Of a stretch of 64,000 nt of DNA, positions 1 to 64,000 are shown piece after piece. Each line of letters opens with the position of its first letter. Positions within the stretch are counted from its first letter, which is position 1. The notes beneath the pieces were generated by a model. The model did no database searches. It was given only the letters and a program-made list of their open reading frames with translations, and had not been told where the DNA came from. Origin of the DNA: Verrucomicrobiales bacterium (GTDB taxonomy: Bacteria; Verrucomicrobiota; Verrucomicrobiia; Limisphaerales; UBA11358). A program made the translations under genes and the position numbers. Location of the stretch: assembly GCA_028712475.1 (NCBI GenBank), contig JAQTQB010000006.1:1-64000 (forward strand), read 5' to 3'.

Positions 1-227
1 GGGATGAACTCCAACGCTTCTGGCGGGACGCCCGCCGGGTTCGCTCCCTTATTTTTAACTGGCTGCTCGATCAAGTAAACACTTCCTCTCCAGTCGTTAT
101 ACTACATTATTAACGTAGTTGGTATTAAAAGTGGAGGCAGGCTGGCGGCGTGCGGAAATGGAAAGTTCTTGCAGCAATGCAAAATTCGCTGTGCGTCCGG
201 CAAAAAACCGCTATTTTATGCGCTTGA
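1..227. other. Upstream region, no gene
   Basis: No credible coding frame is seen. Bases 24-40 hold a short self-complementary GGCGGGACGCCCGCC-type motif of the dispersed palindromic kind found elsewhere in the window. The rest is presumably the leader and promoter of the response regulator that starts at 228; I could not pick a convincing promoter. Confidence 0.5.
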
Positions 228-1670
228 ATGAGCAAGCTCCTGTTGATTGATGACGAAGAAGACGTGCGGTATTCGTTCCAGCGGATCTTTGATTCGCCGG
301 AAATCGAGATCGCCACTGCGTCGAGCGGCGAAGAGGGATTGAAAGTCATCCCCAAGTTCAAGCCCGACCTCGTGCTCATGGACGTGCGCATGGGCGGCAT
401 GAACGGCCTTGAAACCCTGCGCCGCATCCGCGCCACCAACCCCAAGCTGCTCGTCATCCTGATGACCGCCTACGGCACGACGCAGACCGCCATTGAAGCG
501 ATGAAGCTTGGCGCGTATGATTATCTGCTCAAGCCGTTCGATGCGGTGAAAATCAAGGAATTGGTCGGCAACGCCCTCAAAGCCGCACGCGACATGAAAC
601 AGGTCGTTTCCTACGAACCGATGTTGCAATCGGAAGATTACGATCTCGGCATAGTCGGCCGCAGCGAGACGATGCAGCAGGTGTTCAAGCTCATCGGCCA
701 GGTCGCCGCGAGCGACGCCACCGCGCTCGTCACCGGCGAAAGCGGCACCGGCAAGGAACTCGTCGCCCGCGCAATCTACAGCCACAGCCAGCGCAGCACG
801 CAGCCGTTCCTCGCCATCAACTGCGCCGCCATTCCCGAACATTTGCTCGAAAGCGAACTCTTCGGCCACGAACGCGGCGCGTTCACCGGCGCGACCCTGC
901 AACGCATCGGCAAGTTCGAGCAATGCAACAAAGGCACGATTTTCCTCGATGAAATCGGTGACATGACGCCGCCCACGCAAACAAAGATTTTGCGCGTGTT
1001 GCAAAGCGGCACCTTCGAGCGCGTCGGCGGCAACCAGCCGATCCAGGCCGACGTGCGCGTGATCGCCGCGACCAACAAGCCGCTCGAAGCCGCCGTCGCC
1101 GCGAAACAGTTTCGCGAGGACTTGTTTTACCGCCTGAACGTCGTGCGCATCCACATCCCGCCATTGCGCGACCGGCGCGATGACATTCCACTGCTCGTGA
1201 ATTATTTCGTGAAGAAAATTTCGCGCGAGCAGCAGCAGCATCCTAAATCCATCGCCGCCAGCGTCATCAAGACGCTCGAAAAATATCACTGGCCCGGCAA
1301 CGTGCGCGAACTGGAGAACGCCATCCGCCGTGCGCACGTCATGGCCAAGAGCGACGCGATTTTGTTGAGCGACCTGCCGCCGGAGATCTCCGGCCAAGGT
1401 GGCGGCGGCGCGGCCATTCCCGTTGCCGGAACCGCCGGCGAAGCGGCGGCGAGCGACGCTGCATCATTGGCGCGGCAATTATTTCAGTGGGCCAGGCGCG
1501 ATCCGAAATTGAAAATCATCCCCGCCGTCGAACGCGAACTCGTCATCCAGGCGCTCAAGGAGACGAACAACAACCAGGTTCACGCCGCCAAGATGCTGGG
1601 CATCACGCGCGCCACGCTGCGCAAACGCATTGATAAATTCGGCATCCTGCGCGAGTTGAATGTGAAGTGA
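228..1670 (+). CDS. Sigma-54-dependent response regulator (NtrC family)
   Basis: This is a complete three-domain activator of 480 residues. A receiver domain (about 1-120) carries the acidic pair D8/D9, the phosphoacceptor D52 in VLMDVRM and the switch lysine in LLKPFD. An AAA+ sigma-54 interaction domain (about 145-385) has Walker A GESGTGKE, the sigma-54-contact loop GAFTGA, Walker B TIFLDEIGD and the WPGNVREL sensor motif. A Fis-type helix-turn-helix closes the protein (NQVHAAKMLGITRATLRKRI). It should convert a histidine-kinase signal into ATP-driven opening of sigma-54 promoters. No partner kinase lies in the window, so the signal is unknown. The start ATG follows a purine-poor leader, but the receiver domain begins right after it, so the start is sound. 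Confidence 0.95.
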   Translation: MSKLLLIDDEEDVRYSFQRIFDSPEIEIATASSGEEGLKVIPKFKPDLVLMDVRMGGMNGLETLRRIRATNPKLLVILMTAYGTTQTAIEAMKLGAYDYLLKPFDAVKIKELVGNALKAARDMKQVVSYEPMLQSEDYDLGIVGRSETMQQVFKLIGQVAASDATALVTGESGTGKELVARAIYSHSQRSTQPFLAINCAAIPEHLLESELFGHERGAFTGATLQRIGKFEQCNKGTIFLDEIGDMTPPTQTKILRVLQSGTFERVGGNQPIQADVRVIAATNKPLEAAVAAKQFREDLFYRLNVVRIHIPPLRDRRDDIPLLVNYFVKKISREQQQHPKSIAASVIKTLEKYHWPGNVRELENAIRRAHVMAKSDAILLSDLPPEISGQGGGGAAIPVAGTAGEAAASDAASLARQLFQWARRDPKLKIIPAVERELVIQALKETNNNQVHAAKMLGITRATLRKRIDKFGILRELNVK

Positions 1671-1688
1671 TATTGCGCGAGTAATCGC

Positions 1689-1922
1689 GTGAAACAGAAT
1701 TTAACAGTTGAATTCAGCGTTATTTCGTCCGAATATAGAAATGTGAAAGTCAACGCTGTCAAAAGCCAGAAAAGCGAAGCTGGGTTGCTGGATCAAGCAA
1801 CCAGCAATCTTTTGCGTGCCGTAAAACAGAAGATGGTCAGGAAGCAGGGCGGCGTGGATTACGGCAAGCTTCGCAAAGACGGTTACAGCGACCGGTTTCT
1901 CGCAAAGCTCGAAGAAGCTTGA
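1689..1922 (+). CDS. Small hypothetical protein
   Basis: A 77-residue frame opens with GTG only 18 bases after the regulator stop; a second GTG at 1743 would give a protein of about 59 residues. The sequence is basic and charged, ending in a DYGKLRKDGYSDRFLAKLEEA-like tail, with no membrane segment or recognised motif. It faces the next gene tail to tail with three bases between the stops. I do not recognise the family; the compact C-terminal helix-like part and small size would fit a regulatory or toxin-antitoxin-type protein, but that is only a guess. Confidence 0.5.
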   Translation: MKQNLTVEFSVISSEYRNVKVNAVKSQKSEAGLLDQATSNLLRAVKQKMVRKQGGVDYGKLRKDGYSDRFLAKLEEA

Positions 1923-1925
1923 GCT

Positions 1926-2126
1926 TCAGCCATTCTTCCGCAGGCGCATAAATTCCATCACGGCGATATCCAGCAAAGGTGCGGCCATGCGCGCGTGCTT
2001 TAACGCCTCCGAGTAAGACATTCCCCGAGTCAGTTCGCGCACAATTTCGCGCGTGGTCATCCCGTTCGCTTTGGCCAGTTGAATCGCCGCCGCCAAGTCT
2101 GTGAAGCGTAAAATCTCGTCGCTCAT
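1926..2126 (-). CDS. Small hypothetical protein
   Basis: 66 residues with ordinary composition: it begins MSDEILRFTDLAAAIQLAKA and is followed by a segment resembling a short helix-turn-helix (GMTTREIVRELTRGMSYSEAL). The family is not recognised. The stop of sufU at 2131 lies just downstream on the genomic map of this ATG, so this gene follows sufU on the same strand with about five bases between them and is probably co-transcribed with it. No catalytic motif is visible. Confidence 0.55.
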   Translation of the reverse strand: MSDEILRFTDLAAAIQLAKANGMTTREIVRELTRGMSYSEALKHARMAAPLLDIAVMEFMRLRKNG

Positions 2127-2130
2127 TGAA

Positions 2131-2586
2131 TCAATTCTGCTCCGACTCCGTCGTCACCGGCTCGGCTTCGCCCTTGAGCGCGCCCATCAAGGCGTGCCAC
2201 GCCAGGATCGCGCACTTCACGCGCGCCGGATATTTGTGGACGCCCGCGAACACCGCCAGCTTGCCCACGTCGCCGGTCGCCTTGCCGGTCGTGACCAGTT
2301 CGTGGACCTGCGCGAAGGTCTTCTCCGCGTCGGCCCGGGTTTTGCCCTTGAGATTTTCCGTGAGCAGCGACGCTGACGCCTTGGAGATGCAACAGCCCGA
2401 ACCGGTGAAGCTGATGTCCTTGATCGTATTGCCGTCGAGCGCGAGAAACAGTTTCAACTGGTCGCCGCAGATCGGATTGCGCCCTTGCGCGGAGCAGGTG
2501 GCTGCCGGCATCTCGTGGAAATTGCGCGGCTGCTTGCAGTGGTCCAGAATGACCTGCTGATAAAGATCATTGATGTCGTCGAACAT
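2131..2586 (-). CDS. sufU: SufU-type Fe-S cluster scaffold
   Basis: 151 residues matching the IscU/SufU scaffold family. The three conserved cysteines are present: C40 in NPICGD, C65/C66 in GSGCCISKAS and C125 in RVKCA, with the nearby aspartate D42 that helps bind zinc or cluster. The extra loop between the second and third cysteine regions is typical of SufU rather than IscU. It receives sulfur from a SufS cysteine desulfurase and builds or relays Fe-S clusters in the cytoplasm. sufD lies upstream on the same strand, so this is the distal end of a SUF operon whose sufB, sufC and sufS genes are not in the window. Confidence 0.93.
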   Translation of the reverse strand: MFDDINDLYQQVILDHCKQPRNFHEMPAATCSAQGRNPICGDQLKLFLALDGNTIKDISFTGSGCCISKASASLLTENLKGKTRADAEKTFAQVHELVTTGKATGDVGKLAVFAGVHKYPARVKCAILAWHALMGALKGEAEPVTTESEQN

Positions 2587-2717
2587 GGCCGCAATCTAAC
2601 CGCGAATTTAAACGAATGCACACTAAGACTTCTGGCGCGAATTATACGAATTGACGCGAACAGGTTTCGAATTGGCGATAATTCGCGGAATTCGCGTCAC
2701 GCCCTTTCCGGATTCAT

Positions 2718-2743
2718 GTCCATTAGTGTTCATTCGTGGTTGG
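2718..2743 (+). repeat. Dispersed GTGTCCATTxGTGTTxATTCGTGG-type repeat
   Basis: The sufU-sufD gap (2587-2746) contains no gene. It holds a short repeat whose core, GTCCATTAGTGTTCATTCG, recurs with small changes at 7211-7234, 22477-22508 and 25660-25680. Flanking bases 2595-2700 carry further AATTCGCG-type repeated words. This looks like a dispersed intergenic repeat of unknown function. Confidence 0.6.
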
Positions 2744-2746
2744 AAA

Positions 2747-4102
2747 TTATTTCCCCAGCAGATGCGGATTGGCCTCGAGCCGGTCCCAGATGACCTTGTC
2801 CAATTCCTCGCGGGCAATTTCACATTTCACGCGGTTGATGATCTCGCCGGCGAAGGCGTGGATCAACATCTGCCGCGCTGTGTCCGTGCCGATGCCGCGC
2901 GAACGCAGGTAAAAAATGGATTCGTCGTTCAACTGGCCGATGGTCGCGCCGTGCGTGCATTTCACGTCGTCGGCATAGATTTCCAGCTGCGGTTTCGTGT
3001 CGGCGGTCGCGTCGTCGGAGAGCAGCAGGTTTTTGTTCGTCTGCTTTGCGTCAGTCTTCTGCGCGATCTGCTGAACGAGAATGCGCCCGTGAAAGACGCC
3101 CTTCGATTTGTCGTCGAGAATGCCGTTGAAATACTCGTGGCTCGCGCAATTCGGCTGCGCGTGCTCGACAACCATGTGATGATCGGCCAGTTGCTCGCCG
3201 CGCGTGAGGTAAAGCCCGTTAAGGATGCACTCCAAACCTTCACCCGCAAGCTTCGTGCGGATGCTGTTGCGCGAAAGTTTTGCGCCGAGCGCGAACGAAT
3301 GGATGTTCACGTTGCTCGCACGGCCAAACTCGCCGTGGATCGCCGCGATGTGAAACGCCGCCTGCGCCTCGTCCTGAAATTTCAGATGCTCGACGAATGC
3401 GTTGTCACCCGCGAAGATCTCCGTCATTGCATTGGTGAAATACGCCGCCGCCGTGGTTGTGATGTAGCTTTCCACGATCGTCACGCGGCTGTTCGCCTCG
3501 GCCACGATCAGGTTGCGCGGTTGCACTGTCGCGCCGGCTTCTGTAGCAGAGCAAATATAAACAAGCTGAATCGGCGTTGCGACGTCCACGCCTTTTGGCA
3601 CATGAACGAACGCGCCGTCGAGGAAAAACGCCTGATTCAACGCGGTGAACGCATTGTCCGACTCGGGCGCGCAACGGCCCAGATATTTTTCCACCAGCGC
3701 GGCATCGGAAGTCAAAGCCGCTGCCAGGCTGCCGACCTTCACGCCCGCCGGAAGTTTTTCAACGGTCGAAAGCTTCGGCGAATAGTGGCCGTTCACAAAA
3801 ACCAGCCGTGTGCCCGCAAGCTTGGCAAAGGCGAATCCGTTCAGCGCCTTGGTTTCCGCGCCATTGATTGCGGGCGCTTCAAACATCGGGTGAAACGGCA
3901 GCTTCGCGAGCGGCGCGACGTTCGTGAAACGCCAGTCCTCGTGCTGCAACGTCGGGAAGCCGAGTTCGGCGAACAGGGCGAGTCCGGCCTTGCGGAACGG
4001 CAGCAGCGATGATTTCGCGCCGGACTCGAAGTGCCGGAATTTTTTGAGGAACGGCTCGGTCACGGTCGTGTCGCCTGATTTTTTTTGCAGCGTTTGTGTC
4101 AT
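2747..4102 (-). CDS. sufD: Fe-S cluster assembly protein SufD
   Basis: 451 residues with the beta-helix SufBD core. Recognisable stretches are the N-terminal HEDWRFTNVAPL, the central CSATEAGATVQPRNLIVAEANS run and the C-terminal CTHGATIGQLNDESIFYLRSRGI motif containing the conserved Cys-His, which is diagnostic for SufB/SufD. It pairs with SufB and SufC in the SufBCD scaffold complex. Length and N-terminus favour SufD over SufB. It lies 160 bases upstream of sufU on the same strand; sufB and sufC are not nearby upstream, since a HAD gene reads the other way there, so the SUF genes are at least partly split. Confidence 0.93.
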   Translation of the reverse strand: MTQTLQKKSGDTTVTEPFLKKFRHFESGAKSSLLPFRKAGLALFAELGFPTLQHEDWRFTNVAPLAKLPFHPMFEAPAINGAETKALNGFAFAKLAGTRLVFVNGHYSPKLSTVEKLPAGVKVGSLAAALTSDAALVEKYLGRCAPESDNAFTALNQAFFLDGAFVHVPKGVDVATPIQLVYICSATEAGATVQPRNLIVAEANSRVTIVESYITTTAAAYFTNAMTEIFAGDNAFVEHLKFQDEAQAAFHIAAIHGEFGRASNVNIHSFALGAKLSRNSIRTKLAGEGLECILNGLYLTRGEQLADHHMVVEHAQPNCASHEYFNGILDDKSKGVFHGRILVQQIAQKTDAKQTNKNLLLSDDATADTKPQLEIYADDVKCTHGATIGQLNDESIFYLRSRGIGTDTARQMLIHAFAGEIINRVKCEIAREELDKVIWDRLEANPHLLGK

Positions 4103-4257
4103 GGTAAATCGTAATCTTTCAAATCGGACACCAATTTTTCACGCAATCCACCTTAGCGCAATTGAAAACTGCCGTAAAAACAGGTTGCCGCAGAATTATT
4201 TTCCGCCAAACGCCCTTAAAGCCTCGCCGGATTTCGCCGCTCTGATATTTTCTGCGC

Positions 4258-4941
4258 ATGGTAAAACTGGTTTTGTTCGACATTGACGGCACGCTTGTCC
4301 ACACGGGTCATGCCGGGACGCAGGCTTTTGCCAAAACCTTTGCCACCGGGTTCAACGCCCACGCCGGCCTGGAGAAAATGAGCTTCGCCGGGCGCACCGA
4401 CGTCAGCCTCGTCCGCGAATTCTTCAAGCACAATGACATTCCTGCCACGCAAGAAAACTTTCAGCGCTTCTTCGAGCGTTATATTTTCTGGCTCGACCAC
4501 ATCCTCGCCCGCAGCCATACCCAGATTTGTCCGGGCGTCTGGGAACTGCTGCACGGCCTGCGCGCATTGCCGAGACCGCCGATCATCGGCCTGCTCACCG
4601 GCAACATCCGCCTTGGCGCGGAGATCAAACTGCGCCACTTCGGGCTGTGGGAACAGTTTGAGTTTGGTGGATTCGCCGACGACCACGAAGAACGTGATCT
4701 CATCGCCGCCGCCGCGCATGATCGCAGCCATCGCGTGCTGGGAAAGAGATTGCGGGGTGAAGAAATAGTCGTGGTGGGCGATACGCCGTTTGACATCCGC
4801 TGCGGAAAAGCGATTGGCGCAAAGGTTCTGGCCGTCGCAACCGGCGGTGCGAAGCTGGATGAATTGAAGAAACACAAGCCCGACTGGGCTGTGGCGGATT
4901 TGACGCACATCAGCGCACAGGAGATTTGCGGGAGGCTGTAG
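4258..4941 (+). CDS. HAD-superfamily hydrolase (phosphoglycolate phosphatase-like)
   Basis: 227 residues with the full HAD motif set: motif I DIDGTL (D8, D10), motif II LLTGN, and motif IV GDTPFDIRCGKAIGA. The helical cap between motifs I and II is of the beta-phosphoglucomutase/Gph size. It should dephosphorylate a small phosphorylated metabolite; substrate cannot be deduced. It is transcribed away from sufD, and the 155-base gap between them must hold both promoters. Confidence 0.88.
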   Translation: MVKLVLFDIDGTLVHTGHAGTQAFAKTFATGFNAHAGLEKMSFAGRTDVSLVREFFKHNDIPATQENFQRFFERYIFWLDHILARSHTQICPGVWELLHGLRALPRPPIIGLLTGNIRLGAEIKLRHFGLWEQFEFGGFADDHEERDLIAAAAHDRSHRVLGKRLRGEEIVVVGDTPFDIRCGKAIGAKVLAVATGGAKLDELKKHKPDWAVADLTHISAQEICGRL

Positions 4942-4942
4942 T

Positions 4943-4987
4943 GTCGAGCCTGCGGCTCGACGAACGGCGCACAGCGCCGACGCTACA
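4943..4987. repeat. Palindromic intergenic repeat
   Basis: Two adjacent short hairpins (GTCGAGCC..GGCTCGAC, then GGCGCACAGCGCC) lie between the convergent HAD and FmdB genes. They could act as a bidirectional terminator-like structure, although no T-run follows. They resemble REP-type palindromes elsewhere in the window. Confidence 0.5.
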
Positions 4988-4989
4988 AT

Positions 4990-5214
4990 TCAATGCGAGT
5001 GGCAACCGCCGCCGCAACAGTGACCACCACCCATTCCGCCTTTTTTGCCGGACGGCGCAGCGACACCCGCGTTGGCGGAGGCGAAGGTGGAAAACTTTTT
5101 ACTTAACTTTGCCGAGCCGCAATGCGGGCATTTGGAATTCTTCCAGTCGGTCGAGCGCACGAGGATTTCGCTGTCGCGTTCGCACTGTTCACAATGGAAT
5201 TCGTAGATCGGCAT
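4990..5214 (-). CDS. FmdB-family zinc-ribbon protein
   Basis: 74 residues beginning MPIYEFHCEQCERDSEIL, the hallmark of the FmdB family, with two CxxC knuckles (CEQC, CPHC) that should bind one zinc. The tail is glycine-rich and contains extra Cys/His (HCCGGGCHSH), which may bind additional metal. Function is unknown in general; family members have been called putative regulatory proteins. It lies seven bases downstream of the SIS isomerase gene on the same strand and is likely co-expressed with it. Confidence 0.88.
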   Translation of the reverse strand: MPIYEFHCEQCERDSEILVRSTDWKNSKCPHCGSAKLSKKFSTFASANAGVAAPSGKKGGMGGGHCCGGGCHSH

Positions 5215-5221
5215 ACCGGAT

Positions 5222-5791
5222 TTATTTCGCCCACTGCGGGTTTTCCATGAAGGCGTAGCAGAGCAGATGGCAGATGTTCATCTGCACATCCTCGACGCGG
5301 CCATAGTGCGTGTCGCCGATGACGATGAAGTGGTCGGCGATCTCGGCCATCTTTCCGCGTTTGCCGCCGACGAGCGCGATGGTTTTCAATCCGTTCTTCT
5401 TCGCCCATTCGAGCGCCTTCACGCAGTTGGGCGAGTTGCCGCTGACGCTGATGGAGAGCGCGATGTCGCCGGGCTTGCCGTAGTTCTGCAACTGGCCGGC
5501 GAACACGTCCTCGTAGGAATAATCGTTGGCGAGCGCGGTCATCCAGCTCACGTTGTCGTTGAGCGAGAGGACGCGGAACCGTTTGCCGAGCTTGTCGGAC
5601 GAGCCTTTGCCGAGGTCGGTGGCGAAGTGCGAAGCGTTCATCGCACTGCCGCCATTGCCGAAAACAAGAATCTGCCGGTCGTTCTTGAGCGCGTCGCGCA
5701 AAATCTCGATGAGCCGCGCGACAGCCTCGGCGGGCACGGAATCAAGCGCGGCCTTCTGGTCTTTGACGTAATCGTTAATCCACTGGTTCAT
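5222..5791 (-). CDS. SIS-domain phosphosugar isomerase (GmhA-like)
   Basis: 189 residues forming a single SIS domain of the sedoheptulose-7-phosphate isomerase group. The phosphate-binding motif FGNGGSAMNASHFATDLGKG and the SISVSGNSPNCVKAL motif match GmhA/DiaA-type proteins. GmhA makes D-glycero-D-manno-heptose 7-phosphate for lipopolysaccharide core; DiaA-like relatives bind DnaA instead. No heptose pathway genes are adjacent, so which role applies is open. Confidence 0.85.
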   Translation of the reverse strand: MNQWINDYVKDQKAALDSVPAEAVARLIEILRDALKNDRQILVFGNGGSAMNASHFATDLGKGSSDKLGKRFRVLSLNDNVSWMTALANDYSYEDVFAGQLQNYGKPGDIALSISVSGNSPNCVKALEWAKKNGLKTIALVGGKRGKMAEIADHFIVIGDTHYGRVEDVQMNICHLLCYAFMENPQWAK

Positions 5792-5833
5792 GGCGGAAAA
5801 GATGAAGATATGCGGCGCGTTTGTCAGTGAAAA

Positions 5834-6409
5834 TCAGAAATAATCCGGCTCGTTGCCGGCTTTCCATTTGATATTGCAGCCAATGCTGGGCGCTTGGAAT
5901 TCCGAGGTTGTCCTGCCGGCCAGCACGGCGTCGAGCGCGGCTCGCAAATCTTTTCCGGTCACGGGAATGCCATTGCCGGGGCGGCTGGCGTCAAACTGGC
6001 CGCGATAAACCAGCCGCCGCCCGCGGTCAAAAAGGAAAATGTCCGGCGTGCAGGCGGCGCGATAACTTTTGGCGACGGCCTGGGATTCATCGAACAGATA
6101 CGGAAAAATATAACCGGCGGTTTTTACTTCGTCCTTCATCCTGGCCGGGCTGTCGGCGGGATAATTTTTCGCGTCGTTGGAATTGACTCCGACAATTCCG
6201 ACGCCGCGCGTGGCATAATCGCGGGCGAGTTGCGCAAGTCCGGCGCGGATGTGAATCACATACGGACAGTGGTTGCACATGAAAACGACGAGCAGCGCGG
6301 TCGCACTCTTAAAATCAGACAGCGAGACAAGTTTTCCGTTCGTGTCCGGCAATTCAAAATCAGGTGCGGACGTGCCGAGCGGCAGCATGGTGGAAGGTGT
6401 CAAAGCCAT
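5834..6409 (-). CDS. Thioredoxin-fold redoxin (AhpC/TSA-like)
   Basis: 191 residues with a thioredoxin fold. The active-site region reads VVFMCNHCPYVIHI: a CxxC motif (CNHC) at about residues 45-48, as in the CNHCPYV redoxin family common in Bacteroidota and Verrucomicrobiota. The cis-proline-type segment CTPDIFLF follows. No signal peptide is visible, so it is probably a cytoplasmic thiol peroxidase or disulfide reductase. It lies 42 bases upstream of the SIS gene on the same strand. Confidence 0.85.
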   Translation of the reverse strand: MALTPSTMLPLGTSAPDFELPDTNGKLVSLSDFKSATALLVVFMCNHCPYVIHIRAGLAQLARDYATRGVGIVGVNSNDAKNYPADSPARMKDEVKTAGYIFPYLFDESQAVAKSYRAACTPDIFLFDRGRRLVYRGQFDASRPGNGIPVTGKDLRAALDAVLAGRTTSEFQAPSIGCNIKWKAGNEPDYF

Positions 6410-6415
6410 GGACGG

Positions 6416-6484
6416 AATGTAGCAGCAGGTGTGAGCCTGCTCAAATTTTTAGATGGAGCGGACTCACGTCCGCTGCTACAAATT
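6416..6484. repeat. REP-like palindromes between divergent genes
   Basis: Contains GCAGGTGTGAGCCTGC and AGCGGACTCACGTCCGCT hairpins ending in GCTACA, a style of dispersed palindrome common in this genome. It fills the gap between the redoxin gene and the exonuclease gene, so promoters for both must lie in or next to it. Confidence 0.5.
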
Positions 6485-6492
6485 ATTGCTCC

Positions 6493-7029
6493 GTGGCCAA
6501 AAACATCCTTTATTTCGACCTTGAAACGCAGAAGTCCGCCGATGAGGTGGGTGGCTGGGGCAACATTTCCAAAATGGGCATGAGCATCGGCGTGACATGC
6601 AGCAGCGTGAGCGGTGAGTATAAAATCTACGGCGAGAAACAGGTGGATGACCTGATCAAGGATTTACAGCGCGCGGATTTGATTGTCGGCTTCAACAACC
6701 TTCGTTTTGACTACGAGGTCTTGCACGGCTACACGTCGTTTGATTTGAGCCAGTTGCCGACGCTTGACATGCTGGTGGAATTGCAGAACACGCTGAACCA
6801 CCGGCTCTCGCTCGATTCAATCGCGACGGCGACGTTCGGCGTGGAAAAGACGGCGGAAGGCTTGCAGGCGATCCGGTGGTTCAAGGACGGCAAACTGGCG
6901 GAGATCGCGGAGTATTGCTGCTACGACGTGAAAATCACCAAGCTCGTCCACGAATACGGCCGGCACCACCGGCAACTGCATTACGCCAACCGTTTCGGGA
7001 AAAAGATGACCGTGCCGGTGAACTGGTGA
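6493..7029 (+). CDS. DEDD-family 3'-5' exonuclease-like protein
   Basis: 178 residues from GTG 6493, chosen because homology-like sequence (AKNILYFDLETQ) starts directly there, although the open frame extends upstream. Motif ExoI is FDLETQ (D and E), ExoII is LIVGFNNLRFDYEVL and ExoIII is YCCYDVKITKLV with the Y-x3-D spacing of the DEDDy group. It should be a ribonuclease-H-fold 3'-5' exonuclease, the stand-alone kind related to the PolB proofreading domain. It is the last gene before the left attachment repeat of the integrated element. Confidence 0.8.
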   Translation: MAKNILYFDLETQKSADEVGGWGNISKMGMSIGVTCSSVSGEYKIYGEKQVDDLIKDLQRADLIVGFNNLRFDYEVLHGYTSFDLSQLPTLDMLVELQNTLNHRLSLDSIATATFGVEKTAEGLQAIRWFKDGKLAEIAEYCCYDVKITKLVHEYGRHHRQLHYANRFGKKMTVPVNW

Positions 7030-7105
7030 ATTTGGATTGGCTTGCCGGGTCGAAGTTCGCTTGTGGTTTATCGCATCAGCCCGTCTTCGCCGTGCTACGA
7101 CGCGG

Positions 7106-7142
7106 CAGTCTTCATTCTCCACTTCGCTCCGAACGAAGACTG
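7106..7142. repeat. Inverted repeat at the left element boundary
   Basis: CAGTCTTC (7106-7113) and GAAGACTG (7135-7142) form a perfect 8-bp inverted repeat whose right arm runs into the first two bases of the attachment core at 7141. The surrounding 7030-7140 has no gene. Confidence 0.5.
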
Positions 7143-7163
7143 GTGCCCACGACAGGACTTGAA
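7141..7163 (+). repeat. Attachment site, left copy (attL)
   Basis: A 23-bp sequence beginning TGGTGCCCACGACAGGACTT is identical and in the same orientation to 43094-43116, which is the 3' end (with encoded CCA) of the tRNA-Leu gene. It stands alone here with no tRNA body, as expected of the tRNA fragment left at the far end after integrase-mediated insertion. Confidence 0.9.
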
Positions 7164-7283
7164 TTTGAATTTTTGTTTCAGCTAGTTTCGCAAAAACTCG
7201 CAAAGTGACCGTGTCTATTAGCGTTTATTCGTTTCCTGTTTTTTGTCGGGACGAACCAAAATGCAAACTCATGGAAAAGTAAA

Positions 7284-7300
7284 GTCAGCAAAAGTCAGCA
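7284..7300 (+). promoter_or_regulatory. Putative integrase arm-type sites, left end
   Basis: Two GTCAGCA heptamers separated by three bases lie 121 bases inside the left boundary. A matching pair with a four-base gap occurs at 43042-43059 inside the right boundary. Such paired repeats on both arms are expected of arm-binding sites for a tyrosine integrase. Bases 7164-7311 otherwise hold a GTGTCTATTAGCG-type dispersed repeat (7211-7234) and no gene. Confidence 0.55.
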
Positions 7301-7311
7301 GACTATACCAT

Positions 7312-7986
7312 TCAAACCTTGCTGGCTGGTTCATCCACCGCAGCTTTCGCCGCATCCACCAGCCCGCGCAACTGGCCGTGCCGGTGTGCAAAAAACCATA
7401 CTCCCACCGCCGCGCCAACGCCACCTAAAATTAATAGTTCATTGCCGACAATCAGCGACGGCAACACCATCAGCGCAATTCCGCCGACCAGAATCGCCAC
7501 GCTCGTCGTCACGCTGCCGATGATGGCTTGCACCGGCGGATAAAACAACGTCGCCAGGCCGAACAGGAACATGGCGACACCAACCCACACAATGCCCTTG
7601 AGACTCGCCAGCCTCGCGCTTAATTCGCGCGCCGTGTCCTTTTGAGCCGCTCCCAATTCTGTCTTTGCTCGCGTCTCTTCATGTTCGGTCACGGTCATCG
7701 GCGCGCTGATTACCAGGGCCGTGGCATTGGTGACGGGCGCTTCGCCCGCGTCGGCGATTACGTGCGACTCCACCAGCCGTGAACCAGCCGGCACGGTGTA
7801 AGACTTGGTGCGAACGGTTTCCTGATTCTGCCGCGAGGCTTGCGCCGGATTGTCGCCTTGCACGACGGTTTGACCAATGACCCCGGAGGTTATCGCGCGG
7901 CCACCTTTCAACGGTGCCAGATTGCAGCCGCACAAAAACATCGCCGACGCGATGACGGCCACATCAATGAGAATTAGCTTTTTCAT
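7312..7986 (-). CDS. Phage-module lipoprotein with membrane segments
   Basis: 224 residues. The N-terminus is a lipoprotein signal (KKLILIDVAVIASAMFLCGC, lipobox LCGC), and the C-terminal half has three hydrophobic segments (about GIVWVGVAMFLFGLATLF, SVAILVGGIALMVL and LLILGGVGAAVGVWFF). It ends the leftmost gene string of the element. ATG 7986 is chosen because the signal peptide starts there. Position next to a small membrane protein at the end of the head genes suggests a holin/spanin-like or membrane role, but no lysis motif is recognised, so this stays a guess. Confidence 0.7.
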   Translation of the reverse strand: MKKLILIDVAVIASAMFLCGCNLAPLKGGRAITSGVIGQTVVQGDNPAQASRQNQETVRTKSYTVPAGSRLVESHVIADAGEAPVTNATALVISAPMTVTEHEETRAKTELGAAQKDTARELSARLASLKGIVWVGVAMFLFGLATLFYPPVQAIIGSVTTSVAILVGGIALMVLPSLIVGNELLILGGVGAAVGVWFFAHRHGQLRGLVDAAKAAVDEPASKV

Positions 7987-8266
7987 ACGATTCACCTTTC
8001 ATGCGTTGGTCCAACAAAATGCTGATGCGATCCACCGTCCGCGCCATCACCGCCTGATTTTCGGACAAGGTCGAAATGCTCGCCTTCAAATCGTGCCGTT
8101 CTTCCATCGCGTAATTCTCGCGGACTTCCATCACGGAAATCCGCTTGTCCATGTTGATCCACAGGCCGACCACCGCCGCCGCGATGGACAACAGTTGCAG
8201 CACGTTCCCCAGGGTGATTTCCGGCGTGAACCGGATTCGTTTCGGATTTTGAATTTGTTCGTTCAT
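7964..8266 (-). CDS. Small membrane-anchored coiled-coil protein
   Basis: 100 residues with one hydrophobic segment (LGNVLQLLSIAAAVVGLWIN, about residues 19-38) followed by a charged helical tail with heptad-like spacing. This layout is common in phage genes of the holin-associated or DUF1515/haemolysin-XhlA-like type, but no family is certain. Its start overlaps the stop of the preceding gene by four bases and its end overlaps the lipoprotein gene, so all three are probably translated together. Confidence 0.7.
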   Translation of the reverse strand: MNEQIQNPKRIRFTPEITLGNVLQLLSIAAAVVGLWINMDKRISVMEVRENYAMEERHDLKASISTLSENQAVMARTVDRISILLDQRMKGESYEKANSH

Positions 8267-8817
8267 ACACGCATGAGTTTTACCGCGCCGCTCTTGGCGC
8301 TGATTTGCGAGCCGTATTTCGCCAGCATGACCGTCGCGACACGCGAAATGACAGGGCGAGTATCGCCCTTGTCGTAACCGGTTTGAACGCCGGCATTGTT
8401 GTAATACTTCAGCCCTTCGCCCGGTGGTGCGACGGTGCGATCGGCAATCAAAAGTTCCCGCGCCATTTCACACGTCGCCTGGACAACGGCTTTCGGCACG
8501 CTGTCGAAGCGGACAAAATCCGACGGAATCGGCAGCAGGACTTGCAGCGGCACATGAATGGCGTCCGGTTCGGGACAACGCGCACGCGGCCATTGCATTC
8601 CCTGCACGGCGTTCGTGCGCGTGCCGTTGAATTGAAATTCCGCATCAATCAGCCGCGAGGCCATCACCAGCGCGGCGGATTTTTGATCGTCCGCAACGCC
8701 AGTCCACGCCGACGCATACAAATGCCCGTCGTGATAGGCGTTGCCATCCTCCACGCTGGCGTAGCTGTTCGCATCGGCCTTGCCAGTGCCGTCTTCTTTG
8801 ATGAGCGTGAGTGCCAT
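8263..8817 (-). CDS. DnaT-like phage head-completion protein
   Basis: 184 residues resembling the 'putative DnaT-like ssDNA-binding' phage family, which in tailed phages sits after the coat gene and acts as a head-tail adaptor. Visible hallmarks are the N-terminal ADANSYASVEDGNAYHDGHL and the aromatic-poor helical middle (AALVMASRLIDAEFQFNG, then MQWPRA). The pattern NSY-(x)n-AAL..AS..ID....G....QWPR is characteristic. It lies in the coat gene cluster, which supports the structural role. Confidence 0.75.
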   Translation of the reverse strand: MALTLIKEDGTGKADANSYASVEDGNAYHDGHLYASAWTGVADDQKSAALVMASRLIDAEFQFNGTRTNAVQGMQWPRARCPEPDAIHVPLQVLLPIPSDFVRFDSVPKAVVQATCEMARELLIADRTVAPPGEGLKYYNNAGVQTGYDKGDTRPVISRVATVMLAKYGSQISAKSGAVKLMRV

Positions 8818-8823
8818 GATTGG

Positions 8824-9225
8824 TTAATAAGGATTTCCCGTTGCCACCGCCGAAAACGCTCCCAGCGTCCCGTTTTTGACATACACAATCCGGCAGTAAT
8901 AGGAAATATCAGCGGCGGGCAGGACTCCCTGAAGCGAACACGTCCGGCCTGGACACGGCACAGCCGCCGCATTGGTCTCACCCTGGGTGTCTTCGCTGGA
9001 AATATAAACGCCAAAGGCACCATCGTCGGGCCAGCCTTGGCCGTCCCACATCCAGACGATGTTCATGTTAATCATGCCGCCGTTGTCAATGACCTCAAAC
9101 GTGGTAATGACCGGTGCTGGCGGTTGCGCGGGCATGACGGACAATGATTTTGCCCGTGCCCGCCGCCGATCTTGCAGCCACGTCGCCAGCCAGCCGCGCC
9201 GGCTAATTTTGGGCTGTGTCGTCAT
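8824..9225 (-). CDS. Small structural protein with Fn3/Ig-like domain
   Basis: 133 residues from ATG 9225; a longer frame starts at a TTG at 9261. After a basic N-terminal tail the sequence APVITTFEVIDNGGMINMNIVWMW...ISYYCRIVYVKNGTLGAFSAVA has the alternating beta-strand pattern of a fibronectin-III-like domain. Such domains decorate phage capsids or tails. It overlaps the small gene at 9203 by 23 bases. No database match could be tested, so the domain call is tentative. Confidence 0.6.
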   Translation of the reverse strand: MTTQPKISRRGWLATWLQDRRRARAKSLSVMPAQPPAPVITTFEVIDNGGMINMNIVWMWDGQGWPDDGAFGVYISSEDTQGETNAAAVPCPGRTCSLQGVLPAADISYYCRIVYVKNGTLGAFSAVATGNPY

Positions 9226-9373
9226 TCGGTTTTTTCGGCTGCGATGGTTTGGCCGGTTCAACCAATGCCTTTGCTGCCATGGATTGAACCGGCTTGGTGT
9301 TGGTCGGAATCGGCGGAACGTCCACCACCAGCGGACGCCGCTTTCGCCGAATAATGGGATACAATCCGTTCAT
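9203..9373 (-). CDS. Very small phage protein (56 aa)
   Basis: ATG 9373 to TAG 9203 encodes 56 residues: a basic N-terminus (MNGLYPIIRRKRRPLVVDV) and a proline/lysine-rich tail. It fills what would otherwise be a gap between the flanking structural genes, and its start lies four bases after the stop of the upstream gene at 9377. Family unknown. Confidence 0.5.
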   Translation of the reverse strand: MNGLYPIIRRKRRPLVVDVPPIPTNTKPVQSMAAKALVEPAKPSQPKKPNDDTAQN

Positions 9374-9376
9374 GAG

Positions 9377-9601
9377 TTAAACAGCATTAGGTCCGATCGC
9401 GACTTGCCGCCAATTCGTTCCATCGGAAAAGGCGAGACACGGGGAACCAAAACCGCCTGCGGTCAGGTAAATCAGCCGACGAGGGTATTTTTGAGGTGTC
9501 ACGCCAGCGGCAATTGCCGCTGCTGCCGAGGCAAAGATGGCCAGTTGGATTTGCTCGCCCGAGCGGATCCGTTCAAAACTGCGAGGTAGAATTTTGCCCA
9601 T
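9377..9601 (-). CDS. Small phage structural protein
   Basis: 74 residues from ATG 9601 (the frame stays open upstream into the coat gene, but that part is a shadow). Sequence features are an alanine-rich stretch followed by YPRRLIYLTAGGFGSPCLAFSDGTNWRQVAIG, the 'FSDGTNW' motif seen in phage tail or head surface proteins. Lies 52 bases after the coat gene; probably a minor virion or decoration protein. Confidence 0.6.
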   Translation of the reverse strand: MGKILPRSFERIRSGEQIQLAIFASAAAAIAAGVTPQKYPRRLIYLTAGGFGSPCLAFSDGTNWRQVAIGPNAV

Positions 9602-9653
9602 AAAATATCTTTTTGAAAAGCGGCGTGCCGGCGCGAACCGGCACGCCATTGGT

Positions 9654-10664
9654 TTAGATGTTGTGAGTGACGGCCACGACGGGGACGTTTTTGTTTTCCC
9701 AGACGCGAACCCAATTCGCGGCCAAGGCCAGTTCAGCGTTGGTCGGATTCGCGCCGGCCACGCTCGCGCTGGTGAATTTGACACCGCGAGGATGAAGGAT
9801 GAAACGGCGACGGTTGACCAGGAATGTGTCGCTGTTCAGCGCATCACGCGCTGTTTCGCAACCTTCCGTGCCGTGACCGCCTTCGACGGGCGCACCGTTC
9901 AGATCGGCGAAGCCCGTGCCGAACGAACCCATGCCGAACAGGTAGGTCGTATAGACCAAGCCGTCAGTCGTGCCCGCGCGCGAAGGGCAGCCATCATCCA
10001 CGATGACGCGACGGCCTTGGAACGTGCGGATTTGCGCTTCACCCTGGCTGTCCGGGATGAAGTCAATCAAGTCGAGCTTCCGCAACGCGGCCTCGACTGC
10101 CGAGTGCATCGCCACGGCCACGAGCCGGTCGCCACGGTCGCCCAAGCGTTGCGTTGCATCCACGAAGGTTGCACCGTTTAGCCGAGTGGAGGCAGTCTGT
10201 GCGGCAACGGATTCACTTTGGATTGCCAACAGGTTGCCCGCCATGCTCGCCGCGCCGAAGACGCCGGTGAGGGAGTTGATGAGCATGTATTGGTTCTGGC
10301 GGTTCCAATAATCGGCCATGAAGTTCGCCAGCGCCAGCGCCGGATCGTCACCAGCAACGACGGTTGCCAGATGATTCCACGACCACGCATTGCCGTCGTT
10401 GTGAATGCGGGCGATGTCCTGGTCAGCGACCAGTTTCGCCGGCACGAGCGGTGCCGAGTCGGAAAGCGGCTGGCGGTTGCCAGTCAGATCATTCCAATGA
10501 GGCATGTTGACTTGTGTGCCGCCGAGGCTGGCACGTTCGTCATAGTCCGGCGTCCGCACGACGATGCCGGATTGGAACAGGTCGGATTTCTCCGCCGTGC
10601 GCTGAAGGACATAGCCAGCGAATTGCGCTGGGACGATGATGTCTGCAAGTTGTGTCTTTGCCAT
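9654..10664 (-). CDS. Major capsid (coat) protein
   Basis: 336 residues resembling the coat-protein family of HK97-fold phages found beside DUF4055 portals: it opens AKTQLADIIVPAQFAGYVLQ and has the long N-terminal helix region, central LAVAMHSAVEAALRKLDLIDFIPDSQG (P-domain spine) and a C-terminal HPRGVKFTSAS. It should form the icosahedral shell. Order portal-scaffold-coat on one strand is the standard head cassette. No separate prohead protease is seen, as in P22-type systems that use a removable scaffold. The start ATG is 25 bases after the scaffold gene stop. Confidence 0.85.
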   Translation of the reverse strand: MAKTQLADIIVPAQFAGYVLQRTAEKSDLFQSGIVVRTPDYDERASLGGTQVNMPHWNDLTGNRQPLSDSAPLVPAKLVADQDIARIHNDGNAWSWNHLATVVAGDDPALALANFMADYWNRQNQYMLINSLTGVFGAASMAGNLLAIQSESVAAQTASTRLNGATFVDATQRLGDRGDRLVAVAMHSAVEAALRKLDLIDFIPDSQGEAQIRTFQGRRVIVDDGCPSRAGTTDGLVYTTYLFGMGSFGTGFADLNGAPVEGGHGTEGCETARDALNSDTFLVNRRRFILHPRGVKFTSASVAGANPTNAELALAANWVRVWENKNVPVVAVTHNI

Positions 10665-10689
10665 AAGTCAGTGTTGTGTTTTGACCCGC

Positions 10690-11445
10690 TTACGCCGCCG
10701 CCTTGAGACGGGCAGCAAGTGCAGGGTCGGATTTTTGAATTTTCATTTGCTCCGTGAGATTCCAAGTCTCCTTGCGGAATGGATTCTTCGCGGACCGGTT
10801 GCCGGCGGCACCGCCACCGGAGCCGGCGGCACCGCCACCAGCGTTTGCTTCAAATAGGTGCGGCGCGTCGGACACCAACGCATCCACCCATTCGGCCAAA
10901 GACATCGGCGACACGCCATCCTTGCCCATCCGGGCTGTCTGGCCGTCCGCCTCGAAAGCCTGGGGAACGCCGTTCACCAGCTTGAAATTTATGCGCGCCC
11001 GCGACGTGATGTCGGGGATTGCCGTCGCCCGCAGGCCGCGCTTCGTGGCTTCCGTCACGACGGCTTGGTCAATTTGAATCGCCGTGAGGCGACCATGCAG
11101 CGCGTCGCGTTCGGCCACGACAACGCCGTGCTGCTTGTCCCATTCTGTGCGTGCGGCTTTGATACGGGCATCAATGACTTTGTCCACTTCACCGGCCTTG
11201 AGATGTTGCGCCTCTTCCAGCTTGCGCTTCTCATCGGCAAGCTGACGCACGGCGTCAGGGTCAATGCCTTCAAAGCGTTTCAGTTGGTTGGTGAGCGTGA
11301 TGTTGTTCGCGCGAAATTCTTCGTGCTTGGATTTCTCGACGACGCCTTCAGCGTCCAATATCCACGCACCGTCGCGCTCGACGTAGCAGCTTGCGTGTTC
11401 AGCCGGGATTTCTTCCCGCGTTTTGAATTTGTATTTCATTGTCAT
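10690..11445 (-). CDS. Capsid scaffolding protein
   Basis: 251 residues, highly charged, with a predicted coiled-coil centre (NQLKRFEGIDPDAVRQLADEKRKLEEAQ...) followed by a basic C-terminus after a Gly/Ala-rich linker (GGGAAGSGGGAAGN). This architecture and its place between portal and coat genes are typical of GP20-like scaffolds. It should template procapsid assembly and be released before packaging. The start overlaps nothing; portal stop lies six bases upstream. Confidence 0.78.
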   Translation of the reverse strand: MTMKYKFKTREEIPAEHASCYVERDGAWILDAEGVVEKSKHEEFRANNITLTNQLKRFEGIDPDAVRQLADEKRKLEEAQHLKAGEVDKVIDARIKAARTEWDKQHGVVVAERDALHGRLTAIQIDQAVVTEATKRGLRATAIPDITSRARINFKLVNGVPQAFEADGQTARMGKDGVSPMSLAEWVDALVSDAPHLFEANAGGGAAGSGGGAAGNRSAKNPFRKETWNLTEQMKIQKSDPALAARLKAAA

Positions 11446-11451
11446 AAATTT

Positions 11452-12969
11452 TTATTGGTTTTTCGCCGCTGCCGGAGGCGTTGTTGCGGCGGGGGTAGTG
11501 CCACCATTAGGAAGACCCCCGGTCGGATTTTCACGACCGTTTTGGCTGATAAGATTTTTCTCCTCACTGTCCGTGCGTCCCGTTGGCAGGACTTCACCTT
11601 TGCGGAACAGATCGAACATCGTGGCCTGACTGATGGCTCCAGCCTGCCAGGCAGAGACGATGGCGGTCAGTTCCAAGCTGGTCAGACCTTTGGCGGTGAA
11701 GTCGGTGTTAATCAGCAGCAGCACCAAATCTTCACTGACATCTTCCGGGAATTGTTCGGTGCTGTTCCACCAGTAAACCCAGCGGAGGACTTGGCTGATG
11801 GAATCAGACACGGACAAAGCCAGTGTCATCAAGATGCTGTTTTCACCGGCTTGACGCAGCTCGATGGCATCAGCGGTTTCACCGACACGTTTGGTGTCTT
11901 CCAACATGCGGGAGCCAAGCACAGCCATCAGCCGTTCATCACGATCTTGGGCATTTTCAAACGTGGACAACCCATGGCCTTTGAATTCCAAAAATCCAGC
12001 CACGGCACCAACCGTGTCCGATACCCAAGCCGTGCTGCTGCCGATACGAAGTTCAGTCGTCTTGTCGAAGCCAGAAACCCAGGCGGTGGGCAGAGCAGTG
12101 AAATGCAAACCATGCTTGTAGTCAGCATCCAGCCGGTAGTGATCCAGATTGACGGAAATAATGTCGGCCAAAGGCATTTTGTCCACGTCGGGCAGGGAGT
12201 TGCGTGGACCGTGAAACACAAACGGAATCAGCGGCAGCGGTTTGCCGAGACGGAGCGGCACACGACTTTCTTGCAATTTCCATTCCAATTTACCATGTTT
12301 GGATTTCCGTTGCCCGTTTGCTTGGTGGCCGCCCGCAAGGATCCAAAGTTCGACAACGTAACGTGTGCCGCCATCGGCCAGCGATTCCAGCTTCAACACC
12401 CGGATGGTTTCAGTTTGTTCCAAAACAAACGGATCGTCACCATGGGGGCCGTCCGCAAGGACTTCGCGCAGGGCAATCAGCGTGACCACGTTTCGACCGT
12501 TGATGCGTTGCGTCTGCCAGTTCAAAATATCTTCGGCCACATAGCGGACAACGTAGGCACGAGATTCACTGTCAGATTGCCAGTCAATCAGCGTGCCACA
12601 CCGGCCCACGGCGAGAATTTCACCGACGACACCCTTGCAAAAAGTAAAAAGTGAAGTCCCCATCAAATCCACGTCATCAGTGAACACACGAATGGCACCA
12701 CCGACGCCAGCCTGACGGTCGGGCAGTTTGACTTCGGGATCACGGCGAAAGAGCAGCCCAAGGAAACCATCGCAGGTGCGGCTCGTGGCGTTGAAAAAAC
12801 AGGCGCGGGATTTGTAGCCGAGATATTCATTGTCCGATTGCGAGTCGAGACGCGGCAGATATTTTACACCAGCGGATTTTACGGCATCCTCACCCGCGAT
12901 GACATCACGGGCGCGGAGCCAGGCCGGGAGGCTGGCGTCGTAATCAGGATGTGTGGAGTTGACCGGCAC
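11452..12969 (-). CDS. Phage portal protein (DUF4055-type)
   Basis: 505 residues matching the DUF4055 group, which serves as the portal in many podo- and siphoviruses. The N-terminus (HPDYDASLPAWLRARDVIAGEDAVK, then YLPRL) is the family signature; the C-terminus is an Ala/Pro/Gly-rich tail. Twelve copies should form the vertex ring through which DNA enters and leaves. It heads the head cassette on the minus strand, with roughly 3 kb of mostly non-coding, palindrome-rich DNA and a few small genes separating it from terminase. Confidence 0.85.
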   Translation of the reverse strand: MPVNSTHPDYDASLPAWLRARDVIAGEDAVKSAGVKYLPRLDSQSDNEYLGYKSRACFFNATSRTCDGFLGLLFRRDPEVKLPDRQAGVGGAIRVFTDDVDLMGTSLFTFCKGVVGEILAVGRCGTLIDWQSDSESRAYVVRYVAEDILNWQTQRINGRNVVTLIALREVLADGPHGDDPFVLEQTETIRVLKLESLADGGTRYVVELWILAGGHQANGQRKSKHGKLEWKLQESRVPLRLGKPLPLIPFVFHGPRNSLPDVDKMPLADIISVNLDHYRLDADYKHGLHFTALPTAWVSGFDKTTELRIGSSTAWVSDTVGAVAGFLEFKGHGLSTFENAQDRDERLMAVLGSRMLEDTKRVGETADAIELRQAGENSILMTLALSVSDSISQVLRWVYWWNSTEQFPEDVSEDLVLLLINTDFTAKGLTSLELTAIVSAWQAGAISQATMFDLFRKGEVLPTGRTDSEEKNLISQNGRENPTGGLPNGGTTPAATTPPAAAKNQ

Positions 12970-13219
12970 GCGGCGACTCTAGCACGGGTTTTTCAAGAAC
13001 TTTTCGCGCGGCAAAGCGACTGACGCACACTTGCGCACGCATTGTCTTCACATGCGAACAGGCGCGAATAATTTTGCTGAAGATTTTATTTGACGTTATT
13101 TGGTTTCAGCCGCTTGACAGGCTGTCAAGCAGGCCGAGGTTAAAATTGGCTGGTGTGGACGTGATTTTCGGTTGACGGTTGCAGGAGACAAGAAGGGGAA
13201 ATTGGGGATGTTGAGTCGG

Positions 13220-13384
13220 TCAGTTGGTAGATACGCCCACGCCAGCCATTTTTCTTCCAAGGGGGCGGCGCAAAAGTCCAATCACTGATGCTACTGGCGG
13301 CTTGCAGCACTTGACGACTTCGTAATCCAGCGTCGCAACCCAACGCTGCAATTTCCGTTTGGCTCTCGCAGCGTCTTCATCCAT
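13220..13384 (-). CDS. Possible small protein
   Basis: A 54-residue frame from ATG 13384 (MDEDAARAKRKLQRWVATLDYEVVK...) has plausible protein composition at its start. Its upstream extension to 13432 runs through the left arm of the long inverted repeat and is therefore unlikely to be coding. No family recognised; could be chance. Confidence 0.3.
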   Translation of the reverse strand: MDEDAARAKRKLQRWVATLDYEVVKCCKPPVASVIGLLRRPLGRKMAGVGVSTN

Positions 13385-13395
13385 GTCACCACTCC

Positions 13396-13587
13396 GTAGC
13401 CCTGTGTATGTGTGTGTCAGCTCCGTCGGCATGATGAGTTGGGGCGTGTTGCATCTCTCGCGCCAGCGCAGCGGGACAAAGGCGGCTGCGCTGTCACGAG
13501 AGATGCGACACGCAGAAATTGACGACGCTGGCGCGTGCCATCATGCCGGCTGCGCAATGTTGATGACACACACATACACAGGGCTAC
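13396..13587. repeat. Long nested inverted repeat A
   Basis: Four stacked arm pairs share one centre. 13396-13419 pairs with 13564-13587 (24 bp, perfect), 13427-13436 with 13539-13548 (10 bp, perfect), 13446-13460 with 13497-13511 (14 of 15) and 13464-13472 with 13485-13493 (9 bp, perfect). As RNA or single-stranded DNA it would fold into one rod about 190 nt long with internal loops. Confidence 0.88.
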
Positions 13588-13876
13588 TACGTTACGTTCG
13601 CAGCCATTGGTTGCGCTTGCAGTGCAGCATTGCCAGTCGTTACTACCAGCGCGTCACGTTTCCAGTCCGGTGCTGGGTCGCGTGCGGGCGTCCACCGCAG
13701 TTCAGGCCGCAGTTGCCGTGGTGGTCGCCGTTCGTCTGGCATTGGTTGCACATCACCGGCTGGCTTCGCGCATCACGCCGTCGCCAGCAGCCTTGAGCCG
13801 TTGCCTGGCTCTCCAAAAGCAGCGCGGCCCGCTGACTTGCATCAGCGAGCCGCTAATTCTTCAAGCCTCACGACAG

Positions 13877-14179
13877 TTACGCCGCCACCAGCACTTTGAC
13901 TTCCCGTTCCAAGCGCAGTCCCAACTTGTCAGACATGATTTCCAAGTCGTAATGCGATTGCAGGTTTAGCCAGAATTGCGCCGACATTTTGAAAAACCGC
14001 CCCAAACGCAAGGCCGTGTCCGCCGTGATTGCCCGTTCACCCTTCACAATTTCGTTGATTCGGCGCGCGGGCACGCCAATGTCTTTCGCCAGCCGGTATT
14101 GGCTCAAGCCCATCGGCTTTAGAAAATCCTCTTCCAGAATTTCGCCCGGCGTGATGTTTTCCAGCAATTTGCTTTTCAT
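13877..14179 (-). CDS. higA: HigA-family antitoxin
   Basis: 100 residues of the addiction-module antidote HigA family: it opens with the family-typical TPGEILEEDFLKPMGLSQYRLAKDIGVPARRINEIVKGERAITADTALRL, an XRE helix-turn-helix in which SQYRLAKDIGVPARRINEI is the HTH. It neutralises HigB by direct binding and represses the operon through palindromic operators. The toxin gene lies upstream (higB first), the usual order for this family, with six bases between the genes. Confidence 0.92.
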   Translation of the reverse strand: MKSKLLENITPGEILEEDFLKPMGLSQYRLAKDIGVPARRINEIVKGERAITADTALRLGRFFKMSAQFWLNLQSHYDLEIMSDKLGLRLEREVKVLVAA

Positions 14180-14185
14180 AGAATT

Positions 14186-14464
14186 TTAATGGTAATCCAC
14201 AATTTCCACTTCGTGTGCGCCCGATTCCCAGCGGAAACATATCCGCCATTGATCGTTGATGCGGATGCTATGCTGTCCGGCGCGTCCGCCTTTTAATGCT
14301 TCCAGCCGGTTGCCCGGTGGCACCGCCATGTCCAGCAGTTGCGTCGCAGCCTGTAATTGCAATAGCTTCCGCCGGGCGGTGCGTTGGATGTCGGTTGGCA
14401 GTCGTCGCGACACCTGGCCCCGGAATATCTTTTCCGTCTCCGCACATGCGAAGTTTTCAATCAT
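14186..14464 (-). CDS. higB: HigB-family toxin (RelE superfamily mRNA interferase)
   Basis: 92 residues from ATG 14464, the normal HigB length; the upstream extension to 14503 is rejected. Family features are the start MIENFACAETEKIFRG, the segment RKLLQLQAATQLLDMAVPPGNRLEALKGGRAGQHSIRINDQWRICFRW and the end VEIVDYH. HigB cleaves mRNA on the ribosome. The pair sits in a region otherwise without genes and probably serves to stabilise the element. TATA-like ACTATATTTACC just upstream (14510-14521) may contain the promoter. Confidence 0.92.
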   Translation of the reverse strand: MIENFACAETEKIFRGQVSRRLPTDIQRTARRKLLQLQAATQLLDMAVPPGNRLEALKGGRAGQHSIRINDQWRICFRWESGAHEVEIVDYH

Positions 14465-14769
14465 TCTGCCCACCACCATAACGCACCGTGTTATTAACGT
14501 CAAGCGTTACTATATTTACCATCATCCGCCGGCAATTTTTGCGTTTCGGCAATTCGTGCGTCGTTTGTAATTCGACACAGGCAGCCAGGTGAAGTTGTGA
14601 GCCGTGGATAATGCGAATGTTTTTTGAAATCCGTGCGCCCTCGAAAGACAAAGTTAGTTCGCGATGCTCAATAGATAAATTAGTTCGCGCTTCGTTCCTG
14701 ATTCACTATGCGCTCAACAATGACGAACGCGCCACCCACTCACGGTTTCCATTGACGAATGCCATGTGG

Positions 14770-14898
14770 CGCGTGCGCGGACGCCTGACGCTCATGCCCG
14801 TGCAGCCCGCTAACGCGGTCTGCTCCGGGCACCGGCACGCCATCTTTGGTTAGTCCTAACGTCACCCTCGGCGTGCCTTTCGCTACCCCGCGCACGCG
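14770..14898. repeat. Branched inverted-repeat structure E
   Basis: An outer 11-bp perfect stem (14770-14780 with 14888-14898) encloses two hairpins. 14796-14830 has nested GCCCG/CGGGC, GCAG/CTGC and CCGC/GCGG stems around TAAC. 14834-14877 has GGCACGCC/GGCGTGCC outside and GTTAG/CTAAC inside. Together they make a three-way junction. Confidence 0.7.
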
Positions 14899-15390
14899 GC
14901 GGCCGTCGCAGGTTATTGAATGGTTTTCATGCCATCCAACCGTTGCTGGTTGGCGGATGATTTTAGGCGCGGGGTCAGGCATTGAATCCTCGTCGCTTCG
15001 CTCCTCGTCGGGGAAAAGCAGGACAGCCCGGCGTCAGCGAGCCGACACTTGCGCTTGGTCGGGGACAGGCGCAAGCGCCGAACCCACTCCCGCGCGCCAA
15101 GTATCGGCACGGTTCCGACGCGCCCGATGACTGACTCGACATTTTCCGCCCGCTCCATTCGCTGCCGCACTCTGCTACACCGATTGCGCAGGATGCTCTC
15201 GCTCATTCCGACGGTCGCAAACCGGCGAGACAGTCAAAAAACGTCGGCGCGTCCCGAAGGATTCCAAAGGCCGCGAGACTTCGTCCGGCCAAGGCGCAGC
15301 ATTACGGCGCGAGGCTCCGCCTGTCGCCGAGGACAAAGCATTAGCCCGCGATGCTACGCACGGGCAAGACGACGGCAATAGTCGTGAGAT

Positions 15391-15449
15391 CGGTCATTTC
15401 TGCACCGCCTTCATTTCGCAAGCTACATTGCAGCGGACAGAAACGACCG
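15391..15449. repeat. Inverted repeat D
   Basis: 15391-15402 (CGGTCATTTCTG) pairs with 15438-15449 (CAGAAACGACCG) at 11 of 12 positions around a 35-base loop. Confidence 0.6.
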
Positions 15450-15473
15450 AACTCACTCCGAAAACAAATTTAG

Positions 15474-15582
15474 TCTGACACCACGGCGGCAGGCTGCGTG
15501 CAGTTCTGCCGAGCGCTACCAAATACGAAGGCAAACATCGCGTCGCAGCCCGCGCACTACGCTCTGCCGTCGTGGAGTCAGA
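15474..15582. repeat. Inverted repeat C
   Basis: 15474-15492 pairs with 15564-15582 at 17 of 19 positions, with a second inner stem GGCTGCG (15492-15498) to CGCAGCC (15544-15550). The two mismatches leave the stem mostly intact. Confidence 0.65.
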
Positions 15583-15634
15583 TAGATTGGCTTCGCGCTG
15601 GCGCGGCGAAGCCGGAAACGAACCCATCGGCTTC

Positions 15635-15955
15635 GCGGCGGAATTGGCATGAAGGAACTGCCGCACGCTACGCTTCTCACTTCGTTGCGAGGCTGGGCGT
15701 GCGGCTTTGCTTCCGGGATGGCACACAACACACATTGTCCGTTTGGTCGTTCAAAGTTCACTCCCACCTTAATTCTTTTCGCGCCGACAACTCCCCGCGC
15801 GCGGGACCCTTCGGCGCGGAATTAAGGTCAGACAATGTGGCGTTGTGTGCCATCCCGCCGCTGCACTGTCACGCTGACTGCTAATCCGCACCTTCGCGCT
15901 CGTGCGGGCAGTCATCGCGCCAGTTGGCGGGCATCCTTCATGCCAATTCCGCCGC
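15635..15955. repeat. Giant nested inverted repeat B (321 bp)
   Basis: Six arm pairs share one centre near 15799. 15635-15656 with 15934-15955 (22 bp, perfect); 15657-15667 with 15901-15912 (one bulged base); 15714-15729 with 15842-15857 (16 bp, perfect); 15732-15739 with 15831-15838 (8 bp); 15766-15774 with 15820-15828 (9 bp); 15780-15787 with 15811-15818 (8 bp). A side hairpin 15660-15668/15697-15705 competes with one stem. This cannot be chance and is the most extended structure in the window. Confidence 0.9.
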
Positions 15956-16216
15956 TCCGCCTCTCATGCAGCCAGTAGAGTTTGCTCGCTACGCTCGAAT
16001 GGTTGACAGAATTTTTGTGTCGGCAGCTTCGTTTTCAAGTCCGGTTTTTTCTGCTCGCCGTTTCTCTCCGTCGCCCTCACGGCGTCGCCGACTGCACCAG
16101 CCCGCCCGCTCGTGGCTCCTTCTGAAGAGCACTTCCACGGGGGAGGGCTGGCGGCTCCGCTTTTTCGTGAAGGGCGACGGACAGAAGACGCACAGCAGAG
16201 CAGTAAAAAAAAGACT

Positions 16217-16645
16217 ATGAAAACTACATCACAAAAAAAATCGGGACTCGGGAGCAGATCCGCACAGTTGAGCAGCACAAACACACCGGAAGCGCAGAGC
16301 GCAGTTGCGCCCGCAGCCGTTGAGAAGAAAGACAATCGCTTGCCGATTGACACCGAGGCGCGGAAGAAAAACCGCACCTTGCCCACTCCAAAAGTTTTGG
16401 AGCTTTTGAAAACCAGCAATCCGGGTTTGTTCAATCTCGCCGAGGTTGTCGGCAAGTGGGTTTGGGTGACGTTCCGCGAGACGCCCGCGCCGGAGTTGCG
16501 GCAGATTTTGGCGCAACTTGGCTTTCACTGGAATCGTGAGCGGCAGGCGTGGCAGCACCCTTGCGGCGCATTTCGTTTGCGCGGTTTCCAAGACCCGCAC
16601 GAAAAATATGCCAGCTACTTTCCCGCTGACAACAAGACCGCCTGA
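16217..16645 (+). CDS. Hypothetical plasmid/phage-type protein
   Basis: 142 residues from ATG 16217, chosen because a purine-rich AAAAAAAAG leader precedes it and the upstream frame is in palindromic DNA. The N-terminal half is a low-complexity Ser/Ala/Lys-rich tail; the C-terminal half has a small folded unit, GKWVWVTFRETPAPELRQILAQLGFHWNRERQAWQHPCG, a motif (WVWV...LGF.WN..R.AW) seen in many small mobile-element proteins of unknown function. First of four plus-strand genes. Confidence 0.65.
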   Translation: MKTTSQKKSGLGSRSAQLSSTNTPEAQSAVAPAAVEKKDNRLPIDTEARKKNRTLPTPKVLELLKTSNPGLFNLAEVVGKWVWVTFRETPAPELRQILAQLGFHWNRERQAWQHPCGAFRLRGFQDPHEKYASYFPADNKTA

Positions 16646-16691
16646 CACCAACGGGGCGCGGTGACAGCGCGCCCGTTTTTCACCACACACC

Positions 16692-16889
16692 ATGAAAAGG
16701 AACAAACGTCGCTTGCCGTTGCCGCAGCACGAGTTCGGATTTACGCCGGACACGTTCAATTTGTTCGCCGAGGTTTCGCTGGACGGTGAGCGCATCACCA
16801 GAGAGCAGGCCGAGGCTGCACAGCGACGCCGCGAGGCGGAGGCAGGGCAGGCCGCGTTTTTTCACACCGAGGAATTTTGCCATGACTGA
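16692..16889 (+). CDS. Small hypothetical protein
   Basis: 65 residues: basic start MKRNKRRLPLPQHEFGFTPDTFNLF, then a Glu/Arg/Ala-rich helix (REQAEAAQRRREAEAGQ). The preceding gap includes GGGGCGCGGTGACAGCGCGCCCGTTTTTC (hairpin plus T-run, 16653-16680), a possible weak terminator or attenuator after the upstream gene. Overlaps the next gene by eight bases, so coupled translation is likely. No recognised family. Confidence 0.6.
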   Translation: MKRNKRRLPLPQHEFGFTPDTFNLFAEVSLDGERITREQAEAAQRRREAEAGQAAFFHTEEFCHD

Positions 16890-17118
16890 TTTACACAAGA
16901 CCATCCGCCGCCGTTCGCGTGACCAGTTCGCGCACTATCGCAGGCGCATTGTCGTTTCACTTGAACCCGGAGACGTGATCGGGATGCGGCTTGAGCGCAC
17001 CCGCACCACCTACCGCGCACCGCTCGCCAGTGTGTTCCGCACTTTGGCCGACTGGCACGCACGCGCCGAGAGCAAGGCCAAGCGGGAAGCCCGCAAACTT
17101 AAACGCTTGAATCACTGA
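16882..17118 (+). CDS. Small hypothetical protein
   Basis: 78 residues from ATG 16882, rich in Arg: MTDLHKTIRRRSRDQFAHYRRRIVVSLEPGDVIGMRLERTRTTYRAPLASVF..., with a lysine/arginine tail. The middle (IVVSLEPGDVIGMRLERTRTTYRAPLASVF) is a beta-strand-like unit common in small plasmid genes of unknown role. A nucleic-acid-binding function would fit the charge but is not shown. Lies between two coupled neighbours. Confidence 0.6.
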   Translation: MTDLHKTIRRRSRDQFAHYRRRIVVSLEPGDVIGMRLERTRTTYRAPLASVFRTLADWHARAESKAKREARKLKRLNH

Positions 17119-17122
17119 CACC

Positions 17123-17533
17123 ATGAACACAAACGAATCACCATTCGGCCCCGTCATTTACAGCTACACCAGAGCGCAGGCCGTCGCCGACGGCGTGCAA
17201 GTTGATGTTTCAAAAGTTGCCGCCGAAGCGGGCATCCGCTTTCCGGTATTTCTCACGCGCACCGTTTTTGATGCGTTCGTGACCGTGCCGGAAGGCGTGA
17301 CCGGACAGGATGAAGCCGGACGCCTTTGGGATATTGTCTGGATGCTCCGTTTCGCCATCCTTCGCAGCCGCCCAGGTGCGGCAGGTGCAGCTTGCACCCG
17401 CATCCCGGTTGCGTTCTATGTCCGCAACGACAACCGCGCAGCGCGGCTTGTCAAACTCATCGCAACTTGCGGCGCACTGGACATTGACGACCCGCAGCCC
17501 GCTATCACCGTGATGATGCCCGACGAAGATTGA
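17123..17533 (+). CDS. DUF6573-family protein
   Basis: 136 residues: FGPVIYSYTRAQAVADGVQVDVSKVAAEAGIRFPVFLTRTVFDAFVTVPEGVTGQDEAGRLWDIVWMLRFAI is the signature of DUF6573, a family common on plasmids and integrative elements of many phyla. Function is unknown. It starts four bases after the upstream stop and ends the plus-strand set, followed within 25 bases by a rho-independent terminator. Its plasmid associations, together with opposite orientation to the phage genes, suggest this set was acquired separately. Confidence 0.8.
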   Translation: MNTNESPFGPVIYSYTRAQAVADGVQVDVSKVAAEAGIRFPVFLTRTVFDAFVTVPEGVTGQDEAGRLWDIVWMLRFAILRSRPGAAGAACTRIPVAFYVRNDNRAARLVKLIATCGALDIDDPQPAITVMMPDED

Positions 17534-17553
17534 CCGGCAGACACATTGCGCCC

Positions 17554-17598
17554 GCGCCCGGTGCCAGTCTGGAAAGACCGCCGGGCGCAAAATTTTTT
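17554..17598 (+). terminator. Rho-independent terminator
   Basis: A perfect 8-bp stem GCGCCCGG (17554-17561) / CCGGGCGC (17581-17588) is followed by AAAA and TTTTTT. It closes the plus-strand gene set before the convergent terminase operon; bases 17599-17699 hold no gene. Confidence 0.75.
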
Positions 17599-17699
17599 CG
17601 GCGAAACGCCCTTCGGTGGTCGTTTCGCGCATCCAGACTTTTCTGGTGTTACGCACACCAGGCCGCGCCAAAGGGTTTCAACCCTCTGGACTCCACGCC

Positions 17700-19121
17700 T
17701 CAAAAGCCGCGCAACTTCCGTTGCGTGACCGCGCGCGCTTTCGTCGCCACCAGGTAGCGCAGTGAATCCGCCGCGTCGTCGCCGCCGATGCCGTCCTCGT
17801 CGGCGTCAATTTTCAAAACATCTTCGGGCCGGTTCGGATCATGTTGCAACGCCGGCAAAGTTTCCAGCAGCCGCCCGCACCGCTTGTGAATGAAAAGTGT
17901 CGGACGAATCCCGGCCTCGACATCGCCGAACCGCTGCAAAATTTCCGCCCAGCCGTTCACGCGGTCGGTGTTCGCGCAGCGCAGTGAGATTCCAAGTTTC
18001 GCATATTGCGCGGCAATCGTTGTCCCGTCGCTCTGGCGTGAAAACACATCCGCGCCGGCCACAAAGCGGGCCAGCGCCCGCCCGCCACCGTTCACTTCTT
18101 CATTCTTCATTCTTCCTTCTGCATTCAAGCCGTGCCGCGCCAGCATCGCCTTGACCGCCCCCGCGTGACGTTGTGGCAGCCACAGACGTTCCGCGTGTTC
18201 GTCCACGATGAAAATGTTTCCATCGCCATCGCGACAGCCGAGCAAAACAGCGGTGTAATGCGCAAAACCGTAATCCAGCGCCGCAAACCATTCCACCGCC
18301 CGCGTGTCGTCGAAATCAGACAGGGCGTGAACCTCGCGGCGAAAGTTGGTGAAGTATTGGCCGGCGGCAATATCCCAATCGCCGTCGAGGTATGCTTTGC
18401 GCATCCAACCGGTGTAAGACTGGAGCGTGGCTTTGTATTCGGCATCAACAAACTGGTTGTCATCCACCGTCACCTGGACATGGCGCGTGGTGGTTTCGCG
18501 TTTTTCCAGCCACGGCACGATGATCATGCCCCGATACCACTGATGCCCCACGCCGCCGGGATTTGTGTCAAAATACATCCTTGGACGCCAGTTCGGTTTG
18601 CTCGTGCGCAAACAGCCGCGAATCCCCTGCAATCGGGAAAAAGGCAGTTGCGTGGCCTCGCCGAGATTGATCACGTCGTATTCAATCCCCATATACTTCT
18701 CGATGTCGCGTTCGTCCTTGTAATTGCCAACGATGACGCGTGAGCCGTTCGGGAAGTTCAATTCACTCCGTTGCGCCCGCCATTCATGCCGCAGTTTCGA
18801 CAGCAGTTTGCGGCGCATGTCGTCAAATTGCTCGGCGGCGCCCTTCAGGATTTTGCGCAAAATCAGCACCTTCAGCCCCGGCACGCGCTGGCAGTCGTCC
18901 GCGAAAATCTGGCAATAGACCCCGTGGGTTTTTGCCGAGCCTTTGCCGCCCCCGGTTGAAATCATCTTCGGGCCGTTGGCCGAATCCGCCTCCCGGCAAT
19001 ACGCGGCGAACTTCAATTGCTTTGGCTGCAACAGCAATCCGGCGCGGACGAAGTTTTCCATCTGCGCCTTCGGGCAGCCGGCGCGGCGACCGGCCAGAAA
19101 ATAGCGTTCCCACGGCGTCAT
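17700..19121 (-). CDS. Terminase large subunit
   Basis: 473 residues with the two-domain TerL layout. The ATPase has a Walker-A-like STGGGKGSAKTH (about 55-66), Walker B YDVINLGEATQL (about 149-159) and the coupling motif FDTNP (about 184-188). The nuclease domain begins with LDYG (about 282-285), then FIVDEHAE (about 304-311) and a C-terminal acidic DADEDGIGGDDAADSLRYLV. It should pump DNA into procapsids and cut it. A dispersed ATTCTTCATTCTTC repeat (18097-18127) has been taken into the frame, adding residues about RMKNEEVNGGG between nuclease strands, so activity might be affected. Confidence 0.9.
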   Translation of the reverse strand: MTPWERYFLAGRRAGCPKAQMENFVRAGLLLQPKQLKFAAYCREADSANGPKMISTGGGKGSAKTHGVYCQIFADDCQRVPGLKVLILRKILKGAAEQFDDMRRKLLSKLRHEWRAQRSELNFPNGSRVIVGNYKDERDIEKYMGIEYDVINLGEATQLPFSRLQGIRGCLRTSKPNWRPRMYFDTNPGGVGHQWYRGMIIVPWLEKRETTTRHVQVTVDDNQFVDAEYKATLQSYTGWMRKAYLDGDWDIAAGQYFTNFRREVHALSDFDDTRAVEWFAALDYGFAHYTAVLLGCRDGDGNIFIVDEHAERLWLPQRHAGAVKAMLARHGLNAEGRMKNEEVNGGGRALARFVAGADVFSRQSDGTTIAAQYAKLGISLRCANTDRVNGWAEILQRFGDVEAGIRPTLFIHKRCGRLLETLPALQHDPNRPEDVLKIDADEDGIGGDDAADSLRYLVATKARAVTQRKLRGF

Positions 19122-19753
19122 GGCGTTGCCCCCGTAGAAGCCGACGTGAGGAGGCTCTGACTTCCGCTTTGGACTTTGGGCTTTGGACTTTGGACTTCTT
19201 CCACGTCCACAATGTTTTCCCCGGCGGGTGCAGGCTCCGCCTCGCCGTAGATTTTATCGAGCGCGACCGAGACCTCGACGTGCAACGCGGGCAGTTTGTC
19301 ACCACTGGTGTTTTCGCCATCGGTGTTGAGTCCCGTCGCCAGCCGCCCCAGCTTGCTCGCCACTTCAAACGCCCGCGCCACATCGCCCAAAGTTGCCCCC
19401 CGGCTGCCGTCCTTGAACTTCCCCAGGACTTTCAGCCCGGCCTCGACCAATTCGCCGCGCAAAGTCCATTCCGTCTCGCGCAATTTCTGCTCGCGGCTCG
19501 CCCATTCCGCCGCCTTGCCGCGCGCCGCCGCTTCAATCGCTACGCGCTCGACGACGGCGAGGTGTGCGCCGTGTGCCGCCACGCGGTCAGTCCAGCCAAA
19601 TTTCGCCGCCCAGCGCTCAATCAAACCCTCACTTTTTCCCAACTGCTTCCCCACTTCGCGGGTGGACCGTTCCGCGCCGAGGCTCAAATACAAACTGAAT
19701 GCGGCGAACGCTTTTGCGCTTTCGCGCGGCTGTTTTTCAAATGGAAATGGCAT
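19118..19753 (-). CDS. Terminase small subunit
   Basis: 211 residues. The N-terminal half has a terminase-type helix-turn-helix (SLGAERSTREVGKQLGKSEGLIERWAAKFGWTDRVAAH). The middle is helical (oligomerisation) and the C-terminus is a low-complexity tail VQSPKPKVQSGSQSLL encoded by a dispersed TTTGGACTTTGG repeat (19162-19197). It should recognise the packaging site and recruit TerL. Its stop overlaps the TerL start by four bases, confirming coupling. Confidence 0.82.
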   Translation of the reverse strand: MPFPFEKQPRESAKAFAAFSLYLSLGAERSTREVGKQLGKSEGLIERWAAKFGWTDRVAAHGAHLAVVERVAIEAAARGKAAEWASREQKLRETEWTLRGELVEAGLKVLGKFKDGSRGATLGDVARAFEVASKLGRLATGLNTDGENTSGDKLPALHVEVSVALDKIYGEAEPAPAGENIVDVEEVQSPKPKVQSGSQSLLTSASTGATP

Positions 19754-20399
19754 TTTTCATCCTTTCTTTCACTTCTTGCAGGGTTTCAGCGACCGATTGA
19801 CCGCCGCGCCACCAGTGGTAGCGCTCCGGGGAATCAAACGGGATGGACAGATCACCACCGGCGGTGAGAAACGGCATCAGTTCACCGGTTCGGGCGTCTC
19901 GGACGGCACTTTCCGAGTCCTTTAGCTTCTCTTGGAAATTTTCTGTATCTATATTGGCAGCGGTGGAATCTTCTCGCGCACGCGTGCGTAACTTTACTTC
20001 TGCCGTCCGAGCCGTCCGAGAATCAACAACCGGGGTAGTGGGGACGGCGGGGACGCTGGTTTCCGACTCGGTTTTAGCCGTCCGAGGCGTCCGAGAGTTG
20101 AAGGAGGTAAAAGCCGCCGTCACCGACCGCGTTGATGGCATGGCTGGTGGTGTTTTCAGCCGCAGCGAAACACTCCCCGCCGGTGACGGGTGCAGTTTGC
20201 ACCCAGCGAGCGCCCAAATCCGTTTGCGATGTTCGCCGTCCTTCGGATGGACACAGCAGCCGAACCGGCCATCGGGATAAATCCGCAGATGTTCGCCGCT
20301 TCGGTCGTGACCGCCTTCGGCACAGGCCGGACACCGCGCTTGCACCAGCCCGCCGGCCAGCTCGCGCACCTTTTCCAGCTTGGAAACGTCGAGACTCAT
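19737..20399 (-). CDS. Zinc-finger replication-associated protein
   Basis: 220 residues from ATG 20399, which overlaps the stop of the primase-helicase gene as ATGA, so translation is coupled; the longer frame upstream is rejected. A CHC2-like zinc ribbon is visible (ARCPACAEGGHDRSGEHLRIYPDGRFGCCVHPKDGEHRKRI), normally the DNA-binding end of a primase. The rest is a disordered Ser/Thr/Arg-rich middle and a short globular tail containing YHWWRGGQSVAETLQEV. It could supply the zinc-binding part that the separate Prim-Pol/D5 protein lacks. Confidence 0.65.
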   Translation of the reverse strand: MSLDVSKLEKVRELAGGLVQARCPACAEGGHDRSGEHLRIYPDGRFGCCVHPKDGEHRKRIWALAGCKLHPSPAGSVSLRLKTPPAMPSTRSVTAAFTSFNSRTPRTAKTESETSVPAVPTTPVVDSRTARTAEVKLRTRAREDSTAANIDTENFQEKLKDSESAVRDARTGELMPFLTAGGDLSIPFDSPERYHWWRGGQSVAETLQEVKERMKNAISI

Positions 20400-22486
20400 T
20401 CGCCCTCCACTGGTTGAAAAGTTGACGGCGCTATCAGCCGGACGCGCCGCCAGCCGCGATTCGACTTTTTCCCGTTGCGCTCGATGTCGTTCGATTTCGT
20501 GACGTGGAAAAATTCCAGCAGCAAATCCGGCAACGTCCGCTCGACCACCGATGTCGGCAGCGCGTTCCAGCCATTGTCCGCGCAAAACTCCGCGTATGCC
20601 TGGCTGATTTCCGCGCTCGTCACGTTGTCAAATTCGTGCCGTTCCAGTTGTGCCTGGACGAACAACCGGAGGCTGTCGCTTTCAGCCAGCAACGAATCCA
20701 CTCGCTCGCGTTGCGCGTCCGTCAAAGCAAAATCGCCCGTGTCGGCAAACTCCGTTTGCAGTTTCACGAAACCGGCCAGCGCCCAGCGCAAAATCCCGCT
20801 GCCTTCGTCTCGCAAAAGCACATGGTCGAAATCCAAAACCCGTTTTGCCGGTGCCGGTTTTTCGTAACGCACAATCAGCAACCGCCGCCGCCACGCGCCC
20901 GCGTCGCCCTCCAGCCGGAGGCGGAGGCGCGAATTGCACGTCACCACGATGTTGAACGTGCCGAACATCTGGAAATCGCCGTTGAGTCCCTTGCCTTCGG
21001 CGGAAATGGGATCCCCGCCGACCAGCACCTTCAACATGCTCGCCCCCCGTTCCATGAGAAAATCCCCGCGCACGTCCGGCCCGATGAGCAATGTTTTGCC
21101 GCGATAGCGATACGTCTCGAATCGTTCCTGCAAACATTCCGTCCGCAGTTGGTAGGTGTTCATCGCGCCAACGAGCGCATGGATGATGCGAACCAAAGTC
21201 CCTTTGCCGCCGTTCGGCGTGCCGTCCACAATCAAAAAGCGTTGCGGCAGGTTGTAACCGAACAACGCCAGCCCCGCCCAGCGTTGCAGCAAGTCGGCAT
21301 CGTCCGGCTCGACGGCAGGCAGAATCAATTCGTTCAGGAAGCGCGGACAATCCGCGTCCGGCTGGAAATCAAACGGCGAACGGTTGCGCGAAAAATCTTC
21401 CGGTGAAAACCCGCCGAACTGGATGTCGCCATCGTCGGCGAACCGAATCACCCCGTTGGCGACATGGATAAACCGCTGCTTCACCTTGAACGCGCCGCGC
21501 TTCTCGACGATGCCCTTGAGCGCCGAAACCACGGCATTCAACCGCGTTTGAGTGATCTGGATTTCCAGCGTGAACTGTTGCGACGTGCGGCTGATTTCCA
21601 AAATGCGGCCGGAAATCACTTCGCGGATGCTTTCCGGCGTGATGGTTTCCCACAAACCGGTTTCCGCCGCGTAGCGATAAAAGTTGCGTTCGTCCGGGTC
21701 GAACAGCACGCGATTTTCGCGCGCGTAAAGCGCCGCCCAATACCGTTCATTGATGCCGTTCACCTTGCCGTCCTTGTTCGTGTAAAACGGCTGGCCGTAT
21801 TCCCGTGCCAATGCTTCCGCCGCCTCACGACCGGCGGCACCGACCCAGGGCAAATCCCAGCCGTCCGGCCATTGCAATTCGGCGAACGTCACCGCCACCG
21901 GCTGATTGCATACCGTCACGGTATAATCCATGCCTTTCGGATGCCGGCCAAAAATCGTCGAAAGCCGCCCGTTCGCCCGCCACTCAAAATGTTTCGTGGT
22001 GCAGCTCGGCGGAAAATCTTCTCCCTCTCCGCCCTTGGGGGAGAGGGCCGGGGTGAGGTGGCCTTCATTCCCATTCTTCATTCTGCATTCATCCTTCTGC
22101 CTTGGCTTTATGCGCAGCCACACCATGCCGCCGCGACTGCCGCGCGAGCGCGTTGTCGCCGCCAGCGCCGGATTGACGGCGAGGAACGCCGCCAAATCTT
22201 CATCGTGGTCAAAATCCAGCGCGCACAGCCCGCCAGACATTTGCCCGAGATAAACCGCGATGTTGAATTCGCCCGACGCCAGCGCGTGCCGATACGCTGG
22301 TGTCTGCGTCGCCTCGAAAGGCCGTTGCGTGTAAGTGACCGCCGGCATTTTCGTGCCGCGCACGCACGGCACGAGAAACGCATCCGCGCCGAGCAGCCCG
22401 GTAAGTTTTTCCAGTGGTAGCACAGGCGTCTCGCCTGTCGTGTTCGGCGACTCGCCGGACACATTTTGTAAATCATCAGTGTCCAT
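20396..22486 (-). CDS. Prim-Pol / D5-like primase-helicase
   Basis: 696 residues. An N-terminal primase-polymerase domain contains the catalytic LDFDHDE (about 90-96). An SF3 helicase follows, with a D5_N-like region and Walker A DGTPNGGKGT (about 421-430). This is the P4 alpha / phage D5 architecture that starts and drives replication of phages, plasmids and satellites. Residues about 131-157 (KDECRMKNGNEGHLTPALSP..) come from dispersed repeats inserted in frame within the Prim-Pol domain. The N-terminal 24 residues are also largely repeat-encoded, so the true start may be internal. Confidence 0.85.
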   Translation of the reverse strand: MDTDDLQNVSGESPNTTGETPVLPLEKLTGLLGADAFLVPCVRGTKMPAVTYTQRPFEATQTPAYRHALASGEFNIAVYLGQMSGGLCALDFDHDEDLAAFLAVNPALAATTRSRGSRGGMVWLRIKPRQKDECRMKNGNEGHLTPALSPKGGEGEDFPPSCTTKHFEWRANGRLSTIFGRHPKGMDYTVTVCNQPVAVTFAELQWPDGWDLPWVGAAGREAAEALAREYGQPFYTNKDGKVNGINERYWAALYARENRVLFDPDERNFYRYAAETGLWETITPESIREVISGRILEISRTSQQFTLEIQITQTRLNAVVSALKGIVEKRGAFKVKQRFIHVANGVIRFADDGDIQFGGFSPEDFSRNRSPFDFQPDADCPRFLNELILPAVEPDDADLLQRWAGLALFGYNLPQRFLIVDGTPNGGKGTLVRIIHALVGAMNTYQLRTECLQERFETYRYRGKTLLIGPDVRGDFLMERGASMLKVLVGGDPISAEGKGLNGDFQMFGTFNIVVTCNSRLRLRLEGDAGAWRRRLLIVRYEKPAPAKRVLDFDHVLLRDEGSGILRWALAGFVKLQTEFADTGDFALTDAQRERVDSLLAESDSLRLFVQAQLERHEFDNVTSAEISQAYAEFCADNGWNALPTSVVERTLPDLLLEFFHVTKSNDIERNGKKSNRGWRRVRLIAPSTFQPVEGE
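22021..22096. repeat. LTPALSP-type palindrome plus ATTCTTCATTCTGCATTC repeat inside primase gene
   Basis: CCCTCTCCGCCCTTGGGGGA with its complementary half, followed by a GGCCGGGGTGAGG tail, is one copy of a dispersed palindrome; others are at 23788-23826, 25621-25660 and 47581-47645. It is adjoined by an ATTCTTCATTCTGCATTC repeat. Both are read in frame here. Confidence 0.8.
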
Positions 22487-22508
22487 CCGTGTTTATCCGT
22501 GGTTGACC
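22477..22508. repeat. GTGTCCATCCGTGTTTATCCGTGG repeat at primase gene start
   Basis: Another copy of the dispersed repeat seen at 2718, 7211 and 25660. It overlaps the primase start codon region, so the annotated N-terminus MDTDD is encoded by the repeat; a neighbouring GGTAGCACAGGCGTCTCGCC-type repeat (22418-22440) encodes GETPVLP. Confidence 0.65.
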
Positions 22509-23845
22509 GATTTGTAAAATTCAATGGCTTCCGGCGACACATGGACGCCTTTGAACCACTCCTTGAAATTCAATCCCGCCAGTGACCGCACCCGCGACAC
22601 GGCGACGTAAGCCTGACCCGGCTCGCGGGCGGCGCGGATGTCCAGATATGCCGAATCCAGAGTCAGACCTTGCGCCTTGTGAATCGTCATCGCCCACGCC
22701 AGCCGCAGCGGAAACTGGCTGAAGCTCGCGGATGAATCGTCTTGCGCGTCGTAACGCCAGGTGAACCGCTCGACGCGGATCTTCGCGCCGGTTTTGGTTT
22801 TGACCAGCACCGAATCCGGCTCGACATCCAACACCGTGCCCAACTGTCCATTCACGAAGATTGGATCAGTGCCACCGGGCGCTGTCCGGTTCACGGTGAA
22901 CATCACGAGCGCGCCCGGCTTCAAATGCAGCGTCGCCGGTGTCAGCAGATTGCGCGTGAGAAATTCCCGTTGCAGGTCCGGCCCGGATTGTTCGGCGTGC
23001 AACACCGATTCATCGCCGGGCAGTTCGGAAAGCTGGAATGAATTCCACTTGTCCACTTGCACGTTATGCGTGAACAGCCGCGTCATCGTCGCGGGCGGAT
23101 TGCTCCGCACCCGCGATTGCAGCAGCCGCGCCGAATCACCCCACACGCGCCCAACGCGAAAATCCGCCAGCGCGCGGACAAAGCCCGGCTCATCCTGTCG
23201 CCGGACTTTATCCAGGACGAACGTGCGGAACTCCGCCGCCGCCCATGCCGGCGATTGAAACGCCCAATCGTAACGCTCCGTTTCGGATTTCCGAACCGGC
23301 GGCAGTTGCAGGAAATCGCCGGTGGCGATGACCTGACAGCCGCCGAATGGCACGTCGCGACCGCGCAATCGCCGGAACAGAAATTCCACAAACTCGAATT
23401 GTCGCCCCGGCAGCATGGAGATTTCATCTATCACCAGCACTTCGCACCGCTTCACGCGGTTGAAACCCGCGAGAATGGAGCGGCGCGGATCGCGTTGAAG
23501 TTGCGCGAAATAATCCTCGTTCGATTGTCCCGCCGCCGGACCAATCAGCATCCCGCAAAACCGGTGAATTGTCATGCCGCCGACGTTGAGCGCCGCCACG
23601 CCGGTCGGCGCGGTGACGCTCACCCGCTTCAACGATTCACCGATGAAACGCTTCAACTGCGTTGACTTGCCGGTGCCGCCCGCGCCGGTGAGGAAAACAT
23701 TCCCCCCGGCTTTTGCCGACGCATGGAATAAATTTTCCGGCGTCAGCACGGCATCGGCCAGTGCCTCATAATTCGGCCAGAGTGTTTCTCCCTCTCCGCG
23801 CTGGGGAGAGGGCCGGGGTGAGGTGATTCCATTTTTCATTTTCAT
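22493..23845 (-). CDS. Pif1/RecD-like DNA helicase
   Basis: 450 residues, superfamily 1B. Motif I FLTGAGGTGKST (about 51-62), motif Ia VTAPTGVAALNVGG, motif II VLVIDEISML (about 136-145), motif III GDFLQLPPV, and the C-terminal TIHKAQGLTLD and YVAVSRVRSL (motifs V/VI) are all intact. It is a 5'-3' helicase suited to fork progression or recombination. The first 20 residues (MKMKNGITSPRPSPQRGEGE) are encoded by the dispersed palindrome, so translation may start further in, near TLWPNYEAL. It is six bases upstream of the primase gene on the same strand. Confidence 0.9.
   Translation of the reverse strand: MKMKNGITSPRPSPQRGEGETLWPNYEALADAVLTPENLFHASAKAGGNVFLTGAGGTGKSTQLKRFIGESLKRVSVTAPTGVAALNVGGMTIHRFCGMLIGPAAGQSNEDYFAQLQRDPRRSILAGFNRVKRCEVLVIDEISMLPGRQFEFVEFLFRRLRGRDVPFGGCQVIATGDFLQLPPVRKSETERYDWAFQSPAWAAAEFRTFVLDKVRRQDEPGFVRALADFRVGRVWGDSARLLQSRVRSNPPATMTRLFTHNVQVDKWNSFQLSELPGDESVLHAEQSGPDLQREFLTRNLLTPATLHLKPGALVMFTVNRTAPGGTDPIFVNGQLGTVLDVEPDSVLVKTKTGAKIRVERFTWRYDAQDDSSASFSQFPLRLAWAMTIHKAQGLTLDSAYLDIRAAREPGQAYVAVSRVRSLAGLNFKEWFKGVHVSPEAIEFYKSVNHG
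23788..23826. repeat. LTPALSP-type palindrome at helicase gene start
   Basis: CCCTCTCCGCGCTGGGGAGA followed by GGGCCGGGGTGAGG; same family as 22021, 25621 and 47581. It lies at the 5' end of the helicase frame. Confidence 0.8.
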
Positions 23846-23883
23846 TTCTAATTTTGCGTCACTTGAAATCCTACGCTGCGGGC

Positions 23884-24033
23884 CTATATTGATTCAGGCC
23901 GATGAGACCCAGGCGGGAAGCAAAAGTGACCCACAAACAGCGGATGCCCGATAGCCTCACCGGCCGGGTTATTTTCAGGTTTCAGCTTTGGTGGCCTGTC
24001 CGGCTCGGACTCATACCACCACGCCCAGCGCAT
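23884..24033 (-). CDS. Possible small protein overlapping exonuclease end
   Basis: A 49-residue frame from ATG 24033 (MRWAWWYESEPDRPPKLKPENNPAGEAIGHPLF...) overlaps the exonuclease stop by about 20 bases and fills the gap to the helicase gene. Tight spacing is in its favour; composition is unremarkable and no family is recognised. An upstream start at 24063 is also possible. Confidence 0.35.
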   Translation of the reverse strand: MRWAWWYESEPDRPPKLKPENNPAGEAIGHPLFVGHFCFPPGSHRPESI

Positions 24034-24718
24034 CGGCGACGAGGGCGGTAAGTTCAATGTCATTGCGCAGATACGATTCCGCTTGTTTGCGGTCGCTCCA
24101 CCACAGTTCCGCGAAGGCTTTGCCGTCGCCATTTTTCGCGCCGACGCCGAGGTGCCGCGCGATGCTGTCCAACGAACCCCGCGCCTGCCGGTCGCCAAGC
24201 TGCCAGGCGTCGCGCAGGTCAAGCAGTTGGTCGCCCCAATACCGGCCGCGCCGGATGCCAAACGGAACCGCCACGCGATGCTTCCACGACCGGCGAATCA
24301 GGAAAGGCAAATCAAATCCGAAGATATTAAAGCCCACGAGTGGGTTCAGCCGGCCCATGTCGCCGCGTGTCAGTTCCCAAAACTCGCGCAGCGTTTGCGC
24401 CTCATCCACATGGCCAATGATGGAAAACTTTCCGCCCTTGCCGAACTTCGTCGGCATCTCGCCTTTGGCGTCATGGTGGCCGTCTGCAAAGACCATGACG
24501 CCGATGGCGACCACGCGCCCCGTCAGCGGGTCGAGCGCGGCGCGCTCGATGAAATCGCGGCGATGATTCGCCTCGGCCTCGGCGATTTTCTCCGCAATCT
24601 TCGCGGGGTCTTTCAGGTTGCCCGTTTTAACTTCCGCCGGGTCGAACGGTGGCAATAGCGCAGATAATTCGCTTTCCGCCAGAGGCCCGGTTTCCAAATC
24701 AAATACAATGGTCTGCAT
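24011..24718 (-). CDS. PolB-type DEDD 3'-5' exonuclease
   Basis: 235 residues. ExoI is TIVFDLETGP at the very start, ExoII is LVGFNIFGFDLPFLIRR and ExoIII YLRNDIELTALVADAL, the DEDD set of the predicted PolB-related stand-alone exonucleases. It lacks any polymerase domain and probably acts as a proofreading or end-processing nuclease in element replication. The chromosomal exonuclease at 6493 belongs to a related family, but the two are clearly different proteins. Confidence 0.85.
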   Translation of the reverse strand: MQTIVFDLETGPLAESELSALLPPFDPAEVKTGNLKDPAKIAEKIAEAEANHRRDFIERAALDPLTGRVVAIGVMVFADGHHDAKGEMPTKFGKGGKFSIIGHVDEAQTLREFWELTRGDMGRLNPLVGFNIFGFDLPFLIRRSWKHRVAVPFGIRRGRYWGDQLLDLRDAWQLGDRQARGSLDSIARHLGVGAKNGDGKAFAELWWSDRKQAESYLRNDIELTALVADALGVVV

Positions 24719-24743
24719 AAAATATTTTTTGTTTGAGGTTCAG

Positions 24744-24776
24744 GTAGGGCGCGCAATCCCTTGCGCGCCGCTACCC
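24744..24776. repeat. REP-like hairpin repeat
   Basis: GGTAGGGCGCGC..GCGCGCC..CTACC forms a hairpin; a near copy is at 25593-25620. It lies between the exonuclease gene and the upstream gene in the replication operon. Confidence 0.6.
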
Positions 24777-24810
24777 ATTTCCGCATTTCCGCTTTCACGA
24801 TTTCCGCTTT

Positions 24811-25518
24811 TTAATAGGGCACGTCGTCGTCCGCCGGTTTCTGCGCGGCTTGCCAGGAATCCAGCGCGGCAATGAGCCGCTTGTCATCTGCCGTCGGCTT
24901 GGCATTCGCCTTTGCTGTCGGCAGCCAGTTCGCCACCAGCGCGCCGACTTGTTCCGGCGAGAGGTCGCGCACTTCCAGCCCCTTGCACTTGCCGACGTGG
25001 ATTTTCGTCGCCAGCAAATCGCCGCCTTCACCAGCCGGTTGCTCCGCGCGGCGATAGCCGCCATTGCCCGGCGTCGCTGACGCCCGGTCTTTCATCCGCA
25101 CGAATTTTCCAGACGGTTTCAACGGCGACGCCGACTTGTCCGGTGTAATCAACGCGATGTTCGCGTAAATCTCGCCGTCACTGTGTTCGTGAATCACCGT
25201 GATATGCGCCGTGCGGCCCAGCAGGTTTTCCGTGTCGAAGTCTTTGACTTCATCCGCCGACAGCTCGCGCCCCATCCACTTGCGGAGGAACGGACGCAGC
25301 GCCGAATTTTCGTGATACGACGGCGTGAACGGTGCCGACCACACGCACCAGGGCGAGCCGTCATCCTTCGTTTCGCCGATTTCAAAAACGAACCGGAATT
25401 TTTCTTTCGGTCCGAATTGTGTCTGCACTGTCTTGAGCGGCGTCACGTCCACGCAGACCGCCGACCCGGTGTATTCCGGGCAGGGTTGGAAGTTGCCGCT
25501 GTTGCTTTTTATTTTCAT
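24811..25518 (-). CDS. Phage replication-associated protein (ssDNA-binding-like)
   Basis: 235 residues from ATG 25518; the frame continues upstream through a dispersed palindrome, which I exclude. The N-terminal half (CVDVTPLKTVQTQFGPKEKFRFVFEIGETKDDGSPWCVWSAPFTPSYHENSALRPFLRKWMG) matches a phage family adjacent to exonuclease and resolvase genes; its strand-rich pattern would suit an OB-like single-stranded DNA binder. The C-terminal tail is linker-like and ends DDDVPY, similar to the acidic tips of single-stranded DNA-binding proteins that recruit partners. Role inferred from context. Confidence 0.65.
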   Translation of the reverse strand: MKIKSNSGNFQPCPEYTGSAVCVDVTPLKTVQTQFGPKEKFRFVFEIGETKDDGSPWCVWSAPFTPSYHENSALRPFLRKWMGRELSADEVKDFDTENLLGRTAHITVIHEHSDGEIYANIALITPDKSASPLKPSGKFVRMKDRASATPGNGGYRRAEQPAGEGGDLLATKIHVGKCKGLEVRDLSPEQVGALVANWLPTAKANAKPTADDKRLIAALDSWQAAQKPADDDVPY

Positions 25519-26039
25519 ACGTTTTGCTCTTGTTGCTTTGGTTGCTCTGTTGGTTGATCCGAACCCGCAACGTGCGGGCTGGAATTTATTTTGGTAGGGC
25601 GCGACACTCCGTGCGCGCCGTCCCCCTCTCCGCGCTGGGGAGAGGGCCGGGGTGAGGTGCATCCGTGTTTATTCGTGTCATTGCCCGTGCGGCTCGCACT
25701 TTGCGGCTGAAATTCCCGCAGCAGTTCAAAGAAAAATTCCGCGCGCATCGTGATCAGCCAGGGCGCATGATTGCGGCGATGAGCCACAATCCACGGCTTC
25801 TTATGGCCAGCGGGGGCACCCCGCCCGCAGTCGCCTTCGGCTTGGACGCAGGCTTCGGTGAGATTCAGATTTTGGACGCGCTTGACCTCGACGTGTAGCC
25901 ACGCCAGCGCGTTGCTGACCACGTCGGGCGAATCCGGCGAGCCGGAAAATTGCTGGCCGCGCCGCGCGTCAAAACCGTGCTCGCGCAGCAGCGCCGAAAA
26001 TTCGCGCTCGCCCACCGCACCTTTGCGCCGCGAATTCAT
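25515..26039 (-). CDS. PD-(D/E)XK nuclease, Holliday-junction-resolvase-like
   Basis: 174 residues. The N-terminal 100 residues match small phage resolvase-like nucleases: RRKGAVGEREFSALLREHGFDARRGQQFSGSPDSPDVVSNALAWLHVEVKR, with catalytic E (GERE), D (SPDVV) and ExK (EVK). It should process branched DNA. The tail beyond about residue 120 is encoded by dispersed repeats (GTGTTTATTCG repeat, the palindrome giving TSPRPSPQRGEGD and the REP hairpin). The enzyme has therefore probably gained a non-native C-terminus that now overlaps the next gene by four bases. Confidence 0.82.
   Translation of the reverse strand: MNSRRKGAVGEREFSALLREHGFDARRGQQFSGSPDSPDVVSNALAWLHVEVKRVQNLNLTEACVQAEGDCGRGAPAGHKKPWIVAHRRNHAPWLITMRAEFFFELLREFQPQSASRTGNDTNKHGCTSPRPSPQRGEGDGAHGVSRPTKINSSPHVAGSDQPTEQPKQQEQNV
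25593..25680. repeat. Three dispersed repeats side by side
   Basis: A REP-like hairpin (25593-25620), an LTPALSP-type palindrome (25621-25660) and a CATCCGTGTTTATTCGTG repeat (25660-25680) are stacked, all within the 3' end of the resolvase-like gene. They mark a hot spot of repeat insertion. Confidence 0.75.
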
Positions 26040-26215
26040 TTGGCGACTCCCCCCTGATTGTTTTTGGCATCCTTATTTTTCCGGGCCTGCTTGAACTGCT
26101 GATACCAGTCCATAAACAGGTCCAGCAGGATGTAGGTGAGTCCGAGGAGGCCAATCCACAGCGCGTAGAAAAATACGGCAGTGGCAGCGAGGCCGATGAT
26201 GTGATGAAGTGTCAT
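26036..26215 (-). CDS. Small membrane protein (59 aa)
   Basis: ATG 26215 to TGA 26036; the stop overlaps the resolvase start as ATGA, strong evidence for a real gene. It encodes 59 residues with one long hydrophobic helix (IIGLAATAVFFYALWIGLLGLTYILL, split here only by description) and a basic, polar tail (QQFKQARKNKDAKNN). No family recognised; a membrane role in the replication operon is unexpected. Confidence 0.75.
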   Translation of the reverse strand: MTLHHIIGLAATAVFFYALWIGLLGLTYILLDLFMDWYQQFKQARKNKDAKNNQGGVAK

Positions 26216-26256
26216 AATGTGATTTTTTTAATTGGTTGTTGGTTGTGGTTGGTCGG

Positions 26257-26508
26257 TTAGGAAAACTTGGTGGCCGTCCGCGAGGACCGGGCGACGCGGC
26301 AGGTTTGCGCGAGGTGCGATTCGACATCGCTCCACTTGAATACGACGCTCCGCCCGATTTTGAAGTAGGGCAGAAGTCCGCGTTGCATCCAGTTGTCCAC
26401 GGTGCGGAGGGTTTTGTTGAGTCGCTTGGCGACTTCCGGTTTGCCGATGTAGCCTTCCGGCGGTGCCGGAGGCTGGCCTGTCAGAGTTGCTTTTTCAGTG
26501 TCAGCCAT
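26257..26508 (-). CDS. MerR/excisionase-type helix-turn-helix protein
   Basis: 83 residues from ATG 26508. A winged-HTH of the 'helix_turn_helix 17' type is clear: GYIGKPEVAKRLNKTLRTVDNWMQRGLLPYFKIGRSVVFKWSDVESHLAQ. In phages and satellites such proteins act as excisionase (Xis/AlpA-like) or as transcriptional switch. It heads the replication operon, behind a strong terminator, a good place for a regulator that turns on excision and replication. Confidence 0.85.
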   Translation of the reverse strand: MADTEKATLTGQPPAPPEGYIGKPEVAKRLNKTLRTVDNWMQRGLLPYFKIGRSVVFKWSDVESHLAQTCRVARSSRTATKFS

Positions 26509-26615
26509 ATTGGTTCTTGGTTGCGTTGTTTTGGGGCTGCCTTCATCAGCTACACGACCGACGCGCAACCCGCTGCAAACGCGGGCAGAGTCAACTGGAC
26601 AGGTGCATAAAAACG

Positions 26616-26643
26616 AAAACCGCCCGTGAATACGGGCGGTTTT
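26616..26643. terminator. Bidirectional rho-independent terminator
   Basis: A perfect 12-bp stem AAAACCGCCCGT / ACGGGCGGTTTT around GAAT, T-rich on both exits. It ends the regulator gene at 26681 and insulates the HTH/replication operon (promoter between 26509 and 26615). Confidence 0.9.
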
Positions 26644-26680
26644 GTCATTTTGACCGGGTCAAAGTGCGGTCAATTTTGCT

Positions 26681-27667
26681 TCATTCAGATTCGTCGTCGT
26701 CCTCCTTGTTGTCGTGAACCAGCGCCTTGCGGTGGATATGTTTTGCCTTGTCGTCGCTCATTTCGGATTCGACGTTTCCAAAATGCGCGGACAGACGCCG
26801 CAAGTTTTCCGGCTTCAATCCGGTTTTTTTGGTGATGGCGCGGAGCCGGTTGATGACCGTTCCTTTGGAACAGCCGCAGGCATCGGCAACCTGGTCCGCC
26901 GTCATTTCCATTTTGCCATACAAACGGAAGACGCGGATCAGCGACGGTTCTTTGCCGTCATCCAAACGCTCCAGCAGTCCCCACGCCTGTCGCACCACAT
27001 CGTCACCATCCGGTTCCGTCGCGCGTGGCGCGAACGCTTGCAGCAGTTCGCCGGGACTGCGGCGCGGTTGCAAAACCCCGCTGGCCGTCATCGTCAGGTT
27101 CGTTTCCAAGTCAATGAATCCGGCGCGCGAGCCGTCCAGCATTTCGCGGCTGGAAGCATCCAGCCACCGTCCGGTTGGTGCCAGCAGGACGAACGGCTCG
27201 CGTTGCCGTGCCGCCAGTTCCATCACCACCCGGCGAAACGCTGCCCGTTCGCCTTGGATTGTCAGGAACAACGGCAAACCGTTGGCAAACTTCGCCCCGA
27301 TCTGCCATGTGAGCGGCAGCGGCAGCGTCGTTTCCCGCGCCTCACATTCCAGCGCGTTGCGCACGGCGCGGCCAAACTTTGCCGCGTTGAAGCCAAACAG
27401 CTTTGCTTCATCCGCCGTCAGCGGCACGTCGGCACAGTTCCACGGCTCGCACCGGCAGACCCCGAACAGCGCGCCGCCAGCGCGCTCGACCACTTCATGC
27501 TCGCAGCCGCAACCATGCGGGCAGGGAATAAACCTTGCCCGTTTCCGCGCGTCGCGCAGATAGGCGGTGCGGAGCGGGTCGAAATGTTCACCGGCACATT
27601 TCGCCCACTCCGCCCCGACATGGTTGCCGTCGGCCAGCGATTCAATTGCCCGCCAGATGTTTGTCAT
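26681..27667 (-). CDS. Phage regulator with sigma-like HTH
   Basis: 328 residues from ATG 27667; an ATG at 27709 is also possible. The N-terminal third has a cysteine cluster (CPHGCGCEHEV...GVCRCEPWNC) that looks like a zinc-binding unit. The C-terminal part has a sigma-70-region-4-like helix-turn-helix (MTADQVADACGCSKGTVINRLRAITKKTG), followed by an acidic tail. No full-length family is recognised. It could be an element-specific transcription factor controlling packaging genes. Overlaps the upstream gene by 26 bases. Confidence 0.6.
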   Translation of the reverse strand: MTNIWRAIESLADGNHVGAEWAKCAGEHFDPLRTAYLRDARKRARFIPCPHGCGCEHEVVERAGGALFGVCRCEPWNCADVPLTADEAKLFGFNAAKFGRAVRNALECEARETTLPLPLTWQIGAKFANGLPLFLTIQGERAAFRRVVMELAARQREPFVLLAPTGRWLDASSREMLDGSRAGFIDLETNLTMTASGVLQPRRSPGELLQAFAPRATEPDGDDVVRQAWGLLERLDDGKEPSLIRVFRLYGKMEMTADQVADACGCSKGTVINRLRAITKKTGLKPENLRRLSAHFGNVESEMSDDKAKHIHRKALVHDNKEDDDESE

Positions 27668-28943
27668 CGTTACGGTGGCCGTCCGCAAGGACCGCCAGAG
27701 GTTCGACATGGGTGATTCCTCCGCGAGGTCCGCCTTGCGGCGAAGCCGGTTGCATCACGACCCCGGCACCGCCGCCCTGGTCGGGACGGCTGGCCGCCCG
27801 AAATCCCCGCTGGTTCAGCCAGCGCTGAATCAGCGCGGCGTCACAGTGCCGTCCCAGCTTGAGGACGTTCGGCGGACGCAGATGGACTTTGCGAGGCTTG
27901 TCGCTGTCGTCAAACGTAACGTCAAACACCGCCCGCACCAGCCGGCCGTTTTCCGGGATCGCCACCGCTTCGCGCGCCGCCGCCGACCCAAAAATATCGG
28001 AGGATTTGCGGATGATGGAATCGCCGAACTCGCCCGCCCATGCGACTTCAATCTCGCGCAGCACGATATGCTTGATGCCCGGAACGTCGCTCACGTCCAG
28101 CGCGTCAGCACCGTCGTCGCGCAACGGGTCGAGCGTGTAGGTCTTGCGCTCGGAAAAATACCAGTCATCACCGAATAACCGGCGACCGAAAGTTTCCTGA
28201 TACAATTCCTTCTCCCATTTCGTCCCCGCGTGGATGCGGATTTCATCGCGCTGCGGTGAATACACGACGACGTCATCCTTGGCCGGACGGAAATGCAGGA
28301 CGGACATTTGCCCGTTCTCCACCGTCGGCACCCGCGCATAGGTGTCGCCGTGCCGGATCAGAAACCAAAATTCGCCGTCAATGAAGTGAATGCCGATTTG
28401 CGTCGTGTGCTGTCCCCGATTTTTGGCGCGGAAGGCTTCTTCCATGTCCGCCACCATCAGCGCCACAATTTCCGGCGACGGCGCGGCGAATGAATCCGAG
28501 CGGTCAACCGGTGCCTTGCTGCCGAAATAATCAAACGAGGCCAGCCGCATCAGCCATTGCTCGTGAAATTTTTCGGCGAACACCTCCGCGTTGGTTAGCC
28601 AGGCTTGCATGGAGATTTCCGCGCAGGATGAATTTTCACGGAACTGAAAAGCCAGCCCGTTTTCACCGGTGGCGCGTTCCAGACGGTCTTGACCGTCCTC
28701 GTTCGCCATCGCCTCGATGTCATGCGCTGCGTCCACCATGTTGCCGGGCAGACCTTCCGGCGACAGGGCGATTTTGGCGACCGCGCCAAAATAGGCGTCG
28801 TCATCCAGCGCCGCTGCCGGCAGCGTGATTTGTTTCCCGGCCAGGTCAGTGCCGAACCGGTTGAAAAATTGGCCGAGCAATTCGCGTCCAATCTGTTTCA
28901 GAAAATGCGGCTTCGTGAACCGCTTGAATTTAAGGGTGCTCAT
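27642..28943 (-). CDS. Hypothetical element protein (433 aa)
   Basis: 433 residues, not recognised. It begins STLKFKRFTKPHFLKQIGRELLGQFFNRF and has regularly spaced acidic and aromatic residues, with no membrane segment or Walker motif. The middle (HHVVVYSPQRDEIRIHAG-like strands, then FGRRLFGDDWYF) suggests a mixed alpha/beta fold. The last 25 residues are Gly/Pro-rich and include AVLADGHRN, encoded by a GGTGGCCGTCCGCAAGGAC-type dispersed word. First gene of a string running to the terminator at 26643, so co-expressed with the sigma-like regulator. Confidence 0.6.
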   Translation of the reverse strand: MSTLKFKRFTKPHFLKQIGRELLGQFFNRFGTDLAGKQITLPAAALDDDAYFGAVAKIALSPEGLPGNMVDAAHDIEAMANEDGQDRLERATGENGLAFQFRENSSCAEISMQAWLTNAEVFAEKFHEQWLMRLASFDYFGSKAPVDRSDSFAAPSPEIVALMVADMEEAFRAKNRGQHTTQIGIHFIDGEFWFLIRHGDTYARVPTVENGQMSVLHFRPAKDDVVVYSPQRDEIRIHAGTKWEKELYQETFGRRLFGDDWYFSERKTYTLDPLRDDGADALDVSDVPGIKHIVLREIEVAWAGEFGDSIIRKSSDIFGSAAAREAVAIPENGRLVRAVFDVTFDDSDKPRKVHLRPPNVLKLGRHCDAALIQRWLNQRGFRAASRPDQGGGAGVVMQPASPQGGPRGGITHVEPLAVLADGHRNDDKHLAGN

Positions 28944-29228
28944 AGTATTTGGTGAGGAACCGACAGGTCAGTCCGAACAACAATCACTTGGTTGCGCTGA
29001 TTCAATACAACGCCGCAAAGCCTTGCGGCCTTGCGGCGTCGCGGCTGCTAACAGCCTGAATCCCGGATCCAAAAATGGCTGCCCTCTGCAATCGTCGTTT
29101 GTTGACCGCTGATTTCGCAGCGGACAAACGCGACCGGCAGGGGAATCCATCCCGGTCCCGGACAACTGAATGATTGAATAATCATTTTTTTTGTTCGGTT
29201 TACGGGAATGTCCTTGAAATCTTGGAGG

Positions 29229-29247
29229 GATGCGATAAAATCGCATC
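29229..29247. promoter_or_regulatory. Operator-like palindrome
   Basis: GATGCGAT and ATCGCATC, perfect 8-bp arms around AAA, about 285 bases upstream of the 433-residue gene and downstream of the ImmA gene. A plausible regulator-binding site for the XRE protein or another element regulator; the XRE operator at 30389 has a different sequence. Confidence 0.45.
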
Positions 29248-29296
29248 TTCTGATAGCGAAATCTAGGACACTCACCGTGTTTTAGTTTTGCAAGTT

Positions 29297-29326
29297 GGCC
29301 GTGAAAGTCTGACCACTTTCACGGCC
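29297..29326. terminator. Hairpin terminator after immA
   Basis: GGCCGTGAAAGT / ACTTTCACGGCC, perfect 12-bp arms with a six-base loop, about 60 bases beyond the ImmA stop. The minus-strand exit is only moderately T-rich; likely terminates the switch operon. Confidence 0.65.
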
Positions 29327-29388
29327 TTCACATTTTGATCCTCCTGAACCAAAACGTCTCATCCCCACAAGGGGCGAAATTCAATAAA

Positions 29389-29991
29389 TCACGCCGACGA
29401 CCATATTCCATCCCGATCCAGGCGTATCACGATAACATCAGCGTTTACACCAAACCGCCGGCAGATTGTTTCCGCGAATTTATGCCGCACCTGCTCGCTT
29501 TGCGTAAAACTCGGCAAAATTTCCCACATTTTTTGGGAAAAAGAGTCGTAGCAGGCGCGCAAGCGCGGCTCCGGCACCAGCAGCCGCCCGGCAAATTCAT
29601 TCGCCTCTTGTTCCAGTGTGTATTTCCGACCGCCGTAATCTTCGTTCCAGCGCGCAAAATCCGGCAGCGAGGCAAAATGCTCCGCTTGCGGCACATCCCG
29701 GTGCAAAAAATAATGTGCCAGTTCATGCGCCACCGTGAACCGCAGCCGGGCCAGCTTCCAATCCGGCCCGCGTTCCATCAGCTTGTATTGCTCTTGATCC
29801 ACATAGATGCCTGAAAAATCGGCCTTGACCGCTGCTTCCACCCGGTATTTCGCCGTCAGGCTGGGAAACTCGATGGCGTCCAGCCGCAAATCCACTTCAA
29901 AAAAGGTGAACACGTCTATCGGCGTCCGATCCGCTTTCAGCAGATCATATTGATTGCGCAGTTCTTCGACTTTTTTCCAGACGTGTTCCAT
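29389..29991 (-). CDS. ImmA/IrrE-family metallo-endopeptidase
   Basis: 200 residues with a zinc protease motif HELAH (H89, E90, H93) in FTVAHELAHYFLH and the third-ligand region EQEANEFAGRLLVPE (about 124-138), matching ImmA/IrrE (DUF955). ImmA-type proteases cut the partner XRE repressor after DNA damage and so induce the element. The gene starts six bases after the XRE gene, the canonical repressor-antirepressor pair. Confidence 0.92.
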   Translation of the reverse strand: MEHVWKKVEELRNQYDLLKADRTPIDVFTFFEVDLRLDAIEFPSLTAKYRVEAAVKADFSGIYVDQEQYKLMERGPDWKLARLRFTVAHELAHYFLHRDVPQAEHFASLPDFARWNEDYGGRKYTLEQEANEFAGRLLVPEPRLRACYDSFSQKMWEILPSFTQSEQVRHKFAETICRRFGVNADVIVIRLDRDGIWSSA

Positions 29992-29997
29992 TGAGTA

Positions 29998-30369
29998 TTA
30001 ATCTTGGTCGCGGGTGTGGAGCTTGCGGATGTCTTCGGCAAAGTTTTTCAGCTCTTCTTCCGTCAATTCATGTCCGCGCGCTGCCCGGAAAAACGCCGGC
30101 AACGCCTTTTGCAGAATCTCATTTTCGGCCACATCCGCCGGAATCTCCCGCCGCTGCAATGCGGCCTCATCCATGAATTTCAGCTTTTGCTCCCCGTTCA
30201 ACCCAAAAAAGGCCGCCAGCTTTTCCAGCAGCCCGATGTCTCCCGGCGGCGGGTTGATGCCCCGCTCCACTTTGCTCCAGTTGCTTGGATCCAGCCCAAC
30301 CTGTTCGCAAAAATCGCGCAAGGTCAGCCGTTTTGCGACTCGCATATTTTTTATGGTTTCATTGAACAT
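29998..30369 (-). CDS. XRE-family repressor
   Basis: 123 residues with an N-terminal helix-turn-helix (NMRVAKRLTLRDFCEQVGLDPSNWSKVERGINPPP) and a helical C-terminal half. With ImmA it should form the switch that keeps the element silent, as in ICEBs1-type ImmR/ImmA. A palindrome 20 bases upstream of its start is a likely operator for autoregulation. Confidence 0.9.
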   Translation of the reverse strand: MFNETIKNMRVAKRLTLRDFCEQVGLDPSNWSKVERGINPPPGDIGLLEKLAAFFGLNGEQKLKFMDEAALQRREIPADVAENEILQKALPAFFRAARGHELTEEELKNFAEDIRKLHTRDQD

Positions 30370-30388
30370 AATGGTGCATTGGTTTACT

Positions 30389-30406
30389 GTGGTAAAAATT
30401 TACCAC
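30389..30406. promoter_or_regulatory. Operator palindrome upstream of XRE gene
   Basis: GTGGTAAA (30389-30396) and TTTACCAC (30399-30406), perfect 8-bp arms separated by two bases, in AT-rich promoter DNA just before the repressor gene. Probably the XRE repressor's own operator. Bases 30407-30572 hold no gene. Confidence 0.65.
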
Positions 30407-30572
30407 AACCACCAATTGCCCCGCAACCTAAAATTTTATTTAGCAATTTCATGCTTTAATCACCGCCCATTATGCGGTCTCGTCGTGCAACTAAAAGCAA
30501 AAGTTGTTCGCGATTATTCGCAAAATATACACCATATTGCGTCCTTGATTCATGCACACACAACCTATTGTG

Positions 30573-31277
30573 TCAGCTTCGTTCCAGCCGCGCCTTGCGC
30601 GTTTCCCAATCCGGCATCACCCGGCGCAGCAGGTCGTAAAACGCCCTGCCGTGGTTGCCATGCACCGCATGGCACAACTCGTGAACCACAACGTAGTCAA
30701 TGCAAGACGCCGGGGCTTTCACCAGTTCGGGATTCAGCCAGATGCCGCCACGCCGCGTCCAACTGCCCCAACGCTTCGGCATCCGCCGGATTTGCATTCG
30801 CGGTATCTGTGTCAGCCGCCGCCCCAGCCGCGCCGCGCCTTCGCGGACGCTACGGGCCAGGCGTTCCCGCGCGTGCGCCAGATACCAGCCCTCGACCAGC
30901 TTTCGCACCCGCGCCGTGTCCGCCTTGCGCGGCGTATGCACCCAGATAAACCGCCCGCGCAGCTTCACTTCCGCCGTTGCCGCCTCGACGACTTTCAGCC
31001 GGTATTGCCGGCCCAAATAACGATGCGTCTCGCCGCTCACATACCGGCGCGGCGGATTCTGCGGCAGAAAATCCGCAAAAAAATCCTGCTGCCGGCGAAT
31101 CCAGTTCGCGCGCTTCCGCACTTTCGCCGTCACGGTTTCCAGCGATGCCCCTTGCGGTGCCGTCACCACCACGGCCAAATCGGGCCGCACCGTGATCGCC
31201 AGCGTCCGCCGGCCAGACCGCTGCAACCGGAACTCAATCCGCTTGCCGGAAAATTTTATTTCGTGGTTCGTTGTCAT
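30573..31277 (-). CDS. YgjP-type SprT-like metallopeptidase (DUF45)
   Basis: 234 residues from ATG 31277. The zinc motif HELCHAVHGNHGRAFY (H199, E200, H203 and H209) with upstream WGSWTRRGGIWLNPELVKAP and the N-terminal beta sheet typical of YgjP/DUF45. It follows hsdR by 21 bases on the same strand. Members of this family often sit next to type I restriction genes, where the role is unproven; a proteolytic control of the restriction enzyme would be one possibility. Confidence 0.88.
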   Translation of the reverse strand: MTTNHEIKFSGKRIEFRLQRSGRRTLAITVRPDLAVVVTAPQGASLETVTAKVRKRANWIRRQQDFFADFLPQNPPRRYVSGETHRYLGRQYRLKVVEAATAEVKLRGRFIWVHTPRKADTARVRKLVEGWYLAHARERLARSVREGAARLGRRLTQIPRMQIRRMPKRWGSWTRRGGIWLNPELVKAPASCIDYVVVHELCHAVHGNHGRAFYDLLRRVMPDWETRKARLERS

Positions 31278-31298
31278 GGTGGCAAGTGCGGCACGCAC

Positions 31299-34200
31299 TC
31301 AGCGCGGATAGCGGTTCTTCGCGATGTCCAGCGACCGCTCGACAATCGCGTCCATGTCTTCCGTTGTCAGCGCGATGCCATGCTCCGCCTTCAAGTCATA
31401 GAGCAGATCGTCAATCGCGTTGCGCATTTCATTTTGCACGTCCAGGTTTGTGACCCAATCCACCACGCGCCGGCTGGCGATGGCGTCGTCAATTCGCACG
31501 GCGATCTCCGCCGCCACGACCGCCAGCGAATCTTCCGGCAGCCCCAGCCGCCCAACGACCTCGTTCACCACGCCGTAAAACGCTTTTGCCACGTCGCGAT
31601 CGCGCAGGATTTCCGGCAGCTTGTCCCCGGTGCGGCTCAATACCGATTCCATGACTTCCGTGACGCGGTTCAAATAATCTTTTTCACTGATGCGTTGCCG
31701 CCGGTAGTCGTCAATCGTGTCCTGCAAAATTTTTCCGAACCGCCGGTAAAACACCGGGTCTTCGTCCATCTTCTCCGTGATCGTCCGCGCCGTCCGGTGC
31801 GCAATCGTGTCCGCTTTCGACGCCGCGCTCTCCAGCTTTTCCACTTCCTTCTTGAACGCATCGCGTTCAAAGATGTTCACCGGTGGCGTCACCTGCTGGA
31901 TGCCTTCCGAATGGACGTGCGTATCAATCAGCTTTTGCACGCGCTTTTCGTAATCCTTGTAATCGACTTCTTCCGCGTAGCGCTGCTTCACCGACACGCG
32001 CAGCTTGAGGAAAAACGCCAGGTCGGTTTTGTAGCGCTGGACGGTTTTCTCCGGTGTCTCGCGCAGGAATTGCATCGTCGCCAGCGCCACGCCCAGCGTG
32101 CGGGCATAGGCGTTCAGCTTTTCGTAAAATTGTCCGCGCACGTCCTCGTCACCCAGCAGCCGTTCATATTTCTCCTTGTCCTTTGAACCCTTCACCGTTT
32201 TGAACACGTCCCACAGCTCGGAATGTTTTTGCGGCAGGCGTTTGATTTCATCGGCCACGTCCGTCACCGTGCCGGCGATTTCGTCTTTTTCAAATCCGGG
32301 CAGCGCCGCGTAAATGTCCATCGCCTCGCCCAGCTTTTGCAGCACGCCGTAGTAATCCATGATGAAGCCGAAATCCTTGCCGCCGGCCAGCCGGTTCACG
32401 CGGGCGATGGCTTGCAACAGATTGTGCTCCACAAACGACCGGCACAGATACAACACGGTGTTTTTCGGCGCGTCAAAACCCGTCAGCAGTTTGCTGACGA
32501 CGATCAGGATTTCCGGCTCCGGTGCGTGCTTGAATCCGTTGATGACTTGTTCCAGGTATTGTTTCTCTGTGCCGTATTTCGCCATCATTTTTTTCCAGAA
32601 CGCCCGCACTTCTTCCGTGTCCACTTCATACACGTCCTCTTGTTCGTCGCGCGTGTCCGGCGCGGAGATAACCACTTCGCTCGTCACCTTGCCGAACTCG
32701 TCCAGATATTTTTTGTATTTCAGCGCCGTCGCCTTGTTGGGCGCGGCCAGTTGCGCCTTGAACCCGGTGCCCTGCCAGTTCTGCGAAAAATGTTCGCTGA
32801 TGTCGAACGCCGCTTCATACACCTTGCGGTCGGCCTTGTTCAACTGGTCCGCCGAGGCGAATTTCTTTTTCAAGTCCGCCCGTTGCGCGTCGCTCAAGGG
32901 TTTCGTCACCACTTCAAACCATTTGTCTATCGCCTTTTGATCCACCTGTTGCAGCACCAGCCGGCCTTCATACAGCAGCGGCACCACCGCCTTGTCGCGC
33001 ACGGCCTGGTCAATCGTGTAGGCCGGCTCGATGTAGCCGCCGAATTTGTTCGCCGTCTTGTGCTCCTTTTTCATCAGCGGCGTGCCGGTGAAGCCGATGA
33101 AACACGCTTTCGGTAAAACCTTTTCCATCTTCGCGCCCGTCTCGCCATACACGCTCCGATGGCTTTCATCCACCAGCACGAACAAATTCGGCGAATCATT
33201 CTTGAACTCGCCCGCGTCCACCGCCGACGCAAATTTGTCTATGACCGTCGTGATGACGTTCACCTTGCCCTCGGTGATCAGTTTGGTCAGATGCTTGCCG
33301 GTTTGCGCCTGCACCGGTTCCAGCCCGCAATGATGGAACGTCTTTTTGATTTGCTCGTCCAGATCCACGCGGTCAGTCACCAGCACAATGACCGGATTCG
33401 GGATCTCGCGTTCCAGCGCCAGCGATTGCGCCAGCATCACCATCGTCAAAGATTTGCCCGACCCTTGCGTGTGCCACACCACGCCGCCCAGCCGCCGGCC
33501 ATCCGCGCCGGGCTTGCGCACGCGGGCGAGGATGCTGTTCACCGTGAAGTATTGCTGGTAACGGGCAATCTTCTTTTCGCCCGCGTCATACACGATGAAA
33601 CGCCACGCCAGTTCAATCAGCCGTTCCGGCCGGCACAGGCTGTAAAGCGCCCGATCCTGTTCCGTCACTTCGCGGCCTTCGGCTTCCAGATCGTCAAAAT
33701 AGGTCCGCACATAGGCGTAACGCTCGGCGAACAGCCGGTCTTTTTGCGCCCGGCTCAATGGCCGGTTCACCAGCGCTTGAATCTCTTTCGTCACGTCCTC
33801 CAGCTCGCGCCACTTCGCCCAAAACGCCGCCGCCGTTCCCGTCGTCGCGTAGGCCGCATCGTTCGCCGCCACGCCGAGCAGCAGTTGCGAGAACACAAAC
33901 AGTTTCGGGATGTAATCATCCGCCTGGTTGCGGATATGCTGGCTGATGGCTTGATCCAGCGGGTCTTTCATGTCCGACCGCTTGCACTCGATGATGCAGA
34001 GGGGAATTCCATTTACGAAGAGGACAACATCCGGGCGACGCGTCGCCTTGCTGGCCGTTTGCTCGACTTCAAATTCCTCGACGACGTGAAACACGTTGTT
34101 CGCCGGGTTGCGCCAGTCAATGAAGTTGAGCGTGAAACTTTTTGTGTCGTCCTCGACGGTTTGTTCCATCGCCTTGCCCAGCACCAGCAGGTCGTAAATT

Positions 34201-34484
34201 TTTTCGCTCGTCCGCACCAGCCCGTCGAACGGCACATCCTTGAGCGCCAGGATTGCCGACTGGATGTTCGCTTCCGAAAATTCGTATTGCTTGCCGCGAT
34301 AATTGATGCGGTTCAGCTTCCGCAGTTGTTCCGCGAGGATGTTTTCCAACAGCACGTTGCCCAGCTTGCCCTTGCGCTCCAGAAAAACTTCCTGCGGGCG
34401 CAGGTAGGTGAAGCCGAGGTTTTGCAGCAGTTGCAACGCCGGCACCTGCGAAACGTGATCTTCTTGGAAGGACGGCTTGTTCAT
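31299..34484 (-). CDS. hsdR: Type I restriction enzyme R subunit
   Basis: 1061 residues. The N-terminal nuclease core shows RPDVVLFVNGIPLCIIECKRSD (PD-(D/E)XK) and the translocase motor has Walker A HTQGSGKS, DEAD-box-like LVDESHRSVYG and motif III GFTGTPL, plus the later helicase segments (ALKYKKYLDE, VVSKLLTGFDAP, QAIARVNRL). The C-terminal helical region contacts the methyltransferase. It cleaves unmodified DNA after translocation. The gene order hsdM-hsdS-hsdR is normal, with 25 bases to hsdS. Confidence 0.97.
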   Translation of the reverse strand: MNKPSFQEDHVSQVPALQLLQNLGFTYLRPQEVFLERKGKLGNVLLENILAEQLRKLNRINYRGKQYEFSEANIQSAILALKDVPFDGLVRTSEKIYDLLVLGKAMEQTVEDDTKSFTLNFIDWRNPANNVFHVVEEFEVEQTASKATRRPDVVLFVNGIPLCIIECKRSDMKDPLDQAISQHIRNQADDYIPKLFVFSQLLLGVAANDAAYATTGTAAAFWAKWRELEDVTKEIQALVNRPLSRAQKDRLFAERYAYVRTYFDDLEAEGREVTEQDRALYSLCRPERLIELAWRFIVYDAGEKKIARYQQYFTVNSILARVRKPGADGRRLGGVVWHTQGSGKSLTMVMLAQSLALEREIPNPVIVLVTDRVDLDEQIKKTFHHCGLEPVQAQTGKHLTKLITEGKVNVITTVIDKFASAVDAGEFKNDSPNLFVLVDESHRSVYGETGAKMEKVLPKACFIGFTGTPLMKKEHKTANKFGGYIEPAYTIDQAVRDKAVVPLLYEGRLVLQQVDQKAIDKWFEVVTKPLSDAQRADLKKKFASADQLNKADRKVYEAAFDISEHFSQNWQGTGFKAQLAAPNKATALKYKKYLDEFGKVTSEVVISAPDTRDEQEDVYEVDTEEVRAFWKKMMAKYGTEKQYLEQVINGFKHAPEPEILIVVSKLLTGFDAPKNTVLYLCRSFVEHNLLQAIARVNRLAGGKDFGFIMDYYGVLQKLGEAMDIYAALPGFEKDEIAGTVTDVADEIKRLPQKHSELWDVFKTVKGSKDKEKYERLLGDEDVRGQFYEKLNAYARTLGVALATMQFLRETPEKTVQRYKTDLAFFLKLRVSVKQRYAEEVDYKDYEKRVQKLIDTHVHSEGIQQVTPPVNIFERDAFKKEVEKLESAASKADTIAHRTARTITEKMDEDPVFYRRFGKILQDTIDDYRRQRISEKDYLNRVTEVMESVLSRTGDKLPEILRDRDVAKAFYGVVNEVVGRLGLPEDSLAVVAAEIAVRIDDAIASRRVVDWVTNLDVQNEMRNAIDDLLYDLKAEHGIALTTEDMDAIVERSLDIAKNRYPR

Positions 34485-34509
34485 ATTTCAGCTTTCAGGT
34501 TTCAGCGTT

Positions 34510-35757
34510 TCAGATTTTGACCCGGACTTCTCCCGTCAAAAGTTTTTGCATCAGTCCGCGCTTTTGCTCCTTCAACGCTTCCAGTTGCTTTTCCAGCAGC
34601 TTGATTTCTTCGTCGCAGGTGTTCAGCACGGCGGCAATCCGTTTTTGTTCCGGCACCGTTGGCAGAAACACTTTGATCAGCGCAAATTCATCCCACCGTA
34701 GCGCGCCGCGCCGCGCGATGGAACCGCTCGTGTTCACTTCAAAAATGTGCCGGTAAAGTTCGGTCTTGATCAGTTTCCAGAAAAATTCATGGTCAACGCC
34801 CGGCTTCGTTCGGAAAACGGTATACATCGGACTTATCAGCGCCGCGTCGTGCAGGTTTTGGTAGCCGATGGAACCTTCTTCAATGTGGTTGGTGGCGTAG
34901 GCAAAATCGCCGCGCTCGACAATCCGGTAAGTGCTCGTGTCCTCGCTGAAAATCCGTTTGCCGAAATACTCCAGCGAGTTCACCAAACCGCGATACTTGG
35001 TGCAGGACAGCACCGGCAATTCCCTGCCGCCGCCATTTTTTTTGCCGGCCTCATCAGCAATGTCGCCCATGTGAACCTGTGACCAATCTGCTGGAAAGTT
35101 TCCGAAGCGGGTTTTAACCTTTTTGTCGCTTCGGACAAATTCTTTGAACCGCGTCTGTCCCGTGACAAGTTGCTGCATCAGTCCCCGCTTGCGTTCCACC
35201 TTCGCCGCCACGAAGGATTCCAATTTCAAAATTGCGTTGTTCCATGACTCAATGATTGATGAAATCTTTTCCTGCTCTTCCAATGGCGGACGCAACAAAC
35301 GAATGTGCTGGGCATCGCGCCAATAGATTGCGGCAACACTTGTCGTCCCAGTTGCAATTGCCCGAAGTTGCATTATAGCACGGCGCGAATTCAGAATTAG
35401 ATTGCCAAAACCTTTCGTGAAGCCTCTGCTTTCGTCAAAATCAATTCGCAAGATATTCGAGTTAAAAACAGCTCGCGGTAATTCTTCACGCCACATTGCC
35501 ACCTTGCCCACCAGGTCGAGCGTGTTGCGTGTGTTGAAAAGAATGTCCCCTCGTTTAAGAACATCGTCGGAGAAATAATCCGCACCCTCTGGCATCCGTT
35601 CGACCGTTGCCAGTTGAATTCTTCCACGCCCAAGGTTGCCCATTTTTATTACTGGAATCCCAAGATAAGTTCCGTTGCATTCGTAATTGCCGCCAAGCCG
35701 CGTGGCCGCCGTGGCTTCACCAAGCGTTACTTGCTTCCAGCCTGAAGGCAAATTCAT
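34510..35757 (-). CDS. hsdS: Type I restriction-modification S subunit
   Basis: 415 residues with two target-recognition domains, each followed by a conserved spacer helix (EEQEKISSIIESWNNAILKLESFVAAKVERKRGLMQQLVTGQTRFKEF and PEQKRIAAVLNTCDEEIKLLEKQLEALKEQKRGLMQKLLTGEVRV). TRD1 is about 1-170 and TRD2 about 215-360. It sets the bipartite DNA target for both HsdM and HsdR. The start overlaps hsdM by four bases. Confidence 0.96.
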   Translation of the reverse strand: MNLPSGWKQVTLGEATAATRLGGNYECNGTYLGIPVIKMGNLGRGRIQLATVERMPEGADYFSDDVLKRGDILFNTRNTLDLVGKVAMWREELPRAVFNSNILRIDFDESRGFTKGFGNLILNSRRAIMQLRAIATGTTSVAAIYWRDAQHIRLLRPPLEEQEKISSIIESWNNAILKLESFVAAKVERKRGLMQQLVTGQTRFKEFVRSDKKVKTRFGNFPADWSQVHMGDIADEAGKKNGGGRELPVLSCTKYRGLVNSLEYFGKRIFSEDTSTYRIVERGDFAYATNHIEEGSIGYQNLHDAALISPMYTVFRTKPGVDHEFFWKLIKTELYRHIFEVNTSGSIARRGALRWDEFALIKVFLPTVPEQKRIAAVLNTCDEEIKLLEKQLEALKEQKRGLMQKLLTGEVRVKI

Positions 35758-37244
35758 ACCCCAAGTTCCTTCAAATAACCGGCCATCTGTTTCCGCACGC
35801 CGGCCAGTTGGTTTTCCAAGTTGTCAATTTCCTTTTGCACGGCCTTGAGGTTCACCGGTTTTTCCGGTTCAAACGTGTCCACATACCGCGGAATGTTCAG
35901 GTTGAAATCGTTCTCGGCAATTTCCTCCGGCGTGGCGCGGTAAGCGTATTTCTCCACCGTCTTGAACGCCTTGTAGGTCGCCACAATTTTAGCAATGTGT
36001 TCGCTGCCCAGCTTGTTCTGGTTCGTGCCTTCCACATATTCCCGGCTGGCATCAATAAACAACACGTCCTTGGTTTTCTTGCCCTTGTTGAAAATCATGA
36101 TCGTCGCCGGGATGCCGGTGCCGAAGAAAAGTTTTTCCGGCAAACCAATCACGCACTCCAGCGCATTTTCCTCAATCAATGCTTGGCGAATCCGGCCTTC
36201 ACCGCCGCCCCGGAACAGCACACCATGCGGCGCGACGACGCCCACCTTGCCGCTGCCCTCGACGGCGGTTTCAACCATGTGGCTGATGAAGGCATAATCG
36301 CCCTTGCTCTTGGGCGGCACGCCGCGATGAAACCGGTGGAACTTGTCCGCGTCCGCCGTCTCCGCGCCCCACTTGTCCAGCGAGAACGGCGGATTGGCCA
36401 CGACGGTATCAAACTTCATCAGCGCATCTTTCTCGATGAGCTTCGGATTGTTGATGGTGTCGCCCCATTCAATCCGCGCCGCGTCCTTGTTGTGGACGAG
36501 CATGTTCATCCGGCACAGCGCCCAAGTGCTGCCGTTCATTTCCTGCCCGTAGAGGGAATAATCATTGTCGCCCACCTGGTCGCCCACCTGGATCAGCAGC
36601 GAGCCGGAACCGCACGTCGGGTCACAGATGCGGCTGCCTTTTTTGGGCGCGAGCAGTTTCGCCAGCAGTTCCGAGACTTCGCCCGGCGTGTAGAACTCGC
36701 CGCCCTTTTTGCCGGCATCGCTGGCGAACCGGCCAATTAGATACTGGTAGGTGTTGCCGATAATGTCCTCCTTGCCGACGCGGGACGGCCGCAAATCCAT
36801 TTCTTCGCCCGCAAAATCTTCCAGCAAATCCTTGAGCCGCTTGTTGCGCTCCTTGGTCTGGCCGAGGTTGGCTTCGGAATTGAAATCAATGTTGCGGAAC
36901 ACGCCTTCCAACTTGGCCTTGTTCGCATCTTCAATCTGCTCCAGCGCCACGTTGATCAGCTCGCCGATGTTCGCCTCATTGCGCTTGGCGTAAAGGGTGT
37001 AATAGTCGCAGCCGTCCGGCAGCACAAAGCGTTCGCGCGCCAGCCGCCGCGCCACGCGCTCCTTGTCGCCCTTGAACTCCTTGGCGTATTCCTCGCGCTT
37101 GTCTTTCCACACGTCAGACAGGTATTTCAGGAACAGCATCACGAGGATGTAATCCTTGTATTGCGCCGGGTCTATCGTGCCGCGAAACGTGTCACACGCC
37201 CGCCATGCCACGTTATTGATTTCGTCTTGGTTAATCGGTTTCAT
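35754..37244 (-). CDS. hsdM: Type I restriction-modification M subunit
   Basis: 496 residues from ATG 37244 (KPINQDEINNVAWRACDTFRGTIDPAQYKDYILVMLFLKYLSD). SAM-binding motif I appears as ICDPTCGSGSLL, preceded by the type-I-specific FYTPGEVSELLAKLL, and the adenine-methylation motif IV as NPPF. It should methylate adenine in the HsdS-selected target. The half-size S gene ends 22 bases upstream. Confidence 0.97.
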   Translation of the reverse strand: MKPINQDEINNVAWRACDTFRGTIDPAQYKDYILVMLFLKYLSDVWKDKREEYAKEFKGDKERVARRLARERFVLPDGCDYYTLYAKRNEANIGELINVALEQIEDANKAKLEGVFRNIDFNSEANLGQTKERNKRLKDLLEDFAGEEMDLRPSRVGKEDIIGNTYQYLIGRFASDAGKKGGEFYTPGEVSELLAKLLAPKKGSRICDPTCGSGSLLIQVGDQVGDNDYSLYGQEMNGSTWALCRMNMLVHNKDAARIEWGDTINNPKLIEKDALMKFDTVVANPPFSLDKWGAETADADKFHRFHRGVPPKSKGDYAFISHMVETAVEGSGKVGVVAPHGVLFRGGGEGRIRQALIEENALECVIGLPEKLFFGTGIPATIMIFNKGKKTKDVLFIDASREYVEGTNQNKLGSEHIAKIVATYKAFKTVEKYAYRATPEEIAENDFNLNIPRYVDTFEPEKPVNLKAVQKEIDNLENQLAGVRKQMAGYLKELGV

Positions 37245-37266
37245 GGTTGGTAAATGGTAGTTGGTT

Positions 37267-37857
37267 TCAAGTTGTCCGCGCACTGGATCGCCGCACCGCT
37301 TCCAGCATCAGGCCGTCAATCAGCACGCGACGGCGCTCGCGGATTTGCCCGAGCAGGTGTTGCTCTTGCAGGTTGAGTTTTTGGATGCCGGCAATGTGGT
37401 TCTGCATCTCGATGCTCGGCAGCGGCACTTCCAGCGCAGCAAACGCCGACATCGGCACGAACGGCACCGCCGATCCACGCCGCAGGGCGCGGATTTTTTC
37501 CTGTGTCTCCGGCAGGTTCAGAAACCAGGTCAGGTAATCAGGGAAGGCCACCTGTCCCGCCGTCCGCAAAACGAACAAATGCGGCGCGGCCACCACGTCG
37601 CCGCAGTCGGCGGCAAATGTCGCCGCCTCATTCCGCACGCCGCGCCCGATGAACAGCACGTCGCCGAAGTGCAACTGGTGGTTGCCGGGACCGCCGGGCA
37701 GGACTAAATGCGTCTGCACGTCCTCGACTACGCCCGCGTCCGCGCGAACGTCTCCCATTTGCACGAGCCGGCAGTTTCCGCGCTCCACACGGTCAATGCG
37801 CCCCCGGAACGGATAGCCCGTTCGGATTTGCGCCAGTGTGCCAAGTTTCTCAATCAT
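37267..37857 (-). CDS. Half-size S-subunit homologue (single TRD)
   Basis: 196 residues from ATG 37857. A single target-recognition-like domain (IRTGYPFRGRIDRVERGNCRLVQMGDVR...VLFIGRGVRNEAA...VPFVPMSAFAALEVPLPSIEMQNHIAGIQKLNLQEQHLLGQIRERRRVLIDGLM), one conserved helix only. This is a genuine short S-like protein, not a truncated copy of hsdS, since the sequence is different. It is the first gene of the RM operon. Half-S proteins can dimerise to act as a whole S, giving an alternative specificity, or act as regulators. Confidence 0.85.
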   Translation of the reverse strand: MIEKLGTLAQIRTGYPFRGRIDRVERGNCRLVQMGDVRADAGVVEDVQTHLVLPGGPGNHQLHFGDVLFIGRGVRNEAATFAADCGDVVAAPHLFVLRTAGQVAFPDYLTWFLNLPETQEKIRALRRGSAVPFVPMSAFAALEVPLPSIEMQNHIAGIQKLNLQEQHLLGQIRERRRVLIDGLMLEAVRRSSARTT

Positions 37858-37896
37858 GTGCTTTTCATCAGCTACGCGCACCCCGCGTCACCTGAC

Positions 37897-37961
37897 GTGA
37901 ATGACTTTACCGCAATGCGTAACATTGTCAAATACTTTTTTTACGCAGTAAAGCCATTCAC
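37897..37961. promoter_or_regulatory. Promoter with nested inverted repeat for the RM operon
   Basis: On the minus strand TTGACA (plus-strand 37926-37931) and TAAAGT (37904-37909) are spaced 16 bases, a good sigma-70-type promoter pointing at the half-S gene. The same DNA is a nested inverted repeat (GTGAATG..CATTCAC, CTTTAC..GTAAAG, TGCGTAA..TTACGCA), so operators overlap the promoter. Confidence 0.7.
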
Positions 37962-38110
37962 GCACAAGGCACGCGCAACCACATGAAACCATACCCAATG
38001 TAATTGGCCGTCAATCAGGAGTCGCGCCACCATTGCCACTCGAAAAAAATCCCCGGTTATTTTTTACTGGGACAGCCAATGTCCAACCCTCTCGCGTAAA
38101 GTGGCGGGGT

Positions 38111-38368
38111 ATGAAACTAAAAAACCTCGTTCCGCAACGCTTCCGCAACCGCCTCGTCCGCCAGTTTGGCCGGGCCAGGCTCATCCGCCTGCCCAACGGC
38201 CAGCACGAACTGGTCGGCGGCACTGACGCCGACCGCGCCAACGCCTTTGAATGGGCGTCGCTCTTCGCGCATGAAATCGTGTTCACGCATTTTCACCGCG
38301 AGGAACCCGCTCGCCGCCGCCCGCGCCAGCCGTGGTTCGCGCCCCGGCTGCAACCCGTTTGCCCGTGA
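38111..38368 (+). CDS. Small hypothetical protein upstream of Y-family polymerase
   Basis: 85 residues from ATG 38111 (MKLKNLVPQRFRNRLVRQFGRARLIRLPNGQHELVGGTDADRANAFEWASLFAHEIVF...). A basic N-terminus and a compact acidic/aromatic middle; the C-terminus is Arg/Pro-rich. It is followed after 83 bases by the polymerase gene, so it may be part of the same operon. No known family. An inverted repeat GGACA-GCCAA-TGTCC (about 38069-38083) upstream may be an operator. Confidence 0.6.
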   Translation: MKLKNLVPQRFRNRLVRQFGRARLIRLPNGQHELVGGTDADRANAFEWASLFAHEIVFTHFHREEPARRRPRQPWFAPRLQPVCP

Positions 38369-38451
38369 CGCTGTCACTTGTGAACAACTCGGCATGGACG
38401 GACGCGGGCGATGCGGTAGCGTGTCTGGCTGGCCCGTGCGGCCCGCACCCG

Positions 38452-39759
38452 ATGAGCGCCCGCAACAACCGCATTTTGCACATTGACGGAGATTCATTCT
38501 TCGCCAGTTGCGAAATCGCGCTCGATTCCAAGCTGGAGGGGCGGCCGGTGTGGGTTGGCGGCGGGCGGCGCGGCGACGGCATCGTGATCGCGGCCAACCG
38601 GCTGGCAAAAAAATACGGCATCAAAACCGGCACGGCCTGTTTCGAGGCGAAACGGCTTTGCCCCAGCGGCGTCTTGTGCAAACCGCACTACGACGCCTAC
38701 CGCGAGTTGTCGCGGCAGATGTTCAAAATTCTGGAGGAATACGCGCCCACGCTCGTCCCGTATTCGATTGACGAAGGTTTTCTGGATTTCTCCACGATGG
38801 AGGATTGCGTCTGGCGCAACACCACGCCGACGGATTATGTCCAAGGCATCCGCGAGCGTATCAAAAAGGAAGTCCGGTTGCCGGTGACGGCGGGGCTGGC
38901 GAACTCCGCCAAACTCGCCAAGCTCGCCACCGACGCCGCCAAAGGCGTCGGTTTCCTCGAAGTCCCGCCGGGGCGGGAAAAAGATTTTTTGAATGACCGT
39001 CCCGTGTCGGAAATGTCCGGCATCGGCAAGAATCGGGAACGATCCATCAAAGCGCTTGGCGCGCTGACGTTCGGCCATGTGGCGAAACTGCCGTCCATGC
39101 TGCTAAAGCAGAAGTTCGGCATTTGGGGGCAACAGCTTTGGCTGTTTGCGAACGGCCAATGGAACGAGCCGCTGGTTTTGGAGATCAAAGACCGCACGAC
39201 GATTTCCAGCAGCACCACGCTCCCGCAGGATGAACCCGACTACGAGGCGGCGCTGACCTTCATGTTGAGCGAATCCACGCGGTTGACCGGCCAGTTGCGC
39301 CGGGAGCAGATGCAGGCGCGGGAATTTAGCGTGGCCGTCCGGTTCACGAATTTTACCGAAGTCGGCACCAGCCACCGATTCAAGCATCCGCAGTTTCTAA
39401 ATTCCGTCATCAACGAGGTGATGGAGCAGATGTTTCGCGGCATCATGGCCGGCCAGCGGTTGCCAGTGCGACAGATTCGGATTGCAATGTTCAATCTTGA
39501 ACGGCTGGACACGCATCCGACGCTTTGGGGGCGGACGCAGGAAGAACGCTGGGGCGCGCTGGACGACGCCACGCATGAATTGAATCAGCGGCTTGGCAAA
39601 ACCGCGCTGATGACCGGCGCGCAACTGGCGTTGCGGCACATTGACGAATCGCAAAAGCAGCCCAAGGCCAAATGCCCGTTCACGCCGCAGCGCGAAATGA
39701 TAACCAAACTTTGGGGCGCGGACGGCCCGGCCAAACCAGTCCAAGGGACTTTATTGTGA
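38452..39759 (+). CDS. Y-family DNA polymerase (DinB/UmuC-like)
   Basis: 435 residues from ATG 38452. Catalytic residues are in HIDGDSFFASCE (D12) and in YSIDEGFLDFS (D107, E108). The finger and thumb regions follow (TAGLANSAKLAKLATDAAKGVGFLEV, GIGKNRERSIKALGALTFGHVAKL), and the little-finger domain continues to about residue 390. This is the error-prone lesion-bypass type (DinP/UmuC). It is longer than DinB only by a short tail. Placed in the element's plus-strand set with an HMCES protein gene downstream. Confidence 0.92.
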   Translation: MSARNNRILHIDGDSFFASCEIALDSKLEGRPVWVGGGRRGDGIVIAANRLAKKYGIKTGTACFEAKRLCPSGVLCKPHYDAYRELSRQMFKILEEYAPTLVPYSIDEGFLDFSTMEDCVWRNTTPTDYVQGIRERIKKEVRLPVTAGLANSAKLAKLATDAAKGVGFLEVPPGREKDFLNDRPVSEMSGIGKNRERSIKALGALTFGHVAKLPSMLLKQKFGIWGQQLWLFANGQWNEPLVLEIKDRTTISSSTTLPQDEPDYEAALTFMLSESTRLTGQLRREQMQAREFSVAVRFTNFTEVGTSHRFKHPQFLNSVINEVMEQMFRGIMAGQRLPVRQIRIAMFNLERLDTHPTLWGRTQEERWGALDDATHELNQRLGKTALMTGAQLALRHIDESQKQPKAKCPFTPQREMITKLWGADGPAKPVQGTLL

Positions 39760-39802
39760 TCGCACCAATGCAACTTTGTTCGCCGCCGGTTGTTTCAAGA
39801 TT

Positions 39803-40078
39803 ATGATAAAGCTCTTAAATTTTTTGCTCGAAATTGAAAGTTGGTGCCGCAGCCAGCCAAGGAAGTTTTGGCGTCATTGCTGGAATCTGTTCCGATTTAT
39901 GGCCGTGTGGATCATCGGCAAAATGATTTTGGACGGATTGCAGCAGCATTTCCCGCTTGAGCATTACACTTTGATTTCAATTTGCTTCTACATTGTGTTG
40001 GCCGTTGCGGTCGGTTGGTTTGTCCGGCGTGCCTATGTCGGCATGGAGCGCGACCTGGACTTTTACACGGAAGATTGA
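39803..40078 (+). CDS. Small membrane protein
   Basis: 91 residues from ATG 39803: two hydrophobic segments (about FMAVWIIGKMILDGL and TLISICFYIVLAVAVGWFV), with a basic N-terminal helix and a C-terminal acidic DLDFYTED. No recognised family. It follows the polymerase gene by 43 bases and precedes the HMCES gene by 24 bases on the same strand. Confidence 0.65.
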   Translation: MIKLLNFLLEIESWCRSQPRKFWRHCWNLFRFMAVWIIGKMILDGLQQHFPLEHYTLISICFYIVLAVAVGWFVRRAYVGMERDLDFYTED

Positions 40079-40102
40079 GCCGCCGGGAATCGCCGTTCAT
40101 CC

Positions 40103-40810
40103 ATGTGCGGACGCTACACCATCACGCAGGATTTGGCCGGGCTGGAAAAGCTCGTCCGCTTCATTTGCAAAGTTGCCGATTTCAAGCCGCGCTACAATCT
40201 CGCCCCGCGCCAGCACGCGCCCGTCCTCGTTTGGGAAAACGGCCAGCCCGTTTTGAAACCGATGCGCTGGGGACTCATCCCGCCTTGGGCGAAAGATGAA
40301 ACCATCGGCGACAAGTTGACCAACGCCCGCGCCGAAACCATTGCCGAGAAAACCAGCTACCGCCGCCCGTTCGAGAAACAGCGCTGCCTGATTCCCGCCG
40401 ATGGCTTTTACGAATGGCAAAGCACGCCCACCGGCAAACAGCCCTTCCGGTTCACGCGCAACGATGGCGGATTTTTTTGCATGGCCGGGCTTTGGGAAAA
40501 ATGGATCCGCCCGCACCGCGACGGCGAGCTTGGCTTGGATGACACCGGGCCAAGCGTCAGCCAGTTGGTTGAGACGTTCACCGTCATCACCACCACGCCG
40601 AACCCGATGGTGGCAAAAGTTCACGACCGGATGCCGGTGATTTTGGGGCCGGAGCATTATCAGTGGTGGCTGGAACCGCAGCGGTTCGAGCCGGAGTTTT
40701 TGAAAACCCTGTTGCGCCCCTATCCCGCCGAGGAAATGGCGTGCTGCCGCGTTTCCAAATTGGTGAACAGCGCCAAGAACGATTCCGCTGATTGTCTCCA
40801 GCCCGGCTGA
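40103..40810 (+). CDS. SOS response-associated peptidase (HMCES/YedK family)
   Basis: 235 residues. The catalytic cysteine C2 in MCGRYT, the conserved YNLAPRQ and MRWGLIPPWAKD blocks, ADGFYEWQ (E) and AKVHDRMPVIL (H) are all present. HMCES/YedK crosslinks covalently to abasic sites in single-stranded DNA and shields them from cleavage; family members often lie with lesion-bypass polymerase genes. Here it sits two genes after a Y-family polymerase, a replication-damage-tolerance pair carried by the element. Confidence 0.92.
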   Translation: MCGRYTITQDLAGLEKLVRFICKVADFKPRYNLAPRQHAPVLVWENGQPVLKPMRWGLIPPWAKDETIGDKLTNARAETIAEKTSYRRPFEKQRCLIPADGFYEWQSTPTGKQPFRFTRNDGGFFCMAGLWEKWIRPHRDGELGLDDTGPSVSQLVETFTVITTTPNPMVAKVHDRMPVILGPEHYQWWLEPQRFEPEFLKTLLRPYPAEEMACCRVSKLVNSAKNDSADCLQPG

Positions 40811-40892
40811 ATTATCACACGCCCTGGACAACGCCTGTCCATCCGAAAATTGTTTCCTTCGGATTTTCGTATTGTCCCGGCAGCCGGCGGAT

Positions 40893-41441
40893 TCAATGCG
40901 AGTTCGTGCGCTTCCGCTTTGGCCGCGAATCGTTCATCGTCCCCTTGTCGTCCGTGTAAGGTTCACTATGCTCCAGATGGTTTTGCCAGTTCGCTGTGTA
41001 TTTCTTCGCGAGCGCCATGTCTTCAATCACCAGCAGGTTTTCGGCATTGTTTTCTTCCGCCGCTTTCGTGAAGTTAAAACTGCCGGTCAGAATCGTGTGC
41101 GAATCAATGACCATGATTTTGTTGTGGGCAATCGCGTGTTTCGCGTCAATGAAGGTCGGAACTCCTTCATGCAAGAGAAAGTCGGCCCCGCTGTATTTTT
41201 CCGTTCGCTGGCTCTTGTCCAGAATTACTTGCACCTTCACCCCGCGTTTCGCGGCATCCACCAGCGCCTTTGCAATCGGCGCGCTCGTGAACGAATAAGC
41301 CTGCACCAGAACAGTGGACTTAGCTTTGCCCACGTTCTCAACCACAGCTTCGGTGCATCCACCTTTCGGCGAAAAAAACACTTTCACATCAGCCGCGCCG
41401 GCATTTAACGCCAGCAAGATTATCAATAGCAGCATTTTCAT
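40893..41441 (-). CDS. Secreted phospholipase-D-family nuclease
   Basis: 182 residues from ATG 41441. A signal peptide (MKMLLLIILLALNAGAADVKV) is followed by a single HKD motif, HNKIMVID (H106, K108, D113) within KHAIAHNKIMVIDSHTILTGSFNFTKAAEENNAENLLVIED. This is the short, Nuc-like, dimeric PLD endonuclease type. Signal peptide indicates periplasmic or secreted. Its ATG overlaps the integrase stop codon as ATGA. Confidence 0.85.
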   Translation of the reverse strand: MKMLLLIILLALNAGAADVKVFFSPKGGCTEAVVENVGKAKSTVLVQAYSFTSAPIAKALVDAAKRGVKVQVILDKSQRTEKYSGADFLLHEGVPTFIDAKHAIAHNKIMVIDSHTILTGSFNFTKAAEENNAENLLVIEDMALAKKYTANWQNHLEHSEPYTDDKGTMNDSRPKRKRTNSH

Positions 41442-43030
41442 GATTTTGATTTTGCCGCCGGCACGATGGCAAACCAAGCCTTTGCCGCTTCCGGTCGCAC
41501 CAGTTCGCGGTAATGCTGGAAAATCATCTGCGGCGAGTTGCCCGCCTCCAATGAAACTTTGGCGACGTCCTGCGTCTCCGCCACGCGGTAGCTGATAAAC
41601 GAATGCCGCAGAGCGTTGTGTTTCCACGCGAACGGCACCCAACCCTCTTCCGCCGCCGTTTCCGACCCCAACGGCAGCACCGAGCCGCGCGCCCGCCGAC
41701 CGTTCTGCTTTTTGTTGTCCTCTTTGCGCCGCGCCGCCGCCCGCTCATCGGCCTGTTTCAATGCCTCGTCGCCGACGCCCTTCGACTTCGCCCAGGCCGC
41801 CCGCCGCGCTTGGTTCACCGCGCGCGTCATGTCCCGGAATTGATCCACCATGTTCGTGAAGGAGCAGACCGGCCCGGCCTCTTTCCAGTGCGGTTTCAGC
41901 CACGCCGCCAGATTCGGCAGAATCGGAATCACCCGCCGGCTCGCGGTCTTGGCCGCGCCCGCCTTGATCTCGATGATGCCCGCCGCCTTGTTCACGTTCG
42001 CCCAATCCAGCCGTTGAATCTCCGCGTGCCGCACCCCGGCGAACGCGCTGATCGCCATGAAAGGAAGTTGTTCCGCCGACGCCACCGCCAGCAGTTCCGC
42101 CAGTTCCTTCGGCGTGAAAATTTCAATCTCGCCGCCCTTGTCCTTCGCCAGCGGCACCGCGTCAATTTCGTCATGGTCTTTCGGCAGATACTTCCGCGCG
42201 ATGCCATAGTTGAACAGCACTTGGATGGAGGCGCGCAGATTGTTCCGCGTGCGCGGCCCGACTTTCAAATCCCGCAGCCAGGTGTCCACGTCCACCCCGC
42301 GCACCATCCCCAGTTCGCCGTGAAACCGGCCGCAGAACCGTTTCATGTCATACGTCAGTTGCAGGATGTAGCGGTCGCTCAATTTGTCCACCCGCTTCGA
42401 TTCAATCAGTTCATCGGCGACCACCCTGACCATTTTGGAAACCTGATCCACCGGATGCCGCCGGGCATAATCATCCACGACGCGCTCAAAAGGGACATCC
42501 TTTAGCTTTTGCTTGTAATAGGCATAGTGGCTCGCCACCAACTCGATTGGCACACCGAACGGTGCCACCAAGTCCAGCGCGCGGGCGCAGGCCACCCGTT
42601 GCGGTGCCGTCAAATCCGCCGCCCCCAAATCGCCCTTGCTCAATTCCGTGTTGGCGCTCTTGGCGGCAGCGATGGCTTTTTCCTTTGTGGGGAAAACCTC
42701 ACGCTTCCGTTTCTTATCCAGCCAATAGACCAGCGTGAACAATTCGCGCTCGCCGCTGGGGGTGAAATAAATCTTGGAAATCGCCGACCCGACCCGGACC
42801 TCCCAAAGCGTGATCTCCGGCTTGCCCTTCCGCTTCTTTTTGATTTCGGTGACGACCGCCTTGACCTGTTTGATCCGATAATTGTCAGCAGCTTTGTCAG
42901 CACCGTTGTTTGCAACCGGCGCGGCGGCGGTAACAGAATTGTTTTGCAGCACGGGCGAGACGGGGGAATCAGAGGCAGAACCTTCAAGCAAAGGCTCACA
43001 AACATTGGAAGCAATCGCGGTTTTCATCAC
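41438..43030 (-). CDS. Tyrosine recombinase (integrase)
   Basis: 530 residues. The N-terminal half carries arm- and core-binding parts. The catalytic domain has R334 in GVRHAEIQRLDW, K361 in KTASRR, H471 and R475 in WKHNALRHSFIS, and Y507 in QMIFQHYREL. The second histidine of the usual H-x3-H/W box is replaced in this context (AGNSPQ). It lies 63 bases from the tRNA-Leu target and should integrate and excise the element. Long N-terminus and an internal GTCAGCA pair (42884-42902) are noteworthy. Confidence 0.93.
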   Translation of the reverse strand: MMKTAIASNVCEPLLEGSASDSPVSPVLQNNSVTAAAPVANNGADKAADNYRIKQVKAVVTEIKKKRKGKPEITLWEVRVGSAISKIYFTPSGERELFTLVYWLDKKRKREVFPTKEKAIAAAKSANTELSKGDLGAADLTAPQRVACARALDLVAPFGVPIELVASHYAYYKQKLKDVPFERVVDDYARRHPVDQVSKMVRVVADELIESKRVDKLSDRYILQLTYDMKRFCGRFHGELGMVRGVDVDTWLRDLKVGPRTRNNLRASIQVLFNYGIARKYLPKDHDEIDAVPLAKDKGGEIEIFTPKELAELLAVASAEQLPFMAISAFAGVRHAEIQRLDWANVNKAAGIIEIKAGAAKTASRRVIPILPNLAAWLKPHWKEAGPVCSFTNMVDQFRDMTRAVNQARRAAWAKSKGVGDEALKQADERAAARRKEDNKKQNGRRARGSVLPLGSETAAEEGWVPFAWKHNALRHSFISYRVAETQDVAKVSLEAGNSPQMIFQHYRELVRPEAAKAWFAIVPAAKSKS

Positions 43031-43041
43031 CCCGCGATTAT

Positions 43042-43059
43042 GTCAGCAAAATGTCAGCA
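43042..43059 (+). promoter_or_regulatory. Putative integrase arm-type sites, right end
   Basis: GTCAGCA-AAAT-GTCAGCA, the right-end counterpart of 7284-7300, lies between the integrase gene and the tRNA copy of the att core. Another GTCAGCA pair at 42884-42902 lies inside the integrase gene. Confidence 0.55.
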
Positions 43060-43093
43060 AGTCAATAAAAACTCACAAAACCATTGCTAAATA

Positions 43094-43116
43094 TGGTGCC
43101 CACGACAGGACTTGAA
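43094..43116 (+). repeat. Attachment site, right copy inside tRNA-Leu
   Basis: Same 23-bp sequence as 7141-7163, here forming the 3' end of the tRNA gene (T-arm 3' strand, acceptor, CCA). The integration restores a complete tRNA, consistent with the intact gene seen. Confidence 0.9.
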
Positions 43117-43178
43117 CCTGTATGATTTTACTCACTAGAACCTGAATCTAGCGCGTCTGCCAATTCCGCCACGTGGGC
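43094..43178 (-). tRNA. tRNA-Leu (anticodon CAG)
   Basis: 85 nucleotides including an encoded CCA. The acceptor stem GCCCACG pairs with CGTGGGC, there is a long variable arm typical of class II tRNA, and the anticodon stem CTAGA/TCTAG holds the loop TTCAGGT with anticodon CAG (reads CUG, leucine). It is the integration target of the element. Confidence 0.95.
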
Positions 43179-43234
43179 AACCGACCGGCTGGAAACATAC
43201 AGGAAATTTCACCGTCAGGGCAAGCGCCCAATTC

Positions 43235-43972
<738 letters not shown>

Positions 43973-43974
43973 AG

Positions 43975-44985
43975 TCAGACGTTTTGAAAGCCCGCCCGGT
44001 TACTCTGTTCAATTTTATTTCCCGCAAAATGACACGCCGCCCAATGTTCCTTTGAAATTTCGCGCAACGCCGGCACTTCCGTTCTGCACCGCGCCTCGGC
44101 AATCGGACAACGTGGATGAAACGGACACCCGCCCGGCGGATTGATTGGCGACGGCACATCTCCAGGCAAAACGATTCGTTTGCGCTTTGATTCAGGATCC
44201 ACCTCCGGCACGGCGGAAATCAGCGCTTGCGTGTAAGGATGCTGCGGCTCGCGGATGATTTCCTTCGCCTCGGACATCTCCACAATCTTGCCGAGATACA
44301 TCACCATCACGCGACGGCTGATGTGCTCGACCACCGCGAGATCATGCGCGATGAACAGATACGCGATGCCGTGCTCCTGCTGCAAATCGCCGAGCAGGTT
44401 GATGATCTGCGCCTGCACCGAAACGTCCAGCGCGCTCACCGGTTCGTCGCAAATGATCAGCTTCGGCTCGACGGCCAGCGCCCGCGCGATGCCGATGCGC
44501 TGGCGTTGGCCACCGGAAAACTCATGCGGATAACGCTGTGCATACACCGGATCGAGGCCGACGTCCTTGAGCAGTTCAAAAATCCGTTTCTGCCGCGCGG
44601 ATTTGCTGTCGGTCAATCTGTGGATGTCCAGCGCCTCGCCGACGATTTGCTCGACGGTCATGCGCGGATTAAGCGAGCCGTAGGGGTCTTGAAAAATCAT
44701 CTGGAACTTCCGCCGCCGCGCGCGCAAGGCCGAGCCGGTCATTTTCAAGATATCCTCGCCGTCGAGCGAGATTTCCCCCGCCGTCGGTTCGACGAGCCGG
44801 ACGATGGCGCGGCCGAGCGTCGTCTTGCCGCAACCGCTTTCGCCGACGAGGCCGAGCGTTTCGCCCGGCGCGATGCTGAAACTCACGTCGTCCACCGCCT
44901 TTACGGTTTCGTGGACGCGGCTGAACATCCCGGCCTTCACGGGAAAATGCACCTTCAGATTTTTGACTTCGAGCAGCGCGCTCAT
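43975..44985 (-). CDS. oppF: Oligopeptide ABC transporter ATP-binding protein OppF
   Basis: 336 residues. Walker [10 protein letters not shown], signature [15 protein letters not shown], Walker [13 protein letters not shown] and the C-terminal Opp-type zinc/cysteine-like tail ([17 protein letters not shown]). Pairs with OppD to power peptide uptake through OppBC. It is separated from oppD by about 2 kb containing a PIN toxin-antitoxin pair and an EVE-domain gene, an unusual split. Confidence 0.94.
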
Positions 44986-45467
44986 GCAAAGAGTTTCTCC
45001 AAAGCCGCCCGCGCTTCAATGCGAACTTTAAGCGACATCCACAGCGACGATTTTTCCAGTCCGGTCAGAAACAACTCCGTCTCTGGTTTTTTGACAAGCC
45101 GGCTGGCCGCAGCCCAAAGCACAACGCCGATTGAGCCGTGGACTTCAACATTCAAAGATTCTGCCATCAATCGCGCCGCCGCATCGTCGGTGAGAAACCA
45201 ATCGGTCTTGGATTCGCGCGCCAAAGCCAGCGCCTCGGCCTCGCCGCCGTGCAACAATCCCGCGCTCCGCCATTCCACTTCGCGCTCTTGGGCGGTCGAA
45301 GAAAGCGCTTGAACCTTCGCCCATTTCGGCAATGCCGGAATCCTTGAACGCAATTCAGCCGCGACTAGCGGTGTCAGGAAAATCTCCCCAATCAGCGGAA
45401 GCAGGTCAAGTGCGCCTGCCTCATGCAAATGCAAAACCGGCCCCGTGTCCGCGACCAGCCGTTTCAT
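44982..45467 (-). CDS. PIN-domain toxin (DUF3368-like)
   Basis: 161 residues. The PIN catalytic acidic residues are visible: D8 in VADTGPVL, E at RELRS-like [11 protein letters not shown] at [13 protein letters not shown]. This family (DUF3368) has ribonuclease activity in VapC-type toxins. It starts four bases before the oppF start overlaps and is preceded by its antitoxin. Expected to cleave RNA and be held by the ribbon-helix-helix protein upstream. Confidence 0.87.
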
Positions 45468-45667
45468 TTCGCGGCGGACTTTTCATTCAAAGCCCAGGCG
45501 ATGTCCTGCAACTGCTGCCGCTCCATCAATTCAAACCGGCGATGGGAAATGAATTCGCGCAAGGCGGCGCGCACGACCTCCGTGGCATTTTCAAACTTCC
45601 CGGTTTCCACGGCGTCTTCAACGTCGTGCGCCATTTGGTCGGGCAATTCCACTTGCAGCGTTTTCAT
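45464..45667 (-). CDS. Ribbon-helix-helix antitoxin (ParD/CopG-like)
   Basis: 67 residues: MKTLQVELPDQMAHDVEDAVETGKFENATEVVRAALREFISHRRFELMER, the N-terminal DNA-binding ribbon-helix-helix of ParD-type antitoxins, with a C-terminal tail for toxin binding. Four-base overlap with the PIN gene makes them a coupled pair. Confidence 0.85.
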   Translation of the reverse strand: MKTLQVELPDQMAHDVEDAVETGKFENATEVVRAALREFISHRRFELMERQQLQDIAWALNEKSAAK

Positions 45668-45722
45668 GCTGGAAAATTAAGCGCAAGGCGGTTTGGCGTC
45701 AATGCGGCAAAACTGGATTTAC

Positions 45723-45745
45723 CGCAGAGACGCAAAGGCGCAGAG
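45723..45745. repeat. 23-bp inverted repeat, copy 1
   Basis: CGCAGAGACGCAAAGGCGCA followed by GAG; the exact reverse complement lies at 46939-46961. The two copies bracket the EVE-domain gene in inverted orientation. Confidence 0.75.
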
Positions 45746-45751
45746 TAAAAA

Positions 45752-46903
45752 TCAATCGCCATTTTCAGCGGCAAAAAATTCAGCGGTCTTCAAAAGAAAA
45801 TCTGGCTTCAAAGATGAAGCCAATCCCAATTTGTGAATTCCGTCCAGCTTTTCGGTGAATTTTCCAAAACCAATGAAGCCGCAAATTTCTGCCAGCGGTT
45901 TTTCTCTCAACGAAAAAGTTGGGCGCAAGATTTCCTGCTTAACTTTTTCGCGCCGCTCGTCGGGAGCAACCAGAAAAAGATTGATGTCAATGTTTGGTTG
46001 GAGCGCAAGCAAGTCGCTCATGCGGAGCAGGCCGGAATAAACGCTCGTGGTGCATTCAATCTCAAATGCGGCAGCGATGGAATTACCTTTGAGCCAAAGC
46101 ACGTCAATCAACTCAATTGTGCGATTGGTAGCTTCGTTAAATTGAGTTGGCAGTTCGTCAATGACTTGAGGAAGCTCGCCGAGAATTTGGCCGTTCCAAT
46201 TTCGAGATCGGTCGTTTCGCGCAACCCAAATATCAAAACCCATTTCAGCACCAAGAACCATCAGACGATGCTGAATTTCGATATGTCGCGTGGAGGCAGT
46301 TCGAGCATCAGCTTTGCCAGTCAGTTCTGGTTGTTCAAGATTTTCAGATTCTTCAGATTCGGGGACAGATACGACAGTCGAAATTATTTCCTTTCCCTTT
46401 TTTCGTTCCGCTTTGAAAAATGGTTTTCGCGCCAGTTTTTTGGCGTCCACTGGCCTCGACACTGGCGTGCGCTCCGCGTCGCGCAGAAGGCGAAGGATTA
46501 AATCGCCGTCTTCTTTCACCCGAAAAGTAGCCGGACTCACTCGAACGAAACCTTTGAACTTTCCGCTGTCAGCTTGGTTCTGGAAAAAGTGAACTTTTCC
46601 TTTAAGCTCACTCATTGGAACACCGTTTGTCGGCGAAAGCATCACGAGCGGTTTTACTTTGAGTCGAGATGGAAATTCTGCGTCTTTCCAAATCCGCGTC
46701 TTGTCATCGGTTTGACCAATCACTTCAAGTGCGCCAACCCAACGCATAACTCCGGTCAGGTAGCAGACAAGAATATCTCCCGGCTGAATTTTCTGAACCG
46801 TTTTCCGCATCCGATAACTAAAGCCGGAAATAGATGCTCCAGATTTCTGGAACTCATCCCAAGTCGTTCCAGTGAACAGGTCAAGCCAGTAGTTCATACG
46901 CAA
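45752..46903 (-). CDS. EVE-domain / PD-(D/E)XK-like putative modification-dependent nuclease
   Basis: 383 residues. The N-terminal part (about 4-140) matches the EVE/PUA-like reader of modified bases: YWLDLFTGTTWDEF, PGDILVCYLTGVMRWVGALEVIG. A linker rich in Ser/Glu follows, then a C-terminal nuclease-like domain with D267 (IELIDVLW) and E281/E283 (AAFEIECTTSV). EVE-type restriction enzymes cut DNA bearing modified cytosines, so this could be a single-protein type IV restriction enzyme. It is AT-rich relative to its neighbours and sits between inverted repeats within the opp locus. Confidence 0.75.
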   Translation of the reverse strand: MRMNYWLDLFTGTTWDEFQKSGASISGFSYRMRKTVQKIQPGDILVCYLTGVMRWVGALEVIGQTDDKTRIWKDAEFPSRLKVKPLVMLSPTNGVPMSELKGKVHFFQNQADSGKFKGFVRVSPATFRVKEDGDLILRLLRDAERTPVSRPVDAKKLARKPFFKAERKKGKEIISTVVSVPESEESENLEQPELTGKADARTASTRHIEIQHRLMVLGAEMGFDIWVARNDRSRNWNGQILGELPQVIDELPTQFNEATNRTIELIDVLWLKGNSIAAAFEIECTTSVYSGLLRMSDLLALQPNIDINLFLVAPDERREKVKQEILRPTFSLREKPLAEICGFIGFGKFTEKLDGIHKLGLASSLKPDFLLKTAEFFAAENGD

Positions 46904-46938
46904 TAGTTATCAAATCGAATTATGTCCGCCAAGTTAAT

Positions 46939-46961
46939 CTCTGCGCCTTTGCGTCTCTGCG
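46939..46961. repeat. 23-bp inverted repeat, copy 2
   Basis: Reverse complement of 45723-45745. Together they enclose the EVE-domain gene. Confidence 0.75.
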
Positions 46962-46972
46962 TTAAAATTTAT

Positions 46973-48007
46973 TCATTTCCAAAACGGACATCTCACGAAA
47001 CGTCCGGGTTCGACTTCGAGCAGTTCGGGGATTTTTTCGGAACATTCCGGCTTCGCAATCGGGCAGCGCGGGGCGAAACGGCAGCCGGGCGGGAAATTGC
47101 CGATGCGCGGGACGTTGCCGGGAATGGCCGAGAGGCGGCTGGCCCCGCCGGCCAGTTTGGGAACGGAGTTGATCAGCGCCTTCGTGTAGGGATGCAGCGG
47201 GCGGCGCAGGAGTTCGCGCGCGGGCGACAGCTCGACGATCTGCCCGGCATACATCACAGCCACGCGGTCGGCCATGTCGCCGACGATGCCGAGGTTGTGC
47301 GTGATGAGCAAAATCGCCATGCCGAGCCGTCGCTTAAGTTCGCTCAACAAATCGAGAATCTGCGCCTGAATCGTAACATCGAGCGCGGTGGTTGGCTCGT
47401 CGGCCACGAGCAGTTTCGGTTCGCTTGCCAGCGCCATCGCGATCATCACGCGCTGCTGCATGCCGCCGGACATCTCGAACGGATAATTCCGGATGCGCGA
47501 TTCCGGCGCGGGAATGCCGACGAGTTTTAACAGGCGGATGACTTCGGTATCGTAGTCAGTAATCACGTTTTTTAACACGCGCACCCCCTCACCCCGTCCC
47601 TCTCCCCCAGCGGGGGAGAGGGTGGCCGAAGGCCGGGTGAGGGGGCGATGCAGCTTGAGCGATTCCTTGATCTGATTGCCGATGCGGAAAACGGGATTGA
47701 GCGACGCACCCGGATCTTGAAAAACATAGCTCACCACGCCGCCGCGAATTTTCTGAAGCTCCCCATTCGACATTTTCAATGTGTCCTGGCCGTTCAGCAG
47801 AATTTCCCCGCCGACGTAATTCGCTGGCGGCGTCGCCACGAGCCGCGCGATGGAAAGCGCGGTGACGCTTTTGCCGCAGCCGCTTTCGCCGACGAGGCAG
47901 ACGGTTTCGCTCGCGCCGATGGTGAGCGATACGCCGTCCACGGCGCGCAACGCATCCGCGCCCGCGCCGAAGTCCATTTTCAGATTTTTGATTTCGAGCA
48001 GGGCCAT
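46973..48007 (-). CDS. oppD: Oligopeptide ABC transporter ATP-binding protein OppD
   Basis: 344 residues. Walker [11 protein letters not shown] (about 39-48), Q-loop YVFQDPG, signature MSGGMQQRVMIAMALASEPK, Walker B LLVADEPTTALD, and the C-terminal OppD tail with FPPGCRFAPRCPIAKPEC. Residues about 121-144 (RPLTRPSATLSPAGGEGRGEG) are an in-frame insertion of the dispersed palindrome between the Q-loop and the helical domain, so the fold may be affected, or the site is tolerant. Confidence 0.93.
   Translation of the reverse strand: MALLEIKNLKMDFGAGADALRAVDGVSLTIGASETVCLVGESGCGKSVTALSIARLVATPPANYVGGEILLNGQDTLKMSNGELQKIRGGVVSYVFQDPGASLNPVFRIGNQIKESLKLHRPLTRPSATLSPAGGEGRGEGVRVLKNVITDYDTEVIRLLKLVGIPAPESRIRNYPFEMSGGMQQRVMIAMALASEPKLLVADEPTTALDVTIQAQILDLLSELKRRLGMAILLITHNLGIVGDMADRVAVMYAGQIVELSPARELLRRPLHPYTKALINSVPKLAGGASRLSAIPGNVPRIGNFPPGCRFAPRCPIAKPECSEKIPELLEVEPGRFVRCPFWK
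47581..47645. repeat. LTPALSP-type palindrome in oppD
   Basis: A CCCTCTCCCCCAGCGGGGGA palindrome with GGCCGAAGGCCGGGTGAGGG appended, in frame within oppD. Related to copies at 22021, 23788 and 25621. Confidence 0.8.
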
Positions 48008-48097
48008 ACAATTAAAAATTAAAAATTAAAAATGCAAAATTCATCCGGACAGAGCCGCGATGCTCATCCGATATTTTTAGATTTGTATTTTTCATCT

Positions 48098-49177
48098 TTA
48101 AATGGATTTCGTGTCCGCCGCGTCTCTTAAGCCATCGCCGAGAAAGTTGAAAGCCAGAACGGTGACAAAAATCGCCGCGCCGGGCGCGAGCAGCCACGGA
48201 TAATTTTTCAGATACTCGGTGTTTTGCGCCGCGTTCAGCATCAAGCCCCAGCTTGCGCTCGGTTCCTGGATGCCCACGCCGAGAAAGCTCAACACGACTT
48301 CACCCAGGATGTAATACGGCACGCTCAACGTCGCCGCCACGATGACATACGAAAATGTGTTCGGCAAAATATGGCGCACGATGATCTTGAAATCCGACTG
48401 GCCGAGCGCGCGCGCAGCGAGGATGAATTGTTGCTCGCGCAGCGACAAGGTCATGCCGCGAATCACGCGCGCCATGCCGGCCCAGCCGATGAAGCTCAAG
48501 ATGACGATGATCATCGCATAGATTTGCGCGGAAGTCATGCTCGGCGGAAACGTGGCGCGCAGCGAAATGATCAAATACAGCGCAGGAACGGACATGATGA
48601 GTTCGCACAGCCGCATGATGACGGTGTCCGTCGCGCCGGAAAAATAACCGGAGATGCCGCCGATGATGAGGCCGAAGGTGAACGACAAAAGAATTCCGAT
48701 GACGCCGATTGATAGCGAGATTTGCGAGCCGTAAAGCAGCCGCGAAAAAACGTCGCGCCCGAATTGATCGGTGCCGAGCAGATAAACAGGATATTTATCA
48801 TCGCCCGTGCCGAACAAATGGATTGAAGCTGGAATCAATCCGAACAGTTTATATTTCTCGCCATGCACAAAGAAGCGGATCGGCTGCGTGTCGCCCTGAA
48901 CAGCATGGTAAATGAAATTGCCCGGCTGTTGTTCGTAGCGCGGCACGACCAGATGAAAACCTTCCAGTTGCGGCCGGGTGGGCGGATGAAAAAAACGGTC
49001 GCGATCCAGCCGGTCGTGGGTGTAAGGCGCGACAAAACCCGCGAACAACGAGATGAGATAAAGCCCGATCAGAATCACGCCGCCAATCATCGCGATGCGC
49101 CGGCGTTTCAGGCGCTGCCAGAAAATTTGCCAAGGCGAGAGCGCGATCGGGTTTAGATTTGGCGGGGTAGATTCCAT
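48098..49177 (-). CDS. oppC: Oligopeptide ABC transporter permease OppC
   Basis: 359 residues with an N-terminal membrane helix, a large periplasmic loop and the binding-protein-dependent permease domain of several helices. The EAA-type loop is EQQFILAARALGQSDFKIIVRHILPN, which docks the ATPases. With OppB it forms the channel. One base separates it from oppB; the oppD gap (48008-48097) is AT-rich with repeated AAATTAAAAATT words. Confidence 0.93.
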   Translation of the reverse strand: MESTPPNLNPIALSPWQIFWQRLKRRRIAMIGGVILIGLYLISLFAGFVAPYTHDRLDRDRFFHPPTRPQLEGFHLVVPRYEQQPGNFIYHAVQGDTQPIRFFVHGEKYKLFGLIPASIHLFGTGDDKYPVYLLGTDQFGRDVFSRLLYGSQISLSIGVIGILLSFTFGLIIGGISGYFSGATDTVIMRLCELIMSVPALYLIISLRATFPPSMTSAQIYAMIIVILSFIGWAGMARVIRGMTLSLREQQFILAARALGQSDFKIIVRHILPNTFSYVIVAATLSVPYYILGEVVLSFLGVGIQEPSASWGLMLNAAQNTEYLKNYPWLLAPGAAIFVTVLAFNFLGDGLRDAADTKSI

Positions 49178-49178
49178 T

Positions 49179-50144
49179 TTATTTCAAACGGATGCGCGGA
49201 TCGCTCCACGCCAGCATCAGGTCGGCGATGAAATTTCCCACGACCAGCAGCGCCGTCGCCATGACGACGCAGTCCACGACGAGGTAGGAATCCTTTGCGA
49301 AAAACGCCTCGATGGTCAGGCGTCCTAGACCGGGCCAGGCCATGATGTTTTCCACGATGAACGCGCCGCTCAACAGCGCGGCCAGCGAGTAGCCAAAGAT
49401 GGTGAGCAGCGGATTGATGGCGTTGCGCAGCGCGTGCTTGTAGATCACCCAGCCTTCGCCCAGGCCGCGGGCGCGGGCGGCGGTGACGTATTCGGCGCGC
49501 AGCGTGTCGAGCAGGCACGAACGCATCCGGCGCATGATGCCGGCAAGGTCGGCGGCGGCAAGCACGAGCGCGGGCAAAATGAGATGATATGCGCAATCCC
49601 AGAATTGCTGCATCGGCGTCAGCAAGTCGTGAATAGGGCTTTGCGCGCCGCCGACCGGAAACCAGCCGGTGGCCGCCGCAAACCACAGCGCCAGCAGCGC
49701 CAGCAAAACATCCGGCACGGACAGACCGACGAATGCCACCAACGAGCAGCCGCGATCCGCCCACGAATCTTTTTTGACCGCGGCCCAGATGCCGAGCGGA
49801 ATGGCGATGCCCCACGCGATGATCATGGCGAAGAACGAAAGCAGGAATGTGTTCCACAGTCGCTCGAAGATCAGCGCGGTGGCGGGAATTTTGTAGGCCA
49901 TCGAGTAGCCGAATTCGCCGTGTAAAATATTTTTGAGCCAGTAGAAGTATTGGACATACCACGGCTGGCCGAGATGGAACTTGGCCTTGAGGTTGGCGAT
50001 GGTTTCCGGCGAGATCTGCGGGTTTTGCGAAAGTGCGGTAAAGTAATCGCCCGGCGCCATGGCCATGAGCAGAAACGTCAGCAACGACACGCCCAGCAGG
50101 AGCGGAATCATGTGCAGCAGGCGCTTAAAAAGGAATGACCACAT
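49179..50144 (-). CDS. oppB: Oligopeptide ABC transporter permease OppB
   Basis: 321 residues. It opens with the OppB/DppB N-terminus MWSFLFKRLLHMIPLLLGVSLLTFLLMAMAPGD, and its ATPase-docking EAA motif is the AEYVTAARARGLGEGWVIYKHALRNAINP loop. It is the first gene of the oppBCD(F) operon; the divergent oppA shares the 208-base intergenic region 50145-50352, where promoters for both must lie. Confidence 0.94.
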   Translation of the reverse strand: MWSFLFKRLLHMIPLLLGVSLLTFLLMAMAPGDYFTALSQNPQISPETIANLKAKFHLGQPWYVQYFYWLKNILHGEFGYSMAYKIPATALIFERLWNTFLLSFFAMIIAWGIAIPLGIWAAVKKDSWADRGCSLVAFVGLSVPDVLLALLALWFAAATGWFPVGGAQSPIHDLLTPMQQFWDCAYHLILPALVLAAADLAGIMRRMRSCLLDTLRAEYVTAARARGLGEGWVIYKHALRNAINPLLTIFGYSLAALLSGAFIVENIMAWPGLGRLTIEAFFAKDSYLVVDCVVMATALLVVGNFIADLMLAWSDPRIRLK

Positions 50145-50352
50145 CGCAATTACTTTTGGGAACGTGGCAAAAAATCTCCGCGCGGGCGAGTGAATTTAGC
50201 GTGGCGACTCCTCGGCAGAGAGCCGGACGATGTGGTTTAACGTCCGCCCTTGCTGCGATAAGTTGATGATGATGAGTTGAGGATTGTTGAAATTGCCCGC
50301 CTTGGTTACTTTGTTTCCTGGTTGTTCAAATGTTGAAATTGAATTGATGCCC

Positions 50353-52143
50353 ATGAAAAAATCTTTCGCCAAATATGTCCCGGTCGTGGTCGCCGTCGCC
50401 GTTTTGTTGTCCGGTTGCGGGAAAAATCCGCCAGCCGCGCCGGCCAAATCCGCCGCTGATTATCCGTTGCCCGAACCGCCGCTGGTCGTGGATTGCGAGC
50501 CGGGCATTCCGGGCGGGCGGCTGGTGGTGGCGACTTTCGGCGATCCCAAAACTTTCAATCCCATCACCGCCAACGAATCATCGTCCGAGGAGATTTACCG
50601 GCATCTGTTCGCCGGACTGCTGGGCTTTGACTGGACGACGCAGCAGGTGACGCCCGGTCTGGCGGAATCGTGGACGAACTCGCCCGACGGAAAAACGTGG
50701 ACGTTCAAGCTGCGGAAAAACCTGCGCTGGAGCGACGGCGAGCCGCTGACGGCGGACGACGTGGTTTTCACATGGGACGTGATTTACAATCCCGAAATTG
50801 ACAATGTCATGCGCGACGCCTTCATCATTGACGGCAAAAAAATCGCGGCGACGAAGCTGGATGACCTGACCATTCAGGCCGTGACGCCGGACGTTTACGC
50901 GCCGTTCCTGGAAAATTTCGGCGGCGTGCCGATTTTGCCGAAACATATTCTCGCCAAAACGGTCGCGGACAAAACCTTTACGTCGGCCTACGGCGTGAAC
51001 TGGAAGCCGGCGGACATCATCGGCAGCGGGCCGTTCCGCCTCAAGGAATACAAGCCGGCGCAATATGCCCTGTTGGAGCGCAACCCGTATTTTTTCGAGG
51101 TGGACAAGAAGGGCCAGCGGCTGCCGTATTTCGACAACATCGTGCTCACGGTCGTGCCGAATTTGAACGCGATCTCGCTGCGCTTCTTGAGCGGCGAAAG
51201 CGACGTGGATGATTTTATCTACCCGGATGAATATGACCGTTTCAAAGCCGAGGCGGCGAAAGGGAAATTTAATTTGCTCGAGCCGGGCATCGGGCTGGAG
51301 GCGGGATTTTTCTGGTTCAACCAAAACACAAACGTGAATGCCAAGACCAGCCGGCCGTATGTGGACACAAAAAAACTGAAATGGTTCCGCGACACCAAAT
51401 TCCGGCAGGCCTGCTCGTATGCGATCAACCGCGACAGCATCATCAAATCCATTTATTCCGGCCGCGCGATTCCGAACTACGGCTTCGTGACGCCCGGCAA
51501 CAAAAAATGGTTCAACCCCAACACGCCGCAATATCCGCACGACGTGGCGAAGGCAAAGGCGCTGCTCAAAGAGATCGGCATCGAAGACCGCGACGGCGAC
51601 GGCTTCGCCGAGGATCCCGACGGAAGTAAAATTGAATTTGTCCTGAACACGAACACCGGCAACAGCGCGCGCGAAAAAACCGCGCTGCTGATCCAGTCGG
51701 ATTTGAAGGCGCTCGGCTTCAACGTCATTCTCCAGCCGATCGAGTTCAACACGCTCGTGAGCAAGATCAACGATTCCTACGACTACGACTGCATCCTGAT
51801 GGGCATCGGCGGCGGCGGCACCGATCCTTCTTCGAGCATGAATGTGATCAAGTCCGGCGGCTTCACGCATCAATGGTTTCCGCGCCAGAAAACGCCTTCG
51901 ACCGGCTGGGAGGCCCGGCTGGATGAATTGATGAACGCGCAGATGAAGACGCTGGATTTCGCCGAACGGAAAAAATATTATGACGAGGTGCAGCAGATTC
52001 TCGGCGAGCAGATGCCGATGATTTTCACGGTCACGCCGAATTTCTACGCCGCCGCGCGTTCGGACATCGGCAACCTGCGCCCGACGCCGTTAAGCTCCTA
52101 TCGCGCGAGCTGGAACGCCGAGGAGCTTTACTTCAAAAAATAA
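50353..52143 (+). CDS. oppA: Peptide-binding lipoprotein OppA (SBP_bac_5)
   Basis: 596 residues from ATG 50353; the upstream frame has no signal peptide. Lipobox is LLSGC with C near residue 22. The SBP_bac_5 domain follows (TFGDPKTFNPITANESSSEEIYRHLFAGLLGFDWTTQQVTPGLAESW...). It binds oligopeptides outside the inner membrane and delivers them to OppBC. Divergent from oppBCDF, an uncommon arrangement since oppA usually leads the operon. Confidence 0.93.
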   Translation: MKKSFAKYVPVVVAVAVLLSGCGKNPPAAPAKSAADYPLPEPPLVVDCEPGIPGGRLVVATFGDPKTFNPITANESSSEEIYRHLFAGLLGFDWTTQQVTPGLAESWTNSPDGKTWTFKLRKNLRWSDGEPLTADDVVFTWDVIYNPEIDNVMRDAFIIDGKKIAATKLDDLTIQAVTPDVYAPFLENFGGVPILPKHILAKTVADKTFTSAYGVNWKPADIIGSGPFRLKEYKPAQYALLERNPYFFEVDKKGQRLPYFDNIVLTVVPNLNAISLRFLSGESDVDDFIYPDEYDRFKAEAAKGKFNLLEPGIGLEAGFFWFNQNTNVNAKTSRPYVDTKKLKWFRDTKFRQACSYAINRDSIIKSIYSGRAIPNYGFVTPGNKKWFNPNTPQYPHDVAKAKALLKEIGIEDRDGDGFAEDPDGSKIEFVLNTNTGNSAREKTALLIQSDLKALGFNVILQPIEFNTLVSKINDSYDYDCILMGIGGGGTDPSSSMNVIKSGGFTHQWFPRQKTPSTGWEARLDELMNAQMKTLDFAERKKYYDEVQQILGEQMPMIFTVTPNFYAAARSDIGNLRPTPLSSYRASWNAEELYFKK

Positions 52144-52196
52144 CGCAGGAAGCGTCTTCAAAATCCACTGTAAGCCGCAGAGCGGCATTAAGAGAA

Positions 52197-52222
52197 TAGC
52201 CCACGGTGATAACCGTGGGCTA
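52197..52222. repeat. Perfect hairpin after oppA
   Basis: TAGCCCACGGT and ACCGTGGGCTA, perfect 11-bp arms around GATA, in a stretch (52150-52290) of GC-rich palindromic words. No T-run follows, so it is a dispersed-repeat hairpin rather than a canonical terminator, although it could slow RNA decay or terminate weakly. Confidence 0.55.
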
Positions 52223-52290
52223 CTACCGTCCGCTGCTCCGCAGCTAAAAACGATTTTGCAAATGAAATGCGGCGCTCTGCCGGAACGCCG

Positions 52291-52947
52291 CTACGCCGGG
52301 AAGCGGAAGCAGAACGCGATCACGTTCAGCGTGCCATATGTGACAGCGCCGAGCACTTCACGCACCAGCGGAATTTGCAGGACAATGATGATCGCGATGA
52401 AACCGAACCGCGACAACTGGAAGTAGGTTTCGTAGGTCATCCCGGTCAGATTCCGCAGAACATGCGAGCCGTCCAGCGGCGGAATCGGAATCAGGTTGAA
52501 GAAGCAGAGAACCAGACTCAACGCCGCCATCCGCAGCAGCAAATCAGTCGCGTCCACAGAACCAAGCATCACGGTGACGCGCGCAAACCCGACGAGAACG
52601 ACTGCCAGAATGACATTCATCGCCGGGCCGGCCATGGCGATGAGCATTTCATCGCGCCAGCGGTTGGCGAGGTTGGCCGGGTTGAACGGCACCGGCTTGG
52701 CCCAGCCGACCAGAAATCTTCCGACCGATGGCGACGCAAAAATCATTATCAGCGGCAGCACCACCGTGCCGATCGGATCAATGTGAACAAGCGGATTGAG
52801 CGAAACCCGGCCCTGCGATTTCGCCGTGTGGTCGCCCAGCGTCATCCCCATCCACGCATGGCCAAACTCGTGAAACGTCAGCAGAATGATCAGTCCCAGA
52901 TAAGTGATGAGGCCGTCAACGATGATATTGCCTGTTTGTGCATCCAT
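52291..52947 (-). CDS. Site-2 protease family protein (M50)
   Basis: 218 residues from ATG 52947. The zinc motif HEFGHAW lies near the N-terminus, with the second conserved region NLIPIPPLDGSHVLRNL near the C-terminus, between several membrane helices. A compact rhomboid-like M50B type, found in many bacteria as an intramembrane or membrane-associated zinc metalloprotease of unknown target. Convergent with oppA, divergent from fabI. Confidence 0.9.
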   Translation of the reverse strand: MDAQTGNIIVDGLITYLGLIILLTFHEFGHAWMGMTLGDHTAKSQGRVSLNPLVHIDPIGTVVLPLIMIFASPSVGRFLVGWAKPVPFNPANLANRWRDEMLIAMAGPAMNVILAVVLVGFARVTVMLGSVDATDLLLRMAALSLVLCFFNLIPIPPLDGSHVLRNLTGMTYETYFQLSRFGFIAIIIVLQIPLVREVLGAVTYGTLNVIAFCFRFPA

Positions 52948-53058
52948 TCTCGCCAGTCTATTTCGTCGGCACACGCGAGTCGAGGCTGTGAATTTTCTTT
53001 GCGTGCCGGAAAAATGTTTTAACCTCTCTGCACCTTAACAAATCAACCATTCACGATT

Positions 53059-53829
53059 ATGCCAATGCTCGACGGAAAAACTGGGATTGTCTTCGGGGTC
53101 GCCAACAAACGCTCCATCGCCTGGGCCATAGCGCAGGCGTGGGCCAAAGAAGGTGCCAAGCTCGCGTTCACGTATCAGGGCGAGCGCCTCAAGGACAACG
53201 TCGAGGAACTCGCAGGAACTTTCGGCGCGGACACCTTGATCCTGCCGTGCGACGTGACCAAGGACGAAGACATCGCGACCGTCTTCAAAACCGTGGGCGA
53301 AAAATTCGGCAAACTGAATCTGCTCCTGCACTCCGTCGCCTATGCGCCGAAGGACGCGCTCGAAGGTGAATTTGTGAACACCAGCCGCGAAGCCTACCGC
53401 GTGGCGCACGACGTCAGCGCGTATTCGCTCGTCGCGCTTTCCCGCGCCGCCGCGCCGCTCATGCCCGACGGCGGCAGCATCGTGGCGATGAGTTATTACG
53501 GCGCGGAAAAAGTCGTGCCTCACTACAACGTCATGGGCGTGGCCAAGGCCTCGCTCGAAGCCAGCACGCGTTATCTCGCGTATGATCTCGGCCCGAAAAA
53601 AATCCGCGTGAACTGCATCAGCGCCGGCCCAGTCAATACGCTCGCCGCACGCGGCATCGCCGGCTTTGGTGAAATGCTCAAGCATTACGAAGCCCATGCG
53701 CCGCTGAAGCGAAATGTGCTGCCCGAAGAACTCGGCGCGTCCGGCGTGTTCCTCGCCAGCGACGGCGCGGCGGCCATCACCGGACAAGTTATCTATGTTG
53801 ATTCCGGCTATCAGATCATGGGGATGTGA
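53059..53829 (+). CDS. fabI: Enoyl-[acyl-carrier-protein] reductase, FabI type
   Basis: 256 residues. The NAD-binding N-terminus is GKTGIVFGVANKRSIAWAIAQ, and the catalytic Y-x6-K is intact in PHYNVMGVAKASLEAS, followed by the FabI-typical NCISAGPVNTLAARGI. It performs the last step of fatty-acid chain elongation. Starts at ATG 53059. Followed by an unrelated small gene after four bases. Confidence 0.96.
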   Translation: MPMLDGKTGIVFGVANKRSIAWAIAQAWAKEGAKLAFTYQGERLKDNVEELAGTFGADTLILPCDVTKDEDIATVFKTVGEKFGKLNLLLHSVAYAPKDALEGEFVNTSREAYRVAHDVSAYSLVALSRAAAPLMPDGGSIVAMSYYGAEKVVPHYNVMGVAKASLEASTRYLAYDLGPKKIRVNCISAGPVNTLAARGIAGFGEMLKHYEAHAPLKRNVLPEELGASGVFLASDGAAAITGQVIYVDSGYQIMGM

Positions 53830-53833
53830 AAGA

Positions 53834-54364
53834 ATGAGCGTTTCGCTTAATCTTGACCATGATTTAGCGAAAGAGCCCATAAACAGGTTGGTTTTGCAAA
53901 TCATCAAAGATGCAATCAAACTTGGTGCGGATGGCATTTTACTTGAGCTCGATTTGGAATTGCATTTGAAAGTCGAAAAGGAAAGTGAGGTCGTCAGAGA
54001 AAAATACCGGCGCCCAACTTTTTACGAGGCCATTTTCAAAAAGAGATTCAAAGATTATCTTCGCTTTGAGAAATTAAGTTTTAGGAAGTTGAACGTTAGC
54101 AGAATGTTTTTCGAGCTTGGCCAGCTTCCAAATGCCTTGAAGTTGACTTACATCATAAATGGAGTTGAGAAAACCATGCTGCCAATCCGTGGTTGTTTGT
54201 TTGAGGACATTAGCCAGATTCTATCGGTCGCAGCCGGGGTTACACCCAAAACAAGCGGAGAGGTTTCAGGTGTCATTGAAACGATCAAGCCCGTTTCGAA
54301 ATGGATGCTTGAGTCCAAAGATTTGACGCGACAAGTTCAACTGCGAAGAATCCGTGCAACGTAA
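53834..54364 (+). CDS. Hypothetical protein, GspE/PilB N-domain-like
   Basis: 176 residues from ATG 53834, four bases after fabI. The segment INRLVLQIIKDAIKLGADGILLELDLE resembles the start of the N-terminal PAS-like domain of secretion and pilus ATPases (NLVDLLLKQAVKLGASDIHIE-like). It lacks any ATP-binding motif, so it is an orphan N-domain or a distant look-alike. Its codon use is more AT-rich than neighbours. The last 28 bases overlap the convergent rsmB. Confidence 0.5.
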   Translation: MSVSLNLDHDLAKEPINRLVLQIIKDAIKLGADGILLELDLELHLKVEKESEVVREKYRRPTFYEAIFKKRFKDYLRFEKLSFRKLNVSRMFFELGQLPNALKLTYIINGVEKTMLPIRGCLFEDISQILSVAAGVTPKTSGEVSGVIETIKPVSKWMLESKDLTRQVQLRRIRAT

Positions 54365-55650
54365 GCGCCATCCACATTGTCCACAAACGGCAGCAGTTCA
54401 CGTTCGCTTTCCAATGTGAAAGCGGCGTGTTCGCGCAAAAATTCTTTCACCACTTCGGAGTTTTCATCCGGCTCCAGGCTGCAGGTGCTGTAAACCAGAA
54501 CGCCGCCGGGTTTTAAGCGGGTTGCCGCCTGATGAAGCAAGTCCAGTTGCGTCGCGCGCAGACGCTCGATTTCGTCCGGCTGGATCCGCCAGCGCAAATC
54601 CAGGCGGCGCCGCATCACGCCGCTGTTCGAGCAGGGAGCATCCACCAGGATGCGGTCGAATGTGGTTGAGAGTTGAGGGTTGAGGGTTGGTGGCAGGACA
54701 GTTTCAACGCACGCCACGCCGAGGCGCGCGCAGTTTTCACGGATCAATTTCAACCGGTCTTCCGAAACATCTTGGGCGACAATCCTGCCTTGATTGCCCA
54801 TCAACTGCGCGATGAAGGTCGTCTTGCCGCCGGGCGCGGCGCACAAATCGAGGACGGTTTCGCCGGGTCGCGCGCCGAATTCGCGCACGGCGAGGAGCGT
54901 GCTGGGGTCCTGGATGTAAAACCAGCCGTCGCGAAAACTCGCCAATGAACCCAGGGGCGGATGCGCTTTAAGCTCGAAGACAAGATTCTCGCCCGTCCAG
55001 TCACACGTCCTGAAATCATATTCCACATTTTCCACGCGCCATTTTTCAACGAGCTTGCCGCCGTCAGTCTTCAGGGTGTTGACGCGCGCAAACGTTTTTG
55101 GCGGCGTGTTGTTCCACTGCAGAAGCTGTGCGGTTTTTTCCGCGCCCCAGCGTTTTTGCCAGCGGGCGACGAGCCATTCGGGCTGCGACCAGCCGAGCGC
55201 GGGCTGGGAAATTTTCAGGTCGGCCAGAAGTTTTTTGGTTTCATCCGTCTCGCGCAGATAGCCGCGCAGGACGGCGTTGATGAATCCGGCCTGCGGGCCG
55301 AAGCCGCCTTGTTTGGCGAGTTCCACGGTTTCGTGGACTGCGGCGTGGTCGGGAATGCGGTCGAGCCAGAAAATCTGGTAGAGGCCGAGGCGCAGCAGGT
55401 TTTGGAGCGCAGGCTTTTGTTCGCGTCCACCGGTTTTCCGCGCGATGAGCCAGTCAAGCGCGGCCTGCCAGCGGACAACGCCATAGACAATTTCCTGGCA
55501 AAGCCCGCGGTCGGCGGACGATAGCGGTGCATTGGCGAGGGCGATTTCGAGCAGGTCTTCGACAAAGAGGCCGTTCGCGCGCCGCTGCCCCAGAACGCGC
55601 GCCGCAATTTGTCTTGGTTTTTGTTCGTTCACCACGTTTAATAGAGTCAT
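54337..55650 (-). CDS. rsmB: 16S rRNA (cytosine-967-C5)-methyltransferase RsmB
   Basis: 437 residues. An N-terminal NusB-like RNA-binding domain (about 1-140) and a SAM-dependent methyltransferase with motif I TVLDLCAAPGGKTTFIAQLM, the catalytic DAPCSNSGVMRR and the second cysteine YSTCSLEPDEN. It methylates C967 of small-subunit rRNA. Divergent from the GreA-domain gene. Confidence 0.93.
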   Translation of the reverse strand: MTLLNVVNEQKPRQIAARVLGQRRANGLFVEDLLEIALANAPLSSADRGLCQEIVYGVVRWQAALDWLIARKTGGREQKPALQNLLRLGLYQIFWLDRIPDHAAVHETVELAKQGGFGPQAGFINAVLRGYLRETDETKKLLADLKISQPALGWSQPEWLVARWQKRWGAEKTAQLLQWNNTPPKTFARVNTLKTDGGKLVEKWRVENVEYDFRTCDWTGENLVFELKAHPPLGSLASFRDGWFYIQDPSTLLAVREFGARPGETVLDLCAAPGGKTTFIAQLMGNQGRIVAQDVSEDRLKLIRENCARLGVACVETVLPPTLNPQLSTTFDRILVDAPCSNSGVMRRRLDLRWRIQPDEIERLRATQLDLLHQAATRLKPGGVLVYSTCSLEPDENSEVVKEFLREHAAFTLESERELLPFVDNVDGAYVARILRS

Positions 55651-55687
55651 AGTGAATCCGTGACGACAAAATTACGATTTTATAATT

Positions 55688-57556
55688 ATGAGAGAAGAAT
55701 TCGAAAAACTCGCCGCTGCCGGAAAAATTGAAGGTCGCCACGTTGAACCCCTGGCACAACTGGCCGCCGGCGGCTGCTGCACGCACCGGAGCTGGGGCTT
55801 TGGCCGCATCAAAACTGTGGACACGGTGTTCGCGCGCTTCACGATTGATTTTCCCGGCAAGGCGGGGCACACGATGGACTTGTCCTTCGCGGCCGAAAAC
55901 CTGAAGCCGATCCCGAAGGATCACATTCTCGCCCGCAAGGCCGCCGACCTCGACGCGGTGCGCCATCTCGCCGCGCATCATCTGGATCTGATCAAACTGG
56001 TGTTGAACAGCTACGGCGGCAAGGCCACAGCAGACCAGATTCAGGCCGCGCTCGTGCCAGACGTGATCCGCGATGACTGGAAGAAATGGTGGGAAACCGC
56101 CAAGCGCGAAATGAAGAAGGACGGGCATTTCATCGTGCCGGCGAAAAAGACCGAGCCGGTGGTTTTGCAGACGCAGGAAACATCGTTGCAAGACCGCCTG
56201 CTGGCGGATTTCCGCGCGGCCAAGGGATTGAAAGCGCGCATTCTCGTTGTCGCAGAAGTCATCAAGCTGGTCTCCGACCTGACGGATAAAAAAGCCGCCG
56301 CCGCCGAAATCATCACCGCGTTGAACGCGGACATCACCTCGTATCTGCGCACGCAGCCGGCGGTCGCGCTCGAAGCGGTTTTTGCCCGCGACGAACTGGC
56401 CGAAGCCGCCGGACTCCAGCCCGTCACCGTGGAAATCACCGCCGCGCAGATCTGGGGACAGGACATCAAGTTCGGCCCGATGCTGGAATTGATCCCCGCC
56501 GCGAAACATCATCGCGCCCTGGCGTCCTTCAAGCAGGCGAATCCCGACACTTGGCAGGAAGTGTTGCGCGGCTCGCTGAATTTTGTCTCCTCCAAGCTGG
56601 TAAAGGAATTTGCCAGCCTGCTCATCGCCGAAGGCAAGATGGAATTGCTCAAGGAGACGCTCGCCCGGCTCATCCGCCAGCACACCGCCGGCAGCGAACT
56701 GCTCCTCTGGTTCGGGCGCGAGCGCAGCGATGCCTATGCCGACATCATGGGGCCGGAAGTTTTCCGCGCCATGCTCACCGCCATGGAACGCGACCAGTTC
56801 AACGAAAAACGCTCGAACCGTCTGCGCGATTTCATTCTCGAAGACCATGAGCTGCTCAATGAACTGACCGCGACCGCCGATATTGAGGTGGTCAAGGACC
56901 TGACCCGCGCGTTGCAGCTTTCGCCCGTGTTTGACGACATGAGCAAGCGTTCGCTCCTCGCGCGCCTCGTCAAAAAACATCCCGCCGTGCAATCGCTCGT
57001 CAGCGGCGAGCAAACCAAGCAGGATTCCACGATCCTCGTTTCGTGGGAAAGCCTCGAACGCCGCCGGCTCGAATATCAGGAACTGGTGCAGAAGAAGATT
57101 CCCGCGAACTCCAAGGAGATCGCCATCGCCAGGAGTTACGGCGACTTGCGCGAAAACCACGAATACAAGGCCGCCAAGGAGATGCAGAAAATCCTCATGC
57201 GCCAGAAAGAGGAGCTTGAAGCGCAAATGATGCGCGCGCGCGGCACGGATTTTTCCAACGCCAAGACCGACGCCGTCAACATCGGCACCGTGGTGGGCGC
57301 CACCGACCTCGGCACCAACCTGCATGAAACCTTCACGATTCTAGGCGCGTGGGATTCCGACCCCGACAAAGGCATCATCAGCTATCTCACGCCCATCGGC
57401 CAGGCGTTGTTGAACCGCAAGGTCGGCGATGAAGTGGAATTTGAACTGCACGGCGCGAAACACCGGCATCGCATCGAAAGCATCGGAGCCGCAAAAGTCG
57501 CCGCGCCGGCCGTGAGCGAACCGCCCGCCGACACGAATGCACAGCCGGCAGCCTGA
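55688..57556 (+). CDS. Large GreA-domain protein
   Basis: 622 residues, far longer than GreA (about 158). The C-terminal 160 residues are GreA-like: the coiled-coil tip reads ARSYGDLRENHEYKAAKEMQKIL with the acidic GDLREN tip that reaches the RNA-polymerase active site, then the FKBP-like domain (VVGATDLGTNLHETFTILGAWDSDPDKGIISYLTPIGQALLNRKVGDEVEF). The N-terminal 460 residues are helical repeats of unknown role, starting with a GSS-like WGFGRIKTVD unit. It may be a cleavage-stimulating factor with an extra regulatory module. The start ATG 55688 is preceded by an AT-rich leader. Confidence 0.9.
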   Translation: MREEFEKLAAAGKIEGRHVEPLAQLAAGGCCTHRSWGFGRIKTVDTVFARFTIDFPGKAGHTMDLSFAAENLKPIPKDHILARKAADLDAVRHLAAHHLDLIKLVLNSYGGKATADQIQAALVPDVIRDDWKKWWETAKREMKKDGHFIVPAKKTEPVVLQTQETSLQDRLLADFRAAKGLKARILVVAEVIKLVSDLTDKKAAAAEIITALNADITSYLRTQPAVALEAVFARDELAEAAGLQPVTVEITAAQIWGQDIKFGPMLELIPAAKHHRALASFKQANPDTWQEVLRGSLNFVSSKLVKEFASLLIAEGKMELLKETLARLIRQHTAGSELLLWFGRERSDAYADIMGPEVFRAMLTAMERDQFNEKRSNRLRDFILEDHELLNELTATADIEVVKDLTRALQLSPVFDDMSKRSLLARLVKKHPAVQSLVSGEQTKQDSTILVSWESLERRRLEYQELVQKKIPANSKEIAIARSYGDLRENHEYKAAKEMQKILMRQKEELEAQMMRARGTDFSNAKTDAVNIGTVVGATDLGTNLHETFTILGAWDSDPDKGIISYLTPIGQALLNRKVGDEVEFELHGAKHRHRIESIGAAKVAAPAVSEPPADTNAQPAA

Positions 57557-57576
57557 TTTCCAAATCGAATCACAAA

Positions 57577-57607
57577 AAAGGCGCGAAGAATTTTCCTTCG
57601 CGCCTTT
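57577..57607. terminator. Bidirectional rho-independent terminator
   Basis: AAAGGCGCGAAG / CTTCGCGCCTTT, perfect 12-bp stem, flanked by A- and T-runs, between the convergent GreA-domain and DUF5069 genes. Confidence 0.9.
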
Positions 57608-57628
57608 CTGCTTTGATGGATGAAAAAC

Positions 57629-58072
57629 TTACGCCTTGCCGCCGAAGCTTACAAAGTCGTCCATGTCCAGCACGTCGAACCAGCTCACGATGTCCTCGCG
57701 GTTGGGGGCACCGGCCTTGTGCAGGCCGTTCAAATACTCGCGGCCGTCCGTGTTGTCCGGGGCGCGCTGATCCTGCCAGGTTGACCAGGCGGCGATTTCT
57801 GACGGCGCGCGTTTGTTTTTGGCGTTGGCCTTGATCCATTCCAGGACTTCGGTGTCGCTTTTCGTCAGCACCTTTTTCAAGGCTTCGGGATCAATGCCGG
57901 CGAATTCCAGAAACTGCTGGTCGAGCGGGCAGGCGTAATGATACTCGCCGTTTTTGCCCGCCAAGGTCGCGCGGCCTTTGTCGAGGCAGCGCGGCAGGAT
58001 GGCGTAGCCGCCGAGCCGCACGCGCGGGCTGCGCGGCGGGAACTTCGTCAAATCAGGTGTGTGGAGTGACAT
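57629..58072 (-). CDS. DUF5069 protein
   Basis: 147 residues matching DUF5069: PRSPRVRLGGYAILPRCLDKGRA at the start, KNGEYHYACPLDQQFLEFAGI and EWIKANAKNKRAPSEIAAW. A small conserved cytoplasmic protein common in Verrucomicrobiota and Planctomycetota; function unknown. Reads towards the GreA-domain gene and away from psd. Confidence 0.88.
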   Translation of the reverse strand: MSLHTPDLTKFPPRSPRVRLGGYAILPRCLDKGRATLAGKNGEYHYACPLDQQFLEFAGIDPEALKKVLTKSDTEVLEWIKANAKNKRAPSEIAAWSTWQDQRAPDNTDGREYLNGLHKAGAPNREDIVSWFDVLDMDDFVSFGGKA

Positions 58073-58194
58073 AATCGTTTTAATTTTTTGTTTTCGTCGC
58101 CCTGCCGGCAGCGCGCCGGTTTTTTGCGACGGGTTTTAACTTGCACGCAAAATGCCGAATTGCAAGTCACGCAAAAAAAATTTACCCTGCGTGC

Positions 58195-58881
58195 GTGAAA
58201 CACTCTGGAAAAGCCTTGTTCGCCGCGTTGAAGATGACCGGCTGGTCGGGCGCAGCCGTCGTCGCGCTGGTGGCGATGGCGTTTCTGGGCAAAGTCATCG
58301 GGACGTTTGTTTTGGGCATTGCCGGGGTGCTGGCGGGGTTGTGGGTGCTGTTTGCGCTGTTCACGTTTTATTTTTTCCGCGACCCCGACCCGCTGGTGCC
58401 GACCGGCAAAAATCTCGTCATCGCGCCCGGCCACGGCAAGGTGGACGCGATTGACACGACGACGGAACCCGATTTCATGGGCGGCGAATGTCAGCGCGTC
58501 TCGATTTTTCTTTCGGTGTTCAACATCCATGTGCAAAACGCGCCGTTGAACGCCCGCGTGGCTTATTTCAAACACACGCCCGGCCAGTATCTCAACGCGT
58601 TGAACGCCGATTCGGCGAAGTTCAACGAAAACGTGCTCATCGGACTCGAATCCGTCGAACCGCCGGGCGAAAAAGTCGGCGTGCGGCTCATCGCCGGGCT
58701 GATCGCGCGGCGCATCGTGCCGTGGGTTCAGGAGGGCGACGCCGTGCAACGCGGCGAACGCATCAGCCTCATCCAGTTCGGATCGCGCGTGGATGTTTAT
58801 CTGTCGCGCAACGCCAAAATCAAGGTGAAGCTGGGCGACAAGGTGATCGGCGGCCAAACGGTGATCGCTCAATTTGAATGA
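58195..58881 (+). CDS. psd: Phosphatidylserine decarboxylase proenzyme
   Basis: 228 residues from GTG 58195, chosen because the archaetidylserine-type Psd begins with this short cytosolic segment and one membrane helix pair follows. The self-cleavage site is IQFGSRVDVYL with the serine that becomes the pyruvoyl group. It converts phosphatidylserine to phosphatidylethanolamine. Coupled to pssA, whose start overlaps or adjoins its stop. Confidence 0.92.
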   Translation: MKHSGKALFAALKMTGWSGAAVVALVAMAFLGKVIGTFVLGIAGVLAGLWVLFALFTFYFFRDPDPLVPTGKNLVIAPGHGKVDAIDTTTEPDFMGGECQRVSIFLSVFNIHVQNAPLNARVAYFKHTPGQYLNALNADSAKFNENVLIGLESVEPPGEKVGVRLIAGLIARRIVPWVQEGDAVQRGERISLIQFGSRVDVYLSRNAKIKVKLGDKVIGGQTVIAQFE

Positions 58882-58885
58882 CGTT

Positions 58886-59734
58886 ATGGCCACGAACCCG
58901 GAAACAGCACCTCCCGCGCCCGACGAAAGCGACAAGCTGAAGATTTATTTCCTGCCGAACCTGATGACGGCGGGCAATCTCTTCTGCGGCTTTCTTGCTC
59001 TTACAAAGATTGTCGAGGCCGTTCCCGGTTCGCCCAACTTCGACCACGTCATCCATCACGCGCTGTTTTTGATTTTGCTCGCGTGCATTTTTGATCTGCT
59101 GGATGGCCGCGTGGCGCGGATGGGCGGCAGTGAAAGCCCGTTCGGGCGCGAGTTTGATTCGCTGGCGGACATCGTTTCGTTCGGCGCGGCGCCGGCGTTT
59201 CTGGTCCATCGCATCGTGCTGGCGGGCGTGTTCGAGGGCCATCCGCAGTTCGGCTGGTTCATCGCGTCGGTTTATCTGATCTGCGGCGCGTTCAGGCTGG
59301 CGCGTTTCAACTGCCTCGCGGCGATGGGCAGCGGCAGCGGCAAGGAATTTCTCGGTTTCCCGATTCCCGCCGCCGCCGGACTGGTCGCCTCGCTGACGTT
59401 GCTGCTGCTTTGGATCGAGGAAAAAGGTTTTTCCGAAAGCAAATGGCGGTTCCTGCTGCCGGTCATCATGCTTTTCCTGTCGGCGATGATGGTGAGCGAG
59501 GTGAAGTATCCCAGCTTCAAGTCGCTGGATTTCCGCGCCAGGCGCAGTTTCGTCAAGATGCTCATCATCGTGCTGTGCGTGGGATTTTTTCTGATCCTGT
59601 GGGAAAATGTCCTGCCCGTGCTGGCCCCGGCCATCTTCACGGCCTATCTGCTTTACGGCTTCATCCGGCCGCACATCTCGCGCGCCTGGCGTCATGGCAT
59701 TGAAGATGAAGATGACCCGGAGGCCGGCAGTTAA
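58886..59734 (+). CDS. pssA: CDP-diacylglycerol-serine O-phosphatidyltransferase
   Basis: 282 residues from ATG 58886; a TTG at 58874 is also possible and would overlap psd. The CDP-alcohol phosphotransferase motif DGRVARMGGSESPFGREFDSLAD (D-G-x2-A-R...G-x3-D-x3-D) is complete, with about six membrane helices. It makes phosphatidylserine, the substrate of the neighbouring Psd, so the two-step pathway is encoded together. Confidence 0.94.
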   Translation: MATNPETAPPAPDESDKLKIYFLPNLMTAGNLFCGFLALTKIVEAVPGSPNFDHVIHHALFLILLACIFDLLDGRVARMGGSESPFGREFDSLADIVSFGAAPAFLVHRIVLAGVFEGHPQFGWFIASVYLICGAFRLARFNCLAAMGSGSGKEFLGFPIPAAAGLVASLTLLLLWIEEKGFSESKWRFLLPVIMLFLSAMMVSEVKYPSFKSLDFRARRSFVKMLIIVLCVGFFLILWENVLPVLAPAIFTAYLLYGFIRPHISRAWRHGIEDEDDPEAGS

Positions 59735-60427
59735 ATGTCCGGGACGCATCCAGTTCTGCTCGCAGCGATCGCAGGCTTTGTCTGCGCGCTCATTTTTGCG
59801 TCCATCCCCGTAGGCCCGATCAACCTCACCATCCTCAACGAAGGCGCGCAACGCGGCTTCCGCTGGGCGCTGCTCATAGGCCTTGGCGCGTCGGTGATGG
59901 ATGCGATTTATTGCGCGATTTCGTTCACCGGACTTTCCTCTTTTTTTGACCATGGCATCGTGAAGGCCACGATGCAGGTGTGCAGTTTTGTGTTTCTGCT
60001 GTTCCTCGGCTTCAAATTTTTGCTCGCCCAGACTGTGAAGGTTCCAACCAAACTAGACGCCGCCACGGAATTGATCGAGACGCGCCTTGAACAAAAACTG
60101 CATCCCCACTCCGCCTTCATGACCGGCTTCGTCCGTGTGCTGGGCAACCTCGGCGTGCTGCTGACGTGGATCATCCTCTCGGCAAATCTCATGGCGCACG
60201 ACTGGGTGGACGATTTGCGCAAAGCCAAAGTCGCCTGTGTGAGCGGCGTCTTCGCCGGCACGGTGGTCTGGTTCCTGATCTTGAGCTTCGGCGTCTCGCG
60301 CGGGCACGGAAAATTCAGCGAGAAAACCTTGTTGCGGTTTCAACACATCTCCGGCATCTGCCTGATCATCGCCGGCCTTTTTGACGGTGCCAACATTGTG
60401 TGGCACCTCGCCAAACACAAATTGTAA
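59735..60427 (+). CDS. LysE-family transporter
   Basis: 230 residues with six hydrophobic segments and the LysE/RhtB start IPVGPINLTILNEGAQRGFRWALLIGLGASVMDAIYC. Probably exports an amino acid or related metabolite. Starts immediately after the pssA stop. Confidence 0.88.
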   Translation: MSGTHPVLLAAIAGFVCALIFASIPVGPINLTILNEGAQRGFRWALLIGLGASVMDAIYCAISFTGLSSFFDHGIVKATMQVCSFVFLLFLGFKFLLAQTVKVPTKLDAATELIETRLEQKLHPHSAFMTGFVRVLGNLGVLLTWIILSANLMAHDWVDDLRKAKVACVSGVFAGTVVWFLILSFGVSRGHGKFSEKTLLRFQHISGICLIIAGLFDGANIVWHLAKHKL

Positions 60428-60432
60428 ATTTT

Positions 60433-61536
60433 ATGCTAAAAGCTGGAATCGTCGGACTCCCCAACGTGGGCAAATCAACCCTGTTCAACGCCGTCACCCG
60501 CACGCGCAAAGCCGAGGCGGCCAATTATCCCTTCTGCACCATTGACCCGAACGTCGGCATCGTCACCGTGCCGGACGAACGCATGTATGTCTTGCAAGGC
60601 ATCGCAAAGACGAGCGTCGTCATTCCCGCCGCGATTGAATTCGTGGACATCGCCGGCCTCGTCAAGGGCGCGTCGCAAGGCGAAGGGTTGGGCAATAAAT
60701 TTCTCACGCACATCCGCGAAGTGGACGCCATCGTGCAGGTCGTGCGCTGCTTCGACGACGCGGACATCCACCACGTCACCGGCACGGTTGATCCCGTGCG
60801 CGACATCGAAATCATCAACACCGAACTCGTGCTGTGCGATCTCGAAGCCGTGAAAAAACGTTTGGAAAAAGTTGCCAAGGACGCCAAGCGCGGCGACAAA
60901 ACGGCGCTCGCCGACGAAGCCGTTCTGAAAAAACTTGAACCCGTGCTCGATTCCGGCAAGCCCGCGTTGACCGTAAAACTTACGCCGGAAGAACGGGCCA
61001 TCGCGAAACCGTTTTTCCTGCTCACCGACAAGCCAACGATTTTTGCCTGCAACGTCAAGGAATCCGACCTCGCCACCGCGGACCAGAATCCTTACGTCCT
61101 CAAGGTTCGTGAATATGTGAAGACGCATCTTGCCTGCGAAGCCGTCGTCATCAGCGCGCAGATTGAGAGCGACTTGGTTGATTTGTCCGCCGAGGAAGCG
61201 AAAGATTTTTTGAAGGAACTCGGTGTCACCGAATCCGGCGTCGGCGTGCTGATTCGAGCGACGTATCATCTGCTTGGCCTGCGCACCTATTTCACCGCTG
61301 GCGAAAAAGAAGTCCGCGCGTGGACCATTCACGTCGGCGATACCGCGCCGAAAGCCGCCGGGGTCATCCACTCCGATTTCGAGCGTGGCTTCATCAAGGC
61401 CGAAACCGTGGCCTACGACGATTTGGTGAAATGCGGTTCCGTCGCCGCCGCGCGCGAAAAAGGCTTGTATCGGATGGAAGGCAAGGAATACGTCGTGAAA
61501 GACGGCGACGTGCTGCTGTTCAAGTTCAATGTTTAA
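60433..61536 (+). CDS. ychF: Redox-regulated ATPase YchF
   Basis: 367 residues from ATG 60433. The Obg-family GTP/ATPase domain has G1 [10 protein letters not shown]3 [17 protein letters not shown] and the YchF-type NVKESD specificity motif, followed by the TGS domain ([40 protein letters not shown]...). YchF binds ribosomes and hydrolyses ATP. Starts five bases after the LysE gene. Confidence 0.96.
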
Positions 61537-61556
61537 ACTGCAACGACGCAAGACGT

Positions 61557-62972
61557 TTATTGCGATTGTAAAATATAAAATTGTTGTTTGCCGGAATTGA
61601 CTGCGTTGGTGAGCGTGGCAGAAAAATTGTTTGCGCCGCGCGTGGTGACGGAATTGGTCCAGACAGGAATCCACTGGCTTAATGGTTGGCCAAGATTGGT
61701 GCCTGCCAGCAGATAAAAATTTCCACCGAATCCGCAGGTGGCCGTGAGTTGCAAGTCGGTGTTGGAAACCATTTGCGCCAAAACCGGTCGCGGCGATGGG
61801 ACAATTTGCTCCGGGCTGAATGTTTGTTCCGGGGCAGGTGATCCGTCGGAAAAATATTCATTAAATCCGTCGCCAAGTTGGCCATGCTGGCTATCACCCA
61901 TGCCCCAAAGGCTTCCATCATTTTTTATGAATAAACTGTGATGTAAACCGGCTGCCATAGCTACCACATTGCTAGAGATAATTTGCTCTGGAAAGTTGGT
62001 ATAATCATCAACAAAATGTATGTAGTTATCACCAAGTTGCCCATAATAGTCGTTTCCCATTGCCCACAGGCTCCCATCAGATTTGAGAAATAGGCTGTGA
62101 TATCCTCCCGCAGCGATGGCGATGACATTGCTGGAAACAATTAGTTGCGGCTGGTTAGTGCTTTGATATGTGCCATTACCAAGTTGTCCATAATCATTTT
62201 CACCCATCGCCCATAAACTGCCATCAGATTTTATAAATAAACTATGATTACCTCCTGCCGCAATTGTCGTGACACCTCCGGCCACGATTTGCTCAGGCAG
62301 ATTAGTGTTATATTGAAAATTAAAGCCCAATTGAGGATAAAAAGCGTTACCGTCACCTAGCTGACCAAAACCGTTCCACCCCATCGCCCACAAGCTGCCG
62401 TCTGATTTAAGAAAAAGACTGTGATACTGCCCCGCAGCTATGGCAATTACTCCGTTGCTTACAATTTCTTCGGGGAGGTGAGAGGGGCCAAACGGTCCAT
62501 AATAAACTCCGTTGCCCAATTGGCCAAATTCATCGTCACCCATTGCCCATAGACCACCATCAGATTTGAGAAACAAGGCATGAGCATATCCCGCTGCAAC
62601 AGCTATGACATCATTGCTTACGATTTGTTCAGGTGGATACATCCTGGTTAGCGAAGCAGGGAAGCCAAGTTGTCCATACCCTCTGTCTCCCATGCCCCAC
62701 AAACTGCCATCCGATTTAAGAAAAAGGCTGTAATCTCCACCCGCCGCGATAACGGTAACATTGCTCGCGATGATTTCCGCAGGCCGGTTGGTGGTGCCAG
62801 TAAATGAACCGTCAGCATTTAGTCCCATCACCCATAAGCTGCCGCCTGATTTTAAAAACAAACTATGATTAGCCCAGCATCCTTGAGCGATGTTCGTTAC
62901 CGTAATTGCTGCGTGGGCAACTAGCGCATGTAAGAGCAGCTGAATAAGACAAAATTTAATTAGAATTTTCAT
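61557..62972 (-). CDS. Secreted RCC1-repeat protein
   Basis: 471 residues from ATG 62972 with a signal peptide (MKILIKFCLIQLLLHALVAHA). About eight RCC1-type repeats of roughly 50 residues follow, each with a core like HSLFLKSDGSLWAMGxNxYGQLG, giving a beta-propeller. The C-terminal about 75 residues are the usual secreted extension seen in Verrucomicrobiota. Role outside the cell unknown; probably binding of another protein or surface. Base composition is distinctly more AT-rich than the neighbours. Confidence 0.9.
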   Translation of the reverse strand: MKILIKFCLIQLLLHALVAHAAITVTNIAQGCWANHSLFLKSGGSLWVMGLNADGSFTGTTNRPAEIIASNVTVIAAGGDYSLFLKSDGSLWGMGDRGYGQLGFPASLTRMYPPEQIVSNDVIAVAAGYAHALFLKSDGGLWAMGDDEFGQLGNGVYYGPFGPSHLPEEIVSNGVIAIAAGQYHSLFLKSDGSLWAMGWNGFGQLGDGNAFYPQLGFNFQYNTNLPEQIVAGGVTTIAAGGNHSLFIKSDGSLWAMGENDYGQLGNGTYQSTNQPQLIVSSNVIAIAAGGYHSLFLKSDGSLWAMGNDYYGQLGDNYIHFVDDYTNFPEQIISSNVVAMAAGLHHSLFIKNDGSLWGMGDSQHGQLGDGFNEYFSDGSPAPEQTFSPEQIVPSPRPVLAQMVSNTDLQLTATCGFGGNFYLLAGTNLGQPLSQWIPVWTNSVTTRGANNFSATLTNAVNSGKQQFYILQSQ

Positions 62973-63017
62973 GGACGACATAGTCTTAAACTTTTTCTGC
63001 GACTCTGCACTGAAATT

Positions 63018-63569
63018 TTACCCCAATTTATATCGCCGCATCGCCGGCTCCACTTCCTGCGCCCACGCGTCAATGCCGCCACGCAGGCACCGCACATTCT
63101 GCAAACCGTGACCCATGAAATACGCCGCCGCGTCCAGACCGTTCTTGCCCGCGTGATCAATGACGACAATCAGATTTGTGTTTGAACCGCTCACCATGAG
63201 CTGCTGCATCACCGGCTGGGAGAGCAAAACGGAACCGGCGATGTTCACCGCCTCAAATTCCTCGCGCGAACGCACGTCCACCAGCTTCACCGATTTGTCG
63301 CGTTGCAACAGTTCGGCGAGTTCCGCAGGCGAGATCAAAAACTTCGCGTCCTGCTCATGGCTGGACTGTATGTGCGCCAGCACCTCGGCCACATCCAGAT
63401 TGCCGTTGCGCGCGCAGACTTCCGCCAGCGTTTCCGCTGGTTGGAACCCGCAACTGCTGCACCCGCCGATGTGATAGCGCCGGAACAATGCCCGCTGCGC
63501 ACCGGGAAATTTTCCCAGGACGGCGCTCATGGGGGAATCGGGCGAAATATTTTTTGATTCCGCGTTCAT
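63018..63569 (-). CDS. Rhodanese-like protein, catalytic Cys missing
   Basis: 183 residues: an N-terminal DUF1858/ScdA-like domain with CSSC (C37, C40), common near Fe-S and sulfur proteins, and a C-terminal rhodanese fold (LVDVRSREEFEAVNIAGSVLL...). The active-site position reads VVIDHAGKNG with Asp138 where Cys is normal, so sulfur transfer is unlikely; it may bind a partner. Overlaps the toxin gene by four bases. Confidence 0.85.
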   Translation of the reverse strand: MNAESKNISPDSPMSAVLGKFPGAQRALFRRYHIGGCSSCGFQPAETLAEVCARNGNLDVAEVLAHIQSSHEQDAKFLISPAELAELLQRDKSVKLVDVRSREEFEAVNIAGSVLLSQPVMQQLMVSGSNTNLIVVIDHAGKNGLDAAAYFMGHGLQNVRCLRGGIDAWAQEVEPAMRRYKLG

Positions 63570-63865
63570 TGTTTGGACAATTCTTCCAGCAGCATCTGTT
63601 GGAAAATTTTATACACGACGCTGCGATGTTCGGCGAAGATGCAGAAAACGACCCTCGCACCTGCGACAAATTGTTCACGGTAAATGACGCGATGATTTGC
63701 CACCCGCAAACGCTGATAGCCGGCCAGTCTGCCCTCCAAAATCTTCCGGTCACCAGCATTCTGTCCCAAAGATTTTATGGCTCGCGTGAGACTTCGGCGC
63801 GGTGCGGGAGCGAGCGAACGGATGAATTCTTTGACCTGCGGAGCAACTTCGACTTTAGTTCTCAT
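63566..63865 (-). CDS. RelE/ParE-family toxin
   Basis: 99 residues: RTKVEVAPQVKEFIRSLAPAPRRSLTRAIKSLGQNAGDRKILEGRLAGYQRLRVANHRVIYRE, the RelE fold with basic residues for mRNA contact (or gyrase inhibition in ParE). It starts inside the upstream antitoxin gene's end, the normal order antitoxin then toxin. Confidence 0.85.
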   Translation of the reverse strand: MRTKVEVAPQVKEFIRSLAPAPRRSLTRAIKSLGQNAGDRKILEGRLAGYQRLRVANHRVIYREQFVAGARVVFCIFAEHRSVVYKIFQQMLLEELSKQ

Positions 63866-64000
63866 CCAGCACCTCGACCGGTTCGAACTTCGTCTTGCCG
63901 GCCTCGAAATCGCGGATGGCTTTCATGGCCGACGGATTGCCCATGATTTCCATTGTCTCCAGCATCGCCTCAACGCGGTCGCGGGAAATGAGATAAGCCA
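63855..64000 (-). CDS. Phd/YefM-family antitoxin (partial, runs off window)
   Basis: C-terminal portion only. The visible sequence YLISRDRVEAMLETMEIMGNPSAMKAIRDFEAGKTKFEPVEVLDEN matches the tail of Phd/YefM antitoxins. Pairs with the toxin at 63566; overlaps it by 11 bases. Confidence 0.8.
   Translation of the reverse strand, partial: AYLISRDRVEAMLETMEIMGNPSAMKAIRDFEAGKTKFEPVEVLDEN

Follow-up and report, generated by a model that had tools for sequence, protein, structure and literature searches.

Comparison across related prophages shows that the outer stem of a 192-nt palindrome at 13396-13587 is an inherited base-paired structure: the two arms remain complementary although their letters, and with them the encoded amino acids, differ between loci. 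In all loci measured (17 and a further three), the 3' arm of this stem begins at the start codon (ATG, once GTG) of a small + strand gene, here called M. Control of this start codon may well be the main role of the palindrome, a reading in which our confidence is about evenly balanced. The palindrome sits between the portal gene and a + strand gene starting at 16217 (interval 12970-16216) of the window, i.e. the whole stretch of 64,000 nucleotides that was analysed. The features under discussion, with L numbers denoting individual loci, are the following.

11452..12969, minus strand: portal protein (phrog_145)
13363..13395, + strand: short conserved block directly 5' of the M stem, ending in CCACTCCG, with matches in L003, L080, L083 and L086
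13396..13419, + strand: 5' arm of the M stem, 24 bp, perfect
13427..13436, + strand: 5' arm of the middle stem, partner of 13539-13548, paired with other letters in L080, L083, L086 and L146
13444..13472, no strand assigned: first arm of hairpin H
13485..13513, no strand assigned: second arm of hairpin H
13539..13548, + strand: 3' arm of the middle stem, partner of 13427..13436
13563..13796, + strand: ORF M, 77 aa, an orphan family conserved in the order
13564..13587, + strand: 3' arm of the M stem, whose first base is the T of M's ATG and which holds the first M codons
13824..13853, minus strand: terminator-like hairpin between higA and M, one of 5 such sites where chance predicts 5.1, a similar hairpin being visible in L003
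13877..14179, minus strand: HigA antitoxin (cargo)
14186..14503, minus strand: HigB toxin (cargo; PF05015)
14504..16216, no strand assigned: conserved structured region with little codon periodicity, including the 321-bp palindrome 15635-15955
14643..15000, no strand assigned: D1 element, with compensatory helices, the most conserved part of 14504-16216
16217..16645, + strand: conserved small gene, oriented against the late genes, used as coding control
17700..19121, minus strand: terminase large subunit (phrog_979)

The outer stem and gene M

A preliminary description of this DNA had seen a perfect 24-bp outer arm around a segment that itself folds back, with all arms nested in a single rod, and each part of this picture holds. 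The segments 13396-13419 and 13564-13587 are complementary at 24/24 positions across a spacer of 144 nt, the enclosed 144 nt fold back through inner arms at 13444-13472 / 13485-13513 (29 nt, 90% complementary, 12-nt loop), and a middle stem, CGGCATGATG/CATCATGCCG at 13427-13436 / 13539-13548, closes the rod. Folded as RNA, the 192 nt reach -128.6 kcal/mol compared with -75 +/- 4.3 kcal/mol for 200 dinucleotide shuffles, none of which was equally good (0/200; z = -12.55). This shuffle test, together with the covarying arms found in 20 loci by the comparative check, bears out the earlier statement that such a structure cannot arise by chance. The same element occupies this site in independent MAG and IMG/VR assemblies, which makes an artefact of assembly or duplication, as had also been considered, unlikely. 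Exact inverted repeats of at least 20 bp with arms no more than 450 bp apart occur in the 64-kb window only at 13396-13587 and 15635-15955, and its own genome has the former only once, the additional match there being that of the palindrome to its own other strand. Neither arm is followed by a T run, and the terminator-like sites (5 found, 5.1 expected by chance) do not include the palindrome; an intrinsic terminator is thereby ruled out.

In the relatives, the paired segment on the 3' side starts with the second base of the start codon, and its partner lies upstream across a loop of 10-13 nt in most loci, of 144-145 nt where hairpin H is nested inside it (the window, L080, L083, L086) and of 75 nt in the broken L003. 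Uninterrupted M stems extend up to 27 bp, with 11 bp in L071, L075 and L096, 9 bp in L046 and 2 bp in L003. Over the first 17 positions in 20 loci, 312/340 cells (92%) are Watson-Crick pairs, compared with 55% on average, and never more than 71%, in 5000 trials with arms swapped among loci. At least two Watson-Crick types are found at 14/17 positions, and the 20 loci hold 11 distinct stems, some GC-rich and some nearly pure A/T (L046, L050); G.U pairs on the + strand account for 2/340 cells. The stem-coded N-terminal columns of M are 36% identical whereas the body of the protein is 65% identical, which argues that it is pairing, not the peptide, that is conserved at the M stem. In these 20 loci the start codon thus lies at or within a stable stem of which the pairing rather than the sequence is conserved, i.e. 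the marks of a sequestered start codon. The counts derive from two sets. Of 25 M matches in the first, six were removed as repeat retrievals of a locus already included, and L105 and L044 (partial) did not enter the stem counts; the second set comprised 24 further matches. In seven of these 24 the start of M could be placed, each time with a stem of at least 14 bp; four of the seven repeat counted sequences (L080, L081, L083, L086) and three are new (L146, L151, L152). The remaining 17, which were partial, shifted or could not be placed, were left uncounted. RNAalifold, applied to six nested palindromes, paired 67 columns, 12 of them with double changes, its covariation term being unfavourable (+4.93) in this small and uneven set with many gapped or broken pairs.

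That the region almost lacks genes, as had been stated, proved wrong, since a + strand ORF (13563-13796) with coding evidence starts inside the palindrome. In a six-frame translated search of 17 loci, the + frame 13326-13793 sums to 1616 bits compared with at most 1035 for the other frames, and substitutions concentrate at third positions of the M frame, with p down to 6e-11 for 13636-13695. Judged by its codons, M is a coding gene. Codon periodicity and frame support also rule out, for 13563-13796, that the whole region is purely non-coding RNA, an interpretation that is kept for 14504-16216. Fifteen intact M members of 76-97 aa share 17 invariant residues, including a core PWW. The gene occurs in 10/49 genomes of the genus and 20/293 genomes of the order, i.e. 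in 14/118 genera, some matches being fragments. M gave no meaningful match in Pfam, NCBIfam or PHROGs and none in the phage and plasmid records searched, and its profile reached at best E 0.096 against solved structures (PDB). An AlphaFold2 model consists of two helices, 3-40 and 55-64 (mean pLDDT 75), and a fold search of viral structures with this model yielded none at E <=0.001 and eight weak matches. Upstream of M's ATG the frame stays open over a further 2 to 123 codons, so that an alternative M start may be possible.

The prophage cargo site and its structured elements

By its portal and terminase genes the window is prophage DNA, and the neighbours of the palindrome are minus-strand phage head genes, i.e. 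those for portal, scaffold, major head protein and terminase large subunit. Portal relatives were found in 20/49 genus genomes, in 29 IMG/VR loci and in 50 genome-contig loci, most of these 50 coming from MAGs named Verrucomicrobia subdivision 3, Limisphaerales or otherwise Verrucomicrobia. Own-genome copies (L001, L002, L008) were excluded from the comparisons of region conservation and neighbour genes among relatives. The interval between the portal and the + strand gene spans 0.9 to 4.7 kb in the 23 relatives measured. As compared across these loci, the terminase-portal interval is a conserved, highly structured and exchangeable cargo site: it holds HigBA in the window, L047 and L068, Fic in L067 (a protein that also matches PADLOC SoFic), SRAP in L101 and L042, and a DNA/RNA non-specific endonuclease in L041 and L092, with 5/10 cargo-site ORFs scanned having no Pfam match. 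The observation that the two palindromes flank HigBA is therefore true of the window but incidental, as relatives carry Fic, SRAP or endonuclease instead, and among loci with a measured M hairpin HigBA is present only in the window and L068. Because the cargo varies in this way, HigBA is not the palindrome's partner and is ruled out as the reason for the palindromes. Also conserved in relatives is a block of small + strand genes (16217-17533; one is DUF6573, PF20213) that is located between terminase and portal and oriented against the late genes.

Hairpin H, made up of the palindrome's inner arms, is a helix of 16 bp built around a conserved core, GCCAG with CTGTCA. It stands separately upstream of the M stem in most loci, and it is nested in the M-stem loop in the window, L080, L083, L086 and L146. 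Its set comprises 16 loci, 15 of which were used for covariation (L017, near-identical to L085, was omitted, and L146 is partial there). In these 15 sequences the covariation score is 0.281 compared with 0.073 for shuffled sequences (0/500), with every slid control far lower, and 27 cells are changed on both sides compared with 7.7 after shuffling; the weaker measures were unremarkable, i.e. 6 double-change pairs versus 4.4 (65/500) and 12 further pair types versus 10 (96/500). Pair 6 is C.A in 14/16 and T-A in 2/16 loci, which read as U.G and U-A on the minus strand. A scan of 293 genomes with the H-motif pattern gave about as many matches as a reversed control pattern and was therefore set aside. 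The weak or pattern matches L004-L007 were on inspection not accepted as homologues of the M hairpin, and L004 and L006 look like another element: L004 1300-1560 and L006 60-260 represent a hairpin-rich intergenic element common to two genus genomes, a short stretch of which resembles 13526-13557.

Beyond the cargo, many relatives match stretches of 14504-16216 at about 65-94% identity, and this region shows little periodicity, a few windows (e.g. 14864-14953) being uneven. In its D1 element, 11/26 helix pairs carry double changes in a 38-row alignment. Matches to D1 came from 23/49 genus genomes, a single genome having as many as 14, and one interval often contains two D1 copies that flank M or cargo genes (as noted for L067, L070, L071, L079 and L101). 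Taking D1 as a gene was rejected, as its ORF is open in some relatives and broken by a 2-nt shift in others, with inconsistent periodicity. In one case (L124) the sequence adjoining D1 is not portal; this locus (G035:C32:74590-77644) is a standalone copy of the structured region after a stretch that by eye resembles a Fic-family gene. The 321-bp palindrome at 15635-15955 is part of the same conserved structured region, and its counterpart in L124 pairs with changed letters. A search of the 64-kb window with Rfam 15 matched solely a tRNA at 43097-43178, 30 kb from the palindrome; the E-value mode added two chance matches that stayed under the gathering score and were not to GOLLD or ROOL.

A question that bears on function is which strand is read as RNA. 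Fifty loci contain 133 inverted repeats, compared with 5 in shuffled sequences, and on the + strand their arm mismatches are A.C (73), G.T (10), C.T (57), A.G (6), A.A (34) and T.T (5), with related sequences counted repeatedly. On the minus strand the same mismatches are mainly G.U, G.A and U.U, i.e. such as RNA tolerates, and the minus strand of the region also folds to lower energy than the + strand. A stricter count over 24 intervals yields only 12 A.C and 5 G.T, and the core of 12 loci alone yields 17 A.C and 12 G.T. Set against shuffled controls, the strand difference gives p 0.004 for D1, p 0.38 for the leader and, with reversed sign, p 0.38 for the core 15020-15380; that a significant preference is limited to D1 counts against a minus-strand reading of leader and core. 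The consensus helices of D1 contain 7 G.U and 6 A.C, i.e. no bias, and mismatches in the outer M stem are too few to indicate a strand. It is likely that H acts as minus-strand RNA, and the neighbouring structures may, less surely than H, be read from the same strand.

Possible roles of the palindrome and related systems

The geometry of the stem, the covariation of its arms and of H, and the coding evidence for M all argue for start-codon control of M. The palindrome would then comprise the leader of a small + strand phage gene together with its start region; in the mRNA of this gene the stem would lock the start codon and the first codons in double-stranded RNA, and M would be made only once the hairpin opens, for example by a bound protein, RNase III-type cleavage or an antisense RNA. 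H and the neighbouring structured region, by comparison, would act mainly as RNA of the opposite strand, within a late transcript running from terminase to portal. Passing through the site, such a transcript would carry the same hairpin, antisense to M, so that M would be silenced while the late genes are on. Against start-codon control counts the near-absence of + strand G.U in the outer stem, which is uncommon in helices maintained solely as + strand RNA, and so does the finding that M is broken in L003 and L096. A more tentative proposal, which we would think rather unlikely, is that the interval encodes a new class of very large, modular and structured late-strand RNA in which D1, H, the M stem and the 321-bp rod are shuffled around cargo and the M stem doubles as start-codon lock for a protein encoded antisense; if so, one palindrome would serve both strands.

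It is also possible, if doubtful, that the palindrome is simply a domain of a large minus-strand structured RNA extending from terminase to portal, either a phage non-coding RNA or a late-mRNA leader, with M being incidental. Such an RNA would account for the strand asymmetry of mismatches, including those in H, for the lower folding energy of the minus strand, for the double changes in D1 and for a core with little codon periodicity. It fits poorly, however, with a stem that ends at M's start codon in all loci measured, with a leader that has no clear strand preference and with a module order that varies (M precedes D1, follows it or stands between two copies of it), unlike one rigid RNA. Since M is short, cationic and Trp-rich with predicted helices, one may also think of an antisense pair like type I toxin-antitoxin systems, in which M would be a small Arg/Trp-rich toxin silenced by its own hairpin and by an antisense RNA with a complementary loop. 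Both strands of the palindrome necessarily form the same hairpin and the loop end GATGA is conserved, as such a pair would have it, yet M matches no toxin family in Pfam, NCBIfam or PHROGs and a search for a promoter of the antisense RNA found none (2 promoter-like sites versus 1.1 expected), and we regard this arrangement as improbable.

Little probability attaches in our judgement to a palindrome that operates purely at the DNA level, i.e. as a cruciform or ssDNA hairpin in replication or packaging, or as arms made identical by template switching, with no RNA role. Its position is fixed at the start codon, and H and nearby structures carry RNA-like mismatches. Near-perfect arms with hardly any G.U or A.C would nevertheless suit this explanation, and template switching can homogenise inverted-repeat arms, as described in PMC8604942; homogenisation alone, however, leaves the presence of the stem in all measured loci unexplained. 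The ends of an inserted MITE or transposon remnant, finally, come to mind with inverted arms that flank 144 nt and with an M/H module that is missing from some relatives (e.g. L043, L089). This origin is highly improbable, and in effect ruled out by the single copy in the own genome and by arms that differ between relatives, co-varying with no common terminal repeat; no target duplications are visible at the edges.

Returning to start-codon control, hairpins at start codons are a kind of element already known. In the RNA phage MS2, coat protein binds an operator hairpin that holds the replicase start codon, and there, as in the M stem, it is the 3' side of the hairpin that holds the start codon of a phage gene. 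The MS2 hairpin, however, is short and has fixed letters, whereas the M stem comprises up to 27 uninterrupted bp with free letters and fixed pairing and belongs to a tailed DNA phage, in which it is a candidate operator. Type I toxin-antitoxin mRNAs likewise encode a small protein whose start is sequestered in a stable structure, as is predicted for M; M, by comparison, has 76-97 aa and matches no family. For an element of this kind, the M stem is unusual in its length, in near-perfect pairing with almost no G.U and in its free exchange of letters, and also in having a second conserved hairpin nested in it and in its setting within an unclassified structured cargo site. No description of the element was found by title or abstract among open-licence PMC papers, and the structured region had no counterpart in Rfam or in the phage records searched. 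What had been a bare palindrome would thus become a gene-control element that can be tested and that has an orphan protein family of its own, in 14/118 genera sampled in the order; it also directs attention to a structured cargo site, conserved yet unclassified, in prophages of Verrucomicrobiota. It is, moreover, an unusually clear case of inherited pairing that leaves both RNA letters and the encoded N-terminus free to vary.

Passages of PMC12286853 describe GOLLD and ROOL as ornate, large, structured and covarying RNAs of phages and prophages, often near tRNA islands. The region studied here resembles them, as portrayed there, in being structured, covarying RNA-like sequence in phages and prophages (PMC12286853), but unlike them it has no Rfam match, lies away from a tRNA island, contains a coding gene and places long hairpins in a terL-portal cargo site; neither of the two signs of GOLLD/ROOL membership, i.e. 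a covariance-model match and a tRNA-island location, was found. Perfect inverted repeats that overlap coding sequence are also described, in parts of PMC6649704, as coding palindromes in nematomorph mitochondrial genes. The palindrome at M shares this overlap but, unlike those palindromes as reported in these parts (PMC6649704), it takes in only the start of the gene, keeps a fixed place and shows compensatory change.

Follow-up and report, generated by a model that had tools for sequence, protein, structure and literature searches.

The 321-bp inverted repeat singled out by an initial annotation of this DNA is an optional domain, D2, of a large conserved element that precedes genes of Verrucomicrobia phages and other mobile DNA. 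The folded structure fills the non-coding intergenic region from ~14515 to 16228 (1.5–1.7 kb) of the 64,000-nucleotide stretch that was analysed, here called the window. The fold is conserved, the strand that folds is the minus strand, and the abutment to start codons is constant. There is about an even chance that the element is a new, large DNA structure, folded on the template strand, that drives or primes the expression of entry and anti-defence genes; the mode of action (transcription or priming), the enzyme and the timing are what we infer.

The palindrome and the element around it

The arms of the palindrome are as first described. The outermost pair, 15635–15656 with 15934–15955, matches at 22 of 22 positions, the pair 15714–15729 with 15842–15857 at 16 of 16, and the pair 15731–15739 with 15831–15839 at nine of nine; the remaining inner arms are near-perfect matches. 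The arms do not share one centre, as had been supposed. Their centres range from 15785 to 15799 because two side hairpins branch off, and D2 is a multibranched domain rather than a simple palindrome. The predicted fold of its minus strand has an energy of −203.6 kcal/mol, compared with a mean of −126.5 for shuffled sequences (z −13.2; 0 of 100 shuffles); z is −11.6 for the plus strand and −13.6 when D2 is folded with DNA parameters. The remark that no protein-coding origin is visible holds, since, of the 476 indels seen among homologues, only 142 have a length divisible by three. A coding origin was rejected on this ground and for want of a conserved frame.

The 321-bp unit is thus real as a long palindrome, but it is an optional branch, one of about ten domains, and is missing or replaced in some homologues. 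D1, about 200 nt beside orfA, is common to nearly all homologues, and the domain found most widely after it is D10; D2 and the other optional domains are lost or swapped as whole hairpins. Folded as DNA, D1 has a z of −8.1, and in its base helix the partner of the start-codon segment is GGACCTGAAAAC. The structures of D3 to D9 come mostly from a single consensus fold. Searches with Rfam covariance models returned no family at gathering score and nothing relevant at E values up to 10. GOLLD, ROOL, OLE, HEARO and other Rfam RNAs were accordingly set aside as identities, and named phage and plasmid records contain no similar sequence.

Features of the element and of its surroundings in the window
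Feature	Position	Strand	Description
D2, reported palindrome	15632..15960	-	22-bp closing helix, central hairpin 15714-15857, two side hairpins
D2 side hairpins	15660-15705 and ~15861-15930	-	
D1, universal core	16025..16228	-	~200-nt imperfect hairpin; 56-locus alignment, covariance model
D1 base helix		-	start-codon segment (GTTTTCAT.GTC) paired with GGACTTGAAAAC
T8 run (A8 on plus strand)	16205..16212	-	4 nt ahead of ATG
Small hairpin CGAGC(GTA)GCGAGC	15984..15997	-	loop c-GNA-g in most homologues
D3 hairpin	15590..15616	-	consensus fold
D4 hairpin	15474..15582	-	consensus fold
D5 hairpin	15384..15456	-	consensus fold
D6 hairpin, c-GTA-g triloop	15344..15365	-	consensus fold and loop survey
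D8 long imperfect hairpin	15120..15250	-	consensus fold
D9 hairpin	15030..15119	-	consensus fold
D10 far-end domain	14657..15013	-	loops alternate GAA/GCA and GTTA/GATA/GACA/GCCA
Direct repeat R1, CTGCTCAACTGTGCG	16261..16275	-	inside orfA
Direct repeat R2, CTGCTCTGCTGTGCG	16189..16203	-	5' arm of D1
Major capsid protein	9654-10664		
Portal	11452-12969		
HigBA toxin-antitoxin pair	13877-14503	-	between element and portal
orfA	16217..16645	+	142 aa; belongs to no known family; first gene beyond core
Remainder of divergent operon	16692-16889, 16885-17118, 17123-17533 (DUF6573)	+	
terL	17700-19121	-	
terS		-	beyond terL

The window contains a tailed-phage prophage in which the element sits between portal and terL. 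The divergent operon next to it consists of four genes (orfA, two small ORFs and DUF6573; 16217–17533, plus strand), and relatives keep terL, operon, element and portal in this sequence. No family and no sequence or fold match was found for OrfA, whose structural model has a pLDDT of 69.9. HigBA, extra to this order, occurs in the window and in one relative; among the relatives checked it is complete only in L032. The window also carries genes for Type I restriction-modification, a Y-family polymerase and a tyrosine integrase, as well as tRNA-Leu(CAG) (31299–37283, minus strand, and 38332–43178), and this tRNA gene is a probable attachment site.

Many genomes within the same genus have copies of the element, as a DNA search for relatives revealed. 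Searches with orfA yielded 59 genome contigs in addition to 13 viral ones, a collection biased toward orfA; contigs with close relatives carry the names Verrucomicrobia subdivision 3 or Limisphaerales. The D1 covariance model (R1) has matches, often more than one per genome, in 51 of the 293 genomes from the order (32 of 118 genera) and in 5 of 388 genomes drawn evenly across the phylum. The genome of the window itself holds a second core at a contig end, with a degenerate ORF behind it (G000:C4:337-469), and a shorter relative of the element ahead of an orfA homologue and RadC (L082; G000:C17, ~259–262 kb). Many assemblies (G020, G008, G013 and G014 contigs) break inside the element, as expected when a long repeat rich in hairpins has several copies.

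Selection on the fold and the strand that folds

Covariation, whose absence the initial annotation had named as grounds for refuting its proposal, is strong and exceeds a phylogenetic null in which the substitutions of each column were re-placed on the tree. Canonical pairs make up 88.3% in D1, 90.9% in D2 and 90.8% in D10, whereas the null maxima are 67.4%, 73.5% and 82.9%; double-change cells number 283 versus 107, 386 versus 137 and 131 versus 62, respectively. An R-scape-like scan of all column pairs gave seven significant covarying pairs in D2, all seven on the structure; in D1 this strict scan gave three such pairs, of which only one lies on the structure. The claim of a D1 fold is based on helix-level tests, namely the tree null and RNAalifold, which on its own alignment finds double changes kept in 20 of 28 pairs. 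Near the apex of D1, alignment columns 83 and 97 exchange A.A for G.G, a non-Watson-Crick change that is unexplained. The strong covariation supports a folded single strand.

The wobble pairs indicate which strand this is. At well-paired positions, G–T outnumbers A–C on the minus strand by about three- to six-fold (145:26, 108:28 and 136:37), and it follows that the minus strand is the folding strand. For the gene following D1, the minus strand serves as the template. Minus-strand RNA and minus-strand DNA both remain as candidates, but the result counts against a plus-strand structured mRNA leader, riboswitch-like, that would control translation of orfA. Such a leader might be expected to adjoin start codons and pair with them, as the element does. 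On the plus strand, however, the wobbles become A–C mismatches, for example at D1 pair 80–104 in 25 of 53 loci, and GNA loops are not enriched. The leader was rejected because the wobble asymmetry is wrong for it, and we regard it as very improbable.

Start codons and the genes that follow

D1 ends exactly at a start codon. The four-base spacing from an A-run (A8–9) to the ATG is kept in 54 of the 59 loci that have an A-run before the ATG, and the first ~60 nt of orfA belong to the nucleic-acid element. A 26-nt segment, GGGAGCAGATCCGCACAGTTGAGCAG, is identical in the window and in locus L107 and is translated in different frames; at the start of the ORF, third codon positions are conserved as much as first and second positions. 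Both observations point to selection on the nucleic acid, and the idea of a protein motif, an N-terminal "tag" on OrfA, was dismissed, the same DNA being read in different frames.

Cores precede unrelated genes: orfA, DUF6573, ArdC, DUF932 and an unknown gene ahead of RadC. The copies linked to ArdC, DUF6573, DUF932 and RadC were found by covariance model R1 alone, independently of orfA, and a core also stands ahead of ArdC on a viral contig. One operon has three tandem cores, with ParA, an N6/N4 DNA methylase and DUF6573, and a TrwC relaxase lies 4–8 kb away. Another contig bears a core and TrwC 6.5 kb apart together with a coupling protein and an integrase; the distance is 3.5 kb on a third, where the relaxase is broken by stops, and 21 kb on a fourth. 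Core and TrwC share a contig in these 4 cases, and many or most copies lie in prophages. Linkage of the core to MOBP-type relaxases was not seen.

The abutment to start codons of such varied genes suggests a role in gene expression or priming; it lends no support to the packaging or recombination role that had been entertained. A folded-DNA site for recombination or gene exchange, similar to attC, would explain the swapped genes, in that the same element precedes unrelated ones. It would also explain the direct repeats R1 and R2, which flank the start region and change in concert (at least 12 of 15 matches in 37 of 63 loci within loci, compared with 82 of 501 between loci). Yet the element is located at the 5' end of genes and many copies retain the conserved orfA–DUF6573 operon, so that such a site seems a distant prospect. 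The two repeats may instead be operators of a co-evolving protein, or alternative partners for the 3' arm of D1. A conventional promoter or terminator was rejected, nothing convincing being found against shuffles: the best sigma-70 −35/−10 scores in the folded arm, on the plus strand or in the antisense direction, were no better than those of shuffled sequences.

Loop types, mode of action and known systems

Hairpin loops closed by C–G, with GNA triloops or GNNA tetraloops, are unusually stable in DNA. On the minus strand, c-GNA-g loops number 486 (162 in shuffles, 123 for the plus strand), and c-GNYA-g loops 171 (74 expected), counts taken from phylogenetically related and hence non-independent loci. 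One D10 hairpin uses the loops GAA, GCA, GTTA, GATA, GACA and GCCA only, with GNRA in none of its 18 tetraloops. UNCG loops are not enriched in the element. Counting against a DNA-type reading, minus-strand GNRA loops are enriched too, about two-fold (153 versus 88 expected). Loops of RNase P RNA served as the control: in 20 related genomes this RNA has 65 GNRA loops, no GNYA loops and 17 GNA loops where 15.6 are expected, and its GU:AC ratio is 11.4, compared with 3.3–5.6 for the element.

There are precedents for DNA hairpins of this kind. Mini-hairpins of the CGCGAAGCG type are extraordinarily stable (PMC10527192), and promoters of the N4 virion RNA polymerase require a template-strand hairpin whose three-base loop is closed by C–G and has a 5' G and a 3' A (PMC4496689). 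Given these precedents and loop types that differ from those of RNase P RNA, there is good but not conclusive evidence, read from sequence, that the fold acts as DNA. Of the initial proposal, a structured RNA or a single-stranded-DNA element, the folded single strand is borne out, and loop types and gene context favour single-stranded DNA over RNA.

The main alternative is a new large non-coding RNA of the minus strand, of the GOLLD or ROOL kind or antisense over the divergent gene start, transcribed jointly with the late genes, terL through portal. The position between these genes, in their direction, is consistent with it, as are the excess of G–U over A–C and a fold that is large, covaries and comprises several domains, the peripheral ones optional. 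The loop comparison with RNase P RNA and the lack of UNCG enrichment argue against it, as do the failure to find a minus-strand promoter, a core that always stops at the start codon, the three copies in one operon, and some non-phage copies with less than 450 nt of non-coding room. On balance this alternative is rather unlikely; if it were correct, the element would define a large family of phage RNAs that is new and missing from Rfam.

The preferred reading is that of an expression or priming element, because a folded template strand that ends at the start codons of varied anti-restriction and establishment genes resembles single-stranded-DNA promoters. From the transferred strand, Frpo promotes expression of such genes (PMC11541004), and ArdC is a single-stranded-DNA-binding anti-restriction protein needed in the recipient (PMC7213743). 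In the proposed mechanism the element would act in cis. The minus strand would become single-stranded through conjugal transfer or replication, or would be extruded through supercoiling, and would fold into D1, a long, imperfectly paired hairpin that terminates on the start codon, with D2 to D10 as further folded domains in the phage versions. D1 might then mimic duplex DNA, allowing RNA polymerase or primase to start, and anti-restriction and establishment proteins could thereby be made early after entry.

Several observations count against a promoter. A sigma-70 consensus is absent at all suitable places, most copies reside in double-stranded-DNA prophages where single-stranded DNA is not obvious, relaxase linkage is limited to four contigs, and 1.4 kb of extra domains is more than a promoter requires. 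A folded signal for priming or transfer (ssi, single-strand origin or G4-type) would start complementary-strand synthesis, and the adjacent genes would just travel along. DNA-type loops, the T-run at the base and the relaxase linkage are compatible with such a signal, and a title cited in the source on Frpo presents it as promoter and primer site alike (PMC11541004); the fixed spacing to the start codons of many genes and the several copies within one operon fit expression better, and we consider the priming signal unlikely.

The expression element that we prefer could be folded DNA of an "ornate" multidomain type, 0.2–1.7 kb long and conserved across an order and its phages, with covarying DNA-specific structure. 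It would then be a large natural machine made of single-stranded DNA and would serve as a promoter, on the template strand, for both conjugative elements and tailed phages. This fuller proposal is tentative, and we lean against it at present. If the element is a single-stranded-DNA promoter, it would supply a large covarying family for testing whether such promoters exist outside the handful of plasmid and phage cases, and one switch would link the anti-defence genes of prophages with those of conjugative elements. The literature cited here describes no such promoter in Verrucomicrobiota.

Among the closest counterparts is the Frpo/ssi system (PMC11541004). In both, the next gene has the folded strand as its template, and a single DNA strand forms a duplex-like hairpin, as deduced for the present element from strand and loop type. 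Both stand ahead of anti-restriction, methylase and similar genes, with several copies per region and some near a TrwC/TraI relaxase. In contrast to Frpo, the element lacks a −35/−10 consensus in the stem, is much larger in phages and is found mostly in prophages; it is seen only in Verrucomicrobiota, and plasmid records give no sequence match. It is not claimed to be a Frpo. The large phage RNAs GOLLD and ROOL (PMC12286853) are alike in size, multidomain covarying fold and phage location, whereas the element has no Rfam match, has DNA-type loops and is tied to start codons of varied genes. The N4 virion RNA polymerase promoters (PMC4496689) are comparable in that they lie beside phage genes as hairpins of the template DNA strand whose triloops are c-GNA-g. 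In structure the likeness is confined to the loop, since N4 hairpins have 5–7 bp and the element has ~200 nt plus extra domains. N4 promoters also act on double-stranded DNA through supercoil extrusion, a further likeness to the mechanism proposed for the element.
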